Source: Micromonospora sp. Llam0 (lineage in GTDB: Bacteria > Actinomycetota > Actinomycetes > Mycobacteriales > Micromonosporaceae). From it: a stretch of DNA of 64,000 nucleotides. The number at the start of each line of letters is the position of its first letter. The stretch's first letter is position 1. The notes under the pieces were generated by a model. It did not search any database, was not told where the DNA came from, and saw only the letters and a list, made by a program, of their open reading frames with translations. This document shows positions 1-64,000 of the stretch, piece by piece. The position numbers and the translations under genes are program-made. The DNA is taken from assembly GCF_003751085.1 (NCBI RefSeq), contig NZ_RJJY01000001.1, positions 5,084,001-5,148,000 of the forward strand, in the 5' to 3' direction.

Positions 1-218
1 GTCTGGTCGACGTCTGTGGATGCCAGATGGCTGGCCAGCACTGCCAGACTCATCGGTTCGTAGCCGGTACCCACAACGCGAACCTCACTTTCCGAACCTC
101 GGCATCACTTCGGCACCATCAGCTTCAGGCTGCCGGGCGACGGCCTGTCCAGGACCGGCCGGAGCATCAAGCCGGTTTGGAGAAGCCCAGGTCAGCCGGC
201 CGGCGTAGCGTCGCTGGC

Positions 219-626
219 ATGACAATCAAGCTTTCCCACACGTTCCTGCTCGTCCGCGACCAGGACGAGGCGCTGAAGTTCTACCGCGACGTGCTCGGCC
301 TGGAGGTCCGCACCGACGTGCCGTTCGAGGGCGTCCGCTGGCTGACTGTCGGCCCGCCCGGACAGCCGGACGTCGAGATCGTGCTCGAAGTCGCCGCGAT
401 GGGTCGCGCCGCCGACCAGGAGACCCTGGAGCTGCTGCTCGCCAAGGGCTCGCTCAGCGGGCTGATCTTCCTGGTCGACGACGTGGACGCGACGTTCGAG
501 CGGGTCCGGGCCGCCGGGGCGGAGGTCATGCAGGAGCCCATCGACCAGCCGTACGGGGTACGCGACTGCGGTGTCCGCGACCCGTCCGGCAACAACATTC
601 GCTTCTCGCAGCGACTGCCGCAGTAG
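219..626 (+). CDS. VOC-superfamily (glyoxalase/bleomycin-resistance-like) protein
   Basis: A 135-residue protein with the vicinal-oxygen-chelate layout: a first half of the type SHTFLLVRDQDEALKFYRDVLGLE and a second half with VDDVDATFERVRAAGAEV followed by DPSGNNIRF near the C terminus. This is the usual length of a single-chain glyoxalase/extradiol-dioxygenase-like module, which normally dimerises and binds a metal. The substrate cannot be predicted. The ATG at 219 has no clear Shine-Dalgarno sequence. It is preferred because the domain begins at once, whereas upstream in-frame sequence is unlike coding sequence. A strong hairpin follows the stop. The fold assignment is secure, the role is unknown. 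Confidence 0.85.
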   Translation: MTIKLSHTFLLVRDQDEALKFYRDVLGLEVRTDVPFEGVRWLTVGPPGQPDVEIVLEVAAMGRAADQETLELLLAKGSLSGLIFLVDDVDATFERVRAAGAEVMQEPIDQPYGVRDCGVRDPSGNNIRFSQRLPQ

Positions 627-652
627 CCGCACCGCCGCCGCACCCCAGGGGG

Positions 653-700
653 TGACGGTGCCTCCGGTCGGCTTGCCGGTCCCGGCCGGAGGCACCGTCA
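653..700. terminator. Hairpin terminator between convergent genes
   Basis: Perfect 15-bp inverted repeat (653-667 with 686-700, arm TGACGGTGCCTCCGG) around an 18-base loop. It sits between the stop of the VOC gene and the stop of the small minus-strand gene at 703, so it can serve both strands. There is no long U tract, as is common in high-GC actinobacteria. Confidence 0.7.
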
Positions 701-702
701 GT

Positions 703-960
703 TCATGGGCGGCGACGGGCCGGCCGGGTCACCGCGCCGGGGCGGCGCAGCGCGTCCGCCCGTACGACGATCGAGCGGAAGCGTTGGTCCTCGCCGCCGA
801 CGACCTCGACTCCGACCAGGTGGACCCATTCGATCCCCGGATGCTGCGCTCCGTCGTCGACCCGGGTGACCCGCAGCACGAGTCGACCGAGCCCGTAGCA
901 GTAGTCGCCGGTATTCAGCGAAACCGTGTCGCCGACTTTCACCAGCGGGTCATTTCTCAT
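703..960 (-). CDS. Small hypothetical protein (85 aa)
   Basis: An 85-residue basic protein, not recognised. It begins MRNDPLVKVGDTVSLNTGD and has a beta-rich look, reading like a small SH3- or KOW-like barrel. Its start overlaps the stop of the preceding minus-strand gene (ATGAGAAATGA), so the two are co-translated. The pair is divergent from the XRE/DUF397 pair. This kind of tiny two-gene unit beside Scr1-type regulators is common in actinomycetes, but no function can be given from sequence. Confidence 0.6.
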   Translation of the reverse strand: MRNDPLVKVGDTVSLNTGDYCYGLGRLVLRVTRVDDGAQHPGIEWVHLVGVEVVGGEDQRFRSIVVRADALRRPGAVTRPARRRP

Positions 961-1225
961 TGTTGATCATTTCTACCGGCTTGCCGTCGCGCAGCAGCTC
1001 GGCGAACCGCTCGTACGCCCTGAAGTCTTCCACGCGTAGAAATTGCAGCGCCGTGTCCATCGGTCGGCATCCGTCGGTCAGGCAGACCGGGCAGCCGGCC
1101 CACTCCACCGAGGGCCAGTGGTCGGTGACGACGCACGTCGCGTACCGGATGGCGACGTCACGGGTCTGCTCCTCGCTCAACTCGGGGATGGCCGGCGGTT
1201 GGGAACCTGGCACCAGGACGCTCAT
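950..1225 (-). CDS. Small hypothetical protein (91 aa) with Cys cluster
   Basis: A 91-residue protein beginning MSVLVPGSQPPAIPELSEE, with WAGCPVCLTDGC in the middle. The three cysteines in a CxxC-x4-C arrangement could bind a metal. The ATG at 1225 is chosen because GGAGGG lies five bases upstream. A longer in-frame extension to 1327 would run through the divergent promoter region. It overlaps the following 85-aa gene by 11 bases, so it is the first gene of a two-gene operon. The family is not recognised. Confidence 0.6.
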   Translation of the reverse strand: MSVLVPGSQPPAIPELSEEQTRDVAIRYATCVVTDHWPSVEWAGCPVCLTDGCRPMDTALQFLRVEDFRAYERFAELLRDGKPVEMINNEK

Positions 1226-1344
1226 TTCTGCCCTCCGCTGATCCTCGGAAACTTCTCCTGCGAACACTCTGGACTCCGCCGGCACTCTCCCGTAAGGATG
1301 GATCGGCATACCCGTGAAATCACTCACGTACGGAGGGGTAAGCG

Positions 1345-2130
1345 GTGGACATGATCATGTGGATACGCGCGCTCAAAGCAGCGCGGGTCGCCGCCGGAGT
1401 AAGCCAGGACGGGCTCGCCGAGAAGATCAATTGGAGCGCGTCGACGATTGCCGCGATCGAGACCGGCCGACGCAAGCCGACCTTCAAATTCGCCGAAGAA
1501 GCCGATGAGGCGTTGTGCACCGGTGGCCTGCTGACCGAGCTGCTGGACCGCGCCGAACGCCAACGCACCCCCGCCTGGTTCATCGCCTGGCGCAAGATCG
1601 AGTCCGAGGCGAGGCGCCTCCGCACCTTCCAACCGACGGTCATCCCGGGCCTGTTACAAACCGAGGAGTACGCCCGAGCGATCATCACCGCCGGCAACCT
1701 GCACACGCCAGCAAAGGCCGAGGAGCTGGTGCGAATCCGGATGGATCGGCAGGAGTTGCTGACCCGCGACAATCCACCCGAGTGCATCTTCATCCTCGAC
1801 GAGACAACGCTGAGCCGGCCGGTGGGCGACCACGCCATCCTCGACCGGCAGCTCCAGCACCTCCAGGAGGTCATCGAGATGCCGAACGTGCGGATTCACA
1901 TTCTGCCGACCGAGGTCGGGGCGCACGTGGGTCTCGGCGGCGGCTTCGTCCTCGCCGATCTGCCCGACGTCGACCCAGCCGCATACTTGGAGAACGTCGC
2001 CAAAGGCCAGGTCGCCGATGACGAGGAGACGATCCAGTTCTTGAGCCGGAAGTGGGACAGGCTGCTCGGCGACGCCGCCTCCACCAGCGCGTCGCTTCGC
2101 ATCATCGCGAAATATAGGCTAACCCCATGA
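1345..2130 (+). CDS. XRE-family transcriptional regulator (Scr1/DUF5753 type)
   Basis: A 261-residue protein. Residues about 6-60 form a Cro/CI-type helix-turn-helix (LKAARVAAGVSQDGLAEKIN, then STIAAIETGRRKPT). The rest is the Scr1/DUF5753 ligand-binding-like domain, recognisable by RTFQPTVIPGLLQTEEYARA and by ILPTEVGAHVGLGGGF. The GTG at 1345 has GGAGGGG six bases upstream. It overlaps the DUF397 gene by ATGA, so the two are co-translated. Such XRE/DUF397 pairs are numerous in Streptomyces-like genomes and behave as regulator/partner pairs, with some linked to development. The target here is unknown, with autoregulation and control of the divergent small operon likely. Confidence 0.9.
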   Translation: MDMIMWIRALKAARVAAGVSQDGLAEKINWSASTIAAIETGRRKPTFKFAEEADEALCTGGLLTELLDRAERQRTPAWFIAWRKIESEARRLRTFQPTVIPGLLQTEEYARAIITAGNLHTPAKAEELVRIRMDRQELLTRDNPPECIFILDETTLSRPVGDHAILDRQLQHLQEVIEMPNVRIHILPTEVGAHVGLGGGFVLADLPDVDPAAYLENVAKGQVADDEETIQFLSRKWDRLLGDAASTSASLRIIAKYRLTP

Positions 2131-2378
2131 CGACTACCGATGGTCTGCAGTGGCGCAAGTCCAGCCGGTCGACCGATACCGGCGGCGACTGTGTCGAGGT
2201 CGCCGCCGCGTGGCGCAAGTCCAGCCGCTCCGGTGACACAGGGGGCGACTGCGTCGAGGTGGCAGGCAACCTGCCTGGCCGGGTCCTGGTCCGCGACTCG
2301 AAGGACCGGGACGGCGGCACCCTCGCCTTCTCCCCCACCGCCTGGACCACCTTCCTCACCCACACCCCCGCCCGCTGA
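2127..2378 (+). CDS. DUF397 protein with duplicated N-terminal motif
   Basis: An 83-residue DUF397 protein, the usual partner of the upstream XRE regulator, with its start codon inside the regulator's stop (ATGA). Most DUF397 proteins have one WRKSSRS...GDCVEVA block followed by VLVRDSKD and an F..W...L tail. Here the first block occurs twice in tandem (WRKSSRSTDTGGDCVEVAAA then WRKSSRSGDTGGDCVEVAGN), so the protein carries an internal duplication of about 20 residues. A hairpin terminator follows. Confidence 0.88.
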   Translation: MTTTDGLQWRKSSRSTDTGGDCVEVAAAWRKSSRSGDTGGDCVEVAGNLPGRVLVRDSKDRDGGTLAFSPTAWTTFLTHTPAR

Positions 2379-2402
2379 CCGGCCCTGCCGCTACGCCCGC
2401 AG

Positions 2403-2437
2403 CCGGTCGCCTCGCCACCCGCCCGCGAGGCGACCGG
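2403..2437 (+). terminator. Terminator after XRE/DUF397 pair
   Basis: Perfect 13-bp inverted repeat, CCGGTCGCCTCGC (2403-2415) with 2425-2437, around a 9-base loop, 24 bases after the DUF397 stop codon. The remaining 2438-2608 before the CRISPR array holds nothing recognisable and is probably the leader-distal flank of the array. Confidence 0.65.
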
Positions 2438-2608
2438 CGCTCGCGGCTTGAGCCCTTCTGACTTGATTGGCCCAGGAACCGAATTCCGCTGTCCATGGGT
2501 GCGCGTCGTCCGGCACCAACAGCAGCCGCCCTGCACCCCAATGAAGACCGACTTCTCGAGTCGGTGAAGGGCCAGGTCGTAGACGGAGAGCTCCACATCA
2601 TGCTGGCG

Positions 2609-3912
2609 GTCGCAATGGAGACCGGCCCCGGTGGGCCGGTGACGGGCTCGGCATCGTCGTCTGGGAGATCCGCTCGGAGGCGTTGCAATGGAGACCGGCC
2701 CGCGTGGGCCGGTGACGGTCGCGCACGCCGGATACCCGGCCGACCTGCCCCCCGACGTCGCAATGGAGACCGGCCCGGGTGGGCCGGTGACGGCCGAGCG
2801 CAGGCAGGAACGTGTTGCCCAGGTCGATCGCGTCGCAATGGAGACCGGCCCGCGTGGGCCGGTGACGGCGACCGCGTAGGTGACGTCGCCGGGCTCGCCC
2901 TCGGTGTCGCAATGGAGACCGGCCCGCGTGGGCCGGTGACGGCGGATGCAGTCAGCGGTGCCCGACGAGTTGCCGAGATGGTCGCAATGGAGACCGGCCC
3001 GCGTGGGCCGGTGACGGGCCGGCTTCCATCACACCGAGGCAACGCTGAGGGTGGTGTCGCAATGGAGACCGGCCCGCGTGGGCCGGTGACGGTGCCGGTG
3101 CCGCCCGGGGCGTGAGCCGGCAGCATCACGTCGCAATGGAGACCGGCCCGCGTGGGCCGGTGACGGGTGGCCGCACCGTCGGCGGCAGGGTCGGAGTGAC
3201 CCGTGTCGCAATGGAGACCGGCCCGCGCGGGCCGGTGACGGGACGGACAGGACGACGGATTGCCGTTCTGACCAGCGCGTCGCAATGGAGACCGGCCCGC
3301 GTGGGCCGGTGACGGGTCGCCGACTGGCGACTGGCGCACAAGATCACCTCGTCGTCGCAATGGAGACCGGCCCGCGTGGGCCGGTGACGGTGCACGCGGA
3401 CAGCAGCCGGTTCATGGATTTCATCCTTGTCGCAATGGAGACCGGCCCGCGTGGGCCGGTGACGGTCGGTGCGTGACAATCTGCTGGAAACCGCGCCGGC
3501 TAGTCGCAATGGAGACCGGCCCGCGAGGGCCGGTGACGGACGGTCAACCCGGAACCGTCGCGCGGGTCGATCCAGTCGGTCGCAATGGAGACCGGCCCGC
3601 GAGGGCCGGTGACGGACCGAGAGCTGTCGCAGGCGTTGGAGCCGCTGGCGGTGTCGCAATGGAGACCGGCCCGCGAGGGCCGGTGACGGGGGTAGCTCAG
3701 CAGGTAGCCGAGCAGGCCCAGCGAGGTGTCGCAATGGAGACCGGCCCGCGAGGGCCGGTGACGGGGCGTCGCACGAGGTGACGGCGTACTGGGCTGCGGC
3801 GTCGCAATGGAGACCGGCCCGCGAGGGCCGGTGACGGCGGCAGCGGCAGCCCGCAGTATCTGCGGCGACGCTGCTGTCGCAATGGAGACCGGCCCGCGAG
3901 GGCCGGTGACGG
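2609..3912 (-). CRISPR. CRISPR array, type I-G, 18 repeats / 17 spacers
   Basis: Eighteen 37-bp repeats begin at 2609, 2682, 2757, 2832, 2906, 2981, 3056, 3130, 3205, 3279, 3354, 3429, 3503, 3579, 3653, 3728, 3801 and 3876, with spacers of 36-39 bp. On the plus strand a repeat starts GTCGCAATGGAGACCGGCCC, has a 4-base loop and ends GGGCCGGTGACGG, so it forms a 7-bp CCGGCCC/GGGCCGG stem. The array is assigned to the minus strand for three reasons. The transcript would then end each repeat in CTCCATTGCGAC, like the ATTG-containing 3' handles of type I repeats. The cas genes run the same way. Divergent repeats (1, 2, 3) lie at the low-coordinate end, as expected for the old, leader-distal end. 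Repeats 13-18 all carry loop GCGA, while repeats 2, 4-8 and 10-12 carry GCGT. Confidence 0.97.
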
Positions 3913-4189
3913 GGCTCGCGAACTGGCCATATAGGCAGTTCGCGATGGAGTTCAATCGAGTTGCCGGTCGGGTTGGTCCGGTTTGGCTGCATATCCGGGT
4001 TCGGAACCTCCCGCGTGAGACGTGTCCGCCGGGGGTTCCGAGGTCGGTGGACGTATCGGGCGCATCTGTTCATTTATCAATCAAACGACTCCGTGACCGT
4101 CGGCGCGGCGGAAGTGGGGGCAGCGTACTCGGCGGCACCGACGCAATCGCTGGCGTCGCTGTGGTGGCTGGTGACCCGGACGCCGGTTG
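3913..4189 (-). promoter_or_regulatory. Probable CRISPR leader
   Basis: This is a 277-base gene-free stretch between the end of the cas operon and the conserved, leader-proximal end of the array. It contains a perfect 9-bp inverted repeat, CGCGAACTG (3917-3925) / CAGTTCGCG (3936-3944), whose right arm runs into TTCGCGATGGAG, a near copy of the repeat start GTCGCAATGGAG. There is an AT-rich patch at about 4070-4095 that could hold the array promoter. The leader role is inferred from position and repeat polarity. No promoter was demonstrated. Confidence 0.6.
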
Positions 4190-5160
4190 TCACGGTTTTG
4201 TGGGTGTCGGGCCGTTGATGGTGACCGGGGTCGGGGCGAGCACGCCGGCTGATTTGCGGCCTTCGACGGGTTGGCGGGCGGCGGCGGCCACGGTGAAGAC
4301 GCCGAGCGGCGCCCACCTGGCCGAGTTGATGGTGACGCCCTCGCCCGGCCGCAGCTCGCGGTGCTCCAGCAGAGCGGTCACGGCGTGCCGTTCCAAGGGT
4401 TGCCGCCACAGTGGCCACAGCATGACCGGCTGACGTCGACCGGGCACCTGATGCCAGCCCGTTGCTGCCACATTGCTGCCGTCGCCGGTCAGCCGCAGCA
4501 TCGGCAGCGCCATGATGGCCAGCCAGGTGGCACCGGGCACGCCGGCTTCGACGGACTTGCCGGACGGGTGGTCGGCCGCGCCGCGTACCACTCGGTGGTC
4601 GAGGTATTCGCCGGTGTAGCCGTCGACGCGCCGCCAGCCGGTAAGTGCTTGTCGGATCAGCGTCGTCTGGTCCTTGCGTACCTCTTCGAGGGGTTTGGTG
4701 AAAAACGAGCGCAGGCTCTGCTGACCGGCGGGTGCGGTGTACGGGGTGAGTGCGGCGCGGCCTTTCGCGTCGGCGGCGAGGTCGGTGACCAGTGCGGCCA
4801 GCCACCGTACGGCCGCCGGGTCGCCGCCGGTGAGCCTGTCGGCCACAGTCCGGAACTCATCGCGGGTGACCCGCATCGGGTCGGGTGCCTTGCCAACCTT
4901 CGACGCGGGGAAGGTTGCCGGCACGCCAGGGATCACTCCGTCGGGCGGGATGGTGTCGAGGATGCCGACGATCGTGGACACCAGGTCATCCAGTGCGGTC
5001 AGCCTGCGGCTGTGCAGTCGGGCGACGGCGGTCCGGCGTCGAACGACAGCGCGGTGACGGGGTCGTGGTGGTCGGCCAGGAGCCGCAGGGTGCCCAGCGC
5101 CGCGAGGAACCCGAGCGGGTCCCGCCCGTCCAGAGCCGGCAGCTCGATCGGGTCGGTCAC
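4190..5160 (-). pseudogene. Type I-G Cascade large-subunit-like gene (Csb3/Csx17/Cas8-like), apparent frameshift
   Basis: Last gene of the cas operon. The GTG at 5160 overlaps the cas3 stop (GTGA) and opens a frame reading ALDGRDPLGFLAALGTLRLL, the typical N terminus of these I-G proteins. That frame stops at 4999 after about 53 codons. The remainder (TAVARLHSRRLTALDDLV through to 4190) lies in a different frame. One extra base near 5035 would join them as LSFDA-x-TAVARLHSRR, so a one-base deletion, a sequencing error or -1 slippage is implied. The joined product would be about 323 residues, much shorter than Csx17 proper (roughly 700), so it is more like the shorter Csb3/'Cas3-extension' proteins. 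In the family this subunit joins the Csb1/Csb2 surveillance complex. The exact family name is uncertain. Confidence 0.7.
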
Positions 5161-8100
5161 AGGGCTGTCCCTTCCTGGTCGCCAGCGGGCGTTTCCTCAT
5201 CGCGGGCGGACGCCCAGATGTCGGCCAGTCGCACGACGGTTTCCAGCAGTGCCAGACCCCACCGGCCGCACACGTCGTTGAGGTGGGCGAACCGGGCCGG
5301 GGCGGACCAGTCGACGGTGTCGGCGGAGTCGAACAGCGGCAGCAGACCCGACACGGCGACCTTGACCGGCCGGTCGTCGACGACCGGTGGCAGCAGTGGA
5401 CGGTTGCGGCCGTGGTGACTGGCGACCAGGTGCACGACCAGCTCCGGGTCGCGGTCGCCGGTGTGCCCGGCCAGTCGGGCGGCGGCGATCCGCGCCGACA
5501 GCGCTTCGTGTCGCATCCCTGGTGGGTAGCCGGCGGCGTGTTGGGCGCGGCGCGCTTCGGCGAGGTTGGCGGGGTCGAGGCCCGATTTGGCCAGCGGCTG
5601 AGGGGCGAGCTCGGCGAGCTCCGGCCGGCCGGCGTGCAGCATCGCCTGGAAGCGGGTGTCGCGTTTGCCGTCGTCGTGCCAGCGGGCGGCGGATTCGACG
5701 CTGGCGGTCAGTGGCGCGGGCAGGCCGAGGTTGCGGGCCATTTCGGCGGCGCGGGCGGCGACCGCCCGCTGATGGTCGTCGAGGTGAATCCGCCGACCGG
5801 GGTACGCGCTGGCGGAGCTGCCCGCTTCCGAGTCGTCCTCGGCCTGCCGGTAGCCGGGACCCCGGCCGCCGGCTGGTTGCCGGGCCGCCGGTTGTCGGGC
5901 GGTGGTGAGCAGCAGCGGGAACGGCGGCTGCCAGCTCCGGCCGGTCTCGGCGTCGAGGACCGTGGCGGTACGGGTGACGTGCAGGTCGGCGTCAACCATG
6001 GGTTGCAGGGTGCGGTCGTGCAGCGGATGGTCGGGGGTCAGCGCGGTGGCGAGCGCCCGAAGGAGTTCGCGGTAGCCGGCCGCGTCGGTCGGATCCTGGT
6101 CTGCGGTCGGTGCGGCAAGCAGCGCGTCGAGGGCCGCTTCGATGTCAGGTCTCAGCGGCTGCTGCGGGTCGGGCCGGTAGCTGACGACAAGTGGGCGCAG
6201 GTGGGGGCCGATGCGCAACAGTGGTCGGCCACGGCGGCGGGCCAGGTCGGCGACGTCGACGACCGGTGCCCGGCTGGCCGGGTGCCAGCCGAACTGGTCG
6301 CAGCCGCCGTACTCGACGGGTAGGACGATGGTGTCGCCGGGCCGGATCTGGGCTGGGCTGATCACCTCGCCGCCGCCCCGGTGCGGGTAGCGCAGCACCA
6401 GCCGGTCGGCCGTACCGCCGGGTGTCGGGGTCGGCTCGTCCGGCGCGGCCGCGAGGTCGACGTCGGCGGTCAGGTCGGCCGGGTCCGTGCCGGTCAGCAG
6501 CCGGCGTAGCGCATAGATCGGCACCTCGATGGCTTCGTCGGCGACCGGCGGCACGATGTCGATCGTGGGCGACCACTGTTCGGTCTCATCGGTGGGCAGC
6601 CCGGCTCGCCAGATGACGGTGACGGCGGGCGGTTCGGTGCCGATGCCGTGCAGGTAGGGGGCGACCGGCGGGTCCGGGTGCGGGGTGGGCGAGCTGCGGG
6701 TCCAGGCGTCCAGGGTGGCCGGATTGAGTAGTGGCACGTACCGGTCGACGGCGGTGACGGCCGCGGCCGGGGCCTGGGCGCGCAGCTCACGCAGCGCGGC
6801 CGGCGACACGTCGCGGAAGTCGCCGTGGTGGGGGGTGGCCGGGGCGGCTGGCGTGATCCGGCCGGCGAGCCACTGCCAGGTGGCGAGGCGGGCCGGCCCG
6901 TAGACCGGGTCGTCGGCGTCGACGGTGCTGTCGTGCACCAGGTACGCGGGGGCCGGTGCATCGTGCTGACCGAGCCGGTTGAGTCGGCCGAGTCGCTGGA
7001 TCAGCGCCGGCAGCGGAGCTGATTCGCTGATCAGCGCGTCGGCGTCGATGTTGGCACCGACCTCGATCGTCTGGGTCGCCACGACGATGAACGGGCGGTC
7101 GTCGGAGCGGTCGCGGCCAACCTTGATCCGCTGGTAGTGGCGCTTCAGCAGCAGGTCCCGGTCGATCGGCCGGATCCGCCCGGTCAGCAGAACGGCGTCG
7201 GTGCCGGCCGGCAGCCGGTCGAACACGGCGCGGGCACGGGCAACCGTGTTGGCGACGACGGCCACCACGCCCCGGTCGGCCAGCCGGGCGGCGAGGTCAG
7301 CCATCACCTGCGGCACCTCGGTGGCTGCCTTGCGCCGGTTGGTGTCGACCTGGACCAGGCGCAGCCGTTTGCCGGCCCGCAACCGCTGCCCCGCATCCGG
7401 GTGGTCGAGGTCGGCGGTGCTGATCGTGTGCACCGTCGGCGTACCGATGCCGGTAGCCGCCGGCCGGTCGTCGTCGGCCGGGTTGGTCGCGGACATGGTG
7501 ACCAGCACCGGTCGACGGGCGATCGGCCACCGGTCCAGGTCGAGGGCGGCGCGGGCGGTGGTGTGGAACGCGGCGGCCAGGTGGGCTTCGTCGACGACGA
7601 TCAGGCTGTCGGTGCCGACGAGTGCCGCGTCGATGCTGCGCGCGTACTCACTGACCCCGTACCCCCGGAACAGCAGCCGGCTGCCGACCTGGTCGATGGT
7701 GCCGGTGATGATCGCCCGCCGGTCCGGGCGTTCCAGCCAGACGCGGTCCCAGGTGACGCCGCCGCGCATCCGGGCGACGGTCAGCACCTCACCGGGGTCA
7801 CCCACGGCGCGCAGCCGGTCGGCGACCGCGCCGCACACCGGCCCGGCGGCATCCGCCCCCAACGCCTGCCGGATGGCGGTGGCGTGTTCGTGGGCTTCGT
7901 CGACGACGAGGCGTCGGTCGACGACGAAGAACGTCCGCCGGGGCGCGAGATCGGGGCGCAGCGCGGCGACGAACACGGCGACGTCGAGCACGGTCGTCTT
8001 GCCGAGCCCGGTCGGCACGTCGATGACGTCGGGCCAGCGCCCGTCGGCAAGGATCCGGTCGAGCAGCGCCTGCTGCCAGGGGAACGGCCGGCGCCCGCCG

Positions 8101-8177
8101 TGCGCCTCGGCGACGAAGTCGGCGAAGTGTGCGGCGGCCAGCTCCGCGACGGTGGCCTGTCGGCCGGTGCCGTGCAT
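5157..8177 (-). CDS. cas3: CRISPR-associated helicase-nuclease Cas3, type I-G
   Basis: A 1006-residue protein. The helicase comes first: Walker A DVPTGLGKT with Lys60, DEAH at 196-199, and motif VVATQTIEVGANIDADALI with the arginine-rich IQRLGRLNRLG. The HD nuclease domain is at the C terminus (RWHDDGKRD with HDD 834-836, later LVASHHGRNR). Helicase-then-HD order is the hallmark of type I-G/I-U Cas3 and the reverse of most other Cas3 proteins. In interference it is recruited by target-bound Cascade to unwind and degrade invading DNA. The ATG at 8177 is preferred for its upstream GGCGGAG. A longer frame would read back over the end of csb2. It is followed by a GTGA overlap with the large-subunit gene. 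Confidence 0.93.
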   Translation of the reverse strand: MHGTGRQATVAELAAAHFADFVAEAHGGRRPFPWQQALLDRILADGRWPDVIDVPTGLGKTTVLDVAVFVAALRPDLAPRRTFFVVDRRLVVDEAHEHATAIRQALGADAAGPVCGAVADRLRAVGDPGEVLTVARMRGGVTWDRVWLERPDRRAIITGTIDQVGSRLLFRGYGVSEYARSIDAALVGTDSLIVVDEAHLAAAFHTTARAALDLDRWPIARRPVLVTMSATNPADDDRPAATGIGTPTVHTISTADLDHPDAGQRLRAGKRLRLVQVDTNRRKAATEVPQVMADLAARLADRGVVAVVANTVARARAVFDRLPAGTDAVLLTGRIRPIDRDLLLKRHYQRIKVGRDRSDDRPFIVVATQTIEVGANIDADALISESAPLPALIQRLGRLNRLGQHDAPAPAYLVHDSTVDADDPVYGPARLATWQWLAGRITPAAPATPHHGDFRDVSPAALRELRAQAPAAAVTAVDRYVPLLNPATLDAWTRSSPTPHPDPPVAPYLHGIGTEPPAVTVIWRAGLPTDETEQWSPTIDIVPPVADEAIEVPIYALRRLLTGTDPADLTADVDLAAAPDEPTPTPGGTADRLVLRYPHRGGGEVISPAQIRPGDTIVLPVEYGGCDQFGWHPASRAPVVDVADLARRRGRPLLRIGPHLRPLVVSYRPDPQQPLRPDIEAALDALLAAPTADQDPTDAAGYRELLRALATALTPDHPLHDRTLQPMVDADLHVTRTATVLDAETGRSWQPPFPLLLTTARQPAARQPAGGRGPGYRQAEDDSEAGSSASAYPGRRIHLDDHQRAVAARAAEMARNLGLPAPLTASVESAARWHDDGKRDTRFQAMLHAGRPELAELAPQPLAKSGLDPANLAEARRAQHAAGYPPGMRHEALSARIAAARLAGHTGDRDPELVVHLVASHHGRNRPLLPPVVDDRPVKVAVSGLLPLFDSADTVDWSAPARFAHLNDVCGRWGLALLETVVRLADIWASARDEETPAGDQEGTAL

Positions 8178-8193
8178 CGTTCGCTCCGCCTGC

Positions 8194-9639
8194 TCATCGT
8201 TGGGCAACGGGCACCTCCGGGACGAACACGCCGCAGCCGAGGTAGCGCAGGGCACCGGCGATGACCGGGCCGCGTACCGGTTCGGCGAAGCTGATCCGGC
8301 AGTGCACCAGTGGTCGGGACGGCCGCTGCTTCGGCAGGGTGCCGCGCCGGGGTGCGTTGATCGCGCCGCGCAGCGCCGGTGCGTCGAGCACGGTCACCGA
8401 CACCGGCCGGGGGTAGCCGGCGGTGACGAGCCCGTCGGCGACGATGTCGGCGGCGCTGCGGCTGCGGTTCGGGAAATGGTCCAGCATCATCGGGCTGGCG
8501 GTCACCCATCGTTGTACGCCGGGCGGCGGACCGGTCCACCGGTCGGCGCGCACACCCCAGGTCGTCGGCGGCTCGGCCGGGTCAGCCAGCTGCACCGGGC
8601 CGAACTGGTTGCCGTTGAGCGTCCGGATCGGGTCGTCGCCGGTCGGGCCGAACAGTCCGGCCAGCACCGCCCGGCGGTCGGGGTCGGGTAGGTCGGTGGG
8701 CAGCGCGACGGCGACGCCGAGCAGGTGTCCGTCGGCGTGGCGGTGGCCGACGTCGAGCAGCGGCAGGTACGCCAGGTGCGGCCGGCCGTCGGCGCCGTGC
8801 CCGCTGACCTGGGCCGGCAGCGGGTCGGCCACCCGGTCCATCACGGTACGCCGCAGCAGGCCGGCGACCTGCAGGATCCGGTCGCCGCGGATCGGTACGT
8901 GCCCGCGCCGTACCGGCCACACCAGCAGCGTCCGGTACGGTCCGGTCGCGTCGGCCGGTGGTGGCGGCTCGTCGGGCTCCGGCGGGCTACCCACCGCGTA
9001 CGCGATCGACCGCGCGGTTTCCCAGGCCCGCTGCCCGTTGTCGTATGCGGCGATCAACTGGTCGGCGTAGCCGGGGTACGGCACCCGCAGCTCGATCGAC
9101 CTCGGCGCGCCGAGGCGGGTCGGCTGATACGTCGTCCACCTCGGGCGGTGCGGCACCTGCTCGTCGTGCACGGTGATCTCGACGTTGCCGGTGGACCGGC
9201 CCAGGTACGGCACCCGCCGGGCCAGTCGGGTCAGCCGCCACAACACGCCGTCGTCGGGCTCGGCGGCCGGCCAGACGAACGCGACCCGGTCATCGGCGGG
9301 CAGCGCGCTGCTGCGGCTGCTCGACCGGTTGGTACGGCCCGGCCAGAAGGTGCTGCCCGAATTGGCCTCGGTCGCGTTGGTGACCACGAAGCCGCTGCGG
9401 ACGCTGGTGTGCACGTTGGCTGGTGCGACCGCCGCGACCAGGGGTGGGCCGGCCTGCTCCAGCCAGCGCAGCGCCGCCAGGTCAGCGATCTCGGCCGGAC
9501 TGCCGCTGCCATGCTCGACGGCGGCGACCAGCGCGTTGAACAGGCGTGCCGGATGCGGCGGCCACTCCGGATCGGCGGGTGTGGTCGCCGCCGCGTCGTA
9601 GCGGGCCTGCCTCAGCAGTACGGTGATGCTCAGCGCCAC
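8194..9639 (-). CDS. csb2: Csb2 (GSU0054 family; Cas5-Cas6 fusion of type I-G)
   Basis: A 481-residue protein with the Csb2 signature: N-terminal PEWPPHPARLFNALVAA, then RRVPYLGRSTGNVEI and a conserved C-terminal CRISF strand. In type I-G this protein combines the Cas5 role (holding the crRNA 5' handle) with the Cas6 role (cutting pre-crRNA at the repeat hairpin). The likely substrate is the 7-bp-stem repeats of the array at 2609-3912. The start is GTG 9639, five bases after the csb1 stop. It is the second gene of csb1-csb2-cas3-large subunit, all on the same strand as the array. Confidence 0.92.
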   Translation of the reverse strand: MALSITVLLRQARYDAAATTPADPEWPPHPARLFNALVAAVEHGSGSPAEIADLAALRWLEQAGPPLVAAVAPANVHTSVRSGFVVTNATEANSGSTFWPGRTNRSSSRSSALPADDRVAFVWPAAEPDDGVLWRLTRLARRVPYLGRSTGNVEITVHDEQVPHRPRWTTYQPTRLGAPRSIELRVPYPGYADQLIAAYDNGQRAWETARSIAYAVGSPPEPDEPPPPADATGPYRTLLVWPVRRGHVPIRGDRILQVAGLLRRTVMDRVADPLPAQVSGHGADGRPHLAYLPLLDVGHRHADGHLLGVAVALPTDLPDPDRRAVLAGLFGPTGDDPIRTLNGNQFGPVQLADPAEPPTTWGVRADRWTGPPPGVQRWVTASPMMLDHFPNRSRSAADIVADGLVTAGYPRPVSVTVLDAPALRGAINAPRRGTLPKQRPSRPLVHCRISFAEPVRGPVIAGALRYLGCGVFVPEVPVAQR

Positions 9640-9644
9640 CGGAC

Positions 9645-10823
9645 CTACACCTCTTCTGCTGCGGACTGGGTGAGGGCGTGCCGGATCGCCTCGGCGAGCG
9701 ACGTGATCGGGCTGATCGCGATGACGTCGTCGTCCATCCGGATCCCGGCGGCCGTCGCCCGGCTGCGCAGCTCCCGGAAGGCTTCGATCGCCTCGGCCGT
9801 CGACACGTCGACCGGGTCGAGCGTGCCGCCGTCGCCTTCGAAGGCGACGGTTTCGCGGTGGCGGGTCAGGTCACAGCCGGACCGCAGCCACAGCGAGGCC
9901 CGACCGAAGGCGAGCCGGTCGCCGACCAGGGCCAGGGCGGCGAGCGTCGCCCGAGCTGCGGTCGCCGCTTCGGCCGACGCGTCACCGAAGCGCAGCCGCT
10001 CCAGGCCGGCCAGCGAGATCCAGCCGTACCGCCGGATCTCCCGCACCGTCACCCCGCCGTGCACAGTGTTGGGCGCGATGTGCCCGTGCCCGATCTCGCT
10101 GAGCTTGCCGCCTTTGGCTTTCGTGCCTTCCGGCAGGAAACGCCAGTCGCGCTCGGCTTTGCCCTTGTCGTCGATGGCGCCGGTCAGGTTGACCGGGTCG
10201 ACCTTGCCGGCCCGTCGGTCCCCGATCGACCAGTCGATGCCGAACATCGACGACGAGTAGATGCGGGGGAATTTCGGCCACCGTCCTTTGCGGTGCGAAT
10301 CCCAGGCACCAAAGATCAACGAGTACGGTTCCCGCTGGTACAGCGGGCGTACATCGGTGGCCGAGGTCGAGCGCAGCGCCTTACCGACCGGGCTACGGTC
10401 GAATCGCTCGCCGTCCACGTCGCTGTCGCGCAGGTAGGCGTCGGCGTACCGGTGCGGGAAGTCCAGCGAGGTCAGCCGTACGCCCTCCTCTTTCATGGTC
10501 AGTTCGAAGATCGGCAGGTCGAGGCGACCGCCGTCGCGCGCCGCCAGCAACGCCTCCTCGACCCGGTTGGCCTGCGACGGCACCTGGTCGACGATCACGG
10601 TGTCGCACAACGTCTCGTCGATGAGTCGGCGTTCGACCGCGTACGGCACCGGATCCCGGCCTTCGCGTTGAGCGGCGGCCCTTTCCCGGTCGGGAATCGG
10701 AAACGTCGGCGGCATGATTTTGCCGCCCGGCCCGCCCACCGGCTGGTATACCCCGTTGAACACGATGCCCGCATACGAGCGATCTTCATGAACCGCGTCA
10801 AGCAGGCGGTCAGCAAGCGACAT
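9645..10823 (-). CDS. csb1: Csb1 (GSU0053 family; Cas7 backbone of type I-G)
   Basis: A 392-residue protein beginning MSLADRLLDAVHEDRSYAGI and containing GVYQPVGGPGGKIMPPTFP and VDQVPSQANRVEEALL, which match the Csb1/Cas7 family. It would polymerise along the crRNA to form the Cascade backbone. The ATG at 10823 has GGAG eight bases upstream. The alternative GTG at 10832 directly abuts that Shine-Dalgarno sequence and is less likely. It is the first gene of the cas operon, so the operon promoter should lie in 10824-11119, which is otherwise empty and divergent from the STAND NTPase gene. Confidence 0.92.
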   Translation of the reverse strand: MSLADRLLDAVHEDRSYAGIVFNGVYQPVGGPGGKIMPPTFPIPDRERAAAQREGRDPVPYAVERRLIDETLCDTVIVDQVPSQANRVEEALLAARDGGRLDLPIFELTMKEEGVRLTSLDFPHRYADAYLRDSDVDGERFDRSPVGKALRSTSATDVRPLYQREPYSLIFGAWDSHRKGRWPKFPRIYSSSMFGIDWSIGDRRAGKVDPVNLTGAIDDKGKAERDWRFLPEGTKAKGGKLSEIGHGHIAPNTVHGGVTVREIRRYGWISLAGLERLRFGDASAEAATAARATLAALALVGDRLAFGRASLWLRSGCDLTRHRETVAFEGDGGTLDPVDVSTAEAIEAFRELRSRATAAGIRMDDDVIAISPITSLAEAIRHALTQSAAEEV

Positions 10824-11119
10824 CAGTGGCACTCCATAAGTGACGTGAAACGCGATTGAACATGTCTACCCCACAGGTCCGACATTCTGTCGAACGGGGA
10901 CAAGGTCCCTGCCACCACAGCCGCCGCGTTGAGGCGCCACCTCGGCCGGACCGCGGCGCCTTGTAGACCTCCGTCTACCTTGATCTCCAACGGCGCCGGC
11001 CAGTGACCGCTTGCTGACTCCTCCATTGCGCACCGTAAACGCCTCCCGCAGACTGGTACGACCTTCGCGACGTCGAAGGCGTTGACCGCCCTTCTGGTGC
11101 TTAAGGTGGCGTCACGGCT
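10824..11119. promoter_or_regulatory. Divergent intergenic region, cas operon / STAND operon
   Basis: These 296 bases separate two operons that start away from each other, csb1 leftwards and the STAND NTPase rightwards. A 67-codon minus-strand open frame here looks non-coding. The segment must hold both promoters, and any shared control of the two putative immune systems would act here. No clear palindrome was found by eye. Confidence 0.4.
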
Positions 11120-13234
11120 GTGGATGGCATCACCGCTGGTGTCAACGAGCTACTCGGCCTGCTCTCCGCACTGCTGGCGGTCATCGCGGCGGCACTCGCC
11201 CTGCCCCCGTTGATCGGACGATGGCGGCGTGGCGGACGGCCGAGGCGTCAACCACCCAAGATCCTCCTGCCGTCACGCACCCAGCTCGTCGACCGCACCG
11301 ACGAGGTTGCTCAGGTCCTGCAGCATCTCGACCGGGGCGAATACCTCGTCTCCATCGAGGGCAGCATTGGCGTCGGAAAGAGCGCGCTGGCCACCGAGGT
11401 GGCCCACCGGCTCGCCGAACGACGCACCGGCCGGCAGCAAGCACGGGGATACACCTCGCTCGTCTGGTTCGACGCGCACAACGGCGCGCTCGGCCTTGCC
11501 GATCTCGCTCGTACGCTCGGGCTGGCCGCCGGCGACCCGACTCTGTCCGCGGCACCAGCCGAACACAAGGCAGAGGTGCTGCGCGCGTTTCTCGCCGATC
11601 ACCCTGCGGTACTGGTCATCGACAATCTCCGGCTCAGCGCGACGGACGCCCACCACCTGGTCGGCTTTCTACGGACCCTGCCGAGTGGATCCCTCGCCAT
11701 CGTCAGTGCCAACACGCCGGGCCGGCTGCCGGCGCCGCGGGTGATGCTCCAGGAACTTCAACAGAAATACACAGAGGAGCTGCTGATCCGCGAGGCGACC
11801 CGGCGCGGCGTGACCGACATTCTCAACGCCGATCGAGCGACGCTGGCGCGCCTGCACGAGCTGCTGGGCGGGAACCCGCGAGCGATCGAGCTCTTCGCCC
11901 TGGCGTGTTCACACGAGGGCCGGAGTTTCTCCATGAGATTACGTCAGCTGGAAGCCGGATCCGCACAGCTGACTGACGCGTTGTTCACTGTGGTGTGGCA
12001 TGACGTCAGTGCGGCCGGGCGAAGCCTGCTGAGCGTTTGCGCATTCCTCAGCGGAAGCGCGAACGCGGAGCAACTGTGCGTTGCGCTCCATCTGCCGCAG
12101 GACGAGGTTGAGGACCTCGCGGAACGCTTGTGGTCGGACGGGCTGATCTCCTCACATCAGCGGCATGACACCACCTTCTACACCTGCTCGGCGGCGCTGC
12201 GTCTGTTCGTACTCAACCACACGCCGGAAGCACAGCTCAACGAAATCGCCATCTGCCTCGCCGACCACTTCATCAGTCGGTTCGGCCAGCACTGGGAGGA
12301 TGCTTCCGGCGCCGAATCCCACCTCGACGCCATCCGACTGCTGATCCGGGAGCGGCACCACAACAGAGCGTTCGAGCAGAGCTTCAGACTCTTCGAAGTC
12401 ACCCTCGACATCTTCTTCACGCTAGGGCTCTTCGACGATCGGATCGACCTCGGCTGGGTGGCCTACGAGGCGGCGACGGCACGCGGGAAGGGCGAGGAAC
12501 GCTCGCTCGCGTTGTCCGTGATCTCGTCGACGCATGCTATCCGGGGCGAAGAGGCAGCCGCAGCCCGTACCGCCGATCTCGGCCTCCGCATCGCCCGCGA
12601 GATCGGTTCGGTCAAGGAAATCGCACGTCAGCTCAGATGTGTCGGGTTCCAGCTCTTCCGAGCCGGGAAGGCGGTCGAGGCACTGGCTGTCGTCAAGAAC
12701 GCCGGTGAGGACGCCGAGGTGATGGCCCGGTCCGCCGGCGACTTCAACAATATGATCGACATTCAGTCGCTGGTCGGGGCCGCCTACTGGCATCTGGGTC
12801 GACTCGATCAGTGTGCACAGACCGTCCGGCGGTTCCTCGACTCATGTGAAGAACTGCCCTGGGAGCGGGGCAAGGCCTACGCGATTCGTGATCTCGCCGA
12901 AGTCAGCATGATGGGTGGCGCTTTTCAGGACGCCATGCTGCTCCTCGATCAGGCACGCCGCATCGCTGTCACGTACCGCGATGTACGCCAGTTGGTGAGA
13001 GTCGACCTGACGGATGCTCGCCTACACCTATTCCAAGGTCGGATGATAAGGGCCAGGAGGTACGCACTCCGGGCTGCCGCCGACGCCCACAGCTTGTCGC
13101 TGATCGGCGAGCAGGCCGAGGCGGAGGCAGTAGCAAGGTATGCAGTCCGCGCCCTGGTCTGGCCGTGGTTGTGGGTTGTGGCGTTCCGGAAACCAAGAAT
13201 CCGGTTCACCGAAATGACCGTAGGTGGCGATTGA
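11120..13234 (+). CDS. Membrane-anchored STAND (NB-ARC-like) NTPase with helical-repeat C terminus
   Basis: A 704-residue protein. Residues about 5-33 form a hydrophobic anchor (LLGLLSALLAVIAAALALPP) followed by a basic RWRRGGRPRRQ stop-transfer patch. Then comes a STAND NTPase core with Walker A IEGSIGVGKSALA (Lys87), Walker B AVLVIDNL (about 162-170) and a GGNPRAIELFAL helix typical of the NB-ARC/AP-ATPase GxP motif. Beyond about residue 400 the chain is alpha-helical with TPR-like pairs (EERSLALSVISSTHAIRGEE; GAAYWHLGRLDQCAQTVRRF). STAND proteins are ATP-dependent switches that oligomerise on sensing a ligand through their repeats. The start is GTG 11120 with AAGGTGG upstream. It is the first gene of a five-gene operon including a caspase-like protein, so a sensing role is inferred. 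Confidence 0.85.
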   Translation: MDGITAGVNELLGLLSALLAVIAAALALPPLIGRWRRGGRPRRQPPKILLPSRTQLVDRTDEVAQVLQHLDRGEYLVSIEGSIGVGKSALATEVAHRLAERRTGRQQARGYTSLVWFDAHNGALGLADLARTLGLAAGDPTLSAAPAEHKAEVLRAFLADHPAVLVIDNLRLSATDAHHLVGFLRTLPSGSLAIVSANTPGRLPAPRVMLQELQQKYTEELLIREATRRGVTDILNADRATLARLHELLGGNPRAIELFALACSHEGRSFSMRLRQLEAGSAQLTDALFTVVWHDVSAAGRSLLSVCAFLSGSANAEQLCVALHLPQDEVEDLAERLWSDGLISSHQRHDTTFYTCSAALRLFVLNHTPEAQLNEIAICLADHFISRFGQHWEDASGAESHLDAIRLLIRERHHNRAFEQSFRLFEVTLDIFFTLGLFDDRIDLGWVAYEAATARGKGEERSLALSVISSTHAIRGEEAAAARTADLGLRIAREIGSVKEIARQLRCVGFQLFRAGKAVEALAVVKNAGEDAEVMARSAGDFNNMIDIQSLVGAAYWHLGRLDQCAQTVRRFLDSCEELPWERGKAYAIRDLAEVSMMGGAFQDAMLLLDQARRIAVTYRDVRQLVRVDLTDARLHLFQGRMIRARRYALRAAADAHSLSLIGEQAEAEAVARYAVRALVWPWLWVVAFRKPRIRFTEMTVGGD

Positions 13235-13257
13235 CATACACCGGGAGGGCTCAGAGC

Positions 13258-14031
13258 ATGCCAGCTACAGCGGAGGAGTTGCGGTATCGCGTCAGTGTCG
13301 AAGATGACGAACTCGCAACGGTGGTCACGCAGCCGACAGGTAACGCGGTGAGCTGCATGGTACTGATGCTGCACGGTGGACCCGGCGGAGAGAAGGACGG
13401 ACCCGAGCAGCTGTACGCGAATCTTGCTCGGCAACTCGCCGAGCTTGGCATCGCGTCGGTGCGGTTCGACTTCAGGGGCTGCGGCGAGAGCACCGGCCGC
13501 TACCGCGACATGACCATCCGTCGGCAGGTCCATGAGATGCGCGCGGTGCGGGAGTTCGTCGACGAGAGATTCCGGCCGGGCGCGTGGGTGTTGATCGGCG
13601 AGAGTTTTGGGGCCACCATCGGCCTGAGCGACCTCGATCCGGCGTACAAGGCGATTGTCATGCTGTGGCCGGCCATCTGGCTGTTGGACGGCACCTTCGA
13701 GTCCTATCTGAACCCGGAGCACCTCGAATCCGCCGAACGCGAAGGCTTCTCCGAGATCGACGGCGAGCAGATCGGCTTGGACTTCCTCCACGAACTACAG
13801 CAGGTCGTAGATGTCAGTGCGCCGCTGGTCGATCTTGCCACACCGGTGTTGTTCATTCACGGCACGGCCGACCGGGAGGTACCTTTCCAACAGAGCGTGC
13901 GAGCGGCCGAGCTCGTCGGCGGAGCGAGGAAGGTGGTTGTCATCAACGACGGCGACCATTGCCTGGAACGGCCGCACGAAAGAGAAATCGTCCACCGCGA
14001 GACGGTGACATGGATCGCGGCTCACCTCTGA
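13258..14031 (+). CDS. Alpha/beta-hydrolase (serine hydrolase)
   Basis: A 257-residue alpha/beta hydrolase. The oxyanion region is LMLHGGPGGEKDG, followed by VRFDFRGCGESTG, the nucleophile elbow GESFGA (Ser116), acid FIHGTADREVP (Asp205) and base NDGDHCLERP (His234), so the complete triad is present. The closest general type is the dipeptidyl-peptidase/acylpeptidase-like or serine aminopeptidase-like hydrolases. The substrate (peptide, ester or lipid) is unknown. GGAGGG lies eight bases before ATG 13258. It starts 23 bases after the STAND gene and overlaps the caspase/FGE gene by 22 bases, so the three are translationally coupled. In this setting it could be an effector or a processing enzyme (inference). 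Confidence 0.88.
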   Translation: MPATAEELRYRVSVEDDELATVVTQPTGNAVSCMVLMLHGGPGGEKDGPEQLYANLARQLAELGIASVRFDFRGCGESTGRYRDMTIRRQVHEMRAVREFVDERFRPGAWVLIGESFGATIGLSDLDPAYKAIVMLWPAIWLLDGTFESYLNPEHLESAEREGFSEIDGEQIGLDFLHELQQVVDVSAPLVDLATPVLFIHGTADREVPFQQSVRAAELVGGARKVVVINDGDHCLERPHEREIVHRETVTWIAAHL

Positions 14032-15728
14032 CAGTCGGAGCACTCTTTCTCGCACCCCAGCAGTCCTCGGCCTTTCCCGCCATCCCCGGCCAACGCGGTA
14101 GCAGGACCGGCGGGGACCTCCAGTGGCAGCTGGGTCAGCACTTCGACGTGCGCTCAATCGTGCTCAGGGCCGGGCAGTTCGGCAGTCCGACCAGCGCGCT
14201 CCGGGCAGTCAGAGCCGCAGCTCAGGATCTTGACGGCGTCGGCATGCTGCTCGTGGCGTTGGCCGGTCACGTCGCTCACTTCGAACGCACGACCGGTGAC
14301 CTGGTGTCCCTCGTACTCCCGAACTCGGTGCCGGGTCGTCCCGGCAGCATGTTGCCGATGGCCGACCTGATCGCCGAGCTGCATGGCTACGACGCGACAG
14401 GAAGCGTCGTGATCTGCGCCGATCTCACCACGGCGCCGAGCGGGAGCGTACCGCTGTCGCCGATACCCGGCGTACACCTGCTCGCGTCCATCCCCGGGCC
14501 GACAGTCGCAGTCGGGCGCACCTGCCACGACGCCCTCGCCGCCGAACTCGGCGACCTGGCCGCTTCCGGCGAGCTCCGGCCGCTGAACGAGGTCCTGCAC
14601 CGTGCGGCGGACCGCGCCCGGGCCAGCGGCGTAGCGGTGCACGTCAGCGCCCTTGACCGACCGATAGTTCTCAGCGCGAAGTACCCCGAGGAACAGCTGC
14701 CCGACTACGTGCGCGAGGACCTCTACTCACCCCACGCAGGGTCGCGTCTCGACGCCGTCACCGAGCTGGCCGCTCTCGCGCCCAGCAGCGCACACGCGCG
14801 GGTCTGCCTGCAGCGGGTCGCCACCCACGACAGCGCCGACGAGGTACGCAGCTATGCGGAATCCATGAGCCGCCAGGCCGAGCAGCCCACGCTGCAGGAA
14901 CTACTCGACAACGGGCGGATCTCGGCCACCGGGATCAGCGACGCGCTGCACCGGCCGGCGCTGCCCGACTTCGTGCCCCACTCCGGCGGCGAGGTCGTCA
15001 TCGGCCTCGATCCGCCGGACAGCAGGTTCAGTTCGTGCCGACCCCGGCATCTGCTCCGACTCCCGCCGTTCGAGCTGGCCCGCACGGTGGTGACCAACAG
15101 CCAGTACCTGGCGTTCGTCGCCGTCGCCGGTGGACCCTGCCCCGAGCACTGGGCCACCGGTGACAACCTGTGGGATGAGCCCAGCCTGCCGGTGGTGATG
15201 GTGTCCTGGCACGACGCCGTCCGTTACTGCGACTGGCTCACCCGACGGCTGCGGGCCGTCGGCCGGCTGACCGCAGACCAGCGTGTCGTGCTGCCCAGCG
15301 AAGCCGAGTGGGAGTACGCCGCCAGCAACGGGCGGGGCGATCCCTACCCGTGGGGTAGCGCCGCCGACCCTCGCGGTCGCCGGACGAACATCCGCGCCAC
15401 CGGCCTCGACGTGGTCGTCGCGCCGGGCCGGTTCTCGCCCCAGGGCGACAGCGCGGCAGGGTGCCAGGACCTGATCGGCAACGTCTCGGAGTGGACCCGC
15501 AGCAGGTGGGGAACCTCGGGACGGCTACCGACCTTTCACTACCCGTACCAGGCCGACGATGGTCGGGAAGCTAACGGCCCGTTACCCGACGCGCGGTACG
15601 TCATCCGCGGCGGTGCCTACTACTACGGTAGGGAGTGCGCCAATTCCTACACTCGCAATCAGCGGCTCGCTACCCAACGACATCCGGCGACCGGATTCCG
15701 GGTCGCGGTCGTCCGGCGTACGGGATAG
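14010..15728 (+). CDS. Caspase-like peptidase domain fused to formylglycine-generating-enzyme-like (SUMF1/FGE) domain
   Basis: A 572-residue fusion. Residues about 8-150 resemble a caspase/CHAT-type fold: opening strand VGALFLAP, then LLVALAGHVAHF with candidate catalytic His87, then GSVVICADLTT with candidate Cys136. The spacing fits a caspase His-Cys dyad. A short helical, HEAT-like stretch follows (about 235-290). From about 325 there is an FGE/sulfatase-modifying-factor-like domain: LPPFELARTVVTNSQYLAFV, PVVMVSWHDAVRYCDWL, LPSEAEWEYAASNG, DLIGNVSEWTRS, YVIRGGAYY and TGFRVAVV. These FGE-like domains are often non-catalytic binding modules. ATG 14010 lies inside the hydrolase gene. The FGE assignment is secure. 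The caspase assignment rests on motif order and needs a profile search. Confidence 0.8.
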   Translation: MDRGSPLTVGALFLAPQQSSAFPAIPGQRGSRTGGDLQWQLGQHFDVRSIVLRAGQFGSPTSALRAVRAAAQDLDGVGMLLVALAGHVAHFERTTGDLVSLVLPNSVPGRPGSMLPMADLIAELHGYDATGSVVICADLTTAPSGSVPLSPIPGVHLLASIPGPTVAVGRTCHDALAAELGDLAASGELRPLNEVLHRAADRARASGVAVHVSALDRPIVLSAKYPEEQLPDYVREDLYSPHAGSRLDAVTELAALAPSSAHARVCLQRVATHDSADEVRSYAESMSRQAEQPTLQELLDNGRISATGISDALHRPALPDFVPHSGGEVVIGLDPPDSRFSSCRPRHLLRLPPFELARTVVTNSQYLAFVAVAGGPCPEHWATGDNLWDEPSLPVVMVSWHDAVRYCDWLTRRLRAVGRLTADQRVVLPSEAEWEYAASNGRGDPYPWGSAADPRGRRTNIRATGLDVVVAPGRFSPQGDSAAGCQDLIGNVSEWTRSRWGTSGRLPTFHYPYQADDGREANGPLPDARYVIRGGAYYYGRECANSYTRNQRLATQRHPATGFRVAVVRRTG

Positions 15729-15738
15729 CCGGGCGACG

Positions 15739-17007
15739 GTGGGTGCCGACTCGTTCCCGGCCGAGGAACCGGTCCTGGGTCCTGGGATCTCCGAGGCCGT
15801 CGAGTGGGCGGGGCTGGTCGTCGCCGAGGCTCGCGGCATGCATCTGATCCGGCCGGACGGCAGCCGCGTCACGGATCTCATGGGTGCCGCCGGCGTCAAC
15901 CTGCTCGGTCACTCGCACCCCGGCTACGTCCGGGCGATGGCAGGTCAGCTGCAACGCTGGATGATCGGCGCGCACGGCTCGGACGCCCGGCGGGACATGG
16001 GGCGGCAGCTTCAGCGTCTGTTGCCCGAACAGCTCAACCGCATCCAGCTCTACAGCAGCGGCAGCGAAGCAGTCGAGGCCGCCCTCCGGCTGGCGAAGTC
16101 CGCCACCGGACGGTACGAGATCCTGTCGTTCTGGCAGTCGTTCCATGGCCGGACCATGGGTAGCCTCGCCCACACCAGCGGTGCCCGCAACGGCCTCGGC
16201 CCGCCGGCGCCTGGAAGCATCAGCGCCCCGTACGCCGACTGCGCCCGATGTCCCCTGCGCCTGTCCTATCCCAGCTGCGACTTCGCCTGCGTCGACCTGG
16301 CACGCGACGTCCTGCGGGAGCAGTCCAGCGGCGCACTCGCCGCCGTCCTCGTCGAGCCGGTACAGGGCCGGGCCGGCAACGTGTCGCCGCCAGCGGGTTA
16401 TCTGGCCCGGCTCAGGCAACTCGCCGACGAGCACGGAGCGTTGCTCATCGCCGACGAGTCGATGACTGGCATGGGTCGTACCGGCGAGGTCTTCGCCAGC
16501 GACCACCCGGACGTACGCCCGGACATCATGGTGCTCGGCAAAGGGCTCGGTAACGGTTATCCGGTGTCCGCGGTCTGCTCGTCGCTGGAACTCATGGAAC
16601 GCGGACCGTTCGGCGCACCCAGCGCGAGTTCGTCGAGCTACGGCGGGTTCCCCCTGGCCTGTCGGGCCGTCGCGGTTGTCGCCGAGACCGTGCGGGAGCA
16701 GGGTCTGGCCGGTCGGGCGCGCCTGCTCGGCGAACGGCTGCTCGCTCGGCTCTCGGAGTCCCTGGTCGATCTTCCGCTGGTCGCCGAGGTGCGCGGCCGG
16801 GGCCTCGCGATCGGGATCGAGTTGGACGTCGCCGACAAGGGGCAACTGCGCCACGTCTTCCAACGGTTGCTCAGCGCCGGGGTCCTGGTCATGACCGGAG
16901 GGCGTACGCTCCGGTTGTACCCGCCGCTGACCGCTGACGAGACCGAACTGATGGCGGCTGCCGACACCCTGTCCGAAGTGCTCCGACGGCACTGGGACGG
17001 GCAATGA
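15739..17007 (+). CDS. Class III (PLP-dependent) aminotransferase
   Basis: A 422-residue fold-type I enzyme of the class III aminotransferase family (the ornithine/acetylornithine/GABA aminotransferase group). It has GHSHPGYVRAM, YSSGSEAVEAALRLAK for the phosphate-binding turn, FHGRTMGSLAHT, the cofactor Asp in LLIADESMTGMGRTG and the PLP lysine in VLGKGLGNGYPVS (Lys268). The substrate cannot be read from sequence. GTG 15739, ten bases after the preceding stop, is chosen because the fold starts soon after. Upstream in-frame sequence overlaps the FGE domain and is not family-like. It overlaps the following oxidoreductase gene by ATGA. Confidence 0.88.
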   Translation: MGADSFPAEEPVLGPGISEAVEWAGLVVAEARGMHLIRPDGSRVTDLMGAAGVNLLGHSHPGYVRAMAGQLQRWMIGAHGSDARRDMGRQLQRLLPEQLNRIQLYSSGSEAVEAALRLAKSATGRYEILSFWQSFHGRTMGSLAHTSGARNGLGPPAPGSISAPYADCARCPLRLSYPSCDFACVDLARDVLREQSSGALAAVLVEPVQGRAGNVSPPAGYLARLRQLADEHGALLIADESMTGMGRTGEVFASDHPDVRPDIMVLGKGLGNGYPVSAVCSSLELMERGPFGAPSASSSSYGGFPLACRAVAVVAETVREQGLAGRARLLGERLLARLSESLVDLPLVAEVRGRGLAIGIELDVADKGQLRHVFQRLLSAGVLVMTGGRTLRLYPPLTADETELMAAADTLSEVLRRHWDGQ

Positions 17008-18035
17008 TCAGGGTCGCGGTGGTTGGCTACGGCCGCTGCGGCGAGGCCCATGCACGCTGCTACGCCGGCATGCCGGACGCGGCTGTCGTCGCGGTCGCGG
17101 ACCCGACTCCGACGAGGCGGCGGCTCGCCCGTCGCCACCACCCGCACGCGGAGGTGGTCCGGTCGTCCACTGAACTCAGCGCCGAGGTCGACCTGGCGCT
17201 GATCTGCACCCCGCCGAGCAGCCACGAGACGTACATCGAAGAGTCGCTGCTGCGCGGCGCGCATGTCTTCTGCGAAAAGCCCGTCTTCCTCGACCCGGTC
17301 AACGGCCGACGACTGATCGACCTCGCCAGCGCTCGGGCCCGGATCATCTTCCCTGGGCACAACTACCTCTTTGCGCCGGTCCTGAACGCGCTACGCGAAC
17401 AGTGCTCACCAGCACGCATCGGCCGGCCGCAGCGGGTCGAGATCACCATCGACCGCACCCGGCCTGCCCCCGGCATCTCGGACTGGCGGCCTGACTGGCG
17501 CAGCGACCGTGGCGTCGCAGGTGGCGGAATCCTGGTCGACCACGGCGCACACTGCGTGTACCTCACCGAGTGGCTCTGCGACCGGCGGATCCGCCAGGTG
17601 TCGTGCCGGATCCGGTACGGCGCATCCGGCATCGATCACTGGAGCGAGTTGCGGCTACGCCTCGGCGGCGGCGCCACCGCGACGGTGACACTCGACTGGC
17701 GAGCTGCCAGCAGACGGACCGCGTACCGGGTCATCGGCGAGTACGGCACCGCCGCTGCCGTCCTCGACGACCAACCGGGTGCGGTGCCCGGCGGCCGCGT
17801 CGCCGGAGCGGTTCCGGCTCAGGGCAGGAGCGGTCACGCCCACTCGGACTGGATGCCGGAGATGGCTCGCGAGGTACTTCGCCACGTGGCCTGCGCGAGC
17901 GACGTACGGACGCTGGCCGCGCCCGCGCTGACCGTCGCGGAGGTGATCGCCGCCGCTTACGCCTCCGCCCGAGCCGGCAGCCGGTGGCATGCGGTCGACG
18001 CCCACGACCCAGAGAGGACACACCGACCAAGCTGA
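17004..18035 (+). CDS. Gfo/Idh/MocA-family NAD(P)-dependent oxidoreductase
   Basis: A 343-residue protein with a Rossmann start VAVVGYGRCGEAHARCY, LICTPPSSHETYIEESL, the family's catalytic EKP (HVFCEKPVFLDPV) and the C-terminal-domain signature GGGILVDHGAHCVYL. Members oxidise or reduce sugars, inositols and related polyols. ATG 17004 overlaps the aminotransferase stop. An aminotransferase/dehydrogenase pair can convert a ketone or aldehyde, for example in aminosugar or aminopolyol synthesis. Their tight linkage to a STAND/caspase set suggests a small-molecule signal or modification (inference). It is the last gene of the operon. Confidence 0.9.
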   Translation: MIRVAVVGYGRCGEAHARCYAGMPDAAVVAVADPTPTRRRLARRHHPHAEVVRSSTELSAEVDLALICTPPSSHETYIEESLLRGAHVFCEKPVFLDPVNGRRLIDLASARARIIFPGHNYLFAPVLNALREQCSPARIGRPQRVEITIDRTRPAPGISDWRPDWRSDRGVAGGGILVDHGAHCVYLTEWLCDRRIRQVSCRIRYGASGIDHWSELRLRLGGGATATVTLDWRAASRRTAYRVIGEYGTAAAVLDDQPGAVPGGRVAGAVPAQGRSGHAHSDWMPEMAREVLRHVACASDVRTLAAPALTVAEVIAAAYASARAGSRWHAVDAHDPERTHRPS

Positions 18036-18544
18036 ACGGGGTGCCGGGCCGCGTGCGATCCGCACTGACAACTTCTCGCCGTGCGGCTGGTGTACGGGTG
18101 GTTGAAGTTGCCCGGACAGGGGGACCCGCCGCTCCACAGTCCGTGGACCTCTCCGGCCCACGTCAGCGCGAGAGCCCGGCCTTCGCTAACTTTCTGATCC
18201 GATAAGTCCTGGCCACGGGTCCGGAACCCACCGATACCGTGGGAATCCGTCTCCGACAGATGAGCCGTTCTCGCAAATGTTGGCCCCGGAGTTGCACGCA
18301 GAGTTACCGACTGCCGGGCTGGGTGTGCTCTCGGGGTTGATGCCACAGGTGCATCTTGATGCACCTGTGGCATCAAGACTGTGGCGACCCTCTGCCCCGG
18401 GAGCCGTGACGAGCGGCGTACTGCCTGTCCGCGCCAGCGCTCGGCGGCGAGCGCCCGACCCGCGTCCGGTCGGCATCGACGGTTGCCAGGCTGTACCGTG
18501 GCAGAGCCGCTCTGAGTCCGCATTGGAAAGTGGGAACACGCATC
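18036..18544. other. Intergenic region after STAND operon (509 bases)
   Basis: No convincing gene on either strand. The open frames here have poor starts and no family resemblance. The stretch contains the perfect 18-bp hairpin annotated separately and, at its right end, the promoter and ribosome-binding region (GGAAAGTGGGAA) of the following exported-protein gene. Confidence 0.5.
18337..18376. terminator. Perfect 18-bp hairpin (probable operon terminator)
   Basis: TTGATGCCACAGGTGCAT (18337-18354) and its exact reverse complement (18359-18376) flank a CTTG loop, about 300 bases after the oxidoreductase stop. It has no U tract. It is unusually AT-balanced compared with the neighbouring G+C hairpins. 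It may be a terminator, a protein-binding palindrome, or the end of a lost mobile element. Confidence 0.55.
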
Positions 18545-19453
18545 ATGGCCACACCGACCGTGGATGCCCCTGATCCCAGCCGACGAACACGAAAGATCCT
18601 CATACCTCTGTCCGCAGTGGTGCTTATCGCGGCGGTCACCGCCGGCACGGCGATCGCCCTGCAGATGCGGGGCCAGCCGGACGCGACCGCCACCCCCACC
18701 ACGCCGTGCATCGGCCCGCCTGGACGAGCGACACCACCGGCGACAGCGACTGCCGCGCCGGACGGCAACGGGCTCGACGTGGTCGAGTCCGGCTTCACCC
18801 AACTCGGCAGCACGTCGGCACCGATCACCCGCAACGCGATGGTCAGCATCGGCGCCGTCGTCGCCAACACGAGTACGCACACCGCGCACCGCGCACTGGT
18901 GACCTTCGACATCCTCGACAGCGCCGGTGAGTCCGCCGTCCTCACCACGATCCTGGACCAGCCCCGGGAGATCCCGGTCATCCTTCCCGGCGAACGCGTC
19001 GGCGTGGGCGGCCAGTTCTGGATCCGGTCCGAGGACGGCCAGCGGGTCAAGGTCGCCCGGGTGAACGCAACTGTCTCCAGCGCGACCTGGACCGCGACCG
19101 CAGGCACACCAGATGCGACCACAGACGCCGAAGGCACCACGGCCGGCGGAATCACCACCCGGCATCTGGAGACTCGGCGGCAAGGTACGGACCAGATCGA
19201 CGCTACGGTCACCTACGAGGTCCACTCACCGTACTGCCGAAAGTGGACCTCTGTCGGCACCAGCGCGGTGTTCCGCGACGAGGCCGGCACGGTTGTCGGC
19301 GGGGGCTTCGACCCCGCCGTCTCGCCGTCCGCCTGCCTGCCCGGCCGGCACCCCGGGTCGACGCTGCTGCCGAGCAGTCTGCCGCCAGCCGCAGCCGACA
19401 CCCGGACCGAGGTCTACCAGCACTGCGCACCCCCTGACGACCCGCAACAGTGA
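18545..19453 (+). CDS. Membrane-anchored exported protein, paralogue of the 20635 lipoprotein
   Basis: A 302-residue protein: a short cytosolic N terminus (RRTRK), one hydrophobic segment (about 18-40, ILIPLSAVVLIAAVTAGTAIAL), a low-complexity A/T/P linker, then an extracytoplasmic beta-rich domain. The domain pattern LDVVESGFTQ...SIGAVVANTS...HRALVTFDILDSAGE...SPYCRKW...GTSAVFRDEAGTVVGG recurs in the protein at 20635, so the two are paralogues. The layout resembles FxLYD-type exported proteins with conserved cysteines. The ATG at 18545 is preferred over GTG 18530. The function is unknown. Confidence 0.75.
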   Translation: MATPTVDAPDPSRRTRKILIPLSAVVLIAAVTAGTAIALQMRGQPDATATPTTPCIGPPGRATPPATATAAPDGNGLDVVESGFTQLGSTSAPITRNAMVSIGAVVANTSTHTAHRALVTFDILDSAGESAVLTTILDQPREIPVILPGERVGVGGQFWIRSEDGQRVKVARVNATVSSATWTATAGTPDATTDAEGTTAGGITTRHLETRRQGTDQIDATVTYEVHSPYCRKWTSVGTSAVFRDEAGTVVGGGFDPAVSPSACLPGRHPGSTLLPSSLPPAAADTRTEVYQHCAPPDDPQQ

Positions 19454-19473
19454 TCAACGGAGACGGTCTGAAC

Positions 19474-20472
19474 ATGCTGCACCACGAACGCCTCGGCAAG
19501 CTGCTTCCCACCGCCGCGATGGTCGGCGTACTGGCGATGCTGGCGGCCTGCTCACCGGGGCCGTCGACATCCGACGAGGCAGCCGAGCCGCCGGCCGGTT
19601 CGGGCGGGCAGCCCGCCGGAGCCGATCCGGTGTCGGGCCAGCATCCGCTGCTCGCCGCCGCGTTGGAGATGGACCCGCAGGTACGTGCCGTCGTCGGCCG
19701 GCTCACCGAAGCGTGTCTGCGCGATGCTGGCCTCGACCGGTTTCCCGCGCAGCTCCCGGCCGGGCTTCCCGGGCCGGCGGTCGCGCCTCCGCAGCAGTCA
19801 CCGACGCTGGCCGAGGCAACAGCGAACGGGTACGGCATCCGCGCGGCTGAGACCGCCGGCCAAGCCGACGCCGAGGCCGGTGCCACCACCGAACGGTTCA
19901 CCTGGCCGTCACCGGCCGAGGAGCGCCGCTACCAGGAGGCGCTGACCGGTGCAGCGGACGGCGAGACGCTCACCGACGACGCCGGCAACCCGACGCTCGG
20001 CGGCTGCGTCGGCGAGGCCAGATCCGTTGTGTACGGCGAGGTCGCCGCGCCGCCGAGCCCGGTGACGGTGATCGACGAGGCGGCCCGCGCCGGGTACGGC
20101 GCCGATCCGACGGTGACCTCGGCGACGGCCGCTTGGTCGGACTGTCTCCAGCAGGAAGGCCAGCCGCAACTGCTCGACCCGGCGGACGCCCGGCGCTTCG
20201 CCCAGTACTTCCACTACCCGGTCGGTGAGCGGCCCGGCGGCCGGGTGCCGGAGGGCGGCCCGTGGCCGGCCGAGGTGGCCCGGGAAAAGGAGATCGAGCT
20301 CGCCGTCGCGGACGCCGGGTGTGCCGACCGGACCGGCCTGCGTGAGGCGCAGCGGCTGGCGTGGGAAAAGGCGCTGGACGCTGCAGTCGACCGGCACGAC
20401 GCCGAACTGTCCGGCTACCGGGACGCGATGGCCGCCGCGTTGCGGCAGGGTCAGCAGGCGCTCGCCGGTTGA
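19474..20472 (+). CDS. Lipoprotein, unknown function
   Basis: A 332-residue predicted lipoprotein: a signal sequence with core AAMVGVLAML and lipobox LAAC (Cys about 27), then a Ser/Pro-rich linker. The mature part is acidic and helical, with repeated W.DCLQQEGQPQL-like segments and paired cysteines (CLRDAGLDRF; GCADRTGLREA). It resembles the Cys-containing actinobacterial lipoproteins often found with exported beta-rich proteins. ATG 19474 has GGAGA upstream. An alternative GTG at 19450 overlaps the previous stop but lacks a ribosome-binding site. It sits between two paralogous exported proteins and is probably expressed with the first. Confidence 0.75.
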   Translation: MLHHERLGKLLPTAAMVGVLAMLAACSPGPSTSDEAAEPPAGSGGQPAGADPVSGQHPLLAAALEMDPQVRAVVGRLTEACLRDAGLDRFPAQLPAGLPGPAVAPPQQSPTLAEATANGYGIRAAETAGQADAEAGATTERFTWPSPAEERRYQEALTGAADGETLTDDAGNPTLGGCVGEARSVVYGEVAAPPSPVTVIDEAARAGYGADPTVTSATAAWSDCLQQEGQPQLLDPADARRFAQYFHYPVGERPGGRVPEGGPWPAEVAREKEIELAVADAGCADRTGLREAQRLAWEKALDAAVDRHDAELSGYRDAMAAALRQGQQALAG

Positions 20473-20634
20473 GCCGTACCGGAAAGTGACGGATTGGCGA
20501 CAGGAGCTAAGCAGACAGATCATCCTCACCTAGAGTCACCGCAACCTCCCTGCTCCACGTACGGAATGTGTCCATGTAGTACGTTGGGGTAACCGCGGCA
20601 GTCCATCGGCTCAAGAGTGGGGAACAGGCGCGCC

Positions 20635-21501
20635 ATGCCCGCATCGATCCGGCCCCGGCCAACCGTGCCGGCGGCGCTCGCCGTCGTCCTGGTCGCGGCC
20701 GCCGCTGTCACCGCCGCCTGCTCACCCGACTCGGAGTCCGACCCGGCGGCCTCCTGTATCGAGGCACCCGACCGCCCGCTCACCGGCACCGCCGGCCCGT
20801 CCGCCGAGGCCCCTGACGGCGGCGGGCTGCGGGTCGTCGAATCCGGCGTGACGATCGTCCCGCCGGTGCGTCGACCCGGCTCGGCGACCGCGAGCATCGG
20901 GGTCATCGTCGAGAACACCAGCGGGTACGTCGCCTACCGCACCCGGGTCTCGTTCGACGTGCTCGACGGCACCGGCGACACCGTCGTGATCGGAGACGGC
21001 GGCGGGACGGTGCTGCTGGAGGTGCCGCTGCTGCTGCCCGGTGCCCGGTCCGGCGTCGGCACCGCCGTGTACGTCGACGAGGCGGCCGACGCCGCCGACC
21101 GGGTCGAGGTGGACACCACCCTCGGTGCCACCACCTGGGTCGAGCACCGACCGGACGAGGTCGCCGGGGTCACCACCACACACGACCGCACCACCGTCGT
21201 CGACGCGGAGTCCCACAGTGGAATCGTGTACTACCGGATGGTCTCGCCGTACTGCACCGGCCTGTTCACCCGGGGCGTCGGCACCATCTTCCGGGACGCC
21301 ACCGGCCAGATCGTCGGCGGCAGCATCAGCGGCGACAAGGGTCCCCGCCGGTGTGACCCGGACCAGGAAGAGCAGATGACTTTCATCGCCGACAGCATTC
21401 CGTCGAACATCGACGACTCGCGGACCGAGAGCTACCCCTACTGCGACTTCGGCCCCGCGCCCAGATCGCCGGGGTGGTCGACGGCAGATCCCTTCAACTA
21501 A
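20635..21501 (+). CDS. Lipoprotein, paralogue of the 18545 exported protein
   Basis: A 288-residue predicted lipoprotein: signal core ALAVVLVAAAAV with lipobox TAAC followed by SPDSE. The mature domain repeats the pattern of the 18545 product: LRVVESGVTI...ASIGVIVENTSGYVAYRTRVSFDVLDGTGD...SPYCTGLFTRGVGTIFRDATGQIVGG, with two conserved cysteines. One paralogue is held by a membrane helix and the other by a lipid anchor, on either side of a third lipoprotein gene, which suggests local duplication. The function is unknown. ATG 20635 is chosen since GTG 20617 would put charged residues ahead of the signal peptide. Confidence 0.75.
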   Translation: MPASIRPRPTVPAALAVVLVAAAAVTAACSPDSESDPAASCIEAPDRPLTGTAGPSAEAPDGGGLRVVESGVTIVPPVRRPGSATASIGVIVENTSGYVAYRTRVSFDVLDGTGDTVVIGDGGGTVLLEVPLLLPGARSGVGTAVYVDEAADAADRVEVDTTLGATTWVEHRPDEVAGVTTTHDRTTVVDAESHSGIVYYRMVSPYCTGLFTRGVGTIFRDATGQIVGGSISGDKGPRRCDPDQEEQMTFIADSIPSNIDDSRTESYPYCDFGPAPRSPGWSTADPFN

Positions 21502-21545
21502 CCGGCTGGCAGGGTCGGCCACTCGACGGGCAGACGGAGGATCAC

Positions 21546-21932
21546 GTGACGAACAGCGAGCCCAACAGCGGCACCAGGTTGGGCGCGGACCTGTACGGGC
21601 TCTGGCGTGCCGGCCGGGACAATCTCCCCACCGTGGCGGCGGTCTACTCGACGGCCGGTGACGCCCTCGATGCTGCCGCCGTCGGCGTCGCCGGGGCGTT
21701 CGTCCGGTCGGGCAATCTGCCCGGCGTGCCGTACGGTCCGGCGTACCAACCGTGGACCGAACTGCACGACATCCTGGCGAAGATCTGCCACGACACGGCC
21801 GACAACATCGAGGCGACGGCGGACGCGCTCTGCGTCGCCACCGTCGAGTACGCCCGTGCCGACTACGAGGCGGCCAGTGAGTTCGCCCGGTTGTTGGAGG
21901 TCAACGGTGAGCCGAAAGCCGACATCGGATGA
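21546..21932 (+). CDS. EspC/WXG100-like small helical protein
   Basis: A 128-residue helical protein with alanine-rich amphipathic helices. The C-terminal stretch NIEATADALCVATVEYARAD is typical of EspC/ESX-substrate-like proteins, which end in a helix with YxxxD/E. Here YARAD fits that export-signal pattern. GTG 21546 has GGAGG five bases upstream. It overlaps the next gene by ATGA. Substrates of this kind are exported by ESX/type VII systems, but no EccC ATPase or mycosin lies in the window. Confidence 0.65.
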   Translation: MTNSEPNSGTRLGADLYGLWRAGRDNLPTVAAVYSTAGDALDAAAVGVAGAFVRSGNLPGVPYGPAYQPWTELHDILAKICHDTADNIEATADALCVATVEYARADYEAASEFARLLEVNGEPKADIG

Positions 21933-22882
21933 GCTTCGACAACCTGATGCAGCACGCGTACGAGATCCAGCAGCAGGCGACGTTGAAGGCGCTGACCGAG
22001 TCCGGGGCACGCCCGGCGGCCCCGGCCGGTAAACCGCAACCGGCACCACGGCACGGTGAGCAGGAGACCCGCCATCGGGTCGAGCAGATGTTCGGCGACA
22101 TTCCGGAGCTGTTCCAGGCGTTCGCCGAGATGCCCGACCCGGCAGCGTTCGACGGTCACCGGAGCAAGCTCGACAAGTCCTTGTCGGAGCTTTCGTCTGG
22201 CTGGGTGTCGGACGACCCGGTTAGTGGGCGCACCTACCGCGCCAACCACGACCTCGACGAGATGCTCGACGCGGAGAGCCACATCGAGAGCTGGACGGGT
22301 CGGGCCGCCATGGAGTTCAAGAGCAACTTCATCTCCCCGTTCCCGTCGATCGTCTACAACCAGTTCATGGGGATCGCAGTTCTCAGGGCGGCGCTGGACG
22401 CGGAGCGGGAGATCTGGGTCCGGGCGCGCGACGACATCGACAAGATCGCCCACGACACGATCACCGCGCTGGACCGGATGGACGACTGCGGCAAGAACGA
22501 GTGGGTGATGACCTTCACCGTGGTGTCGTCGGTGGCGGCGGTGGCCGGTGTGGCGCTCGCCCCGGTCAGCTTCGGACTCTCGCTGGGTTTGACCGCTGTC
22601 GGGGCCACGTCGCAGGTGGCGGCTGCCGGGGTGCCCGACGACCCGCCGACGGTCCGGTTCCAGGGTGAGACGGCGCAGGCGGTCGTCGCGTCGATGCGCG
22701 ACGCCATCCGGCTGCTGCACGGCTACATCGCCGAGCAGGAGCAGAAGATCGCCAACGCGCTCACCAGCTGCTGCCAGGCCGTGGCGCAGCAGCGGGACAG
22801 CTTCGTCGCGAAACGGCCGGCGCTGGCCGACGCGACCCAGTCAGACGTGACCGGCCCGCTGTTCATGGGCTACTCGACCTGA
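21929..22882 (+). CDS. WXG100-like domain protein with hydrophobic segment
   Basis: A 317-residue protein. A central helical hairpin contains WTG (Trp122) within ESWTGRAAMEFKSNF, with a following long helix, as in WXG100 proteins. Residues about 190-225 are hydrophobic (VVSSVAAVAGVALAPVSFGL). The C terminus is again a long helix. The size and layout suggest a larger type VII substrate or a toxin-like protein with its N-terminal export module, but no toxin domain is recognised. It is co-translated with the preceding EspC-like gene (ATGA), which fits a partner pair. Confidence 0.65.
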   Translation: MSFDNLMQHAYEIQQQATLKALTESGARPAAPAGKPQPAPRHGEQETRHRVEQMFGDIPELFQAFAEMPDPAAFDGHRSKLDKSLSELSSGWVSDDPVSGRTYRANHDLDEMLDAESHIESWTGRAAMEFKSNFISPFPSIVYNQFMGIAVLRAALDAEREIWVRARDDIDKIAHDTITALDRMDDCGKNEWVMTFTVVSSVAAVAGVALAPVSFGLSLGLTAVGATSQVAAAGVPDDPPTVRFQGETAQAVVASMRDAIRLLHGYIAEQEQKIANALTSCCQAVAQQRDSFVAKRPALADATQSDVTGPLFMGYST

Positions 22883-22971
22883 CGGCGACCGCTCACCTCG
22901 ACCGCTCAGCTCGACCATCCACAACGACTCTCCACACACCCACCTCAACGACACAGACTGGGGAACGGATC

Positions 22972-23484
22972 GTGGGACTGCTGGCAGATCGACTCGACAA
23001 CATGCACGTGACGGCGGACGCGCCGGGCGGCGCGATCTCCGGTGAGCTGCGCGGCCGCGACCGCGTACGGGTCACCTTCGCCGCTGGCCGCTACCAGTGG
23101 CTGGACGAACGCTACGTCGAGCAGCAACTGGCCGGGCTGGGCCGGCTGTTGTGGGCGGGCAGGATGAAGGCGTACTGGTCGGCGGTCAGCGAGGCGCTCG
23201 GCACCCCGGTGTCCGGCGAGGACCCGCCGGTCGGTCCGCGCGACGTCGACTACCAGGCGGCCCGGGGCGGCATCGTCGCCGAGGGCCGGTCCGACGACGG
23301 TTCGGTGCAGATCGAGGTACGCGGGATGCGGGAATGGACGGTGCGGATCGTGCCGGGCAGCCTACGCCGGTTCCGGGAGGACGAATTCTCGGTACGCGTG
23401 CAGCAGGCCGCCACCGCGCTGATCCGCGACCAGTTTGCCCAGGTCCGTTCCTTGAAGGACACCATCTACGGTACGGCCGGATAG
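22972..23484 (+). CDS. Hypothetical protein, YbaB-like, WXG-locus associated
   Basis: A 170-residue protein beginning with GTG 22972 (GGGGA upstream). Two regions stand out. GGIVAEGRSDDGSVQIEVRG resembles the beta-sheet of YbaB/EbfC-like proteins often encoded next to WXG100 genes in actinomycetes. An arginine-rich C-terminal helix is FSVRVQQAATALIRDQF. There is no signal peptide. It probably forms a transcription unit with the two WXG/EspC-like genes. The function is unknown and the family call is tentative. Confidence 0.55.
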   Translation: MGLLADRLDNMHVTADAPGGAISGELRGRDRVRVTFAAGRYQWLDERYVEQQLAGLGRLLWAGRMKAYWSAVSEALGTPVSGEDPPVGPRDVDYQAARGGIVAEGRSDDGSVQIEVRGMREWTVRIVPGSLRRFREDEFSVRVQQAATALIRDQFAQVRSLKDTIYGTAG

Positions 23485-23586
23485 CCCGGCCAGGAGGGGT
23501 GTGACCGCCGTCAAGTTGCCGACATGGTTTCCGCCGGCCCTGCACGGGAACGCCAAGGATCGATACCGTGGTCAGGGGAGGCGGTC

Positions 23587-23874
23587 ATGCCGGTTGCAGC
23601 GGGCACCAGTTCGGTGGCGGAGTCGACGGTGGGCGCGTGGGTCGCCCGGTGGATCGTCGGCGCGGCGCTCGGACAGATCGTCTTCGGCGGTACGGTGCGG
23701 CTGGTGCTGGCGGTCCTGATGGGGGCCTTGCTCGGCGGCCTCGGCGTCTGGTTGCTGATGCGGCACCGGGCCGCCCGCCACCCGGACCAGACCCGCGAGG
23801 AGCCGACCCGAGTGAAGCAGACTCCGGGGCCACGGATCCGCTATTCGCCGCTGGCACCGCCGGGCCGCCGCTGA
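23587..23874 (+). CDS. Small membrane protein
   Basis: A 95-residue protein with two adjacent hydrophobic segments (about 18-33 and 37-57, LVLAVLMGALLGGLGVWLLM) and a basic, proline-rich tail ending SPLAPPGRR. ATG 23587 has GGGGAGG upstream. It ends 46 bases before the end of the convergent LuxR-type gene. No family is recognised. Confidence 0.6.
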   Translation: MPVAAGTSSVAESTVGAWVARWIVGAALGQIVFGGTVRLVLAVLMGALLGGLGVWLLMRHRAARHPDQTREEPTRVKQTPGPRIRYSPLAPPGRR

Positions 23875-23919
23875 GCCAGGCCGGCACTGAGCCAGGCCCC
23901 AACCGTCGGCACCGCCGGC

Positions 23920-24621
23920 CTACGCGTGCTGGGCGGCGGCTGAGGTCCGGGCGCGCGGGCGGACCTGCTCCCGGGCCTCGGGGGCCAGCCGGGGCGGCCA
24001 ACTGCCGGGCACCAGGACCCCGCAGTGGTACGCCCAGGCGACCAGCGCGGTCCGGTTGGTCACCCGGGCCTGGCGCAACAGCGCGGTCACGTGGTACTCG
24101 ACGCCCTTGCGGCTCAGGTGCAGGCTGGCGGCCAGCTCGGCGGTCGATGCACCGCCTGCGAGCCCTTCCAGCACCCGGGCACCGACTTCGGTCAGCTGCG
24201 GGCGGCGTACCCGGTTCTCCGGGGTGAGCAGCACCAGCACCGAGTCGGCCGGCGGCTCCGTCCCGCGTACCGCCACCGCGGTGATGTGGCTGGAGGCGAG
24301 GCGGCCGTCGGTGGTGGTCACCTCGGCCAGGCCGACGAAGTGCGGGTACGCGTCGGTCAGCAGGATGCTGAACCGGTGCCGGAACCAGGCCCGCCGGTCC
24401 GGGTGCAGCACCAACTCGAACGGGCGTCCGGCGAGCTGCGCACCCGACCAGCCGATCCACCGGGTCAGGCCGGCCGAGACGCGTACTACCCGGCCGTACC
24501 GGTCGAGCTGCAGGGCCCGGGCGTCGGGCCGGAGCCGGAGCCCACCGATCAGGTCGGGGTCGGCGCCGGCTGCCAGGCCGGGTTCCGTACGGGCAACGCT
24601 GGTGATGCTGGCAGTCTCCAC
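23920..24621 (-). CDS. PAS-LuxR-type transcriptional regulator
   Basis: A 233-residue regulator. Residues about 30-145 look like a PAS sensor (LQLDRYGRVVRVSAGLTRWI, ELVLHPDRRAWFRHRF). The C-terminal part is a LuxR/GerE helix-turn-helix (LTEVGARVLEGLAGGASTAE, then ELAASLHLSRKGVEYHVTAL). PAS-LuxR regulators are frequent in actinobacterial secondary metabolism. The start at GTG 24621 lacks a good Shine-Dalgarno sequence, so the N terminus may be shorter. It is divergent from the DsbA-like gene, with a tandem 21-base repeat in between that could be its operator. Confidence 0.85.
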   Translation of the reverse strand: METASITSVARTEPGLAAGADPDLIGGLRLRPDARALQLDRYGRVVRVSAGLTRWIGWSGAQLAGRPFELVLHPDRRAWFRHRFSILLTDAYPHFVGLAEVTTTDGRLASSHITAVAVRGTEPPADSVLVLLTPENRVRRPQLTEVGARVLEGLAGGASTAELAASLHLSRKGVEYHVTALLRQARVTNRTALVAWAYHCGVLVPGSWPPRLAPEAREQVRPRARTSAAAQHA

Positions 24622-24967
24622 AAAAGGTACGTTGCCTGGCTCGACTGCTCATTCGGCAGTCCATTTTTTGCTTGCTTCGGCCCGGTTGTTGCTTGCTTCG
24701 GCCCGGTTGTTCCCACTTCAGGCCCGGTTATCGCGCACTGTAGTCAGAAAAAGACACTCTGCACATGGCTCAATCTGTCGACGCGCACCCACCTGATGCG
24801 CCGCCATCGTGTCAGCCGAACACCGGCCGCTCCACCTGTTACTGGGCAGTACCCCGGAAATGTGCCTCGAAGAGTGTCACCGACGAGGGTGTCTCGCACG
24901 TTGGCCCCGGCGGCGGCGTGGCGCCCGGCTAATCTCGGCCGGACCAACCCGGGCCTGGAAGGTGACG
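24622..24967. promoter_or_regulatory. Divergent intergenic region with tandem repeat
   Basis: These 346 bases lie between the PAS-LuxR gene and the FrnE-type gene. The only structure found is the tandem 21-base duplication at 24668-24709 plus a third, degenerate copy ending GGCCCGGTTA at 24730. No gene is supported. Confidence 0.4.
24668..24709. repeat. Tandem 21-bp direct repeat
   Basis: TTGCTTGCTTCGGCCCGGTTG occurs twice in succession without change (24668-24688 and 24689-24709). A partial third copy sharing GGCCCGGTT follows. The position just upstream of the PAS-LuxR gene suggests repeated binding sites. It may equally be a simple slippage duplication. Confidence 0.8.
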
Positions 24968-25651
24968 ATGACGACCTCGACGACGGGCGGCCGGGCCGAC
25001 GCCGCTGCCACTCCCCTGGTCCGGATCGACGTGTGGTCCGACGTGATCTGCCCGTGGTGCTACATCGGCAAACGCCGGCTGCACACCGCGCTGGAGCAGT
25101 TTCCGTACGCCGACCGGGTCGAGGTGCGCTGGCGCAGCTTCCAGTTGGACCCCACACACGGTGAGCCGCTACCGGTGCCCGAGATGCTGGCCCGGCGGAC
25201 CGGCGCGTCGCCGGCCCAGGTCCGGGCGATGACCCAGCGGGTCAGCGAGTTGGCCGCCGCCGAGGGCCTGACCTACGCGCTGGACCGCGCGGTCGCGGTG
25301 AACACCCTCGACGCGCACCGGTTGAACCAGTTCGCCTCGGCGCACGGGCTCGGCGGGCCGCTGCACGAGCGGCTGATGCGGGCGCACCTTGCCGAAGGCG
25401 CGGTGCTCGACGACCCGCAGACCCTGGTCCGGCTCGCCGTCGAGGTCGGCCTGGACCGGGCCGACGCCGAGCAGGTGGTCCACGGCGACGGGTACGCCGC
25501 CGAGGTCGACGCCGACGCCCGGGCCGCCCGCCGGCTGGGCGCCACCGGGGTGCCGTTCTTCGTGCTGAACGACCGGTGGGGGGTCTCCGGGGCGCAACCG
25601 GTCGAGACGTTCGCGTCCGCGCTGCGCACCGCCCACAGCGCGGCGGTGTAG
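24968..25651 (+). CDS. FrnE-like DsbA-family oxidoreductase
   Basis: A 227-residue thioredoxin-fold protein of the DsbA/FrnE type: strand IDVWSDVICPWCYIGKRRLH with a CPWC active site, a long helical insertion, and cis-Pro loop GATGVPFFVLNDRWGVSGAQ. There is no signal peptide, so it is probably cytosolic, as is usual for FrnE. FrnE-like proteins catalyse disulfide exchange or isomerisation, and some are found in polyketide clusters. ATG 24968 has GGAAGG six bases upstream. Confidence 0.92.
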   Translation: MTTSTTGGRADAAATPLVRIDVWSDVICPWCYIGKRRLHTALEQFPYADRVEVRWRSFQLDPTHGEPLPVPEMLARRTGASPAQVRAMTQRVSELAAAEGLTYALDRAVAVNTLDAHRLNQFASAHGLGGPLHERLMRAHLAEGAVLDDPQTLVRLAVEVGLDRADAEQVVHGDGYAAEVDADARAARRLGATGVPFFVLNDRWGVSGAQPVETFASALRTAHSAAV

Positions 25652-25664
25652 TCCGGGGTACGGG

Positions 25665-26018
25665 TCAGGTCGCCTGTTGGCGGTCGCGGCCGTCTTCCCC
25701 GGCGGGTCGCTGGTCGCTGTCAGCTTCCGCCGCCGCCGAGGAGGGCTCGGCCGACGGCCGGTGTGACCGGTAGGTCAGCCACAGCGCGGCGATACCGGCG
25801 ATCGCGGCGGCCACGCTGGCCAACTGGTCGGCCAGCGACGGGCCGATGCTGACCACGACGACGACCAGTAGCACCAGGGCGAGGGTGCCGAGGCCGGCGG
25901 TACGCAGGAACTGCCATACCGCCGGCCCGGCGTCGCGGAGCGCCAGGACGGCGAGAAGTTCGAGCACGATGATGCCCGCCATCACCAGCAGCGGGACGTG
26001 CCATGGTTCTATCTGCAC
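25665..26018 (-). CDS. Small membrane protein
   Basis: A 117-residue protein with three likely membrane helices (about 8-27, 38-60 and 66-84, including TLALVLLVVVVVSIG) and an acidic, Gln/Ser-rich cytosolic tail. GTG 26018 follows GAGAGG. It lies 36 bases after the end of the solute-binding-protein gene on the same strand, so it is probably cotranscribed. No family is recognised. Confidence 0.65.
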   Translation of the reverse strand: MQIEPWHVPLLVMAGIIVLELLAVLALRDAGPAVWQFLRTAGLGTLALVLLVVVVVSIGPSLADQLASVAAAIAGIAALWLTYRSHRPSAEPSSAAAEADSDQRPAGEDGRDRQQAT

Positions 26019-26054
26019 GACGTACCTCTCCGGACCGTGCCGTCGCCACCGGGG

Positions 26055-27314
26055 TCAGGCCAGCGCGCTGGCCATGTCCGTGGTGAACTGCGGCGACAGG
26101 TCCTGGTCCTCGTAGAGAAATCGTTCGACATGGTCCTTGACCACGTCGGAGAACCGCCGGTAGCCCGGGTGCACCGGTCGGGGCAGCGAGTTCTCCACCG
26201 CCTCGCGCACTCTGACCAGATGCGGGATCGAGGCCCGCAGGTTCGGGTCGTTGTACGCGCCGATCGCGGTCGGCGCGATGCCGTGCGAGGCGAGGATCTT
26301 CTGCGCCCCTTCGCTGGTGGCGAACGAGATGAACGCCAGGGCACGGTCGACGTAGCGTGAACCGGCGACGACGGCCAGGCTCTGGCCGCCGAGGATGCCC
26401 TGACTGAGCGGGTCGACCCGGATCCGTCCGGTCGCCACGTCCCGGTTGCCGGCCAGTTGCAGCTTGCGGTACTCGACCGGCCAGCTACGCATGTACCGGA
26501 TCGTGGAGTCGGCCGCGCCGAACACCTCGAGTGACTCGGGCTCGCCGCCGGACGTCAGTACCTTCCCGGCGTCGATCGCGTCCTTCAACGGCTGCAGCGC
26601 GGCCTTCCAGAGTGCGAGGTCGGTGGAGATCCGGTCGGCGGGCCGTTCGGCACCGGGCGTACCCAGTGGTTTCAGTACGGCGGGCCGCTCGGCGACGGCG
26701 TGTTCGAGGACGTTGACCACGAACGCCTCGTAGAACGCCGACACGTTGGGACGCAGTTGGCCGACGAACTGCTGTGTCCCGTCCGGGATCGTGGCGAGCA
26801 GGTCGGGCAGGCGACGGGACGGCGGCTCGGTGAAGTCGTCGTCGAGCCGGGTGAACAGCATGCCGACGTCAGTGTTGAACGGCGCGGCCCAGTACACGCC
26901 CGGTTCGTCAGGCACCCGGCTGACCTGGTCGAGGGGGGTGATGAGCTGCCGCCCACCGGTCGGCGGGATCTTCTCGATCAGGCCCTTGGTGGCGAACTCA
27001 GGCACATCGACGATGTCGAGGTTGAGCAGATCGGCCTCGCCAGCGGCGGCCTTCTCCAGCATTATCCGGCGTTCGTCGCCGGAGCCGCTGTCGATCGGGT
27101 CGACCCGCACGATGGTCTGCGGATTGGTCTCGTTCCACATGCTTACCAGCAGGTCCCGGGCGCCGGTCGGATCACCACCTGTGGACAGTCGCAGCTCGAC
27201 CCGGGACTGCAGCCGGCCACCGGGGGCCGCGTAGGTGGCGACCGCCGCCAGGGTCCCGGTGGCGATCACTCCACTGAGAAATGAGCGCCGGCTGTACGGC
27301 GCCTGATCCGACAT
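26055..27314 (-). CDS. Extracellular solute-binding protein (ABC-type, orphan), Tat-like signal
   Basis: A 419-residue periplasmic-binding-type protein of the family 1 (sugar-type) fold. The N terminus has a twin-arginine-like signal (SRRSFLSG followed by VIATGTLAAVATYA). The mature domain includes LLVSMWNETNP, GEADLLNLDIVDVPEFA, WAAPFNTDVGMLF and GGQSLAVVAGSRYVDRALAF. No lipobox cysteine is evident and no permease or ATPase gene is adjacent, so it is an orphan or a sensor-like binding protein. The ligand is unknown. Confidence 0.85.
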   Translation of the reverse strand: MSDQAPYSRRSFLSGVIATGTLAAVATYAAPGGRLQSRVELRLSTGGDPTGARDLLVSMWNETNPQTIVRVDPIDSGSGDERRIMLEKAAAGEADLLNLDIVDVPEFATKGLIEKIPPTGGRQLITPLDQVSRVPDEPGVYWAAPFNTDVGMLFTRLDDDFTEPPSRRLPDLLATIPDGTQQFVGQLRPNVSAFYEAFVVNVLEHAVAERPAVLKPLGTPGAERPADRISTDLALWKAALQPLKDAIDAGKVLTSGGEPESLEVFGAADSTIRYMRSWPVEYRKLQLAGNRDVATGRIRVDPLSQGILGGQSLAVVAGSRYVDRALAFISFATSEGAQKILASHGIAPTAIGAYNDPNLRASIPHLVRVREAVENSLPRPVHPGYRRFSDVVKDHVERFLYEDQDLSPQFTTDMASALA

Positions 27315-27451
27315 GGTCGTACACTCCCTCAGCCGCCGATCACAATGACTCCCACCATGATCGACAAACCGCGATGGTTGTGTACGTCACACTACGCGTC
27401 TGCGTCAAGGTTGTTACACGGCGAGGTCAGGGCGGCTGTGACGGATGCACG

Positions 27452-28297
27452 TCAGGACGGTAGCCGCATCGTCGACATGAACGTGGGCAGCAGCCACGGC
27501 CGCCGACCACCGACCGCCACCTTGCGGCCGAGCGCCGCCCGCAGCCGACCCACCCGGCCGAACAGCATCAGGTTGAACACCGCCGGGTCGTAGCGCAGCC
27601 GCACGTCCGGCCTCGGGTCGACCGGGTCCAGCAGCACCCGACCGTCGACCAGGGCCAGGGTGGTCGGGCCACCGGTACGCGGGTGGAAGGTCACCGAGAT
27701 CCGCCCGGCGCGGACCGGCCGGTCGTGGTCGAGCAGCCGGCCGTAGCCGCACCGGGTGACGCCGGCCAGGAAGACGTCGACGAACAGCGCCGCCTGGTGC
27801 GGGTCGGTGTGCCAGCGTCCGCCGACCGACCGGGCGATGTCCCAGGCGTGGATGTTCATCTCGTTGAGCAGATGGGAGTAGAGGCCGGCGACCGGCAGCT
27901 GGGCGGCGCCGAGCCAGCTCACCTCGTGGTCCGGGTCGGCCGCGTCGGCGAGCCGGGTCAGCTCCGCGACGTCGGCGCGCAACCGGGCCGACAACGCCGG
28001 TACGTCGCGCTCGGTGAACCGTGCCAGCACCCGCCGGTTCATCTCGGCGACGGTGTCGACCGTCGTCGTCGCCCGCAGCTCGTTGATCTCCGGCACCGGC
28101 AGGTTCGGGACGCTGCCGGTGACCAGCGCGATGTCCATCGCGGTGATGGTGGCCAGGTGGGCCATGGTGTCGGCGAGGCTCCAGTGGGCGGTCACCGGAT
28201 GGTCGGCGGGCACACCGTCCACCAGGGTGAGCAGCCGTCGTAACACGTCTGGAGCGGAGCTGGCGGCGCACCGCCACTGATCCGAGGTGACCGGCAT
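27452..28297 (-). CDS. DinB/maleylpyruvate-isomerase-type (mycothiol-dependent) protein
   Basis: A 281-residue protein with a DinB-like four-helix bundle: HWSLADTMAHLATITAMDI with a conserved His, and LLNEMNIHAWDIARSVG with a second. This matches the actinobacterial maleylpyruvate isomerase family (mycothiol-dependent, metal-binding). The C-terminal part resembles the SCP2-like domain often fused to it. The actual substrate is unknown. It is transcribed towards the solute-binding-protein gene. A second member of the superfamily is at 49646. Confidence 0.75.
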   Translation of the reverse strand: MPVTSDQWRCAASSAPDVLRRLLTLVDGVPADHPVTAHWSLADTMAHLATITAMDIALVTGSVPNLPVPEINELRATTTVDTVAEMNRRVLARFTERDVPALSARLRADVAELTRLADAADPDHEVSWLGAAQLPVAGLYSHLLNEMNIHAWDIARSVGGRWHTDPHQAALFVDVFLAGVTRCGYGRLLDHDRPVRAGRISVTFHPRTGGPTTLALVDGRVLLDPVDPRPDVRLRYDPAVFNLMLFGRVGRLRAALGRKVAVGGRRPWLLPTFMSTMRLPS

Positions 28298-28430
28298 GGC
28301 TCAATCCTGGCCGTTGCCGGTGTCGCTGACTTGTCGCGGATTGCCGTCTTGGGCGTCATCCGCGTCGAACGGCACCAAGCGGGGCAAGATCTGAGAGGAC
28401 AGCAGCGTCCGGCGCACAAATGATCGGCGC

Positions 28431-29384
28431 ATGACTATCTCCCGGAGTGCATCTCCACAGCCCCAGACCATCCCACCGGCGTCCGGCTATCCGGCCCCGG
28501 CCTCCCGGGGCCGGATCGCGCTGATCGGTGCCGCAGCCGGAGTGCTGCTCGCGGTGCTCTGGTCGTACGACTTCGTCGACCACGTGATCGGCGACAACGT
28601 CGCGAACGCGCTGCTCGGCCACGACGCCAAGGCGACCGCGATCGGCGGCACCGTCGCCGGCCTGGTGTTCGCGTTCGTGACCGGGCTGGCCGGCACCTTC
28701 ACCGCCTGCAACGTGGCGATGGCCGCGTCGATCGGTCCGATGAGCCAGGCCAGCGGCGGCGCGGCGACCCGTGCCGGGCTGCGCAGCCTGCTGCGGCCGA
28801 TCGGCTGGCTCACCCTCGGCATGGTCGCCGTCGCCGGGGCGTACGGCTTCATCGGGGTGCTGCTCGGCGACCGGCTGCCGCAGCTGTCCACCGGCTCGGT
28901 CGGCGGACTGCCGGTACGCCTGGTCCAGTCGATGGTGGTCTTCGGGCTGATCGGGCTGGCCTTCGCCTACCTCGGGCTGGCCGCGCTCGGCGTACTGCCG
29001 GATCCGTTCGCCCGCCGGCCGGTGGCCCGGGTGGTCACCCTCGGCGCGCTGGTCGGCGGCTTCCTGATCGGCCGGCCGTACCCGCTGTTCAACAAGCTGT
29101 TCGTCTGGGCGGTGGACAGCGGCAATCCGCTGTACGGCGCTGGCGCGTTCGTCCTGCAGTCGCTGGGCAACATCGTCATTGTCTCGGCGGTGTTCGCGCT
29201 GCTCGTCATGGTCACCCGGGGCGGGCTGATCCGCTGGCTGGCCGCCGACCCGGCCCGGACCGCCGCAGTCACCGGCGGGCTGCTGATCGCGCTCGGTGTC
29301 TTCATGGTCGTCTACTGGGACGTGCGGCTGCCGGCGATGTTCGACTACGGCTGGTTCCCCACCATGCCGTACAACAGCCGCTGA
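28431..29384 (+). CDS. Multi-pass membrane protein, CcdA/DsbD-like
   Basis: A 317-residue integral membrane protein with about seven helices. The second helix carries GLAGTFTACNVAMAAS, reminiscent of the cysteine-containing helix of CcdA/DsbD-type electron carriers (SFTPC...). A later segment has NPLYGAGAFVLQSLGNIVIV. Only one cysteine is obvious in the membrane region, so thiol transfer is uncertain. It could instead be a LysE-like transporter. ATG 28431 is chosen as the first start after the promoter gap. Confidence 0.65.
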   Translation: MTISRSASPQPQTIPPASGYPAPASRGRIALIGAAAGVLLAVLWSYDFVDHVIGDNVANALLGHDAKATAIGGTVAGLVFAFVTGLAGTFTACNVAMAASIGPMSQASGGAATRAGLRSLLRPIGWLTLGMVAVAGAYGFIGVLLGDRLPQLSTGSVGGLPVRLVQSMVVFGLIGLAFAYLGLAALGVLPDPFARRPVARVVTLGALVGGFLIGRPYPLFNKLFVWAVDSGNPLYGAGAFVLQSLGNIVIVSAVFALLVMVTRGGLIRWLAADPARTAAVTGGLLIALGVFMVVYWDVRLPAMFDYGWFPTMPYNSR

Positions 29385-29425
29385 CCTGCCGGCGGCCGCG
29401 GTGACCGGTTGACGCGTGCGCAGGG

Positions 29426-29971
29426 TCAACCGCCGTATCCGTTGGCGGCCACCTGCTTTGCCCGCTCGGCGTAGATGCCCGGGTCGGCCGGCAGCACCGT
29501 ACCGAGTCCGTCCACGTAGCGGTTGAACATGCAGAACGCCGCCGCGATCAGCACCGTGTCGTGGACCTCAAGGTCGGTGGCGCCGGCCGCTCGGGCGGCG
29601 TCGACCAGCGCGGCGTCGACCTGCCGGCCGGACCGTGCCACGGCGCCGGCGATCTTCAGCAGGGCGCGCAGCTTCGGCGTGATCGCGGCGCCGTCGACGT
29701 CCACCTGGACCGCCTGCACCATCGGCATTCCACCGTCGAGTTGCTCGGCGGCGAACGCCGAATGCGACGCGGAGCAGAACGAGCACTCGTTGCGCTGCGA
29801 CACGTACGCGGCGATCAGCTCGCGCTCGCCCGGGCTCAGCGTCGGGTGCGGCGCGTGCAGCAGCACATCGGCGAGCGCGCCGAGCGGGACGGCGGTCTCC
29901 GGCCGGTAACGGAACAGGCCGGTGATCCCCGGGTGTTCCGTCTCGTCCAGACCAAGATCGATGTGTGCCAT
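29426..29971 (-). CDS. AhpD-like / carboxymuconolactone-decarboxylase-family protein
   Basis: A 181-residue AhpD-like protein with ERELIAAYVSQRNECSFCSASHSAF. The E...CxxC...H arrangement is the AhpD active-site signature of the peroxidase-related enzymes. AhpD proteins are disulfide reductants or alkylhydroperoxidases. ATG 29971 has AGGAGG seven bases upstream. It is divergent from the M20 peptidase. Two further family members occur at 51793 and 53156. Confidence 0.9.
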   Translation of the reverse strand: MAHIDLGLDETEHPGITGLFRYRPETAVPLGALADVLLHAPHPTLSPGERELIAAYVSQRNECSFCSASHSAFAAEQLDGGMPMVQAVQVDVDGAAITPKLRALLKIAGAVARSGRQVDAALVDAARAAGATDLEVHDTVLIAAAFCMFNRYVDGLGTVLPADPGIYAERAKQVAANGYGG

Positions 29972-30174
29972 CCGGCGGCCTCCTGAGGCGGTCGTCCGCC
30001 GTCGGTCGGCGGCACGGTCCCAACGGGATGATGCCGCAACTTCGACCGACGAGGTTCTTCCAAAGTGCCCCGACTGTCGCCCGGCGGCCACACCATCCAA
30101 TTTGGGCACACACAGCGACCAGGTGGGCACGCTGGCGGATGACGCCGGCCATCAGCCGGTGCCACGATCGCCGC

Positions 30175-31341
30175 ATGGCTGACTTGGACAAGCTCCGACG
30201 CGCTGCGGGGGACCAGGCGACGGAAATGGTACGGCGACTCGGCACGCTGGTGGCCGCCGAGTCCCCGCCCGGTGCGGTACGGCTGCTGCACGACTGCGCC
30301 GACCTGCTCGACACCTGGGGCAGCGAGGTGCTCGGCCGACCGGCCCGCCGGATCGTCCGCGACGGGCTGCCGCATCTGCTCTGGCCGGCGGTCGATCAGC
30401 AGGTGCTGCTGCTCGGCCACTACGACACGGTCTGGCCGGCGGGCACCGTCACCGACTGGCCGTTCACCGTGTCCGGCCCGATCGCCACCGGGCCGGGGGT
30501 GTGCGACATGAAGGGCGGGATCGTGCAGCTGCTCGGTGCGCTGGCGCTGCTGCCCGACCCGTCCCGGGTCGGCCTGCTGCTGACCTGCGACGAGGAGAGC
30601 GGGTCGCCGACCTCCCGGCCGCTGATCGAGCAGCAGGCCGGCCGATCCGGGGTGGTGCTCGTCGGCGAGCCGAGCAGTGAGGACGGCGGTCTCAAGGTGG
30701 CCCGCAAGGGCGGCTCGGTCTACCGGATCACCGTCCAGGGCCGGGCCGCGCACGCCGGGGTGGAGCCGCACCGTGGAGTGAACGCGGCGGTCGAGCTGGC
30801 CCACCAGGTGCTGGCGGTACGGTCGTTGGCCGCCGACGGCACCACGGTCACGCCCACCGTGCTGCACGGCGGTGTGATGACCAACCAGGTACCGGAGTCC
30901 GCCGAATTCAGTGTCGACGTACGGGCCTGGACCCGCGATGAACTGCACCGGGTGGACCGGATGATCCGGGCGTTGCCGGCGCGGCTGGCCGACGCCACGC
31001 TCGACGTCGACGGCGGGGTCAACCGGTACCCGCTGCCCGAGTCGGTGTCGGTGCCGCTGCTCGAGGTGGCCCAGCGGGTCGGCCGGCGGATGGGGCTGCC
31101 GCCGTTGGTCGGGGTACGCGCGCCGGGCGCGTCCGACGCGAACTTCACCGGGTCGATGGGGATACCCACGCTGGACGGCCTGGGGGTGGTCGGCGGCGGG
31201 TCGCATGCCCGTAGCGAATGGGCGGACCTGTCACAGATGTCGGACAGGACGGCATTGCTGGCTGCGATGATCATCGACATTCTGGACGATCATCGGCTTA
31301 GTGCACTTTCGACGGCACGGGACCACGCGCCGACCGGTTAG
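30175..31341 (+). CDS. M20-family metallopeptidase (glutamate-carboxypeptidase-like)
   Basis: A 388-residue M20 peptidase. The first zinc ligand is in LLLGHYDTVWPAG, the bridging Asp in GPGVCDMKGGIVQ, the general-base Glu in LTCDEESGSPTS and a further ligand in VVLVGEPSSE. The dimerisation-domain signature GRAAHAGVEPHRGVNA and the last ligand His in VGGGSHARSEWAD are also present. Enzymes of this group remove C-terminal glutamate or hydrolyse N-acyl amino acids. It is probably cotranscribed with the YbdK-like ligase. Confidence 0.92.
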   Translation: MADLDKLRRAAGDQATEMVRRLGTLVAAESPPGAVRLLHDCADLLDTWGSEVLGRPARRIVRDGLPHLLWPAVDQQVLLLGHYDTVWPAGTVTDWPFTVSGPIATGPGVCDMKGGIVQLLGALALLPDPSRVGLLLTCDEESGSPTSRPLIEQQAGRSGVVLVGEPSSEDGGLKVARKGGSVYRITVQGRAAHAGVEPHRGVNAAVELAHQVLAVRSLAADGTTVTPTVLHGGVMTNQVPESAEFSVDVRAWTRDELHRVDRMIRALPARLADATLDVDGGVNRYPLPESVSVPLLEVAQRVGRRMGLPPLVGVRAPGASDANFTGSMGIPTLDGLGVVGGGSHARSEWADLSQMSDRTALLAAMIIDILDDHRLSALSTARDHAPTG

Positions 31342-31398
31342 GCTCCGGACGGCCGGACCGCGGCCGACGTCGAGCCAGCCGTGGAGGTCCGTGCCGCC

Positions 31399-32532
31399 AT
31401 GAGTCCGACCAGCCGCCAGCCGGACATCGCCCCCCGGTACAACGCCCCCCGGTTCGGGGTGGAGGAGGAGTTCCTCGTCGTCGACGCGGTCACCCGGGCA
31501 CCGGTGCCGCGTGCCGCCGAGGTCGTCGCCGGTGCCGCGCCCCGGCTGCCCGGTCGGGTGGCCGGGGAGATCACCCCGCTGCAGGTGGAGACCCGTACCG
31601 AGCCGTGCGTCGGGCACACCGAGTTGGCGGCGCAGCTGGCCGAGGCCCGCAAGGTCGCCGGCGGGTGCGCCCGGGAGCGCGGACTGCTGCTGGTGGCCAC
31701 CGGATCGGCCGCCGTCGCCGGGCCGGTGCCACCGCCGATCACCACCGGTCCACGGCAGGACCGGGGCATCGAGATGTTCCGCGGCCTGCACGACGAATTG
31801 GCCATCTGCGCGTTGCACGTGCACGTGGAGATGCCTGACCGGGAGCGGGCGGTGCAGGTCGGCAACCATCTGCGGCCGTACCTGCCGGTGCTGCTGACCC
31901 TCACGGCGAACTCCCCGTTCTGGGACAACCGGGACTCCGGCTACGCCAGTTGGCGGGCGATGACCTGGCCGCGCTGGCCGGTGGCTGGTCCGCCGCCCCG
32001 GTTCGACTCGGCCGCCCACTACGACCGGGTGGTCGAGTCGCTGCTGGCCGTCGGTGCGTTGGTCGACCGGGGCACGATCTTCTGGGACGTCCGCCCGTCC
32101 GAGCACAGCCCGACCGTGGAGGTCCGGGTCGCCGACGCCGCGCTCACCGTCGAGGAGACCGCGCTGTACGCGGCCGTGGTCCGCGCCCTGGTGACCCGGC
32201 TGTCGACGCTGGTCGAGCAGGGCGTGCCCGCGCCCGACATGCCGAACGAGCTGCTGCGGGTGGCGTACTGGCGGGCGGCGCGCGACGGGTTGGACGGCGC
32301 CGGCCTGGACCCGGGCACCGGTCGGCTCCGGCCGGCCGCCGACCTGGTCGGTGACCTGGTCGCGGCGGTCGAGCCGCAGCTGCACGCCCAGCGCGCCCAC
32401 CGGATGGTGGTCGACGGGGTGGACCGGCTGCTCGCCGACGGCACCGGTGCCCGCCGGCAGCGGCTGGCCGCCCGGCGGCCGGGTGGGTTGGCCGCCGTCG
32501 TCGACTACCTGGCCGAGTGCACCTCCAGCTGA
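31399..32532 (+). CDS. Carboxylate-amine ligase, YbdK-like (glutamate-cysteine ligase type 2 family)
   Basis: A 377-residue member of the GCS2 family: the signature RFGVEEEFLVVDAVT at the N terminus, ALHVHVEMPDRERAVQVGNH, LTANSPFWDNRDSGYASWR and TVEVRVADAALTVEETAL. These enzymes make weak gamma-glutamylcysteine-type ligations, and some actinobacterial relatives act in natural-product amide formation. ATG 31399 is used, with GGAGG 11 bases upstream. It follows the M20 peptidase by 57 bases. Confidence 0.88.
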   Translation: MSPTSRQPDIAPRYNAPRFGVEEEFLVVDAVTRAPVPRAAEVVAGAAPRLPGRVAGEITPLQVETRTEPCVGHTELAAQLAEARKVAGGCARERGLLLVATGSAAVAGPVPPPITTGPRQDRGIEMFRGLHDELAICALHVHVEMPDRERAVQVGNHLRPYLPVLLTLTANSPFWDNRDSGYASWRAMTWPRWPVAGPPPRFDSAAHYDRVVESLLAVGALVDRGTIFWDVRPSEHSPTVEVRVADAALTVEETALYAAVVRALVTRLSTLVEQGVPAPDMPNELLRVAYWRAARDGLDGAGLDPGTGRLRPAADLVGDLVAAVEPQLHAQRAHRMVVDGVDRLLADGTGARRQRLAARRPGGLAAVVDYLAECTSS

Positions 32533-32627
32533 CCCGAGAGGTACGGGACAACGGCAATCCGGGGTAACCATCGCGGCCCGCGGTGGGTGATCCTGGAAGC
32601 ACAGCCCGACCTGCTCTGGAGGTCCCC

Positions 32628-33281
32628 GTGCAGAACGTCGCGACGGTCCCGTTCCATCTCGACCGGCTCGACCCGGCCGCGATGGGTGCCACCGCCCGCC
32701 GGTTCGCCGACCAGATGGCCAGCCGCCGCTCGGTGCGGCACTTCGCGCCCGACCCGGTGCCGCTGGAGGTGATCGAGGCGGCGGTACGGGCGGCGGCCTG
32801 CTCGCCCAGCGGCGCGAACCTGCAGCCGTGGCGGTTCGTCGTGCTCACCGACCCGCAGCGCAAGCGCCGGCTGCGTCAGGCCGCCGAGGCGGAGGAGTTG
32901 GAGTTCTACACCCGGCGGGCGTCCGCCGAGTGGCTGCGGGCGGTGGCCCCGATGGGCACCGACTGGCAGAAGCCGTTCCTGGAGACCGCCCCGGTGGTCA
33001 TCGTGGTGTTCGAGGTGCACCGGGGGCCCAACTCACCCAAGCCGTATTACGTCAAGGAGTCGGTCGGCATCGCCACCGGGGTGCTGATCACCGCGCTGCA
33101 CCTGGCCGGGCTGGCCACCCTCACCCACACTCCCAGCCCGATGAAGTTCCTCAACGAGATCTGCGACCGCCCCGCTGAGGAACGGGCCTGCGTGGTGATA
33201 CCGGTCGGCTACCCGGCGGCCGGGGTGACCGTGCCGCAGCTGACCCGCAAGCCGCTGTCCGAGGTCCTGGTCCGCCGGTAG
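32628..33281 (+). CDS. Nitroreductase-family flavoprotein, iodotyrosine-deiodinase-like
   Basis: A 217-residue FMN protein: SRRSVRHFAPDPVPLEVIEA and AACSPSGANLQPWRFVVLTD (flavin binding), KPFLETAPVVIVVFEV and YYVKESVGIATGVLITALH. The order and lid region fit the iodotyrosine deiodinase/BluB-like branch, whose members reductively dehalogenate phenols or modify flavin. GTG 32628 has GGAGG five bases upstream. It is the first gene of possible enediyne-cluster relevance from the left. Confidence 0.85.
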   Translation: MQNVATVPFHLDRLDPAAMGATARRFADQMASRRSVRHFAPDPVPLEVIEAAVRAAACSPSGANLQPWRFVVLTDPQRKRRLRQAAEAEELEFYTRRASAEWLRAVAPMGTDWQKPFLETAPVVIVVFEVHRGPNSPKPYYVKESVGIATGVLITALHLAGLATLTHTPSPMKFLNEICDRPAEERACVVIPVGYPAAGVTVPQLTRKPLSEVLVRR

Positions 33282-33293
33282 GCGGCAGCGACG

Positions 33294-33312
33294 CCGGCCA
33301 CCTGGTGGCCGG
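33294..33312. terminator. Short hairpin between convergent genes
   Basis: Perfect 8-bp stem CCGGCCAC/GTGGCCGG with a 3-base loop, lying in the 50-base gap between the convergent nitroreductase and FAD-oxidoreductase genes. Confidence 0.5.
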
Positions 33313-33331
33313 GATGGCAGCTTCCCTGGTG

Positions 33332-34885
33332 TCAGCGGTGCAGGTCGGCGGCGAAGAACCGGAGAAGCGGCTGGACGTGCCGGTCCGGTCGACGCCACTC
33401 GGCCAGCAGGTCCTCCAGCAGGTGCAGCTCCTCGACGAGTTCGCCGCCCCGGTAGCGGCGCACCACCGGGTGGATGAAGGCGCTCTCGGACGCCCGGTCG
33501 GGCTGCGGGTGACGTTCGATCGAGAAGACGTCCGGGTATTCGTCCCGCCCCCAGCGCAGCCCGAACGTGTAGTAGTGGCTCTCGCTGCCGAAGCGGCGTA
33601 CCGCGTAGTCCTCAGGCAGGTCGTGGTAGTGCCGGACGTGACCGGTTGCCTGGTCGACGACCAGGGCGTCGACCAGGAACTCGAACTGGGTCCACAGCGC
33701 CGAGCTCCAGTTGACCCGGTCCAGCACCGCCCGGGTCAACGAGTCGGCGTCGGCGGAGACCTTGTCGAAGCCCAGCGGCGCAGCCTCGTACCGCTCGCGC
33801 AGCAGCGCGGTCAGGGTCCGCAGGTTGTACCGGAACCCATCGATGAACGCCGAGGACGCCTTCTTGAAGTCGCGGTCCTGGGCCACGGTGCCGGCGAAGT
33901 AGAGCCCGTCGACGTCGACCGACTGCCAGTCCGGGTCGGTGGCCGGCATCCGGCCGCTGGGGACCAGCTTCGGACTGGCGCTGGCACCGAAGATCGAGGT
34001 GTCCATGGCGAAGCCGGTGCAGCGCAGCACCGACTCGTACTCCATCACCGCGGTCTCGCCGTCGGCGTGGGTGTAGGTGAGGTGCACCTCGTAGCGGTCG
34101 CCGACCGGGCGGATCTCGTCGACCACGCAGTCCAGCACCGAGTGCAGCGTCTTGAACTGGTAGCTGTCCAGCACCGCGCCGTGATGGCCGCGTACGTCCC
34201 CGGGGTGTTTGGTGTTCCAGGCCAGCCGCATCGGCCGGGGGCTGGCCAGGTGCACCATGGAGGCGTGGCCGAGGATCGCCGAGGCGGTCTCGAACGCCGA
34301 GTTGCCCTTGCCGAGGATCAGCACCCGGTGGCCGGCGTAGTCCGCCGGGTCGGTGCTCATCGCCTCGTAGCCGACCGCGTGTTCGATGCCGGTTACGTCG
34401 GGGATGTTCGGCCGGCCCCAGCCGGTGGCCACGACCAGGCACTCGCAGCTGTAGGTCTGGTCACCGGCGGACACCACGAAGCCGTCGTCGGTTTTCTCGA
34501 TCCGCTCGACGCCGACGCCGTACCGGATGGCCAGCCGGTGGTGCCGGGCGAAGTCGGCCAGGTAGCGGACCAGGTCGTCGGCGCTCGGGTAGTACTCCCG
34601 GCTGTAGTCGGAGAAGGGCAGCTCGAACGGCTCGTGCAGCAGCGAGTTCCAGTCCCAGCGGAGTCGGGTCTCCGGGTCGGCGCTGACGGTGTGCACCTTG
34701 TTCAGCGAGATCAGGCCGCGGTGTCTGGGGAACCGCCGGAAGAACTCCCCGGGAGCGTCGGATCGCTCCAGTGTGAGGTAGTCACTGCCGGTCTGCTGCA
34801 GGTAGTAGCTGAGCTGAAGCCCGGCCGGGCCGGCGCCGACGATCAGATACCGGTGGTGGGTGGTCGCGGGCGGCACGTCGGTCAT
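33332..34885 (-). CDS. FAD-dependent oxidoreductase / flavin monooxygenase-like
   Basis: A 517-residue flavoprotein. FAD-binding YLIVGAGPAGLQLSYYLQQ is at the N terminus, and a second Rossmann motif VLILGKGNSAFETAS lies near 180-195. It also has CLVVATGWGRPNIPDV (FMO-type ATG motif) and VDGLYFAGTVAQDRDF. The layout is that of class B monooxygenases and related thioredoxin-reductase-like enzymes. It could oxygenate an intermediate of the adjacent enediyne pathway. ATG 34885 has GGGGAGAG upstream. An AT-rich palindrome lies just before the start. Confidence 0.88.
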   Translation of the reverse strand: MTDVPPATTHHRYLIVGAGPAGLQLSYYLQQTGSDYLTLERSDAPGEFFRRFPRHRGLISLNKVHTVSADPETRLRWDWNSLLHEPFELPFSDYSREYYPSADDLVRYLADFARHHRLAIRYGVGVERIEKTDDGFVVSAGDQTYSCECLVVATGWGRPNIPDVTGIEHAVGYEAMSTDPADYAGHRVLILGKGNSAFETASAILGHASMVHLASPRPMRLAWNTKHPGDVRGHHGAVLDSYQFKTLHSVLDCVVDEIRPVGDRYEVHLTYTHADGETAVMEYESVLRCTGFAMDTSIFGASASPKLVPSGRMPATDPDWQSVDVDGLYFAGTVAQDRDFKKASSAFIDGFRYNLRTLTALLRERYEAAPLGFDKVSADADSLTRAVLDRVNWSSALWTQFEFLVDALVVDQATGHVRHYHDLPEDYAVRRFGSESHYYTFGLRWGRDEYPDVFSIERHPQPDRASESAFIHPVVRRYRGGELVEELHLLEDLLAEWRRPDRHVQPLLRFFAADLHR

Positions 34886-34911
34886 GGATCTCTCCCCGGT
34901 CGGAATATCCA

Positions 34912-34941
34912 TGACTTTTTATGATGAATGCGCATAAGTCA
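34912..34941. promoter_or_regulatory. AT-rich inverted repeat upstream of FAD oxidoreductase
   Basis: TGACTT (34912-34917) and AAGTCA (34936-34941), with inner ATG/CAT extension, flank an AT-rich centre immediately upstream of the FAD-oxidoreductase start. The low GC in this GC-rich setting suggests a promoter/operator. Confidence 0.4.
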
Positions 34942-35094
34942 ATCGGTCGTACGGATCATCGACGACCGTCCGAGGGGCGGTTGCGCGACCCGGTCGGCAT
35001 TCCGATCTCCGTGCCAGGGTGGACGTCCCGGGGCACCCGGAAACCCGGCCATGGTGGACGGGCCGGGCACCCGGGATCGCCGCAGCGGCCGAGG

Positions 35095-35409
35095 TCAGGC
35101 CGCCTGGGTCGCCGGCTCGCGCCGGCCACTGACCTTCGCCGGCGGCATCGGGCCGCCCTTCGCGGTGCCGGACATCTCGTCACCGTCGACCACCACGTCG
35201 AACACCAGGTTCATCCGGATCGGCTTGGTGATCGACTGGAACCAGGACAACCGGTCGCCGGCCAGCTGCAGGTCCTGCAGGACAAGTTCCTCCTTCTCCC
35301 CACGGGAGATCCCCTGCAGCACACCGTCCTTGGTGAACAGTTCGAGCACGGTGTTCCGGGTACCCAGCGGGGTGGCCACGGCGACCTTCCAGAATCCCTC
35401 GACAGACAC
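35095..35409 (-). CDS. Small beta-rich protein (104 aa) next to enediyne core
   Basis: A 104-residue protein with no signal peptide: VEGFWKVAVATPLGTRNTVL, an internal RGEKEELVLQDLQLAGDRL, then NLVFDVVVDGDEMSGTAKGG and a basic end. The alternating strand pattern and the closing 'DGD..SGTAK' are typical of small lipocalin-like (calycin) barrels that bind hydrophobic ligands. GTG 35409 has GAAGGAG upstream. It is divergent from unbV across a 457-base promoter region, so co-regulation with the enediyne core is plausible. The function is unknown. Confidence 0.7.
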   Translation of the reverse strand: MSVEGFWKVAVATPLGTRNTVLELFTKDGVLQGISRGEKEELVLQDLQLAGDRLSWFQSITKPIRMNLVFDVVVDGDEMSGTAKGGPMPPAKVSGRREPATQAA

Positions 35410-35866
35410 GACGGCTCCTTCTCTGCGCGGTGAGCCGGACAGCCGACCGCAATACGACGGTGCACGGTGTCCGGATGACGCGTCATGCGACACCTCACTC
35501 AGGCTAGCCAGCTCCCGTCGCCAAGGGTTTCGCAATATTGCCGTCTTTCCAGCCGATCGGATCGGCGACGGATTGTGACAGATCCGAGAATGCAGCGAAT
35601 CACCGGAGGCAATGTGAAAGAAGCGCTGCACCGTACGGCCGTCGGACGATGATCCCGGTGGCCGACCGTGCCGCGCGGCCTCCCCATCTCCACCCACCCT
35701 CGGCATCAGGAGGATCCCCCGGCGAGCCGGGAGCCACGAGGGCTCCCGTTCACCGCACGCCATTTCCGGAAATTCATCGGATCGGCGTTGCGGCAACGAC
35801 GTCCGCCCTGTCAACTCCGTCGGCCTGGACAACAGCCGATGGTTCCCGCAGTAAGGAGACCAGACC
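35410..35866. promoter_or_regulatory. Divergent promoter region of the enediyne core
   Basis: These 457 gene-free bases lie between the small beta-rich protein gene and unbV. A perfect 8-bp hairpin CGGGAGCC (35728-35735) / GGCTCCCG (35741-35748) lies about 120 bases before unbV. The ribosome-binding site AAGGAG lies eight bases before the unbV GTG. Pathway regulators would be expected to act here. Confidence 0.5.
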
Positions 35867-37837
35867 GTGCTGGGTCAACGCCTGCGCTCGATCAGCCCCG
35901 GAATAACGGCGATTTTACTTCTCGTCGTGATGTTCTTCGTCATCGACGCTCGCGTGTCGGTGGCCGGCGCTGACGAGGTTGCCCAAAAGTACCGGTTCAC
36001 CGAGCTTGAGATCGACTATCCGGAAGGTTACGACCAACTACCTAAACGGAACATCCGTGAGGTCAACGAGTCGTACCACAAGATCCGGTCCTGGATCTCC
36101 TCGGTGGGCGCGAGCATCGCCGTCAACGACCTGACCGGCCACGGGGTGGCCAACAGCCTGTGCTTCGTCGACGTGCGGACCAACGAGGTGGTGGTCACCT
36201 ACGCGCCGACCGCGCCGGCCGCCGACCGGTTCGAGCCGTTCCTGCTCGACCCGGCGCCGCTGCCGATCGACCACACGATGGCGCCGATGGGCTGCGTACC
36301 GGGTGACTACAACTTGGACGGCCGGATGGACATCATGGTGACCTACTGGGGCCGGGTGCCGATCCTGTTCCTGCGCAAGGCCGGCACCGAGCTGCCCGCC
36401 AACGACGCGTACCACCGGCAGGAGATCCTGCCGCAGGACTCGCCGGACGGCCGCTACCACGGTCCGAAGTGGCACACCAACGCCGCCACGGTCAACGACT
36501 TCGACGGCGACGGCAGGCCCGACGTGGTGATCGGCAACTACTTCCCCGAGTCCGACGTGCTCGACCCGGACGGCCAGGACAACGTCGAGATGAACGACTC
36601 GCTCTCCACCGCGACCAACGGCGGCGGGCTGCAGGTGCTGCGCTGGCACGCGGCGACCGCCGGCGAGACGCCGTCGGTGACGTTCGTGCCGGAGCGCGGC
36701 GCGGTCCCGTTCGCCAAGAGCACCGGCTGGACCCTGGCGCTGAGCTCCGCCGACCTGACCGGTCGCGGCCTGCCGGACATGTACGTCGCGAACGACTTCA
36801 CCTTCGACGCCCTGCTGCACAACGTCTCCCGGCCCGGTCGGATCAAGTTCGAGGCGACGTACGGCGAGCGCAGCCACGGCACCCCGAAGTCGTTCCAGCT
36901 GGGCAAGGACTCGTTCAAGGGGATGGGCGTCGACTTCGGCGACCTGGACGCCAACGGCAGCTTCGACATGGTGGTCTCCAACATCACCACCGCCTGGGGG
37001 CTGGAGGAGAGCAACTTCGTCTGGGTGAACCAGGCCGGCTCCGAGGAGGAGGCCCTGCAGAGTCTCTCCGCCGGTACCGCGCCGTTCATCCAGCAGGCCC
37101 GGCCGCTCGGCATGGCCTGGAGCGGCTGGGGCTGGGACGTGAAGTTCGCCGACTTCCGCAACGACGGTGACCTGGAGGTCGTGCAGACGCTCGGCTTCGT
37201 CAAGGGCGACATCGACCGGTGGCCGTGGCTGCAGGAGATGGCGATGTCCAACGACAACCTGCTGTCCAACCCGGCGATGTGGCCGAACATGCAGCCCGGC
37301 GACGACATCGCCGGCGGCCAGCCGCTCGCCTTCTTCGCCCGCACCGACAGCGGCGAGTTCACCAACATCACCGAGCAGCTCGGCCTGGACGTGCCGATCC
37401 CGACCCGCGGTATCGCCACCGCCGACACCCGGGCGACCGGCGCGCTCGACCTGGCCGTGGCCCGGCAGTGGGCCGCCCCGGCGTTCTACACCAACGAGGC
37501 ACCGGACCTCGGTGACTACCTCAACCTGCGGCTGTACCGGCCGACGCTGGACGGCACCGACGCCGACCTGCCCGGCACGCCCGCCTACGGCGCCACCGTC
37601 ACGGTCACCACCGCAGACGGACGCCGGCAGGTCTCCCAGCTCGACGGCGGCAGTGGCCACGGCGGCAAGCGCAGCTTCGAGGTCCACCTCGGACTCGGCG
37701 ACGCCACCGGCCCGGTCACCGTCGACCTGCGCTGGCGTGACCTCGACGGCGATCTGCACAGCACCACCCAGCAGCTGTCGGCCGGCACGCACACCCTCGT
37801 GCTGACCGACCGTGTCCAGGAGGTTCCGAACCGATGA
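35867..37837 (+). CDS. unbV: Enediyne biosynthesis protein UnbV / E3 (CRTAC1-like, FG-GAP + ASPIC/UnbV domain)
   Basis: A 656-residue protein. An N-terminal membrane helix (GITAILLLVVMFFVIDA) is followed by FG-GAP/integrin-like beta-propeller repeats with calcium-loop motifs: GDYNLDGRMDIMV, NDFDGDGRPDVVIGNY, FGDLDANGSFDMVVSN and DFRNDGDLEVVQTL. The C-terminal ASPIC/UnbV domain has GATVTVTTADGRRQVSQLDG and LGLGDATGPVTVDLRW. It belongs to the conserved enediyne 'warhead' set (E3), whose exact chemistry is not established. It starts with GTG and overlaps unbU by ATGA, so it is coupled to the rest of the core. Confidence 0.95.
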   Translation: MLGQRLRSISPGITAILLLVVMFFVIDARVSVAGADEVAQKYRFTELEIDYPEGYDQLPKRNIREVNESYHKIRSWISSVGASIAVNDLTGHGVANSLCFVDVRTNEVVVTYAPTAPAADRFEPFLLDPAPLPIDHTMAPMGCVPGDYNLDGRMDIMVTYWGRVPILFLRKAGTELPANDAYHRQEILPQDSPDGRYHGPKWHTNAATVNDFDGDGRPDVVIGNYFPESDVLDPDGQDNVEMNDSLSTATNGGGLQVLRWHAATAGETPSVTFVPERGAVPFAKSTGWTLALSSADLTGRGLPDMYVANDFTFDALLHNVSRPGRIKFEATYGERSHGTPKSFQLGKDSFKGMGVDFGDLDANGSFDMVVSNITTAWGLEESNFVWVNQAGSEEEALQSLSAGTAPFIQQARPLGMAWSGWGWDVKFADFRNDGDLEVVQTLGFVKGDIDRWPWLQEMAMSNDNLLSNPAMWPNMQPGDDIAGGQPLAFFARTDSGEFTNITEQLGLDVPIPTRGIATADTRATGALDLAVARQWAAPAFYTNEAPDLGDYLNLRLYRPTLDGTDADLPGTPAYGATVTVTTADGRRQVSQLDGGSGHGGKRSFEVHLGLGDATGPVTVDLRWRDLDGDLHSTTQQLSAGTHTLVLTDRVQEVPNR

Positions 37838-38829
37838 CCACGACCGCCGAACGCCAACAGACCGTCGGTACGACGACGGCCCCCGCCGGCCCACCCGCGC
37901 CGGCGGCGAAGGAACCGGACCGCCGCTACCTGGCGCTGCGCAACTTCGCCATCTCGATGACCGTGTTCAACATCCTCGGGTACACCGTCCTGGGCTTCGA
38001 GCAGCCGTGGCTGTGGCCGATCCTGGCGGTGCTGGTGGGCTACGCCACCGAGCTGGTCTTCGAGACCTTCAGCGCCCGGATGCAGCAGCGGGCACCCCGG
38101 TACGCCGGACGCGGCGGACGCGGCCTGTACGAGTTCCTGCTGCCCGCCCACATCACCGCGCTGGCCTGCAACATGCTGCTGTACGCCAACGACATGTTCC
38201 TGCCGATCGCGTTCGCAGTGATCGTCGGGGTCACCGGCAAGTACGTCTTCCAGGCCCCGGTGTACGGCCGGATGCGGCACTACATGAACCCGTCCAACCT
38301 GGGCATCACCGTGGCCCTGGTCTGCTTCGGCTCGTGGATCTCGATCGCCCCGCCGTACCAGTTCACCGAGGGTGCCAACACCTTCTTCCGGATCATGATC
38401 CCGATCATCATCGTCACCGCCGGTACGGTGATCAACGCCATGCTGACCCGCAAGGTGGCGTTGATCGTCGGCTGGCTGGGCGGCTTCGCCATCCAGGCGC
38501 TGCTGCGGCACTGGATCTGGGACGTGGCGCTGTTCTCCGCGCTCGGCGTGATGGCCGGGGTGGCGTTCGTGCTGTTCACCAACTACATGATCACCGACCC
38601 GGGGACCACCCCGGTCAAGCCGATCCACCAGTTCATGTTCGGGTCGTCGGTGGCCATGGTCTACGGCGTACTGATGCTGTTCAACGTCGTCTACACGCTG
38701 TTCTTCGCCGTCGTCGTGGTCTGCGGCGCGCGCGGCATCTACTGGTGGATGGTCCACCTGCGCAAGCGCGCCCAGCAGCAGGCGGCGGTGGCACCCGCCC
38801 CCGCGCCGGTGGCCGGCGCGGCGGCGTGA
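37834..38829 (+). CDS. unbU: Enediyne biosynthesis protein UnbU / E4 (integral membrane)
   Basis: A 331-residue membrane protein with about eight to nine helices and an Ala/Pro-rich tail. The sequence MRHYMNPSNLGITVALVCFG recalls the NPS motif of RnfD/NqrB-type subunits, to which UnbU proteins are distantly similar, so a redox or transport role in the membrane is conceivable (inference). It is the E4 member of the enediyne core set. It is translationally coupled to unbV and is followed after 13 bases by pksE. Confidence 0.95.
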   Translation: MTTTAERQQTVGTTTAPAGPPAPAAKEPDRRYLALRNFAISMTVFNILGYTVLGFEQPWLWPILAVLVGYATELVFETFSARMQQRAPRYAGRGGRGLYEFLLPAHITALACNMLLYANDMFLPIAFAVIVGVTGKYVFQAPVYGRMRHYMNPSNLGITVALVCFGSWISIAPPYQFTEGANTFFRIMIPIIIVTAGTVINAMLTRKVALIVGWLGGFAIQALLRHWIWDVALFSALGVMAGVAFVLFTNYMITDPGTTPVKPIHQFMFGSSVAMVYGVLMLFNVVYTLFFAVVVVCGARGIYWWMVHLRKRAQQQAAVAPAPAPVAGAAA

Positions 38830-38842
38830 GGGAAGGTATCTG

Positions 38843-41800
38843 ATGAGTGACCGTATCGCGGTGGTCGGGATCGCCTGCCGGTATCCCGACGCCGACTCCC
38901 CCAACCAACTGTGGGAGAACGTGCTCACCGGCCGCCGGGCCTTCCGCCGGCTGCCGGACGAGCGGATGAACCACGAGGACTACTACTCCCCCGACCCGGC
39001 CGCGCCGGACCGGTTCTACTCGGCCAAGGCGGCGGTGCTGGAGGGGTTCGAGTTCGACCGGGTCAAGTACCGGATCGCCGGCAGCACCTTCCGGTCCACC
39101 GACATGACCCACTGGCTGGCCCTGGACACCGTCGCCCGGGCCCTGGCCGACGCCGGCTTCGCCGACGGTGAAGGGCTGCCGGCGGCCAGCACCGGCGTGG
39201 TCATCGGCAACACCCTGACCGGTGAGTTCAGCCGGGCGAACCTGCTGCGGCTGCGCTGGCCGTACGTCCGGCGCACGGTCGGCGCGGCCCTGCGCGAGCA
39301 GGGCTGGGACGACCCCGCGGTGACCGCCTTCCTGGACGATCTGGAGCCGCGCTACAAGGCGCCGTTCCCGCCGATCGACGAGGACACCCTCGCCGGTGGG
39401 CTGGCCAACACCATCGCCGGGCGGATCTGCAACCACTTCGACTTCAAGGGCGGCGGGTACACCGTGGACGGTGCCTGCTCGTCGTCGCTGCTGTCGGTCG
39501 CCACCGCCTGCAACGCGCTGAGCAACGGCGAACTGGACGCGGCGGTCGCCGGCGGGGTGGACCTGAGCATCGACCCGTTCGAGGTGATCGGCTTCGCCAA
39601 GACCGGCGCGCTGGCCACCGCCGAGATGCGGGTGTACGACCGCAACTCCAACGGCTTCTGGCCCGGTGAGGGCTGCGGCATGCTGGTGCTGATGCGCGAC
39701 GAGGACGCCGTCGCCCGGGGTCTGCGTCGGCACGCGGTCATCGCCGGCTGGGGCTACTCCTCCGACGGCAAGGGCGGCATCACCCGGCCGGAGGCCAGCG
39801 GTCACCGGCTGGCCATCCGGCGGGCGTACCAGCGGGCCGGTTTCGGCATCGACTCGGTCGCCTACCTGGAGGGGCACGGCACCGGGACGGCGGTCGGCGA
39901 CGCCACCGAGCTGCGCGCGTTCACCGAGGCCCGCCGGGAGGCGGCGCCGGAGGCCGAGCCGGCCGCGATCAGTACGGTCAAGGGCAACTTCGGCCACACC
40001 AAGGCCGCCGCCGGGGTCGCCGGTCTGCTCAAGGCGATCCTGGCGGTCCGCCAGCAGGTGATCCCGCCGGCCACCGGACACGTCGAGACCCACCCGGAAC
40101 TGGACGTCGAGCAGCCCGCGCTGCGGGTACCGGACAGCGCCCAGCTGTGGCCGGCGGACAAGCCGATCCGGGCCGCGGTCTCGTCGATGGGCTTCGGCGG
40201 GATCAACGCCCACGTGGTGGTGGAGACCGCCGAAACCAGCCGGCGGACCCGGGTCGGCACCGCGACGACGGCACTGGTCCGGTCCCGGCAGGACACCGAA
40301 CTGCTGCTGTTCGACGCCCGGACCCCACAGGAACTCGGCGAACGGCTCGCCGGGCTGGCCCCGTGGGTGGCCCGGCTGTCCTACGCCGAACTCGGCGACC
40401 TGGCCGCCGCGCTGGCCGGGCAGCTGGCCGGCCAGCCGGTCCGGGCCGCGGTGGTCGCCGGCTCCCCGGAACAGGCCGCCGGCCGGCTCAGCCGGCTGGC
40501 CGAGGCGGTCGCCGCCGGTGAGCGTACGGTGGTCGACGCCACCGACGGCGTGTTCCTCGGCGCCGCCGGCGGCAACCCGCGCATCGGGTACCTGTTCCCC
40601 GGGCAGGGTGCCGGCCGGCGGGCCGACGGTGGCGCGCTGCGTCGCCGGTTCGCCGAGGTCGACACGCTGTACCGGACGTACCAGCCGCCGGCCGGCACCG
40701 ACCTGGTAGCCACGGCGGTCGCCCAGCCACGGATCGTCACCGGATCGGCCGCCGGTCTGCGGGTGCTGTCCATGATGGGCATCGAGGCCACCGGCGCCGC
40801 CGGGCACAGCCTCGGTGAGCTGACCGCGCTGCACTGGGCCGGGGCGATGGACGAGCCGACGCTGCTGGCCACGGCCGCCGCCCGGGGCCGGATCATGGCC
40901 GACGCCAGCGCCGGTGACGGCACGATGGCCAGCATCTCGGCCGCACCCGAGGTGGTGCAGCCGCTGCTGGCCGGCACGGCGGCGGTGATCGCCGGCTACA
41001 ACAGTCCGCAGCAGACCGTGGTCTCCGGCCCGGTCGCCGCGGTCGAGGAGGTCGGTGCCCGGGCCGAACGGCAGGGCCTGTTCTGGACCCGGATCGCCGT
41101 GTCGCACGCCTTCCACTCCGAGGCGGTCGCCCCGGCGGCGGTGGCGTTCGGCGAGCACCTGGCCGACCAGTCGTTCACCCCGCTGGCCAGGTCGATGGTC
41201 TCCACCGTCACCGGTGAGCCGCTGCCGGCCGACACCGACGTCGTCGACCTGCTGCGCCGGCAGGTGCTCGACCCGGTGCGGTTCACCCAGGCGGTGAGCC
41301 GGCTGGCGCAGAGCAGTGACCTGCTGCTGGAGGTCGGCCCGGGTCGGATCCTGCGGGGCCTGGCCGGTGAGATCGCCCCGGACGTACCGACGATCTCGCT
41401 GGAGACCGACAGCCTGTCGCTGTCCGGGCTGCTCAACGCCGTCGGGGCGGCGTACGCGCTGGGCGCTTCGATCGACCATGATGCGTTGTTTCAGGGCCGG
41501 TTCACCCGGCCGCTGGAACCCGGTCGGCCGCTGCGCTTCCTCGCCAGCCCGGCCGAGTCGGCCCCGGCCGGCGACTTCGCCGTCGCCCGGCAGGCCGGAG
41601 CCCAGCCGACCGATCACGCCCCGGGATCCGCGAACGGCTCCCGGGACCAAGCGACGGGGCGCTCCGGTGCGGACAGTCTCGAGGTGCTCCGTCGGCTCGC
41701 CGCCGAACGGGCCGAGCTGCCGCTGGAGGCGGTACGCCCGGACAGCCGGCCCCTCGACGAGCTGCATCTGAGCTCGATCACCGTAGGCCAGATCGTCAAC

Positions 41801-44677
41801 CAGGCGGCCCGCGAGCTCGACGTTCCGGCGCCGACGCTGACGTCCAGCTACGCCACCGCGACGGTGGCCGAGATCGCGCAGATCCTCGACGACGCCGCCG
41901 GTGCCGCACCGGCCGGCGACGACGCGGAGCCGGTCGTCGCCGGGGTGGCCCCCTGGGTCCGGGCGTTCGCCGTGGACCTGGTGCCGACCGGGGTCGCCCC
42001 GTCCGCCGGGTCGGGTGTCGACGGTGACTGGCAGGTCTTCACCGCCGGCCACAACCCGCTCGCCGAGCCGCTGGCGGCGGCGCTACGGACGGCCGGAGTG
42101 GGCGACGGGGTGCTGCTCAGTCTGCCCCGCGACGGTCAGCCGGAGCATGTCCCGGTGCTGCTGCGGGCCGCCCGCGCGGCGCTGTCCGCCGGCGGGCCGG
42201 TCCGGTTCGTCGCGGTCGGTGACCGGCGGTCCGCCGCCGGTCTGGCCAAGACGCTGCACCAGGAGCATCCGGAAGTCGACACCACGGTGGTGCTGCTGCC
42301 GTTGCCGGAGCACCCGACAGACGGGGCCGATCCGGCGGACCGCGACGAGGTGGTGCGCCGGCTCGTCGCCGACGTCGGTGCCACGACCGGGTTCAGCGAG
42401 GTGCACTACGACGCCGCCGGTGAGCGGTACGAACCGGTGCTGCGGCCGATCCAGCTGCCGCCCAACGGCGGTGCCGGGATCGGCCCGGACGACGTGCTGC
42501 TGGTCACCGGCGGCGGCAAGGGCATCACCGCCGAGTGCGCCTTGGCGCTGGGCCGGGACACCGGCACCGCCGTCGGTCTGCTCGGCCGCTCCGACCCGGC
42601 CGACGACGCCGAACTGGCCGCCAACCTGGACCGGTTGCGGGCCGCTGGTGTCCGGTTCCACTACGCCCGGGCGGACATCACCGCGGTGGACCAGGTCAAG
42701 GCGGCGGTGAACGCCGTCGAGCAGGCGCTCGGCCAGGTCACCGGGGTGCTGCACGGCGCCGGACGCAACGAACCGACGCCGTTGGCCGCACTCGACGAGG
42801 CCGCTTTCCGCCGTACCCTGGCTCCGAAGATCGACGGCCTGGACGCGGTGCTCGCCGCGACCGACCCGCAGGCGCTGCGGCTGCTGATCACCTTCGGCAG
42901 CATCATCGGCCGGGCCGGTCTGCGCGGCGAGGCGCACTACGCCACCGCCAACGACTGGATGACCGACCTGACCCGCAAGGTCGGCGAGGACCACCCGCAC
43001 ATCCGCTGCCTCGCCCTGGAATGGTCGGTGTGGTCGGGCGCCGGCATGGGTGAACGGCTCGGGGTGCTGGAGTCGCTGACCCGCGACGGCATCTCCCCGA
43101 TCCCGGTCGAGGACGGCATCGCCATCCTCAAGGAGGTGCTGGCCAGCCCGTCCGCGCCGCAGGCGATGGTGGTGATGAGCCGCTCCGACGGGCTGCCGAC
43201 GGTCACCATGGAGCGGCGGGAGCTGCCGCTGCTGCGCTTCGTCGACCGGCCGCAGGTGCACTACCCGGGCGTCGAGCTCGTCGTCGACGCCGACCTGACC
43301 GCCGACGACGACCTCTACCTGCCGGACCACCTGCTCGACGGGGACCTGCTGCTGCCGGCGGTGCTCGGCATGGAGGCGATGGCCCAGGCGGCGCGGGCGC
43401 TGACCGGGCGGATCGAGACGCCGGTGCTGGAGAACGTCGAACTGCTCCGGCCGATCGTGGTGCCGCCGGACGGCAGCAACACCATCCGGATCGCGGTGCT
43501 CGCCGCGCCGGACGGTGCCGTCGACGCGGTGGTCCGCAGCAGCGACACCGGGTTCGCGGCCGACCACTTCCGGGCCCGGCTGCGCTACGACCTGCCGGCC
43601 CGTCCCGAGGTACGGCCAGCGACCGCCGCCACCGAGCTGCTGCCCATCGACCCGGCCAACGAGCTGTACGGGCCGGTGCTGTTCCAGGGGTCGCGGTTCC
43701 AGCGGCTGCAGGGCTACCTGGATCTGGCCGCCACCAACTGCGTGGCGCGGGTGTCGAACCGGTCGGTGGCGCCGTGGTTCGCCCGGTTCCGGCCGGGTGA
43801 GCTGGTGCTCGGCGACCCCGGCACCCGGGACACGGTGATGCACGCCCTGCAGTGCTGCGTACCGGACGCCACGCTGCTGCCGGGGGCGATCGAACGGCTG
43901 CACCTGGCCGACGCGAAGGTCGCCGCCACCCTGGACACCGTCACCATCCACGCGCTGGAACGGTCCCGGGAGGGCGACACCTACCTGTACGACGTGGACG
44001 TCTGTGACCCGGACGGCAACCTCGTCGAACGGTGGGTGGGGCTGCGGCTGCACGCCGTACGCAAACTGGACGGTTCCGGTCCGTGGCTGCCGGCGCTGGT
44101 CGGGCCCTACCTGGAGCGGCGGGTCGGTGCGTTCCTGCCGACCGAACTGCGGGTGGTGGTCCGCCCGGACGACCCACAGGCGACCGAGGTGGCCGACCGG
44201 CGCGAGCAGACCCGCAAGGCGGTCAGCTGGGCGCTGGGCGGCGACACGCAGGTGCGCTACCGGCCGGACGGCAAACCGGAGGTCACCGGCGGCCCGCAGA
44301 TCTCGGCTTCGCACGGTGCCGGGGTGACCGTGGCGGTCACCGGCCCGGCGGCGGTCGGCTGCGACGTCGAGGTGGCCGCCGGCCGTTCCGACGAGGAGTG
44401 GGCCGACCTGCTCGGGGCGGAGAACCTGGCGCTGGCCGCGCTGGTCGCCCGGGAACAGGGCGAGGAGTTGTCGGTGTCGGCGACCCGGGTGTGGGGCGCG
44501 ATCGAGTGCCTACGCAAGAACGGCCACGCGCGGGTCGACCTGGCCGCCGAGCCGAACGCACCGGCCGGTTGGGTGGCGCTGCGGTCCGGGACCACCCGGA
44601 TCGCCACCTTCGCCACCGCGCTGCAGGGGATCGACGACCCGGTGGTCTTCGCGATGTCCGCCGACGGAGGCAGGTGA
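38843..44677 (+). CDS. pksE: Enediyne iterative type I polyketide synthase (PKSE)
   Basis: A 1944-residue synthase with the domain order KS-AT-ACP-KR-DH-PPTase that defines enediyne PKSs. KS catalytic Cys212 is in VDGACSSSLLS. AT Ser656 is in GHSLGE. The ACP phosphopantetheine site is probably Ser978 in LHLSSITVGQ. The KR NADPH motif LLVTGGGKGI is near 1218. The DH histidine near 1495 is in LPDHLLDGD. The C-terminal phosphopantetheinyl transferase has GCDVEV near 1840 and W-x3-E-x3-K (WGAIECLRK), so it can self-activate the ACP. It iteratively builds the linear polyene precursor of the enediyne core. The length is normal for the family. GGAAGG lies six bases upstream of ATG. Confidence 0.98.
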   Translation: MSDRIAVVGIACRYPDADSPNQLWENVLTGRRAFRRLPDERMNHEDYYSPDPAAPDRFYSAKAAVLEGFEFDRVKYRIAGSTFRSTDMTHWLALDTVARALADAGFADGEGLPAASTGVVIGNTLTGEFSRANLLRLRWPYVRRTVGAALREQGWDDPAVTAFLDDLEPRYKAPFPPIDEDTLAGGLANTIAGRICNHFDFKGGGYTVDGACSSSLLSVATACNALSNGELDAAVAGGVDLSIDPFEVIGFAKTGALATAEMRVYDRNSNGFWPGEGCGMLVLMRDEDAVARGLRRHAVIAGWGYSSDGKGGITRPEASGHRLAIRRAYQRAGFGIDSVAYLEGHGTGTAVGDATELRAFTEARREAAPEAEPAAISTVKGNFGHTKAAAGVAGLLKAILAVRQQVIPPATGHVETHPELDVEQPALRVPDSAQLWPADKPIRAAVSSMGFGGINAHVVVETAETSRRTRVGTATTALVRSRQDTELLLFDARTPQELGERLAGLAPWVARLSYAELGDLAAALAGQLAGQPVRAAVVAGSPEQAAGRLSRLAEAVAAGERTVVDATDGVFLGAAGGNPRIGYLFPGQGAGRRADGGALRRRFAEVDTLYRTYQPPAGTDLVATAVAQPRIVTGSAAGLRVLSMMGIEATGAAGHSLGELTALHWAGAMDEPTLLATAAARGRIMADASAGDGTMASISAAPEVVQPLLAGTAAVIAGYNSPQQTVVSGPVAAVEEVGARAERQGLFWTRIAVSHAFHSEAVAPAAVAFGEHLADQSFTPLARSMVSTVTGEPLPADTDVVDLLRRQVLDPVRFTQAVSRLAQSSDLLLEVGPGRILRGLAGEIAPDVPTISLETDSLSLSGLLNAVGAAYALGASIDHDALFQGRFTRPLEPGRPLRFLASPAESAPAGDFAVARQAGAQPTDHAPGSANGSRDQATGRSGADSLEVLRRLAAERAELPLEAVRPDSRPLDELHLSSITVGQIVNQAARELDVPAPTLTSSYATATVAEIAQILDDAAGAAPAGDDAEPVVAGVAPWVRAFAVDLVPTGVAPSAGSGVDGDWQVFTAGHNPLAEPLAAALRTAGVGDGVLLSLPRDGQPEHVPVLLRAARAALSAGGPVRFVAVGDRRSAAGLAKTLHQEHPEVDTTVVLLPLPEHPTDGADPADRDEVVRRLVADVGATTGFSEVHYDAAGERYEPVLRPIQLPPNGGAGIGPDDVLLVTGGGKGITAECALALGRDTGTAVGLLGRSDPADDAELAANLDRLRAAGVRFHYARADITAVDQVKAAVNAVEQALGQVTGVLHGAGRNEPTPLAALDEAAFRRTLAPKIDGLDAVLAATDPQALRLLITFGSIIGRAGLRGEAHYATANDWMTDLTRKVGEDHPHIRCLALEWSVWSGAGMGERLGVLESLTRDGISPIPVEDGIAILKEVLASPSAPQAMVVMSRSDGLPTVTMERRELPLLRFVDRPQVHYPGVELVVDADLTADDDLYLPDHLLDGDLLLPAVLGMEAMAQAARALTGRIETPVLENVELLRPIVVPPDGSNTIRIAVLAAPDGAVDAVVRSSDTGFAADHFRARLRYDLPARPEVRPATAATELLPIDPANELYGPVLFQGSRFQRLQGYLDLAATNCVARVSNRSVAPWFARFRPGELVLGDPGTRDTVMHALQCCVPDATLLPGAIERLHLADAKVAATLDTVTIHALERSREGDTYLYDVDVCDPDGNLVERWVGLRLHAVRKLDGSGPWLPALVGPYLERRVGAFLPTELRVVVRPDDPQATEVADRREQTRKAVSWALGGDTQVRYRPDGKPEVTGGPQISASHGAGVTVAVTGPAAVGCDVEVAAGRSDEEWADLLGAENLALAALVAREQGEELSVSATRVWGAIECLRKNGHARVDLAAEPNAPAGWVALRSGTTRIATFATALQGIDDPVVFAMSADGGR

Positions 44678-44680
44678 GTC

Positions 44681-45160
44681 ATGGAGTCCTACTACGAGTA
44701 CCGGCACCTGGTGGGTTTCGAGGAGACCAACCTGGTGGGCAACGTCTACTACGTCAACTATCTGCGCTGGCAGGGCCGGTGCCGGGAGATGTTCCTGCGG
44801 GACCGCGCGCCGGAGGTGCTGGCCGACATCCGGGACGATCTCAAGCTGTTCACCCTCAAGTGCGAGTGTGAGTTCTTCGCCGAGATCAGCGCCTTCGACG
44901 AGTTGTCGATCCGGATGCGGTTGGAGGACCTGACCCAGACCCAGATCGGCTTCGCGTTCGACTACGTCCGGCTGCGGGACGGCTTCGAGGAGCTGGTCGC
45001 CCGCGGCCGGCAGCGGATCGCGTGCATGCGCGGGCCGAACACCGACACCCGCCCGGCCCGGGTGCCGGACCCGTTGCGGATCGCGCTGTCGCACTACGCC
45101 GTCAGCGGCGGCAACGGCAACGGGCAGCGCCGGGTGCTCGAAGACGTCAGGGAGGGCTGA
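44681..45160 (+). CDS. Enediyne thioesterase E10 (hotdog fold)
   Basis: A 159-residue hotdog thioesterase matching the CalE7/SgcE10/DynE7 family: RHLVGFEETNLVGNVYYVNY followed by LRWQGRCREMFL, then ECEFFAEISAFDELSIRMRL. These enzymes lack the usual acidic catalytic residue of hotdog thioesterases and release or decarboxylate the PKSE-bound polyene. It begins three bases after pksE, so it is co-translated. Confidence 0.96.
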   Translation: MESYYEYRHLVGFEETNLVGNVYYVNYLRWQGRCREMFLRDRAPEVLADIRDDLKLFTLKCECEFFAEISAFDELSIRMRLEDLTQTQIGFAFDYVRLRDGFEELVARGRQRIACMRGPNTDTRPARVPDPLRIALSHYAVSGGNGNGQRRVLEDVREG

Positions 45161-45162
45161 CC

Positions 45163-45714
45163 GTGGCTACCGACAAGCAGACCGCGCCGGGCACCGCGCC
45201 GGCCGGATCCAACGGTACGGGCAGGGGCGACCACGCCGAGCTACGGACCGTCATGGGCATGTTCGCCACCGGCGTCACCCTGGTGACGTCCGGGACCGAC
45301 CTGCCGCACGGGATGACCGCGAACGCGTTCACCTCGGTGTCGCTGGACCCGGCGTTGGTGCTGGTGTGCGTCAAGCGCACCGCGGTCCTGCACGCGACGG
45401 TCCTGGCCCAGGGCACCTTCGCGGTGTCGATCCTGGGCTCCGACCAGGAAGGGTTGGCCCGCTACTTCGCCAGCTCGTCCCGGCCGCGGGACGAACGGGA
45501 GTTCGAGACGGTCGACCACTGGGCGGGGCGGCACACCGGCGCCCCGATCATCTCCGGCAGCCTGGCCTGGGTGGAGTGCAAGCTGGCCGCCGTCTACGAC
45601 GGTGGCGACCACTCCATCTTCCTCGGCTCGGTGCTGGGCACCGGCCGCGGCGACAGCCGCGACGCGTTGTTGTTCCATGGTGGCCGTTTCGTCGAGGTCG
45701 CCGACCGAGGCTGA
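45163..45714 (+). CDS. Flavin reductase (HpaC/E6-like), FMN-binding split barrel
   Basis: A 183-residue flavin-reductase-like protein: HAELRTVMGMFATGVTLVTS, HGMTANAFTSVSLDPALVLVCV and FAVSILGSDQEGLARYFASS. Such NAD(P)H:flavin reductases supply reduced flavin to two-component monooxygenases, and in C-1027-type clusters the E6 protein does so. GTG 45163 lies two bases after the thioesterase stop with GGAGGG six bases upstream. It is the last gene of the plus-strand core operon and is followed by a hairpin terminator. Confidence 0.92.
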   Translation: MATDKQTAPGTAPAGSNGTGRGDHAELRTVMGMFATGVTLVTSGTDLPHGMTANAFTSVSLDPALVLVCVKRTAVLHATVLAQGTFAVSILGSDQEGLARYFASSSRPRDEREFETVDHWAGRHTGAPIISGSLAWVECKLAAVYDGGDHSIFLGSVLGTGRGDSRDALLFHGGRFVEVADRG

Positions 45715-45730
45715 CCCGACCCGCCACCCG

Positions 45731-45765
45731 ACCGGGCGGTCCCGCGCGCAGCGGGGCCGCCCGGT
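45731..45765 (+). terminator. Terminator of the enediyne core operon
   Basis: A nearly perfect 15-bp stem (ACCGGGCGG-T-CCCGC pairing with 45751-45765, one G-T pair) around GCGCA, followed by CCCTTTC, 16 bases after the flavin-reductase stop. Confidence 0.7.
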
Positions 45766-45830
45766 CCCTTTCACCGCATCATGCGGTCCATGTCAGACAG
45801 CCGGTGCCCCGTCGCCGGCCGGACATGACA

Positions 45831-45862
45831 CAGCCGGCGCTCGCGGGTGCGAGCGCCGGCTG
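45831..45862 (-). terminator. Terminator of the P450/unbL operon
   Basis: Perfect 14-bp stem, CAGCCGGCGCTCGC (45831-45844) with 45849-45862, and a GGGT loop, 19 bases past the stop of the convergent P450 gene. Confidence 0.7.
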
Positions 45863-45881
45863 CGGCGGGTGGGCGGGTCGG

Positions 45882-47252
45882 TCAGGCCTCGTGGACCCGC
45901 ATCGGCAGGCCGCCCCGGACCCGCAGCGTCAGCATCGGCTCGGGGACCAGGCGGTAGCCGGGCTGCACCGACAACCGCATCCGGCGCGCCACGCAGGCAA
46001 TCACGAACACCGCCTCCATCAGCCCCAGGTTGTTGCCGACGCAGAAGCGGGGGCCGGCGCCGAACGGAATGTACGCGTACCGGGGCCGGTCGGTGCCGCG
46101 GTCGGGATCGAACCGGTCCGGGTCGAACCGGTCCGGATGCGGCCAGAATTCCGGATGCCGGTGCAGGGTGTACGGGCAGAGCACCAGGTCCGCGCCGGCC
46201 GGCACGTGGTAGCCGCCGACGACGTCGTCGCCCTGGGCGATCCGGGGCAGCAGCCAGACCGGCGGGTAGAGCCGCATCACCTCGTCGACGACCATCGCGG
46301 TGTACCGCAGCCCGTGCAGGTCCTCGTAGACCGGCGTCCGGTCGCCGAGCACCTCGACCGCCTCGGCGTGCACCCGCTCCCAGACGTCGTGGTGCCGGTC
46401 GAGCAGATGGAACGCCCAGGTCAGCGTGCTGGCGGTGGTCTCGTGGCCGGCCAGCAGCAGGGTCACCAGCTCGTCGCGCATCCGCTGCCGGGCGACCCGC
46501 GGGTCGGCCTCCTCGCTGGTCGATCCGATCAACCGGGACACCACGTCGTCGCGTTCGGCGATCCCGCCGGCCGCCCGTCGCCGGGCGACCAGCTGGTCGA
46601 CGACGTCCTGCAGCTCGGCGCGGGCCTGACGGAACCGCCGCTGCCGGCGCAGCGGCACCCAGGTCGGCACCGCGCCCAGCGACATCATCTCGAAGATGGC
46701 CTGGTCCTGAACGGCTTCGAACGCGTCGCCGATGCCACCGAACTCACTCAGGTCGGTGTCGAGCAGCGTCCGCCCCAGCACCCCGAGGGTCAGGTCGGTC
46801 ATCTCGTGCCGGATGTCGACCGGTTCGTCGCGGCCGACCATGGTGTGCAGCCGGTCGGCCAGCCCGACCGCCTCCTCGGCGATCGCGCCGGCCTGCCGGG
46901 CGATGCGCCGGGCCTGGAACACCGGCTGGATCGTCTTGCGCTGCTTGCGCCACAGCTCGCCCTCACTGGTCAGCAGGCCGTCGCCGAGGGTACGGCGAGC
47001 GTGGACCAGCCCGATCCCCTTGTGGTAGTTGCCCGGGTTCTCGGCGAGCACGTGCTTGGCGTGGTCGGGGTGATTGAAGAAGTACAGCGTCTTCGGCCCC
47101 AGCGGCAGCCGGACGGCGTCGCCGTAGCGGGCCGACACCGACCGCATCACGTCCAGCCGGTTGCGGGCCATCCGGGCCAGCAGCCTCGGCGCCGACCAGG
47201 GCGACGGCCCGGGCGGACGCAGCCGGCTGGGCCGGTCGGCGAGCGCGGTCAC
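45882..47252 (-). CDS. Cytochrome P450
   Basis: A 456-residue P450 with the I-helix oxygen-binding motif LLLAGHETTASTL, the K-helix EVMRLYPPVW (ExxR) and the haem-binding loop FGAGPRFCVGNN with Cys404. The N-terminal region LRPPGPSPWSAPRLLARMAR has a proline-rich hinge. The sequence is closer to the CYP102/CYP4-like long-chain hydroxylase style than to typical CYP107 enzymes. Likely role: oxygenation of the enediyne core or a linked unit (inference from its GTGA overlap with unbL). It needs ferredoxin partners not seen in the window. Confidence 0.95.
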   Translation of the reverse strand: MTALADRPSRLRPPGPSPWSAPRLLARMARNRLDVMRSVSARYGDAVRLPLGPKTLYFFNHPDHAKHVLAENPGNYHKGIGLVHARRTLGDGLLTSEGELWRKQRKTIQPVFQARRIARQAGAIAEEAVGLADRLHTMVGRDEPVDIRHEMTDLTLGVLGRTLLDTDLSEFGGIGDAFEAVQDQAIFEMMSLGAVPTWVPLRRQRRFRQARAELQDVVDQLVARRRAAGGIAERDDVVSRLIGSTSEEADPRVARQRMRDELVTLLLAGHETTASTLTWAFHLLDRHHDVWERVHAEAVEVLGDRTPVYEDLHGLRYTAMVVDEVMRLYPPVWLLPRIAQGDDVVGGYHVPAGADLVLCPYTLHRHPEFWPHPDRFDPDRFDPDRGTDRPRYAYIPFGAGPRFCVGNNLGLMEAVFVIACVARRMRLSVQPGYRLVPEPMLTLRVRGGLPMRVHEA

Positions 47253-48235
47253 GACTGCGCCCCGACGTCGGCGCGGAACCGCGCGGCGACGGCACATCGC
47301 CACACCTCGTACGCCGGCAGGTCGGACTCCGCCGTGACGGACGGAATCTCCTCGTCGGTGATCCGGGCCGCCTCGACCGCGCTGGTGCGGCAGAACACCT
47401 CGGTGGCCAGCTCGGTGTGCGGCGTCAGCAGCCCGGCTCGGATCCGGGCCTGGGCGGCGAACGCGCTGGCCTGAGCGACGAACGGGGCGTGGTCGCCGGA
47501 ACGGCGCAGGAAGAGGGCGAGTTCCTCCTCGGTGGCACCACCGGCGTACGTCGCGGCCAGCCCGGCACCGCTGTACAGGTCCTGGTGCCGGGTGACCGGG
47601 AAGGCGTCGATCAGGTCGGCGGCGAGCCCCGGGTCGGAGCCGGCGACGAACCAGATGGCCCGGCCGATGCCCTGGTCGACGACGCGGTCGGCGTACCACG
47701 CCGGGCCTTCCGGCGGCCAGGGGAAGCCGCGTACCGGCCGCCGGTCGACGACGTACTCAGGGGTGTGGAAGTACGCCTGATGGAAGCCGTATCCGTCGAG
47801 CACCAGCCAGCGCAGCAGCGGGTCGGCGGCGGCCGCGCTGGCCCGGCCCCAGAGGAACCGGGGCAGCCGGGCCATCGCCCAGCCGATGCCGACGTACGCC
47901 ATGTAGACGTGCCGGTCACCGGTCCCGGCGAGGAACTCGGCGCTGCGGCGGGGTGTCCCCGGGGTGATCGCGTCGACAAGCGCGAAGCCCATCGCCGCGC
48001 CCTCGTAGGCGAACCCCTGGAAGCGGGTCGGTAGCGGAGCGAGGTCGGTGTCGACGTCGGTGACCCGACGGGCGCCGGCGGCCGACGACAGCCCGGCGAG
48101 GAACGCGGCACCGACGGATTCCAGGACCTCAACCGCTTCCGGCCCTTTGTTGTGGAAGCCTCGAACAGATACCCGGGTCTGCGAAATGTCAGGGGTCAGG
48201 ACTCGGCGCCTGAGCCCTCGGATGATTCCGGTCAC
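47249..48235 (-). CDS. unbL: Enediyne biosynthesis protein UnbL / E5 (DUF1702)
   Basis: A 328-residue DUF1702 protein: RRRVLTPDISQTRVSVRGFH, RFQGFAYEGAAMGFALVDAI, VYMAYVGIGWAMARLPRFLW, LRWLVLDGYGFHQAYFHT, DQGIGRAIWFVAGSDPGLAA and DLYSGAGLAATYAGGA. This is the E5 member of the conserved enediyne set. It stands on the opposite strand from the rest of the core, in an operon with the P450. GTG 48235 has GGGAG upstream and its TGA overlaps the P450 GTG. The biochemical role of UnbL is not established. Confidence 0.94.
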   Translation of the reverse strand: MTGIIRGLRRRVLTPDISQTRVSVRGFHNKGPEAVEVLESVGAAFLAGLSSAAGARRVTDVDTDLAPLPTRFQGFAYEGAAMGFALVDAITPGTPRRSAEFLAGTGDRHVYMAYVGIGWAMARLPRFLWGRASAAAADPLLRWLVLDGYGFHQAYFHTPEYVVDRRPVRGFPWPPEGPAWYADRVVDQGIGRAIWFVAGSDPGLAADLIDAFPVTRHQDLYSGAGLAATYAGGATEEELALFLRRSGDHAPFVAQASAFAAQARIRAGLLTPHTELATEVFCRTSAVEAARITDEEIPSVTAESDLPAYEVWRCAVAARFRADVGAQS

Positions 48236-48555
48236 CTATCGCTCCCATTCATCCAGATCAGACAAGCATCATCATTGATCGTCCCGTGGCGACAGTCTGA
48301 TCGCCACTTCCCGATTGCCCTGCGACCTGCGGCTGAGCTGCCTCAACAACAGCACTTTGAGAGAAGACCACCATCGCTCTCCGGGGCACGATCGGACCGG
48401 ACCGACACCTACTTAATTGCTGGGCTACACACCGCAGGACGACCTGTGCGGGCACCCTACGCCCGTACGGGAAATTTGTTTGCTCAGGCTCCGGCTGGTC
48501 GACGCACGATACCCGACCCGAGGCGCATGAGTGGATTCCAGAATGGAGGAGACCG
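48236..48555. promoter_or_regulatory. Divergent promoter region unbL / epimerase-like gene
   Basis: 320 gene-free bases between two divergent starts. No clear palindrome was found. It must contain the unbL-P450 promoter and that of the NAD-dependent epimerase-like gene (GGAGGAG five bases before its ATG). Confidence 0.4.
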
Positions 48556-49608
48556 ATGTTGGTCCTGGTCACCGGCGGCACCGGATTCGTCGGCGCGCAC
48601 ACGGTCGCGGCGACGGTCGCCGCCGGCCACCGGGTCCGGGTGCTGGCCCGCGACGCCGCCGGGGTGGCCCGGGCGGTGGCACCGCTGGGAGTGCCCGACA
48701 CGGCGGTCGAGGTGGTGGTCGGTGACGTCACCGACCCGGCAGCGGCCGACCGGGCGGTCCGGGGCACCGACGCGGTGGTGCACGCCGCCTCGGTCTACTC
48801 GTTCGACAGCCGGCACCACGCCGCGACCCGCCGGACCAACGTACGCGGCACCGAGCTGGTCCTGGCGGCGGCGCGTGACCTGGGGGTGGCCCGCACGGTG
48901 TACGTCTCCACGGTGGGCGCGTTGCTGCCGGCGGCCGGCTCGACGGTCGGTCCGCGTTCGCCGGTCGGCACCGCAAGCGAGCCCTACCTGGCCAGCAAGG
49001 CGGCGGCGGAACGGGTCGCCCGCCGCCACCAGGAACAGGGCGCGCCGGTGGTGATCAGTTACCCGCCGGCGCTGCTCGGCCCGGACGATCCGAAGGTCGG
49101 TGACCAGACCGCCCGGCTGCGGTACGTGCTGCGCGGCATGATGCCGGTCTGGCCGACCGGTGGCTTCCCGCTCGGCGACGTCCGCGACACCGCCGCCTTG
49201 CACGCGGCGCTGCTCACCGCGCCGAGCGACGGCCTGGACCGCTACTTCGGACCGGGACGCTACGTCAGCACCCGCGACTATGTGGCCACCGTCCGCGCGG
49301 TGACCGGGCGGCGGCTGCCCACGCTGTTCCTGCCGGCCCGGGCGATGCTGCCGTTCGCCCGACTCACCGACCTGGTGCAGCGGGTCTGGCCGTGGCACAT
49401 CCCGGCCGAGTACGGCGCCTGCTACGTCTGTGCCTGCGCGGCGCAGCCACCGCAGGACGCACCGCCGCTGGGGCCGACCGCTCGACCGTTCGACCGGACG
49501 GTCGCCGAAACGGTGCGCTGGCTGCACCGGACCGGGCGGCTCTCCGACGAGCAGGCCGGACGCCTGTCGACCGACCCGGCCGGACAGCCATCGGCCGACC
49601 GACAGTGA
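48556..49608 (+). CDS. NAD(P)-dependent epimerase/dehydratase-like (extended SDR)
   Basis: A 350-residue extended SDR: TGGTGFVGAHTVAATVAAGH at the N terminus, VVHAASVYSFDSRHH, VYVSTVGALLP and the active-site lysine in YLASKAAAERVARRH (YxxxK). The sequence resembles dihydroflavonol reductase/3-beta-HSD-like members rather than sugar epimerases. ATG 48556 follows GGAGGAG. It could reduce a carbonyl in enediyne tailoring. The C-terminal 40 residues are low-complexity Pro/Ala/Asp-rich and probably disordered. Confidence 0.88.
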   Translation: MLVLVTGGTGFVGAHTVAATVAAGHRVRVLARDAAGVARAVAPLGVPDTAVEVVVGDVTDPAAADRAVRGTDAVVHAASVYSFDSRHHAATRRTNVRGTELVLAAARDLGVARTVYVSTVGALLPAAGSTVGPRSPVGTASEPYLASKAAAERVARRHQEQGAPVVISYPPALLGPDDPKVGDQTARLRYVLRGMMPVWPTGGFPLGDVRDTAALHAALLTAPSDGLDRYFGPGRYVSTRDYVATVRAVTGRRLPTLFLPARAMLPFARLTDLVQRVWPWHIPAEYGACYVCACAAQPPQDAPPLGPTARPFDRTVAETVRWLHRTGRLSDEQAGRLSTDPAGQPSADRQ

Positions 49609-49645
49609 TCCGCCGTGGTGACACGGCCGTACCAGGGAGGCATGC

Positions 49646-50485
49646 ATGTCCGACAGCGAGTCCGTCCGTGCCGAGCCAGGCACCTCAGGCGCCGGGTCGG
49701 CCCACAATGGGTCGACAGCGGCTGGGTCGACCTACAACGAGCCGGCCCACAACGAGCCGGCCCGGCCGGGGCCGGCAATGGCCGGGTACCGGCAGGTCCG
49801 CCGCAACATGACCGATCTGCTCGTCTCCGGTCCACCGGACCTGGCCGCGGCCGTGCCCGGCTGCCCGGACTGGAACGTCGGGCAGTTGGCCAGCCACCTG
49901 GTCCAGGTCTGCGCCATGGTGCACGACCGGATCATCTCGGGTGAGGCGGCCGCGGAAGGCGCCGGCGGCGGACCGCCACCAGCCGGAATCCAGTTCTCGC
50001 TGCTACCTGCGGACCGCGCGACCGCGCCGCTGCCGGCCGGCGGGATCGGTGAGCTCCTCGACGACTGGGCGCGCCTGAGCGGGCCGGTCGAACAGTTCCT
50101 CAGCGAAGCGTTCTCCATCCGGCGGGGCATTCTCGTGATGGACGCGTTCACCCATGAGCTGGATCTACGCCAAGCGCTCGGGGTGGCACCGCCGACGCCG
50201 GAGCACCCGGCGTTGCCGGTGGCGATGGGCATCCTGGCGAAGGGGCTGTCCCTGTCGACCCGTGGTCACGCTCTGCCGGCGCTGCGGGTCGAATCCGAAC
50301 TCGGCCAGTGGCTGGTCGGGGAGGGCGAACCCGCGGCCACCGTCGCCGGCTCCTGGTACGACATCTATCAAGCGATGTCCGGCCGGCTGACCGAGGACCG
50401 CATCCGAGGGTTGCGCTGGAGCATCGACCCGGCGCCGTGGATTCCGGCGTTCACCTGGGGGCCGTTCGTCGTTCCCGCTCGGTGA
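49646..50485 (+). CDS. Mycothiol-dependent maleylpyruvate-isomerase-type / DinB-like protein
   Basis: A 279-residue protein: a disordered N-terminal 45 residues with repeats of (Y/H)NEPA, then a DinB/MPI helix bundle (VPGCPDWNVGQLASHLVQVC with the first His, and MDAFTHELDLRQALG with a second). This matches actinobacterial maleylpyruvate isomerase-N proteins. It follows the epimerase-like gene by 37 bases on the same strand and ends before a very strong terminator. The substrate is unknown. Confidence 0.8.
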   Translation: MSDSESVRAEPGTSGAGSAHNGSTAAGSTYNEPAHNEPARPGPAMAGYRQVRRNMTDLLVSGPPDLAAAVPGCPDWNVGQLASHLVQVCAMVHDRIISGEAAAEGAGGGPPPAGIQFSLLPADRATAPLPAGGIGELLDDWARLSGPVEQFLSEAFSIRRGILVMDAFTHELDLRQALGVAPPTPEHPALPVAMGILAKGLSLSTRGHALPALRVESELGQWLVGEGEPAATVAGSWYDIYQAMSGRLTEDRIRGLRWSIDPAPWIPAFTWGPFVVPAR

Positions 50486-50491
50486 CCTTGC

Positions 50492-50557
50492 GAAAAGCCG
50501 TTGCGGTCGCCCGGCCGGTAGCGTGAGCTACCGGCCGGGCGACCGCAACGGCTTTTC
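50492..50557. terminator. Bidirectional terminator, perfect 31-bp stem
   Basis: GAAAAGCCGTTGCGGTCGCC... (50492-50522) is exactly complementary to 50527-50557 around a GTGA loop. The stem begins with AAAA and ends with TTTT, so it gives a U tract on both strands. It separates the convergent 49646 and AraC-type genes. Confidence 0.92.
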
Positions 50558-50560
50558 CGG

Positions 50561-51373
50561 TCACGACCTGATCGCGCCGACCACCCGGGTCCGCCCGGCG
50601 ACGCGCCGCTCGTCGCGGCTGCGGGACCGACGGCTCCGACCGCCGGCCGCGTGTCCGTCGAGTTCGGGCAGTGCGATGAGGATGGGAAGGTCGAAGACCC
50701 CGGTGGCGTGCAACTCCAGGTCCACGGCGAGGTCGGTGCCGGCTGTCACCGAGAGTGTCTCGTGCGCGCCGACCGCCAGCGGACGACGGGTCGACGGGCG
50801 GGCGGTGATGTCGTCCAACGCGATCGCGGCGGCCCGCAGGTACCAGTCGCCCTCCGGCACGTCGGTGAGCAGGTAGTCGCCGGACGCTTCGAGAATGTCA
50901 CAGGCTGCGGGCAGTCCCTGCACGATCGGGCTGTCGAACACTCCGACGTAGACCTTGACCGGGACGTCGATCGGCGGCAGCACGACCTTTCCGCTGATCG
51001 TGGCCGACCGCCGGCTGCCGGCCGGCCGGGGCTGGGACAGTTGCGGGATGCCGTGCTCGGAGAGCCACCGGTAGCGTGCCGGCGAGATGCCGACGCTGCG
51101 GGTGAACCGGCTGATGAAGGTACCCAGGCTGTTGTAGCCGACCGCGTAGGCGATGTCGGTGACGCTCATGTCGGTCTCCAGCAGCAGATGTTTTGCCTTG
51201 TAGAGCCGGATCGCTGTCAGGAAACGGCCAGGCGACGTGCCCGTCTTGGACCGAAACAATCTGGAAAAGTAGAAACGACTCAGAAAGGCGGAATCGGCCA
51301 TAGCGTCGAGTGAGAGCGGCTCATGGTAGCGGTCCCACATGATGGCAATAGCCCGTTCGACGGCGTTAGGCAC
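50561..51373 (-). CDS. AraC-family regulator with C-terminal beta-sandwich domain
   Basis: A 270-residue protein with the DNA-binding domain at the N terminus (about 1-105): LSLDAMADSAFLSRFYFSRL and DIAYAVGYNSLGTFISRFTR. After a linker, residues about 120-240 form a beta-rich region, SATISGKVVLPPIDVPVKVY and DYLLTDVPEGDWYLRAAAI, resembling a carboxypeptidase-regulatory-like/prealbumin-like fold. The C terminus is Arg/Ser rich. AraC proteins normally have the sensor first, so the order is unusual. It is a likely regulator of the adjacent AhpD/SDR genes or the cluster. GTG 51373 has no good Shine-Dalgarno sequence. Confidence 0.85.
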   Translation of the reverse strand: MPNAVERAIAIMWDRYHEPLSLDAMADSAFLSRFYFSRLFRSKTGTSPGRFLTAIRLYKAKHLLLETDMSVTDIAYAVGYNSLGTFISRFTRSVGISPARYRWLSEHGIPQLSQPRPAGSRRSATISGKVVLPPIDVPVKVYVGVFDSPIVQGLPAACDILEASGDYLLTDVPEGDWYLRAAAIALDDITARPSTRRPLAVGAHETLSVTAGTDLAVDLELHATGVFDLPILIALPELDGHAAGGRSRRSRSRDERRVAGRTRVVGAIRS

Positions 51374-51792
51374 TGCGGATCAACTCCATTCGGCTGTCGG
51401 CGACGAAGTCGCCTCTCGAACAGTGCGCTCGCGCGCTGGTCACCCACTACAGGTTCCCGGGAGCATCGACGTCGACCCATTAACCCAGCTCAGAGGCATC
51501 GCAGGGTCGCCACCACCCTGGCTGGAAGCGACCGAGACGATACACTGAGAGTAGTCGCCGACGCGCCCACACTGCCGCGCGCCGACCAACAGGAGGCGGG
51601 CAAAGTGTCAGACAACGCTCCACCATCTAGGCCCTGACCGGTCTGGATGACTTAGGACTCTACCATAAATCGAGAACAATAAGTGCCGCTAAATTTCGAC
51701 TTTCTTGCTCTCTCAATGGCGAGCATCGAGCACCATCCGTAGCGAATACCCCGCAATACTCAGCGATGCCCTTCTGTCCGAACGGAAGTCAC
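51374..51792. promoter_or_regulatory. Intergenic region upstream of AraC-type gene (419 bases)
   Basis: No gene is supported here. It contains an AT-rich stretch at about 51655-51720, unlike the surroundings, which could be a promoter or the remnant of inserted DNA. The open frames here run over the AraC promoter and lack family resemblance. Confidence 0.4.
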
Positions 51793-52830
51793 CTACCCAC
51801 CCATCGGGAGCAAACTGCCCACCCGGCGGGCCGCCGCCATCGCCGCCCAGGAGGAGAGTTCGAGCAGCGTACGGTCGTCGGTGCCGACCTGCCGACAGCG
51901 CTCGATGACACCGGGATCCACCTGGTACGAGGCGAAGGCGACCAACAGCGCCAACCGGGCCACCGGGCGCTGATCGGCGGGCAACGGCGCGATCAGCTCC
52001 TCGACCCAGACCCGGCTGATCCCGCGTGGCCCGCCACGCCACTGGGCGAGGTTGTCCGACACCAGTGACCGGATGTCCGCCGGCAACGCGCGAGCACCGG
52101 CGTCGTCGATCGCGGCGCAGGCTCGCGCGTACGCCTGGGCGACGGTCTCGTTGCCGGCCGCCCAGGACAGGTCGGCGGGCAGGTCGGCGGCGGGTAGCAG
52201 GCCGAGCGCGGCGCCGGGCAGGTGCACCTGTCGTGCGGCGGCGGCCATCTGACGACCGAGCACCCACAACACCGGCGGCAGCGCGACCTCCGGCACCACA
52301 GGCGGCAGCGGTACGTCACGAAGGAACACGTTGACCATCCGGTTGAGATAGTGCAACAGCACCGCCACACCGGCCAGGTCGGCGAACTGTTCGGGCGGGA
52401 ACCGCGAATCGACCGGTTTGCCCGGCTGATCCACCGACATCACCCACTCGACGACGCCGTCCAGCTCTGGAGCGCTCCGGTCGTGCCGGCCCGGACCGAG
52501 CACGGTGAACGCACTGTTGTGGATCATCGCGCAATACGGGCAGGCGTTGCCGGCGGACACCGCAGAGGCCACCGCCTCCTTGGCCGCCCGGGACGCCAGC
52601 CCGGGCACGATCAACGACTCACGCAGCAACACCCACGCTGCGGCGAGCATCTCGGGCGCCGCGGAGTGCAGGGCGACCGGGGGCGCCAGCACCCCGAAGT
52701 CGTCCTCCATCTGTCGGTACACCTGAGACACGAGACCAATCGCTCTCCCTCGCCGCACCGCGGAGACGTAGCGAATCTGAGTCAGCCCCAGGCCGCTCAG
52801 CACCGGACGCAACAGACTTCCCGGCATCAT
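51793..52830 (-). CDS. AhpD/carboxymuconolactone-decarboxylase-like protein (long)
   Basis: A 345-residue protein with an AhpD motif SAVSAGNACPYCAMIHNSAF (CxxC...H), embedded in an otherwise helical chain roughly twice the length of a single AhpD subunit. The second half (AGNETVAQAYARACAAIDDA, RSLVSDNLAQW) may be a degenerate repeat of the domain. ATG 52830 is used; ATG 52827 is an equal alternative. It is divergent from another CMD-family gene at 53156 across a 325-base gap. Likely role: thiol-linked peroxidase or disulfide reductant; substrate unknown. Confidence 0.8.
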   Translation of the reverse strand: MMPGSLLRPVLSGLGLTQIRYVSAVRRGRAIGLVSQVYRQMEDDFGVLAPPVALHSAAPEMLAAAWVLLRESLIVPGLASRAAKEAVASAVSAGNACPYCAMIHNSAFTVLGPGRHDRSAPELDGVVEWVMSVDQPGKPVDSRFPPEQFADLAGVAVLLHYLNRMVNVFLRDVPLPPVVPEVALPPVLWVLGRQMAAAARQVHLPGAALGLLPAADLPADLSWAAGNETVAQAYARACAAIDDAGARALPADIRSLVSDNLAQWRGGPRGISRVWVEELIAPLPADQRPVARLALLVAFASYQVDPGVIERCRQVGTDDRTLLELSSWAAMAAARRVGSLLPMGG

Positions 52831-53155
52831 GACCTCATCCGTTCCTATTGATTGGTGACAGGCTATCGGCTGATACTGCCACATAGCCAGAGCTATCGGA
52901 GATCACCCCCCTCCTTTCACCCGTCTTCAAAATGGTGACCCGAGTAGGCAATCTGGGAGAGCATGACCCCCTGCCGCGCATGCCATCATGAGGCGACCAA
53001 AATGCCTGTCGACCGTTGCCCACAGGTGCCGCCTGCCGCGCCCTGGTTCACCGTCGCGGCTGGCACGGCAGGTGTCGTCCCCGGTTCGGGTCTGATGCGG
53101 AGAGTTGACGCACGGGCAGACCCGGCACCCGCTCACCCACTGAGGAGAACACTCA
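52831..53155. promoter_or_regulatory. Divergent intergenic region between two AhpD-like genes (325 bases)
   Basis: Nothing coding is seen. It holds the promoters of two divergent AhpD-family genes. GAGGAG precedes the ATG at 53156. Confidence 0.35.
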
Positions 53156-53755
53156 ATGGAAACGACGACAAAGCAGCCGGGAATCCGGGTCCCGCTGATT
53201 GACGAGGAGCACGCCGAAGGCCGCACCGCCGAACTCTACGAGCAGATCAAGGCGGTCACCGGGCTGCCGTTCGTGCCGGACATGTTCCGGCTCACCTCGA
53301 CCAATCCCCGGCTGCTCGAGGTGGTCGTCGCGGGCTACGGGGGCATCTTCAAGGGCGACACCCTGCCCCGCGACCTCAAGGAGCTGATCTCGGCCTGGAC
53401 CTCCAAGCTGAACGGCTGCCCGTACTGCGTGGGCACGCACAGCTGGTTCCTCAGTGAGTTCGGCGGCAGCGAGGAGCTGGTCGAGGCAGTCTCAGTCGCC
53501 TCGACCGCCGAGGAGCTGCCGGTCGACGAGCGGACCCGGCCGCTGATGAAGCTGGTCGAGAAGGTGAGCACCGGGGCGTACAAGATCACCGACGCGGACT
53601 GGGAACGGGCCGCCGCCGCCGGTTGGAGCGACGCCGAGATGCTGGAGGCGGTCTTCTGCGCCAGTCTGTTCGCCTTCATCAACCGGCTGGTCGACGCGAC
53701 CGGGTTGGGTACGTCGACCGACCGCAGCCGGATCGCCCGACAGGGCGACGAATGA
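53156..53755 (+). CDS. Carboxymuconolactone-decarboxylase-family (peroxidase-related) protein
   Basis: A 199-residue protein: LPFVPDMFRLTSTNPRLLEV, LKELISAWTSKLNGCPYCVG followed by THSWF. The ...NGCPYC..TH motif is the peroxidase-related enzyme signature (AhpD fold). The C-terminal EAVFCASLFAFINRLVDATG is also typical. It starts 25 bases ahead of an SDR gene and is probably cotranscribed with it. Confidence 0.92.
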   Translation: METTTKQPGIRVPLIDEEHAEGRTAELYEQIKAVTGLPFVPDMFRLTSTNPRLLEVVVAGYGGIFKGDTLPRDLKELISAWTSKLNGCPYCVGTHSWFLSEFGGSEELVEAVSVASTAEELPVDERTRPLMKLVEKVSTGAYKITDADWERAAAAGWSDAEMLEAVFCASLFAFINRLVDATGLGTSTDRSRIARQGDE

Positions 53756-53780
53756 CCACCATCCGGAAGGGAGTCCGGTC

Positions 53781-54656
53781 GTGACACGATCCCGCGCGAT
53801 CCTGCTGACCGGCGCGTCGTCGGGCACCGGTATGTCGTCCGGCTCCGGCCGGGCGGCCGCGCTGCGCCTGCACCGGGCCGGCTGGCCGGTCTACGCCACC
53901 GGCCGCAACGTCGACGCGCTGGCCGATCTGGCCGCCGAGGGCATCACCGTGATGCATCTCGACGTCACCGACGAGGAGTCGATGGCCGCCGCGGTCAAGC
54001 GGATCACCGACGAGCACGGCGCGGTGGGTACGCTGATCAACAACGCCGCGTACAGCCTCAACGGCACCATCGGCGAGACCCCGATGGACGAGGTACGGGC
54101 CCAGTTCGAGACGAACGTCTTCGGCCTGTGCCGGCTCACCCAGATGGTCCTGCCCGGGATGCGGGAGCAGGGCGGCGGCCGGGTGGTCCTGATGTCGTCG
54201 ATCTTCGGGCTGTTCGCCACCCCGGGTCGGGGCTACTACCAGGCCACCAAGCACGCACTGGAGGCGATCGGCGACTCGCTGCGGCACGAGGTGGCCCGGT
54301 TCGACATCAAGGTCGTACTGATCGAACCCTCGCCGATCCTCGGCGGCTTCGTCCCGGACAGCGTCGCCGATCTCGGCATGCAGTCACACGGCAACCCGGC
54401 GCTGTACAAGGACTTCTGGGACTACTTCGTACAGTGGCACCAGGCGTACCGGCTCAGCGACAATCCGCCGCTGCGCGGCAAGATGGCGGTCCGGGCCGAG
54501 CATGTCGCCAAGGTCATCGAGACCGCCGTCACCCACCCCAATCCACGCATCCGGTACCGGCTCGGGGTGCCCGCCCGGCTGCTGACCCGGATGCGGGCGG
54601 CGATCGGCGACCGCAACTGGGACCGGTTCGTCCGCGCGTTCTTCCCCATCCCCTGA
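53781..54656 (+). CDS. Short-chain dehydrogenase/reductase with altered Gly-rich loop
   Basis: A 291-residue classical SDR: LINNAAYS, LMSSIFG and active-site YYQATKHALEAI (Tyr-x3-Lys) are all present. The cofactor loop reads LLTGASSGTGMSSGSGRAAA instead of TGASSGIGxAxA. The SSG.G motif is duplicated (TCGTCGGGCACCGGTATG repeated imperfectly), inserting about six residues, so the loop may still bind NAD(P) or may be weakened. The GTG start has GGAAGGGAG upstream. It is probably cotranscribed with the CMD-family gene. Confidence 0.88.
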   Translation: MTRSRAILLTGASSGTGMSSGSGRAAALRLHRAGWPVYATGRNVDALADLAAEGITVMHLDVTDEESMAAAVKRITDEHGAVGTLINNAAYSLNGTIGETPMDEVRAQFETNVFGLCRLTQMVLPGMREQGGGRVVLMSSIFGLFATPGRGYYQATKHALEAIGDSLRHEVARFDIKVVLIEPSPILGGFVPDSVADLGMQSHGNPALYKDFWDYFVQWHQAYRLSDNPPLRGKMAVRAEHVAKVIETAVTHPNPRIRYRLGVPARLLTRMRAAIGDRNWDRFVRAFFPIP

Positions 54657-54664
54657 CCGTGACC

Positions 54665-54714
54665 CACGGCTGATCGGCGCCGGCGGTTTCAGCCGCTGGC
54701 GCCGATCAGCCGTG
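54665..54714. terminator. Bidirectional hairpin terminator
   Basis: A 22-bp stem with one G-T pair (CACGGCTGATCGGCGCCGGC... at 54665-54686 with 54693-54714) in the convergent gap between the SDR and the CopC-like gene. Confidence 0.75.
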
Positions 54715-54762
54715 TCCCGGCACGGGCAGCGACCCACGGACCCGCCCCGACTGCCTGATCCA

Positions 54763-55464
54763 TCAGTCAGTCGGGGGCGACGAGCTCGGCCCGTCCGGCC
54801 GGCGGTCCGACGGTGTCGACCCGTCGTCGCGGTAGCGCAGCGACATCGGTCGGCCGTCGCGCGGGCGCAGCCACAGCATTGCGATCACCACGAACAGCAC
54901 CAGACCGTCGATGACCAGCAGGGTCGCGCTGAATCCGTCGATCTCGTGAGCATGATCGGACACCGCGTCCGTACGGGCCTCGCGGGTCGCGGCGTCCAGC
55001 GCTGCCGGCGGCGCGCCGGTGCCCACACTGAATCGGTAGACGTCCGTCACGTCCGAACCGTCGGGGAAGGTCACGTGGTACGCGACCGTGTAGTCACCGT
55101 CGACACCGGTCCGCACCGGCTGGTGTACCCGGTCCGGCGCGACCTGCCGGTAGTCGCCGTCGGTGACCTCCTCGCCGGCTCCGTCGAACACCTCGACGTG
55201 GGACAGTTCCGGTTGCACGGTGTCGGTGAAGGACAGGGTCACGCCGGTCGGCGCGACGCTGAGCGCCGCGCCGACCGGCGGGTCCGCCTGGAGCAGTCGA
55301 CCGCCCTGGTCGGCCCGGGCGCTGCCGGGAGTGGCCAGCAGCATCACCGCGACCACGGCGGCCAGCGTGACGACGCCGGCCGGCGTGCGGTTGCCGGCCG
55401 CCCCGTCGGTGGCTGCCGGCAACCGGACGCCGGCCGGTACTCCTGGACCCGGGTCAGGCCGCAT
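54763..55464 (-). CDS. CopC-domain protein lacking copper-ligand histidines
   Basis: A 233-residue protein: an N-terminal signal (VVTLAAVVAVMLLATPGSAR), a CopC/YobA-type beta-sandwich (LLQADPPVGAALSVAPTGVT, LSFTDTVQPELSHVEVFDGA, DYTVAYHVTFPDGSDVTDVY), then a C-terminal membrane helix (TLLVIDGLVLFVVIAMLWLR) and a cytosolic Arg/Ser/Pro tail. The N-terminal His and the DGH histidine that bind copper in CopC are replaced (ADQGG and DGS), so copper binding through the classical site is unlikely. It overlaps the preceding membrane-protein gene by 11 bases. Confidence 0.85.
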   Translation of the reverse strand: MRPDPGPGVPAGVRLPAATDGAAGNRTPAGVVTLAAVVAVMLLATPGSARADQGGRLLQADPPVGAALSVAPTGVTLSFTDTVQPELSHVEVFDGAGEEVTDGDYRQVAPDRVHQPVRTGVDGDYTVAYHVTFPDGSDVTDVYRFSVGTGAPPAALDAATREARTDAVSDHAHEIDGFSATLLVIDGLVLFVVIAMLWLRPRDGRPMSLRYRDDGSTPSDRRPDGPSSSPPTD

Positions 55465-56065
55465 GGGGGGCGAGCGGTCGGACTTCCGACCGGTGGCCGG
55501 CGCAGCTGCAGCTCATCTGTTCCCGCTCACGCTCGTTCGGGCGCAGATGCAGATACATGGCGACCACCATCGGGATGAAGACCACCGAGTTGTAGAACAG
55601 GTGCAGTTCGACGCGGGGCACGATCAGTTGCACCACACTGGTCACCACCGGCTGACCGAAGAAGATGGTGCCGGTCTGCGCCTGGATCAGCAACAGCAGA
55701 TGTTCGATGTGGTGCCAGAACTGGATGGCCAGCGCGATCGTCCACCAGGTCCGGGCCCGCCCGGTGAACCCGGGCCGGAGCAGGAACAGGAAGACGAGCA
55801 TCACGATGGCGTACCCGTAGTGCAGCCACTCGGAGCTGACCAGCCACGGGAACCACTGGCCGAGCACGCCGCGGGCCTGTGGCCGGGGGTTGCCGAGCAC
55901 CCAGATCTGGTATGCCTGGACCAGGTGTTCGGCCCAGTGTGCAAGAACGATGACGAGGAAGCTGTTCAGGGCCAGCTTGTGGTGTGCGCCGTTGAGCCGG
56001 GCCAGCAGGCCAGTAGACCCGGCGGAAGCGGAATGGGGGGCGGGGTGAGCGGCGGAATGTGCCAT
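55454..56065 (-). CDS. His-rich multi-pass membrane protein
   Basis: A 203-residue membrane protein with about four helices carrying histidines within the membrane: VIVLAHWAEHLVQAYQIWVL and FWHHIEHLLLLIQAQTG. The N terminus is His/Ser/Ala-rich (MAHSAAHPAPHSASAG). In-membrane His suggests metal or haem binding, as in some desaturase-like or di-haem proteins, but no family is assigned. ATG 56065 is used, with GGAAGG about ten bases upstream. It is coupled by overlap to the CopC-like gene. Confidence 0.7.
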   Translation of the reverse strand: MAHSAAHPAPHSASAGSTGLLARLNGAHHKLALNSFLVIVLAHWAEHLVQAYQIWVLGNPRPQARGVLGQWFPWLVSSEWLHYGYAIVMLVFLFLLRPGFTGRARTWWTIALAIQFWHHIEHLLLLIQAQTGTIFFGQPVVTSVVQLIVPRVELHLFYNSVVFIPMVVAMYLHLRPNEREREQMSCSCAGHRSEVRPLAPHAA

Positions 56066-56162
56066 TTTCTGCATACCTTCCGTAAGACAGGCATGACATC
56101 CTGTCGCGAAGCTAGCCGGCCGAGTAGCGTCGTGGGTAGCAAAAATTGCCCAGTTTGCTGAC

Positions 56163-57515
56163 TCAGCCAGGAAGCCAGTTGGCGTGGAAGCCACTGGGCA
56201 CCCGCACCGGCAGGTGCACCACGGCCACCGGCTCGCCGGTGAAATCTGCGGCGTCGAGCACCACCAGGCTGCTGCGGTCGAGCCTTCCGTCGTACACATA
56301 GGTGAGCAGCCAGCCGTCGTCCTCCGCGCCGACCGGGCCGCGCGGCACGAAGACAGCCTCCCCCGCTTCCCGGTACGGCCCGAAATCGTGCACCGCCACG
56401 TCCCGACGGTCCAGATCGTGTCGGAGCAACGCCGAGCCCCCCAGCGCCCCGGCGCCGTCCTGCATGGCCACCGTGTAGGCGTACCGGTAAGGGGTGGTCT
56501 TGCGCCGGTCGTCGATGCGCGGGAACTCCTGCGGGATGTCGTCGAGCTGATCGGCTGCCACTGATCCTGTGGTCAGGTCGAGGGTCCAGCGCCACAGCGT
56601 CGGGGCGCACTCGCCGGGTGCCCGGCGGTCCCGGTCGAAGACCCGCTCGTGCCGCACGACGTCGATCACGCACCGGTCGGCGGTCTCGTAGGCGTTCACC
56701 GGGTGGAAGACGTAGCACGGATCGACCTCGAACCAGCGCACGTCCGGCCCGGCTGCGGCGTGGGGCAGCAGGCCGATCCGGGCCGGCCGGCCGGCGGACC
56801 AGGCGTACGGGAACCGGGACCCGGCGTGGGCCAGGGCCGGGTCGAAGGCCACCGGCAGGTCGAACAGCACGGTGTGCCGGTCGGTCAGGGCGACCGAGTG
56901 CATGAGCGGGGTGCCGGCCACCTCGATCCGGGTGCTGCGCCGCACCCGGCCGTCCACGCCGACGACCAGATGTTCGACGTAGGGCAGGTCGTGGTAGTAG
57001 GCGACGGCGAACAGTTCCCCGGTGACCGGGTCGGTCTCGGCGTGCGCGGTGAAGCCGTGCGGCAGGGTCGCGTCGAAGTCCGTCCGGGCGACCGATTCGA
57101 GCTCGCCGTCGAGCTCGATCGGCAGGACGCCGGCTTCGCCGAGGGCGAGGGTACGGCCGGCGTGTCGGATCAGGTTTGCGTTGGCGTTGTCGCACAGCCC
57201 GTGCCGGGGGCCGGGGATGGGCAGTTCTCCCCGGGTCCGGGCGACGCTGTCGCTGCGGACCCACCGGTTGCGGTACCACAGCGCCCGACCGTGGCGCAGT
57301 CGCACACCGTGCACCATGCCGTCGCCGACCAGCGGGTGGGCCCGCGGGTCGGGCCGGGTCGGGTTGGGGCCGATCCGGGCCAGACAGCCGTCGAGTTCGA
57401 CGGGCAGCCGGCCGGTGACGACGAGGTCGGTCTCGGTCGTCTCGTGGGTGACCGGGCGCCGGTTGTCCCGACGGACGATCGCGGGGGTCAGGGGTGAGTG
57501 GGCGACGACGCTCAT
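56163..57515 (-). CDS. Carotenoid cleavage oxygenase (RPE65/CCD family)
   Basis: A 450-residue RPE65-family protein. The four iron-binding histidines are visible: LPHGFTAHAETDP, GTPLMHSVALTD, CYVFHPVNAYE and PSGFHANWLPG. The N terminus LDGCLARIGPNPTRPDP is typical of apocarotenoid/lignostilbene oxygenases. Such enzymes cut a C=C bond of a carotenoid or stilbene with O2. ATG 57515 follows GGAGGATCCCG. It is divergent from the TetR gene, with a GTTACGTAAC palindrome between, so TetR control is likely. Confidence 0.93.
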   Translation of the reverse strand: MSVVAHSPLTPAIVRRDNRRPVTHETTETDLVVTGRLPVELDGCLARIGPNPTRPDPRAHPLVGDGMVHGVRLRHGRALWYRNRWVRSDSVARTRGELPIPGPRHGLCDNANANLIRHAGRTLALGEAGVLPIELDGELESVARTDFDATLPHGFTAHAETDPVTGELFAVAYYHDLPYVEHLVVGVDGRVRRSTRIEVAGTPLMHSVALTDRHTVLFDLPVAFDPALAHAGSRFPYAWSAGRPARIGLLPHAAAGPDVRWFEVDPCYVFHPVNAYETADRCVIDVVRHERVFDRDRRAPGECAPTLWRWTLDLTTGSVAADQLDDIPQEFPRIDDRRKTTPYRYAYTVAMQDGAGALGGSALLRHDLDRRDVAVHDFGPYREAGEAVFVPRGPVGAEDDGWLLTYVYDGRLDRSSLVVLDAADFTGEPVAVVHLPVRVPSGFHANWLPG

Positions 57516-57580
57516 CGGGATCCTCCATCGGTCGTACGCGACCTGGACGGCATCGTCACGTATCAGCGTTACGTTTCGCA

Positions 57581-57590
57581 GTTACGTAAC
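57581..57590. promoter_or_regulatory. Palindromic TetR operator candidate
   Basis: GTTACGTAAC is a perfect palindrome, preceded by a half-site copy GTTACG (57568-57573), in the 119-base divergent gap between the carotenoid oxygenase and the TetR gene. Its position fits autorepression of both genes by the adjacent TetR protein. Confidence 0.6.
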
Positions 57591-57634
57591 AATGTTATGC
57601 CCCGACGGTACGCCGGGCGTGAGATCATGTCAAC

Positions 57635-58324
57635 GTGAGTCCGCGACGGGTCGATCCGCAGCTGGCCGCCGGCCTGCTCGAAGCAGCCGCGCGGCTGCTG
57701 GCCGAAGGCGGCACGGCGGCACTGACCACCCGCCGGCTGGCCGCCGAGGTCGGCACGTCGACCACCGTCGTCTACACGTACTACGGCGGGATGGACAACC
57801 TGGTCCGAGCGATGGTGCACGAGGGCTTCGCCCGACTGCACCGACGGATGGCGACGGTACGGGCCACCAACGACGCTGTGGCCGATGTGATGGCGCTCGG
57901 TCACGCGTACCGCGCCAACGCCCTCGACCACCCGCAGCTCTACCTGGTCATGTTCGGCAGCGCGGCGCTCGGCGGGTTCGCCCTCGGCGAGGGCGATCGA
58001 CAGCACGGCCGGTACACCCTGGAGCCGCTGGTCGACGCCGTGTCCCGGGCGACCGAGCAGGGTCGCTTCCGGCCAGCCGACCCACTGCTCGTCGGGCAGA
58101 CCATGTGGATCGCGCTGCACGGCCTGGTCACCCTCGAACTGGGCGGCTACCTGATCGACCCGTACGACGCGGACCTGTGCTTCGAGACCCAGCTGCGCTC
58201 GCTGATGGTGGGTGCCGGCGACAGCCACGAGGACACCATGATCTCGCTGGCCCGGGCCCGCCGCCGACGGCCGCCACGCCCCGCTCCGACGCCCCTGAGC
58301 AACAGCGGAGAACCAACGCCCTGA
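57635..58324 (+). CDS. TetR-family transcriptional regulator
   Basis: A 229-residue TetR regulator: N-terminal helix-turn-helix LEAAARLLAEGGTAALTTRR then LAAEVGTSTTVVYTYYGGMD, and a C-terminal ligand-binding helical domain ending in a disordered Arg/Pro tail. GTG 57635, 44 bases downstream of the palindrome, gives an almost leaderless transcript. It probably represses the carotenoid oxygenase and perhaps the GMC oxidoreductase downstream. Confidence 0.9.
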   Translation: MSPRRVDPQLAAGLLEAAARLLAEGGTAALTTRRLAAEVGTSTTVVYTYYGGMDNLVRAMVHEGFARLHRRMATVRATNDAVADVMALGHAYRANALDHPQLYLVMFGSAALGGFALGEGDRQHGRYTLEPLVDAVSRATEQGRFRPADPLLVGQTMWIALHGLVTLELGGYLIDPYDADLCFETQLRSLMVGAGDSHEDTMISLARARRRRPPRPAPTPLSNSGEPTP

Positions 58325-58460
58325 GCAACGGCGGAGAAGCACCGCGAATTGGCAAATGTGATGCTCATCGGGGGACGTGAAGGCCCTGTGATGGATGCGC
58401 ATCCACTCCTGCGAAAAACGCCCAGGATCGCCAACTCGACACTGCCGAAGGACGCCGCTG

Positions 58461-60002
58461 ATGAACGAATTCGATTATCTGGTGGTCGGAGCCGGGTCCG
58501 CCGGAGCCGCACTGGCCGCCCGTCTGAGCGAGGACCCGCAGCGTAGGGTGCTGCTGCTGGAAGCGGGTCCGGACTACGCCACCGTCGCCGATACACCGGA
58601 CGAGATCCTCGACGGCAGCGCCATGTCGATGTCCACGTACGACTGGCACTTCAAGGCCGAAATCACCGACCGCCGGCGCATCATCTTCCCGCGTGGAAAA
58701 CTGACCGGTGGTTCGTCCGCGGTCGGCGCGACCATCGCCCTGCGTGGTACGCCGAACAACTTCGACGAATGGGCGTCGCTGGGCAATCCGGCGTGGGCCT
58801 GGAACGAGGTCCTGCCGTACTACAAGCGACTCGAGAACGACCTGGACTTCGACAACGAGTACCACGGTCAGGGCGGTCCCATCCCGATCCGCCGGTGGCG
58901 GCCCGACGAGCTGGCCCCGGTGCAGCACGTCTTCCACGAAGCCGCCCTCAAGGCCGGCTTCCCCGACGTGGAGGACCACAACCATCCCGAGGCCACCGGG
59001 GTCGGTCCCATCCCGTCGAACCGCAACGACACCCGTACCCGGTTCTCCACCGCGATGGGCTACCTGGGCATGGCCCGCGGCCGGGCGAACCTGACCATCT
59101 ACTCCGGGGCGCAGGTCAACCGGGTGCTGTTCACCGGGACCCGGGCGCACGGCGTGGAGGTCACCAACCCGGCCGGCGGCACCGAGGAGATCCACGCCCG
59201 CAACGTCGTGCTGGCCGCCGGGGCGGTCAACTCGCCGGCCATCCTGATGCGCTCGGGCATCGGTCCGGCCAGCGATCTGCGCCGGCTCGGCATCGACGTG
59301 CTGCTCGACCGTCCCGGGGTCGGCGGCACCCTGATCGACCACCCGCGCACCGGCGCGTTCATGGTGCCGAAGGAGGGCACGTTCGACCCGCAGGACGCCT
59401 TCCTGCAGACCATGGTGCGCACCACCGCACCGGGCTCGGACGAGTTCAACGACCTGCAGTACTACATGATCAATCACTTCGATCTGACGCTCTTCCCCGA
59501 GCTGCAGATGCTGGCCGCGGCGAAGACGATCTTCGGGGTGATGGTGGTGCACCAGCGGCCACAGTCCCGGGGACGGCTGGTGCTCGCCTCGGCCGACCCG
59601 ACGTCACCGCCGGACATCGACCTGAACTTCCTCGCCACCGAGCAGGACATCAAGATCCTGGTCGACGCGGTCCGCACCTGCTGGCAGCTGATGCAGACCC
59701 CGGGCATCGTCGACCGCGGCGACCGGTTCGTCGTCCTCGGCGAGGAGATGGTCGCCGACGACGACATCCTCGGCCACTACGTCCGGCTCAGCCTGGACAG
59801 CGGCTACCACCCGGTCGGCACCACCCGGATGGGCACCGCCGACGACGCCGAAGCGGTCGTCGACGAACGACTGCGGGTGCACGGCACGGAGAACCTGTAC
59901 GTGGGCGACGCCTCGGTCATGCCGTCGATCGTCAACTGCAACACCAACCTGACCTCGATCATGATCGGCGAGCGGCTCGCCGACTGGCTGACGGCCTCCT
60001 GA
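58461..60002 (+). CDS. GMC-family FAD oxidoreductase (choline-dehydrogenase-like)
   Basis: A 513-residue GMC oxidoreductase: FAD-binding YLVVGAGSAGAALAARLSED, GMC signature 1 around RGKLTGGSSAVGATIALRGT, signature 2 in VLAAGAVNSPAILMRSGIGP, and catalytic YHPVGTTRMG and NCNTNLTSIMIGERL at the C terminus. The length is normal. Oxidises a primary or secondary alcohol, substrate unknown. ATG 58461 has GAAGGA upstream. It may respond to the adjacent TetR gene. Confidence 0.94.
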   Translation: MNEFDYLVVGAGSAGAALAARLSEDPQRRVLLLEAGPDYATVADTPDEILDGSAMSMSTYDWHFKAEITDRRRIIFPRGKLTGGSSAVGATIALRGTPNNFDEWASLGNPAWAWNEVLPYYKRLENDLDFDNEYHGQGGPIPIRRWRPDELAPVQHVFHEAALKAGFPDVEDHNHPEATGVGPIPSNRNDTRTRFSTAMGYLGMARGRANLTIYSGAQVNRVLFTGTRAHGVEVTNPAGGTEEIHARNVVLAAGAVNSPAILMRSGIGPASDLRRLGIDVLLDRPGVGGTLIDHPRTGAFMVPKEGTFDPQDAFLQTMVRTTAPGSDEFNDLQYYMINHFDLTLFPELQMLAAAKTIFGVMVVHQRPQSRGRLVLASADPTSPPDIDLNFLATEQDIKILVDAVRTCWQLMQTPGIVDRGDRFVVLGEEMVADDDILGHYVRLSLDSGYHPVGTTRMGTADDAEAVVDERLRVHGTENLYVGDASVMPSIVNCNTNLTSIMIGERLADWLTAS

Positions 60003-60030
60003 CCGCCGGCACCGACCAGGGTGACACGAC

Positions 60031-60064
60031 ATGCCCCGCGGGTAGCACGCTACCCGCGGGGCAT
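60031..60064. terminator. Bidirectional hairpin terminator
   Basis: Perfect 16-bp stem ATGCCCCGCGGGTAGC (60031-60046) / 60049-60064 with a minimal loop, between the GMC oxidoreductase and the convergent SDR gene. Confidence 0.75.
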
Positions 60065-60080
60065 CACCGTCGGTCCGGGG

Positions 60081-60827
60081 TCAGGACAGTTTCTGCAGCC
60101 CGGCCCCATTGAGCTCGTAGCCCGGCGCGACCGTCGCGGCGTCCGACCGGACCAGGTCGACCAGCGCGGCACCGGCGATCTGCGGGGTCAGCGGCGGCCC
60201 GATCCGGTTGACGAAGTCGTCCATCGACTTGCCGGCCCGGGCCGCGTACGCCCGCACCGCGGGCAGCCCCACCCCGGTCATCGGCGCGAACCTCGGCAGC
60301 ACCGTGGTGAAGGTGATGTCCAGACCGGCCCGCTTCGCCTCGTCCTGGGCGTAGCCGGTGATGTAGCGCTGGGTCGCCTTGGCGCCGGCGTACCCGCCGC
60401 TGAGCGGCGAGCCGCCGAGCACGGCACCGCTGCTGACCACGATCACCCGGCTACCCGGACGTAGCGGCTTGAGCAGCACCTCGCGCAGCCAGTGGAAGGT
60501 GATCCGTACGTCGGTCTCCCAGTTGACCGAGAACGTCTCCCAGGTCTGCTCCTGCAGCGGACGCATGTGCGGGGTGGCCCCGGCGACCAGGATGACGGCC
60601 TCCGGCTCGTACTGGTCGATCAGGGTGGCCGGGACGGTGGCTTCGCCCGCGTCGGCGATCTCCGGTTGGATCGATCCGGCGCCGTTGGCCGGCGCCGGGA
60701 AGTCCATCACGGTACGGGCCACCGCGATCACCGGCGCACCGGCGTCAGCGAAGGCGGTGGCGACCCCGTGGCCCAGGCCACGGCTCGCCCCGACCACGAT
60801 CGTGGTCCGGCCCGACATGTCACTCAT
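60081..60827 (-). CDS. Short-chain dehydrogenase/reductase
   Basis: A 248-residue classical SDR: cofactor motif VVGASRGLGHGVATAFADAG, VILVAGATPHMRPL (in place of NNAG), VIVVSSGAVLGGSPL, and active site SGGYAGAKATQRYITGYA with Y-x3-K. ATG 60827 has GGAGG four bases upstream. It is followed by a strong terminator and sits downstream of the DUF899 gene on the same strand. Confidence 0.92.
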   Translation of the reverse strand: MSDMSGRTTIVVGASRGLGHGVATAFADAGAPVIAVARTVMDFPAPANGAGSIQPEIADAGEATVPATLIDQYEPEAVILVAGATPHMRPLQEQTWETFSVNWETDVRITFHWLREVLLKPLRPGSRVIVVSSGAVLGGSPLSGGYAGAKATQRYITGYAQDEAKRAGLDITFTTVLPRFAPMTGVGLPAVRAYAARAGKSMDDFVNRIGPPLTPQIAGAALVDLVRSDAATVAPGYELNGAGLQKLS

Positions 60828-60930
60828 GTTTCCTCCACTGTGTTGGGGCGATGGGGCTCTGCTGGATGGCTGCTCCGGCTCGCTGACGGCCGGTGGGCCG
60901 GCTCGCCGCTCCGGACGCCGACACAGGGCT

Positions 60931-60980
60931 ACGGCTCCGGCCTCTGACGAATCCGTTGATTCGCCAGAAGCCGGAGCCGT
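60931..60980 (-). terminator. Interrupted hairpin after DUF899 gene
   Basis: ACGGCTCCGGC (60931-60941) pairs with GCCGGAGCCGT (60970-60980). An inner CGAATC/GATTCG stem extends it. It lies just past the stop of the DUF899 gene. Confidence 0.65.
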
Positions 60981-60997
60981 TCCGCCCGGATCAGCGG

Positions 60998-61696
60998 CTA
61001 CTTCTGGAACCTGGTGCCGTTCCACCAGTTCGTGCCCGGCCCCGCCGCGTTCTCCACGTCGTACCGGTCCTTGTGACGCCACCAGTCCCACGGGTGCTCG
61101 AGCTCGTCCTCGCGCCGGCCGAGGTGGGTGATGTCCAGGTAGTTGTAGAAGTTCTTGAAGATCTCACCGCCCCGGTCGAAGATCGAGTAGGTGAAGTAGA
61201 CGTCGTCGCCATCCCGGTAGAAGGCGCTGACGCCGGGCGACTCGCCCTGCTCGGTGGACACCTCGTAGTCGTAGTTGAAGTCGCTGCCGAACGAGGAGTA
61301 CCAGGGGATCTCCCAGCCCATCCGGGCCTTGAACGCCTGGAAGTCGGCCAGCGGAGCCCGGGAGACCATGACGAACGTGGTGTCCCTGGCCCACATGTGC
61401 GACAGCTCGCCGACGCTGTCGGCCTGCATCGAACAGCCGATGCAGCCCTCCTTGTCGCCCGGAGCGTACATGAAGTGCCGGACGACGAGCTGGCGGCGTC
61501 CCTCGAACAGGTCGAGCAGCGTCAGCGTGCCGTTCGGCCCCTCGAAGAGGTACTCCTTCTCCACCTTGACCATCGGGAGATTGCGGCGCTCCTCCGCAAT
61601 CATGTCCCGCGCCTTGGTGACTTCCTTCTCCTTCTCCAGCAGCGCTGTGCGAGCCACCAGCCATTCTTGTCTGGAGACAACTTTCGGAGGGTTCAT
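60998..61696 (-). CDS. DUF899 thioredoxin-fold protein
   Basis: A 232-residue DUF899 protein with REWLVARTALLEKEKEVTKA-type N terminus, EEYLFEGP-like VEKEYLFEGPNGTLTLLDLF, the CxxC-like GDKEGCIGCSMQADSVGELS and the family ending DVENAAGPGTNWWNGTRF. DUF899 proteins are thioredoxin-like and thought to be redox enzymes, with no defined substrate. It lies on the minus strand between the CoA-ligase gene and the SDR and may be cotranscribed with either. Confidence 0.93.
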   Translation of the reverse strand: MNPPKVVSRQEWLVARTALLEKEKEVTKARDMIAEERRNLPMVKVEKEYLFEGPNGTLTLLDLFEGRRQLVVRHFMYAPGDKEGCIGCSMQADSVGELSHMWARDTTFVMVSRAPLADFQAFKARMGWEIPWYSSFGSDFNYDYEVSTEQGESPGVSAFYRDGDDVYFTYSIFDRGGEIFKNFYNYLDITHLGRREDELEHPWDWWRHKDRYDVENAAGPGTNWWNGTRFQK

Positions 61697-61787
61697 CAGA
61701 TCTCCTCAGAACTTCGGCCGGAACCATCCATGGCCAGAATGACAGGGAACTGGTCGCCGGGACTTCTCCCCGCTTGCCCGGCACCGA

Positions 61788-63338
61788 CTACGAGCTGAAC
61801 GCCCGCTCCTTCAGCCGACGCCGCTCGATCTTGCCCACCGGGGTACGGGGGATCTGCTCGATGAACTCGATCTGCCGGATCTTCTTGTACGGCGCCACCC
61901 GTTCGGCCACGAACGCCATGAGCTCCTGCTCGGTGGTCGGCTCCTTGGCGACCACGAAGGCCTTCGGGATCTCGCTGGCCTCCTCGTCCGGCACGCCGAT
62001 CACCGCCGCGTCCGCCACCTTCGGGTGGGTCATCAGGACCGCTTCGAGCTCGACCGGGGAGACCTGCTGGCCCTTGTACTTGATGAGCTCCTTGATCCGG
62101 TCGACCAGGAACAACTCGCCGTCGTCGTCGAGGTAGCCGAGGTCACCGGTGTGCAGGAACCCGTCCGGCCGGAGCACCTTGCTGGTCACCTCGGCGGCGT
62201 TGAGGTACCCCTTCATCACGTGCGGACCCCGGATCAGGATCTCGCCCCGCTGGTGTGCGCCGAGCTCCGCACCGGTGGTCACGTCGACGATCCGGCATTC
62301 GACGTTGGGTGCCGTCCGGCCCACCGACGCGGGCACCAACGGCTCCTCGAGCTGCATGAACGACGTCATCGCCTCGGTGAGGCCGTATCCCTGGGCGATG
62401 TGGCAGCCGAGACGTTCCCGGCAGAGCCGGGCGATCTCGGGGTCGAGCGCGGCGCCGCCGGAGACGATCGACCGCACCGACGACAGGTCGTACCGGTCCG
62501 GCAGCGGGCTGCGGGCCAGCAGTACGGCGAGCGTGGGAACGATGTAGAGGCGGGTGATCCGGTGCTCGTGGATCGCTATGACGTACCCCTCCGGGTCGAA
62601 CCGCGGCATCGTCACGATCGTCGCGCCCTGCAGCAGGCTGGCGCTCATCACCATGATCAGACCGAACGCGTGGTGGAACGGCGGCATGGCGAGCACCTTC
62701 TCGTCCGCGCCGAGCGGCGCGACCGTCCTGGTCTGCAGCACGGTCGCCACGATGTTGCGGTGCGTCAGCATCACCCCCTTCGGGCGTCCGGTGCTGCCGC
62801 TGGAGTGCAGCAGCGCCGCGACGTCCTGCGCCGGGTCGATGGCCACCTCCGGTAGCGGGTCGTCGCTGAGCAGCTCGGACAGCGGCGTCGCGCCGTCCGC
62901 CTCGCCCATCACCACGATTTCCTCGACCTTGGTACGCGCGGTCAGCGCCGTCGCCTTGGGCACCTCGGACGGCACGGTCACCAGCAGCTTCGCGCCGGCT
63001 TCGGTGAGATGGCCGACCACGTCGTCCGGCGTGTCGATCGGGTTGAGCACGACGACCGTGCCACCGGCCAGCGACGCGGCGAGCACCACGATCGGGAACT
63101 CGGGCACGTTCGGCGCGAGCATCGCCAGCACGTCGCCCTTGCGGAAGCCGCGGGCATACAGCCCGGCAGCCAGCCGACGCACCATCGACGCCAGTTGGCG
63201 GTACGTGTAGCCGTCGCCGCCTGCCACGTCGACCAGCGCCGTGCGGTCGCCGTACAGCTCGACGCGCTGTAGCAGGAACGACGGCAGCGACAGATTCGGG
63301 ATGTCGATCGTCGTCGGCGTCGGGATTGTGGTGGTCAT
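61788..63338 (-). CDS. Acyl-CoA ligase (4-coumarate/feruloyl-CoA-ligase-like)
   Basis: A 516-residue adenylate-forming enzyme: AMP-binding P-loop LLHSSGSTGRPKGVMLTHRN, acyl-CoA synthetase motif CHIAQGYGLTEAMTSF, and the C-terminal hinge FLVDRIKELIKYKGQQVSP with catalytic Lys in TPVGKIERRRLK. It belongs to the 4-coumarate-CoA ligase branch. ATG 63338 overlaps the stop of the hydratase-lyase gene (ATGA), so the two act together: the ligase makes the cinnamoyl-CoA that the lyase cleaves. Confidence 0.93.
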   Translation of the reverse strand: MTTTIPTPTTIDIPNLSLPSFLLQRVELYGDRTALVDVAGGDGYTYRQLASMVRRLAAGLYARGFRKGDVLAMLAPNVPEFPIVVLAASLAGGTVVVLNPIDTPDDVVGHLTEAGAKLLVTVPSEVPKATALTARTKVEEIVVMGEADGATPLSELLSDDPLPEVAIDPAQDVAALLHSSGSTGRPKGVMLTHRNIVATVLQTRTVAPLGADEKVLAMPPFHHAFGLIMVMSASLLQGATIVTMPRFDPEGYVIAIHEHRITRLYIVPTLAVLLARSPLPDRYDLSSVRSIVSGGAALDPEIARLCRERLGCHIAQGYGLTEAMTSFMQLEEPLVPASVGRTAPNVECRIVDVTTGAELGAHQRGEILIRGPHVMKGYLNAAEVTSKVLRPDGFLHTGDLGYLDDDGELFLVDRIKELIKYKGQQVSPVELEAVLMTHPKVADAAVIGVPDEEASEIPKAFVVAKEPTTEQELMAFVAERVAPYKKIRQIEFIEQIPRTPVGKIERRRLKERAFSS

Positions 63339-64000
63339 GACTTGGCCTCGGCCCGGTCGTAGGTGCTCAGCCCCGGCTGGTAGGCACGCTTCTCGAACTG
63401 CTTCAGGGCGACGTTGACCCACTCGTTGCCGCTGAGCCGGGACAGCTCCCAGAGCTTGGCCTGGTCGTAGTCGATGGCGGTCGGCAGGTCCATCGTGGTG
63501 GTGCGCTCGTAGACCTGCTTGGCCAGTTCCAGGGTGATCGGGTTCTTCTTGACGATCTTCCGCACGATCCGGTCGGTCTCGGCGTCCAGCTGGTCGGCCG
63601 GCACCGCCTTGTTGACCAGGCCGTACTCCTGTGCCTGCTGGCCGGTCATGGTGTCGCCGGTCAGGATGTAGTACAGCGCCTGCTTGCGAGGCAGGTTGTG
63701 GGTGGCCGCCCAGGTCGCGCCGCCGGCCGGGAAGATCCCGAAGTTGATCTCCGACAGGCCGAACAGCGCGGTCTCCGACGTCACCGCCAGGTCGCAAAGG
63801 CCGGTGACCAGCAGTCCGCCGCCGAACGCGAACCCGTTGACCTTGGCGATGGTCACCGCCGGGAAGGCCTTGAGCCGCTTGAACCAGTTCAGCGCGACCA
63901 GGTTGGTCCGGTAGAACAACTGCGGATCGTCGAACGGCTGGAGGAAGCACTCCTCGAGGTCCATCCCGGCGCTGAAGCTGTCGCCGACGCCGGTCACCAC
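63335..64000 (-). CDS. Hydroxycinnamoyl-CoA hydratase-lyase-like crotonase (partial, runs off window)
   Basis: The last 221 codons of a crotonase-family enzyme: GDSFSAGMDLEE, NGFAFGGGLLVTGLCDLAV with the oxyanion-hole glycines, FGLSEINFGIFPAG and LYYILTGDTMTGQQAQEYGL. The pattern matches feruloyl/4-coumaroyl-CoA hydratase-lyase (HCHL/Ech), which turns a hydroxycinnamoyl-CoA into an aromatic aldehyde plus acetyl-CoA. The gene continues beyond 64000, so its start is not visible. It is coupled to the CoA ligase by ATGA. Confidence 0.85.
   Translation of the reverse strand: MVTGVGDSFSAGMDLEECFLQPFDDPQLFYRTNLVALNWFKRLKAFPAVTIAKVNGFAFGGGLLVTGLCDLAVTSETALFGLSEINFGIFPAGGATWAATHNLPRKQALYYILTGDTMTGQQAQEYGLVNKAVPADQLDAETDRIVRKIVKKNPITLELAKQVYERTTTMDLPTAIDYDQAKLWELSRLSGNEWVNVALKQFEKRAYQPGLSTYDRAEAKS

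Follow-up and report, generated by a model that had tools for sequence, protein, structure and literature searches.

A composite accessory island in Micromonospora sp. Llam0 that probably sets a conflict-type gene core next to a separable aminotransferase-dehydrogenase pair

The window, a stretch of 64,000 nucleotides of Micromonospora sp. Llam0 (NZ_RJJY01000001.1, positions 5,084,001 to 5,148,000), contains an island that holds a CRISPR array, cas genes, and five genes here called g1 to g5 (Table 1). The genes cas3g, cas5/6g, cas7g, and cas8g are all present together with the array, the content that defines a type I-G CRISPR-Cas system, with a match to cas8g that is partial (residues 106 to 313 of 336). 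On the opposite strand of the same island, g1 to g5 run divergently from the type I-G locus, as the initial annotation had it. Linkage of the five genes by overlaps or gaps of at most 23 bases is likewise real, and all five frames point in the same direction. GC content is 0.650 in g1 and 0.633 in g2 and is higher, 0.700 to 0.713, in g3 to g5. No described RNA element exceeded the Rfam gathering thresholds in positions 1 to 22000 of the window, and none of the PADLOC models fits g1 to g5, the sole weak match being TRIP13 to g1 (E 0.0056).

Table 1. Features of the island and its genes (window coordinates)
Feature	Position	Strand	Description
Island	2627..18284		15.6 kb: CRISPR array, cas genes, and g1 to g5; delimited as sequence without counterpart in G093 and G105
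CRISPR array	2602..3926		18 repeats found; first repeat lies at the left edge of the island
Type I-G cas genes	4190..10832	-	cas8g-like 4190-5200; cas3g 5157-8255; cas5/6g 8194-9639; cas7g 9645-10832
g1	11120..13234	+	STAND-type NTPase, 704 aa; N-terminal membrane-helix-like segment; P-loop 81-88; C-terminal part predicted helical
g2	13258..14031	+	Alpha/beta hydrolase, 257 aa; Pfam Hydrolase_4/Abhydrolase_6; catalytic triad motifs kept
g3	14010..15728	+	572 aa; possible caspase-like domain ~1-215; helical linker; FGE-sulfatase domain (C-type-lectin fold) 319-566
g4	15739..17007	+	Class-III PLP aminotransferase, 422 aa; Pfam E 3e-85; PLP-Lys268
g5	17004..18035	+	Gfo/Idh/MocA dehydrogenase, 343 aa; Pfam; CEKP and GGGILVDHGAH motifs

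The site of the island is variable within the genus. In two sister species (G093 and G105), the match to the window stops at 2626/2644 and resumes at 18285/18292 after at most about 50 bases, and junction alignment revealed a relic CRISPR repeat in both. The relic suggests that the sister species have lost a CRISPR array. Thus, loss of the island is possible, and its absence elsewhere is no proof that the five genes never worked as a unit. A congener, G079, carries a 66% identical g2 at the syntenic chromosomal site and lacks g1 and g3 to g5 there, which argues that the five genes are separable. The four genomes of the genus that were compared show three different contents at one site (the full island, g2 without the rest, and an empty site in two), and this variety, together with the lower GC content of g1 and g2, could mean that the genes are chance neighbors, acquired independently and sharing no function even within g1 to g3. 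We consider chance assembly unlikely, however, as the frames of g1 to g5 overlap or nearly do so and as FGE domains are fused to NTPases elsewhere.

What g1 and g2 encode largely agrees with prediction. The initial annotation described g1 as a membrane-anchored STAND NTPase with a helical-repeat tail. The STAND part stood, as Pfam AAA_16 matched above cut-off (E 2.6e-9; NACHT and NB-ARC weakly) and as the P-loop and the membrane-helix-like N terminus emerged from motif and hydropathy analysis, but the helical-repeat assignment is tentative. Residues within 273 to 359 gave weak winged-helix-like PDB matches (E 0.1 to 0.4), and an AlphaFold2 model made without an alignment was of low confidence (pLDDT 42.5). 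No other match to g1 was found among 394 class genomes at an E of ≤1e-25, nor was any found in phage sequences, and the single plasmid match was weak (Anabaena, 23% identity over 34% of the query). Here and below, genome searches covered samples of 200, 394, or 376 genomes from larger groups, with thresholds from 1e-4 to 1e-85, and ORFs predicted by home-made means are approximate, some being in a wrong frame. For g2, the Pfam match and the conserved triad motifs agree with an alpha/beta hydrolase with a full catalytic triad.

The gene g3 was thought to fuse a caspase-like to an FGE-like domain. Its C terminus indeed matches Pfam FGE (PF03781, E 3e-35), but the N terminus has no caspase (Peptidase_C14) match in Pfam and no DinB/EgtB-type match. 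Home-made profiles found it weakly caspase-like, the AlphaFold2 model made without an alignment reached a pLDDT of 40.7, and Foldseek with that low-confidence model yielded nothing significant. An AGH motif is present at residues 85 to 87, and a D-x-C motif is absent after the strand at 133 to 138. Cys136, proposed as the catalytic residue, is doubtful in that role: it sits inside a predicted strand, and the weak alignments place the catalytic cysteine at Cys136 in some cases and at Cys172 in others. We conclude that the N terminus of g3 is at best weakly assigned to the caspases.

The search for relatives of the FGE domain covered plasmids and viral contigs, and whole g3 was also searched against sampled genomes, in which no close relative was found. 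The nearest plasmid relatives are in eight alphaproteobacterial records (34 to 40% identity). Seven proteins of these records were scanned, and five combined FGE with a P-loop/STAND-type match (E ≤ 4e-4; two above the curated cut-off and three below). These fusions, such as WP_342364088.1 in L158, also have a DDGRE-containing stretch in common with g3. Unlike the arrangement in the island, however, their NTPase is fused in cis, and g1 gave no significant BLAST match to them (best E 0.28). No plasmid matched the first 310 residues of g3, and in 27 related viral contigs the match to g3 begins at residue 267, that is, at the FGE end. A phage- or plasmid-borne unit was considered and not favored on these grounds, together with the lack of phage matches and the one weak plasmid match for g1. 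When the last 178 bases of g3 were compared with the window, nothing resembled the template expected of a diversity-generating retroelement (DGR), the longest other match being 23 columns.

How g1 to g3 might act together is suggested by published conflict systems. The initial annotation took STAND proteins coupled to caspase or FGE modules to be a known conflict theme, and the literature agrees, recording STAND proteins combined with either FGE or caspase domains as well as caspases combined with an alpha/beta hydrolase (PMC7159879, PMC8195603, PMC10907252). In NTPase-FGS (FGE-sulfatase) systems, a STAND NTPase and a PF03781 C-type-lectin-fold domain occupy a single protein that often carries an EAD or effector at its N terminus, and AP-ATPase-TPR fusions encoded next to caspase genes are described as well (PMC8195603). 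The island likewise has a STAND-type NTPase (g1) and PF03781 (g3), but on separate proteins and with a putative caspase fold in g3; moreover, no effector-associated domain was found in g1 to g5 at a Pfam E of ≤0.05. In VMAP ternary systems, caspase-superfamily domains are said always to have a neighboring alpha/beta-hydrolase gene (PMC7159879). The adjacency of g3 and g2 would fit, provided that g3 is caspase-like, although Pfam found no MoxR, vWA, or VMAP domain in g1 to g5. Because the nearest plasmid FGE relatives of g3 are mostly NTPase-FGE fusions and because these pairings are published, g1 to g3 still most likely form a STAND-switch conflict module of a phage-defense-like kind. From sequence and analogy, we infer the roles in such a module, as we do every biological function in the block: g1 would be the membrane-anchored switch; g3 would be the sensor or adaptor, with a ligand-binding FGE/C-type-lectin-fold head on a helical linker and an N terminus that is caspase-like and possibly noncatalytic; and g2, acting, for example, on lipids or esters, would be the likeliest catalytic effector. 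Against such a module speak the lack of a fitting PADLOC model, the weakly supported caspase and helical-repeat assignments, and the three NTPase matches below curated cut-offs among the plasmid FGE relatives. If g1 to g3 do act in defense, they would amount to an actinobacterial NTPase-FGE system that works in trans.

The genes g4 and g5 behave as a pair. Both assignments held, g4 as a PLP aminotransferase, with Lys268 invariant in an alignment with two class relatives, and g5 as a Gfo/Idh/MocA oxidoreductase, with its two motifs common to five paired homologs. Relatives of g4 occur in two others of the 394 class genomes (59% and 55% identity), each with a g5 homolog close by. A contig search gave at least 590 matches, of which 80 were used, and in the four loci among these nearest to g4 (L008 to L011) a g5 homolog lies within ~1.5 kb; L008 repeats one of the two class genomes, and G482 was not among the matches listed. 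In all, the five loci with the nearest g4 relatives among the matches listed each have g4 and g5 homologs a short distance apart; two are from Actinobacteria, one is from an Acidobacteria MAG, and two are from Myxococcales MAGs. The genes overlap by 4 bases in the island, and so do the aminotransferase and Gfo genes in Nonomuraea. No match to g1 or g2 was found in ~20 kb around each of the five loci or, at an E of ≤1e-5, in 84 loci, several of them short-flanked.

Neighboring genes hint at the chemistry. Homologs of g4 and g5 lie near genes for myo-inositol-1-phosphate synthase (PF07994, L011), inositol monophosphatase (PF00459, L006 and L007), and CDP-alcohol transferase (PF01066, L009 and L010), which suggests aminocyclitol or amino-sugar chemistry. 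The adjacent Gfo/Idh/MocA and PLP aminotransferase genes of the island match the gene arrangement of an aminocyclitol dehydrogenase/aminotransferase pair. In hygromycin A synthesis, the Hyg17 PF01408 dehydrogenase and Hyg8 aminotransferase swap a hydroxyl for an amine, and Hyg18 and Hyg25 are an inositol-phosphate synthase and a phosphatase (PMC10949010). The likeness of Hyg17/Hyg8 to g4-g5 is one of enzyme type, and Hyg18/Hyg25 parallel the genes beside g4/g5 homologs. No inositol gene is among g1 to g5. By this analogy, g5 would oxidize a cyclitol or sugar hydroxyl with NAD(P), and g4 would transaminate the resulting ketone to an aminocyclitol or amino sugar. Two parallels, namely, Hyg17/Hyg8 and PF01408 dehydrogenases that are paired with class-III aminotransferases, argue that g4-g5 is a separate pair, a portable amine-installing unit found across three phyla and beside inositol or CDP-alcohol genes in several loci. 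Occurrence of the two genes in a known pathway without the first three had been named as a result that would undo the five-gene system; they do recur without g1 or g2 nearby, while the pathway, of the hygromycin A type, is assigned by analogy.

Whether the five genes are one system or two can now be weighed. That g1 to g5 form one conserved conflict system, as first proposed, was not borne out: no other genome searched has them as neighbors, g4 and g5 recur without g1 or g2, and g2 stands alone in G079. A single inducible system, with the STAND switch governing the making or unmasking of an amino-sugar or aminocyclitol signal or toxin, draws on the shared direction and on the CRISPR-Cas neighbor, and the tight spacing suggests cotranscription and so favors a common function. 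We nonetheless regard it as quite unlikely, given the separate occurrences and given that a g3 match lies beside a g4/g5 pair in L010 only, through the FGE domain alone. That FGE-domain gene (a lipoprotein by eye, ~4.3 kb from the aminotransferase) counts, like the spacing, against a division in two. On balance, the block is probably a composite accessory island rather than one machine, and the proposed five-gene defense system resolves into a conflict-type core, g1 to g3, and the adjacent, separable pair g4-g5. A STAND-controlled defense operon with a captured amino-cyclitol or amino-sugar pathway is a long shot; there, infection sensed by the FGE head would cause a small-molecule antiviral to be made or set free by hydrolysis, with protein switch and chemical defense encoded in one transcript beside CRISPR-Cas. 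If g4-g5 do act with g1 to g3, chemical and protein defense would be coupled.

Alternatively, g1 to g5 might be a small specialized-metabolite cluster with g1 as a STAND-type regulator, g3 as an FGE/EgtB-like enzyme or scaffold, g2 as a tailoring or self-protection hydrolase, and g4-g5 as makers of an amino-cyclitol. A condensation-domain gene near a close g4/g5 relative (L006) is consistent with such a cluster. The cluster is doubtful, however, as g3 lacks a DinB/EgtB-type match, visual inspection from 11.1 to 18.0 kb showed no additional biosynthetic gene, and the FGE domain of g3 is nearer the alphaproteobacterial group than the FGE+HEAT proteins of Streptomyces plasmids (29 to 30% identity). 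FGE-domain proteins on Streptomyces plasmids adjoin metabolic genes, and two of the three inspected have aminotransferase genes in the vicinity, which favors a metabolite cluster and counts against two modules. In a Nostoc plasmid region matched by g3 (L089), a HEAT-repeat gene is followed by an FGE gene and then by a restriction enzyme gene.

Five same-strand ORFs occupy 11120-18035 of the window, separated in order from g1 to g5 by a gap of 23 bases, an overlap of 22, a gap of 10 and an overlap of 4. By Pfam, g1 matched AAA_16 (38.3 bits versus a cut-off of 32.6), g2 alpha/beta-hydrolase families, g3 FGE-sulfatase at residues 319-566, g4 Aminotran_3 and g5 GFO_IDH_MocA. Motif scans placed a P-loop at residues 81-88 of g1 and GKG at 267-269 of g4, and g5 contains CEKP and GGGILVDHGAH motifs. 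No listed NCBIfam model reached its cut-off for g1-g5 (for g4, among the best 25 of 69 models), and PADLOC returned a weak TRIP13 match for g1 and otherwise none. GC content is lower in g1 (0.650) and g2 (0.633) than in g3-g5 (0.700-0.713). The initial annotation described one five-gene defense or conflict operon. The observation is borne out in part: its co-directional ORFs with gaps of ≤23 and its predicted STAND-type, hydrolase, FGE, aminotransferase and oxidoreductase families hold, and the domain searches it proposed bore out the NTPase of g1 and the FGE domain of g3. The comparative data obtained, however, do not support one conserved unit, as g4 and g5 recur without g1 and g2 nearby, and g2 occurs without the other four in a congener, G079.

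The g4-g5 pair recurs separately. Among 394 class genomes, g4 had two other matches at E <= 1e-85, in G329 (59%) and G482 (55%), and at 1e-80 none was found in the six other genomes of the genus. The g5 homologue and the aminotransferase overlap by 4 bases in G329, as in the window, whereas in G482 the aminotransferase gene is followed by an inositol monophosphatase gene and then by the g5 homologue. Genome contigs scanned with g4 gave 590 confirmed loci, of which the best 80 were considered; the four nearest of these came from Nonomuraea deserti (G329 again, 58%), an Acidobacteria MAG (44%) and two Myxococcales MAGs (43%). Each of the four has a g5 homologue no more than about 1.5 kb away, which in L010 lies on the opposite strand; among the remaining 76, L015 alone gave a g5-like match, weak (24%) and at a distance of about 4 kb. 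Matches to g1 and g2 at E <= 1e-5 were absent from all 84 g4 loci tested, some of them short, and g3 matched L010 and L032 only, via its FGE domain alone. Neighborhood conservation, which had been proposed as a check, did not support the five-gene unit: in the class genomes and among the 80 loci considered, the g4-g5 pairs found lie without a g1 or g2 match. Window g5 and five paired homologues have in common CEKP, a GGGI..DHG.H motif and a WR pair. The best PDB sequence match of g5 was 6jw6 ('Dehydrogenase'), which we take to be KanD2 of kanamycin biosynthesis.

Ten selected neighbors of g4/g5 homologues were run against Pfam (see table). L009, L010 and L011, from Acidobacteria and Myxococcales, possibly encode an aminocyclitol-headed lipid pathway. 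In L006 (Nonomuraea deserti, 4777-19396), the homologues lie within an apparent biosynthetic cluster with a condensation domain by Pfam and, by eye, AMP-binding, acyl-CoA dehydrogenase-like and carrier-protein-like genes. For hygromycin A, excerpts of PMC10949010 report Hyg17 as a myo-inositol dehydrogenase, propose Hyg8 as a transaminase acting on its product and count 1,236 cases of class-III aminotransferases near PF01408 genes. We compare g5 and g4 with these dehydrogenase and transaminase steps as an analogy.

Predicted gene starts, repeat remnants and neighbors of g4/g5 homologues
Feature	Location	Basis
g1 start	11120	picked among in-frame codons
g2 start	13258	picked among in-frame codons
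g3 start	14010	picked among in-frame codons
g4 start	15739	picked among in-frame codons
g5 start	17004	picked among in-frame codons
Degenerate CRISPR repeat, empty site	L100, about 18827-18858	repeat alignment
Degenerate CRISPR repeat, empty site	L102, about 7606-7639	repeat alignment
myo-Inositol-1-phosphate synthase	L011	Pfam
Inositol monophosphatase	L006, L007	Pfam
CDP-alcohol phosphatidyltransferase	L009, L010	Pfam
HAD hydrolase	L010	Pfam
Condensation domain and polysaccharide deacetylase	L006	Pfam
Second class-III aminotransferase and GMC oxidoreductase	L007	Pfam

At E <= 1e-40, g2 matched two of 200 family genomes, the window's own and G079 of the same genus. There, the homologue (66% protein identity) is flanked by homologues of window genes 1345-2130 (88%) and 19450-20472 (61%), and the surrounding 19.9 kb held no significant match to g1, g3, g4 or g5 (best E, 0.024). 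Judged by sequence searches, g1 and g3 are rare in the sampled genomes: apart from the genome that holds the window, g3 matched none of 200 family (E <= 1e-20) or 394 class (1e-30) genomes, and its N-terminal 310 residues found only themselves in 376 phylum genomes (1e-4). Likewise, g1 found only itself in the 394 class genomes (1e-25) and scored only 19-23 bits, across the NTPase region, in the six other genus genomes (seven searched).

In two sister species, G093 and G105, the aligned DNA covers window 1-2626 (155-2644) and, after no more than about 50 bases, picks up again at 18285 (18292), with 87-93% identity. By this junction alignment, the sisters therefore lack g1-g5 along with the cas genes and the CRISPR array. 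Both junctions retain a CRISPR-repeat-like remnant, which aligns with a score of 22 in G105 and of 15 in G093; when 3000 random background windows were scored, each of the twelve best overlapped these two junctions. The remnant suggests that the array itself was probably lost from the two sisters. No such relic was found in G079 (reversed L103, 1.8-3.9 kb; best score, 12). The gene at 18530-19453, downstream of the island, is present in six of seven genus genomes. The type I-G CRISPR-Cas locus spans 2602-10832 with 18 repeats found, and none of cas1, cas2 and cas4 is among the four cas genes examined. Just beyond the right junction, within the flank common to the sisters, lies a 40-nt inverted repeat (18316-18397; 75% complementary, arms 2 nt apart).

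It is plausible that g1-g3 constitute a new variant of STAND/FGE conflict modules, because the closest plasmid relatives of the g3 FGE domain are mostly NTPase-FGE fusions and STAND, FGE, caspase and hydrolase combinations have been published. The conflict-system interpretation is supported to that extent, but not in its unity with g4-g5. Excerpts of PMC8195603 and PMC7159879 describe STAND NTPase-FGS combinations, AP-ATPase-TPR adjoining caspases and VMAP systems in which a caspase domain always has an alpha/beta-hydrolase gene as neighbor; in PMC10907252, likewise as excerpted, STAND proteins with DGR-diversified FGE domains are proposed as antigen sensors. In the most likely mechanism, an invader or stress ligand would be bound by the FGE head of g3 or the helical tail of g1, whereupon an ATP-dependent switch of membrane-bound g1 would assemble g3 and the hydrolase g2. 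The latter could attack lipid or ester substrates and stop growth, and alongside this g4-g5 would handle an amino-cyclitol or amino-sugar, whether coupled to the switch or not.

In alignment, g3 (RGGAYYYG) has Ala where the alphaproteobacterial plasmid proteins have Cys after RGG. Formylglycine-generating enzymes require a Cys pair in this region, and we favor a ligand-binding role for the FGE domain of g3. That domain matched 25 plasmid records at E <= 1e-15, eight alphaproteobacterial (34-40% identity) and 17 from Streptomyces (29-30%; 16 from S. clavuligerus). The domain scan took in seven of the eight, all but R. grahamii. Five (L158, L160, L161, L163 and L164) combined FGE with a P-loop/STAND-type match at E <= 4e-4, the NTPase match passing the curated cut-off only in L158 (AAA_16 and NACHT) and L164 (nSTAND3). 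L159 had FGE and a weak HEAT match, with a P-loop-like GGGKTT recognizable by eye; L162 had FGE alone, and its reading frame appears shifted. Both Streptomyces proteins scanned were HEAT plus FGE. The five form a family of alphaproteobacterial plasmid NTPase-FGE fusion proteins, and ABC-transporter and VOC genes neighbor the FGE gene in both L158 and L159. Finally, the survey of chromosomal relatives of this domain covered the window's own genome, which holds two further FGE matches, and the genome searches with g3 given above.
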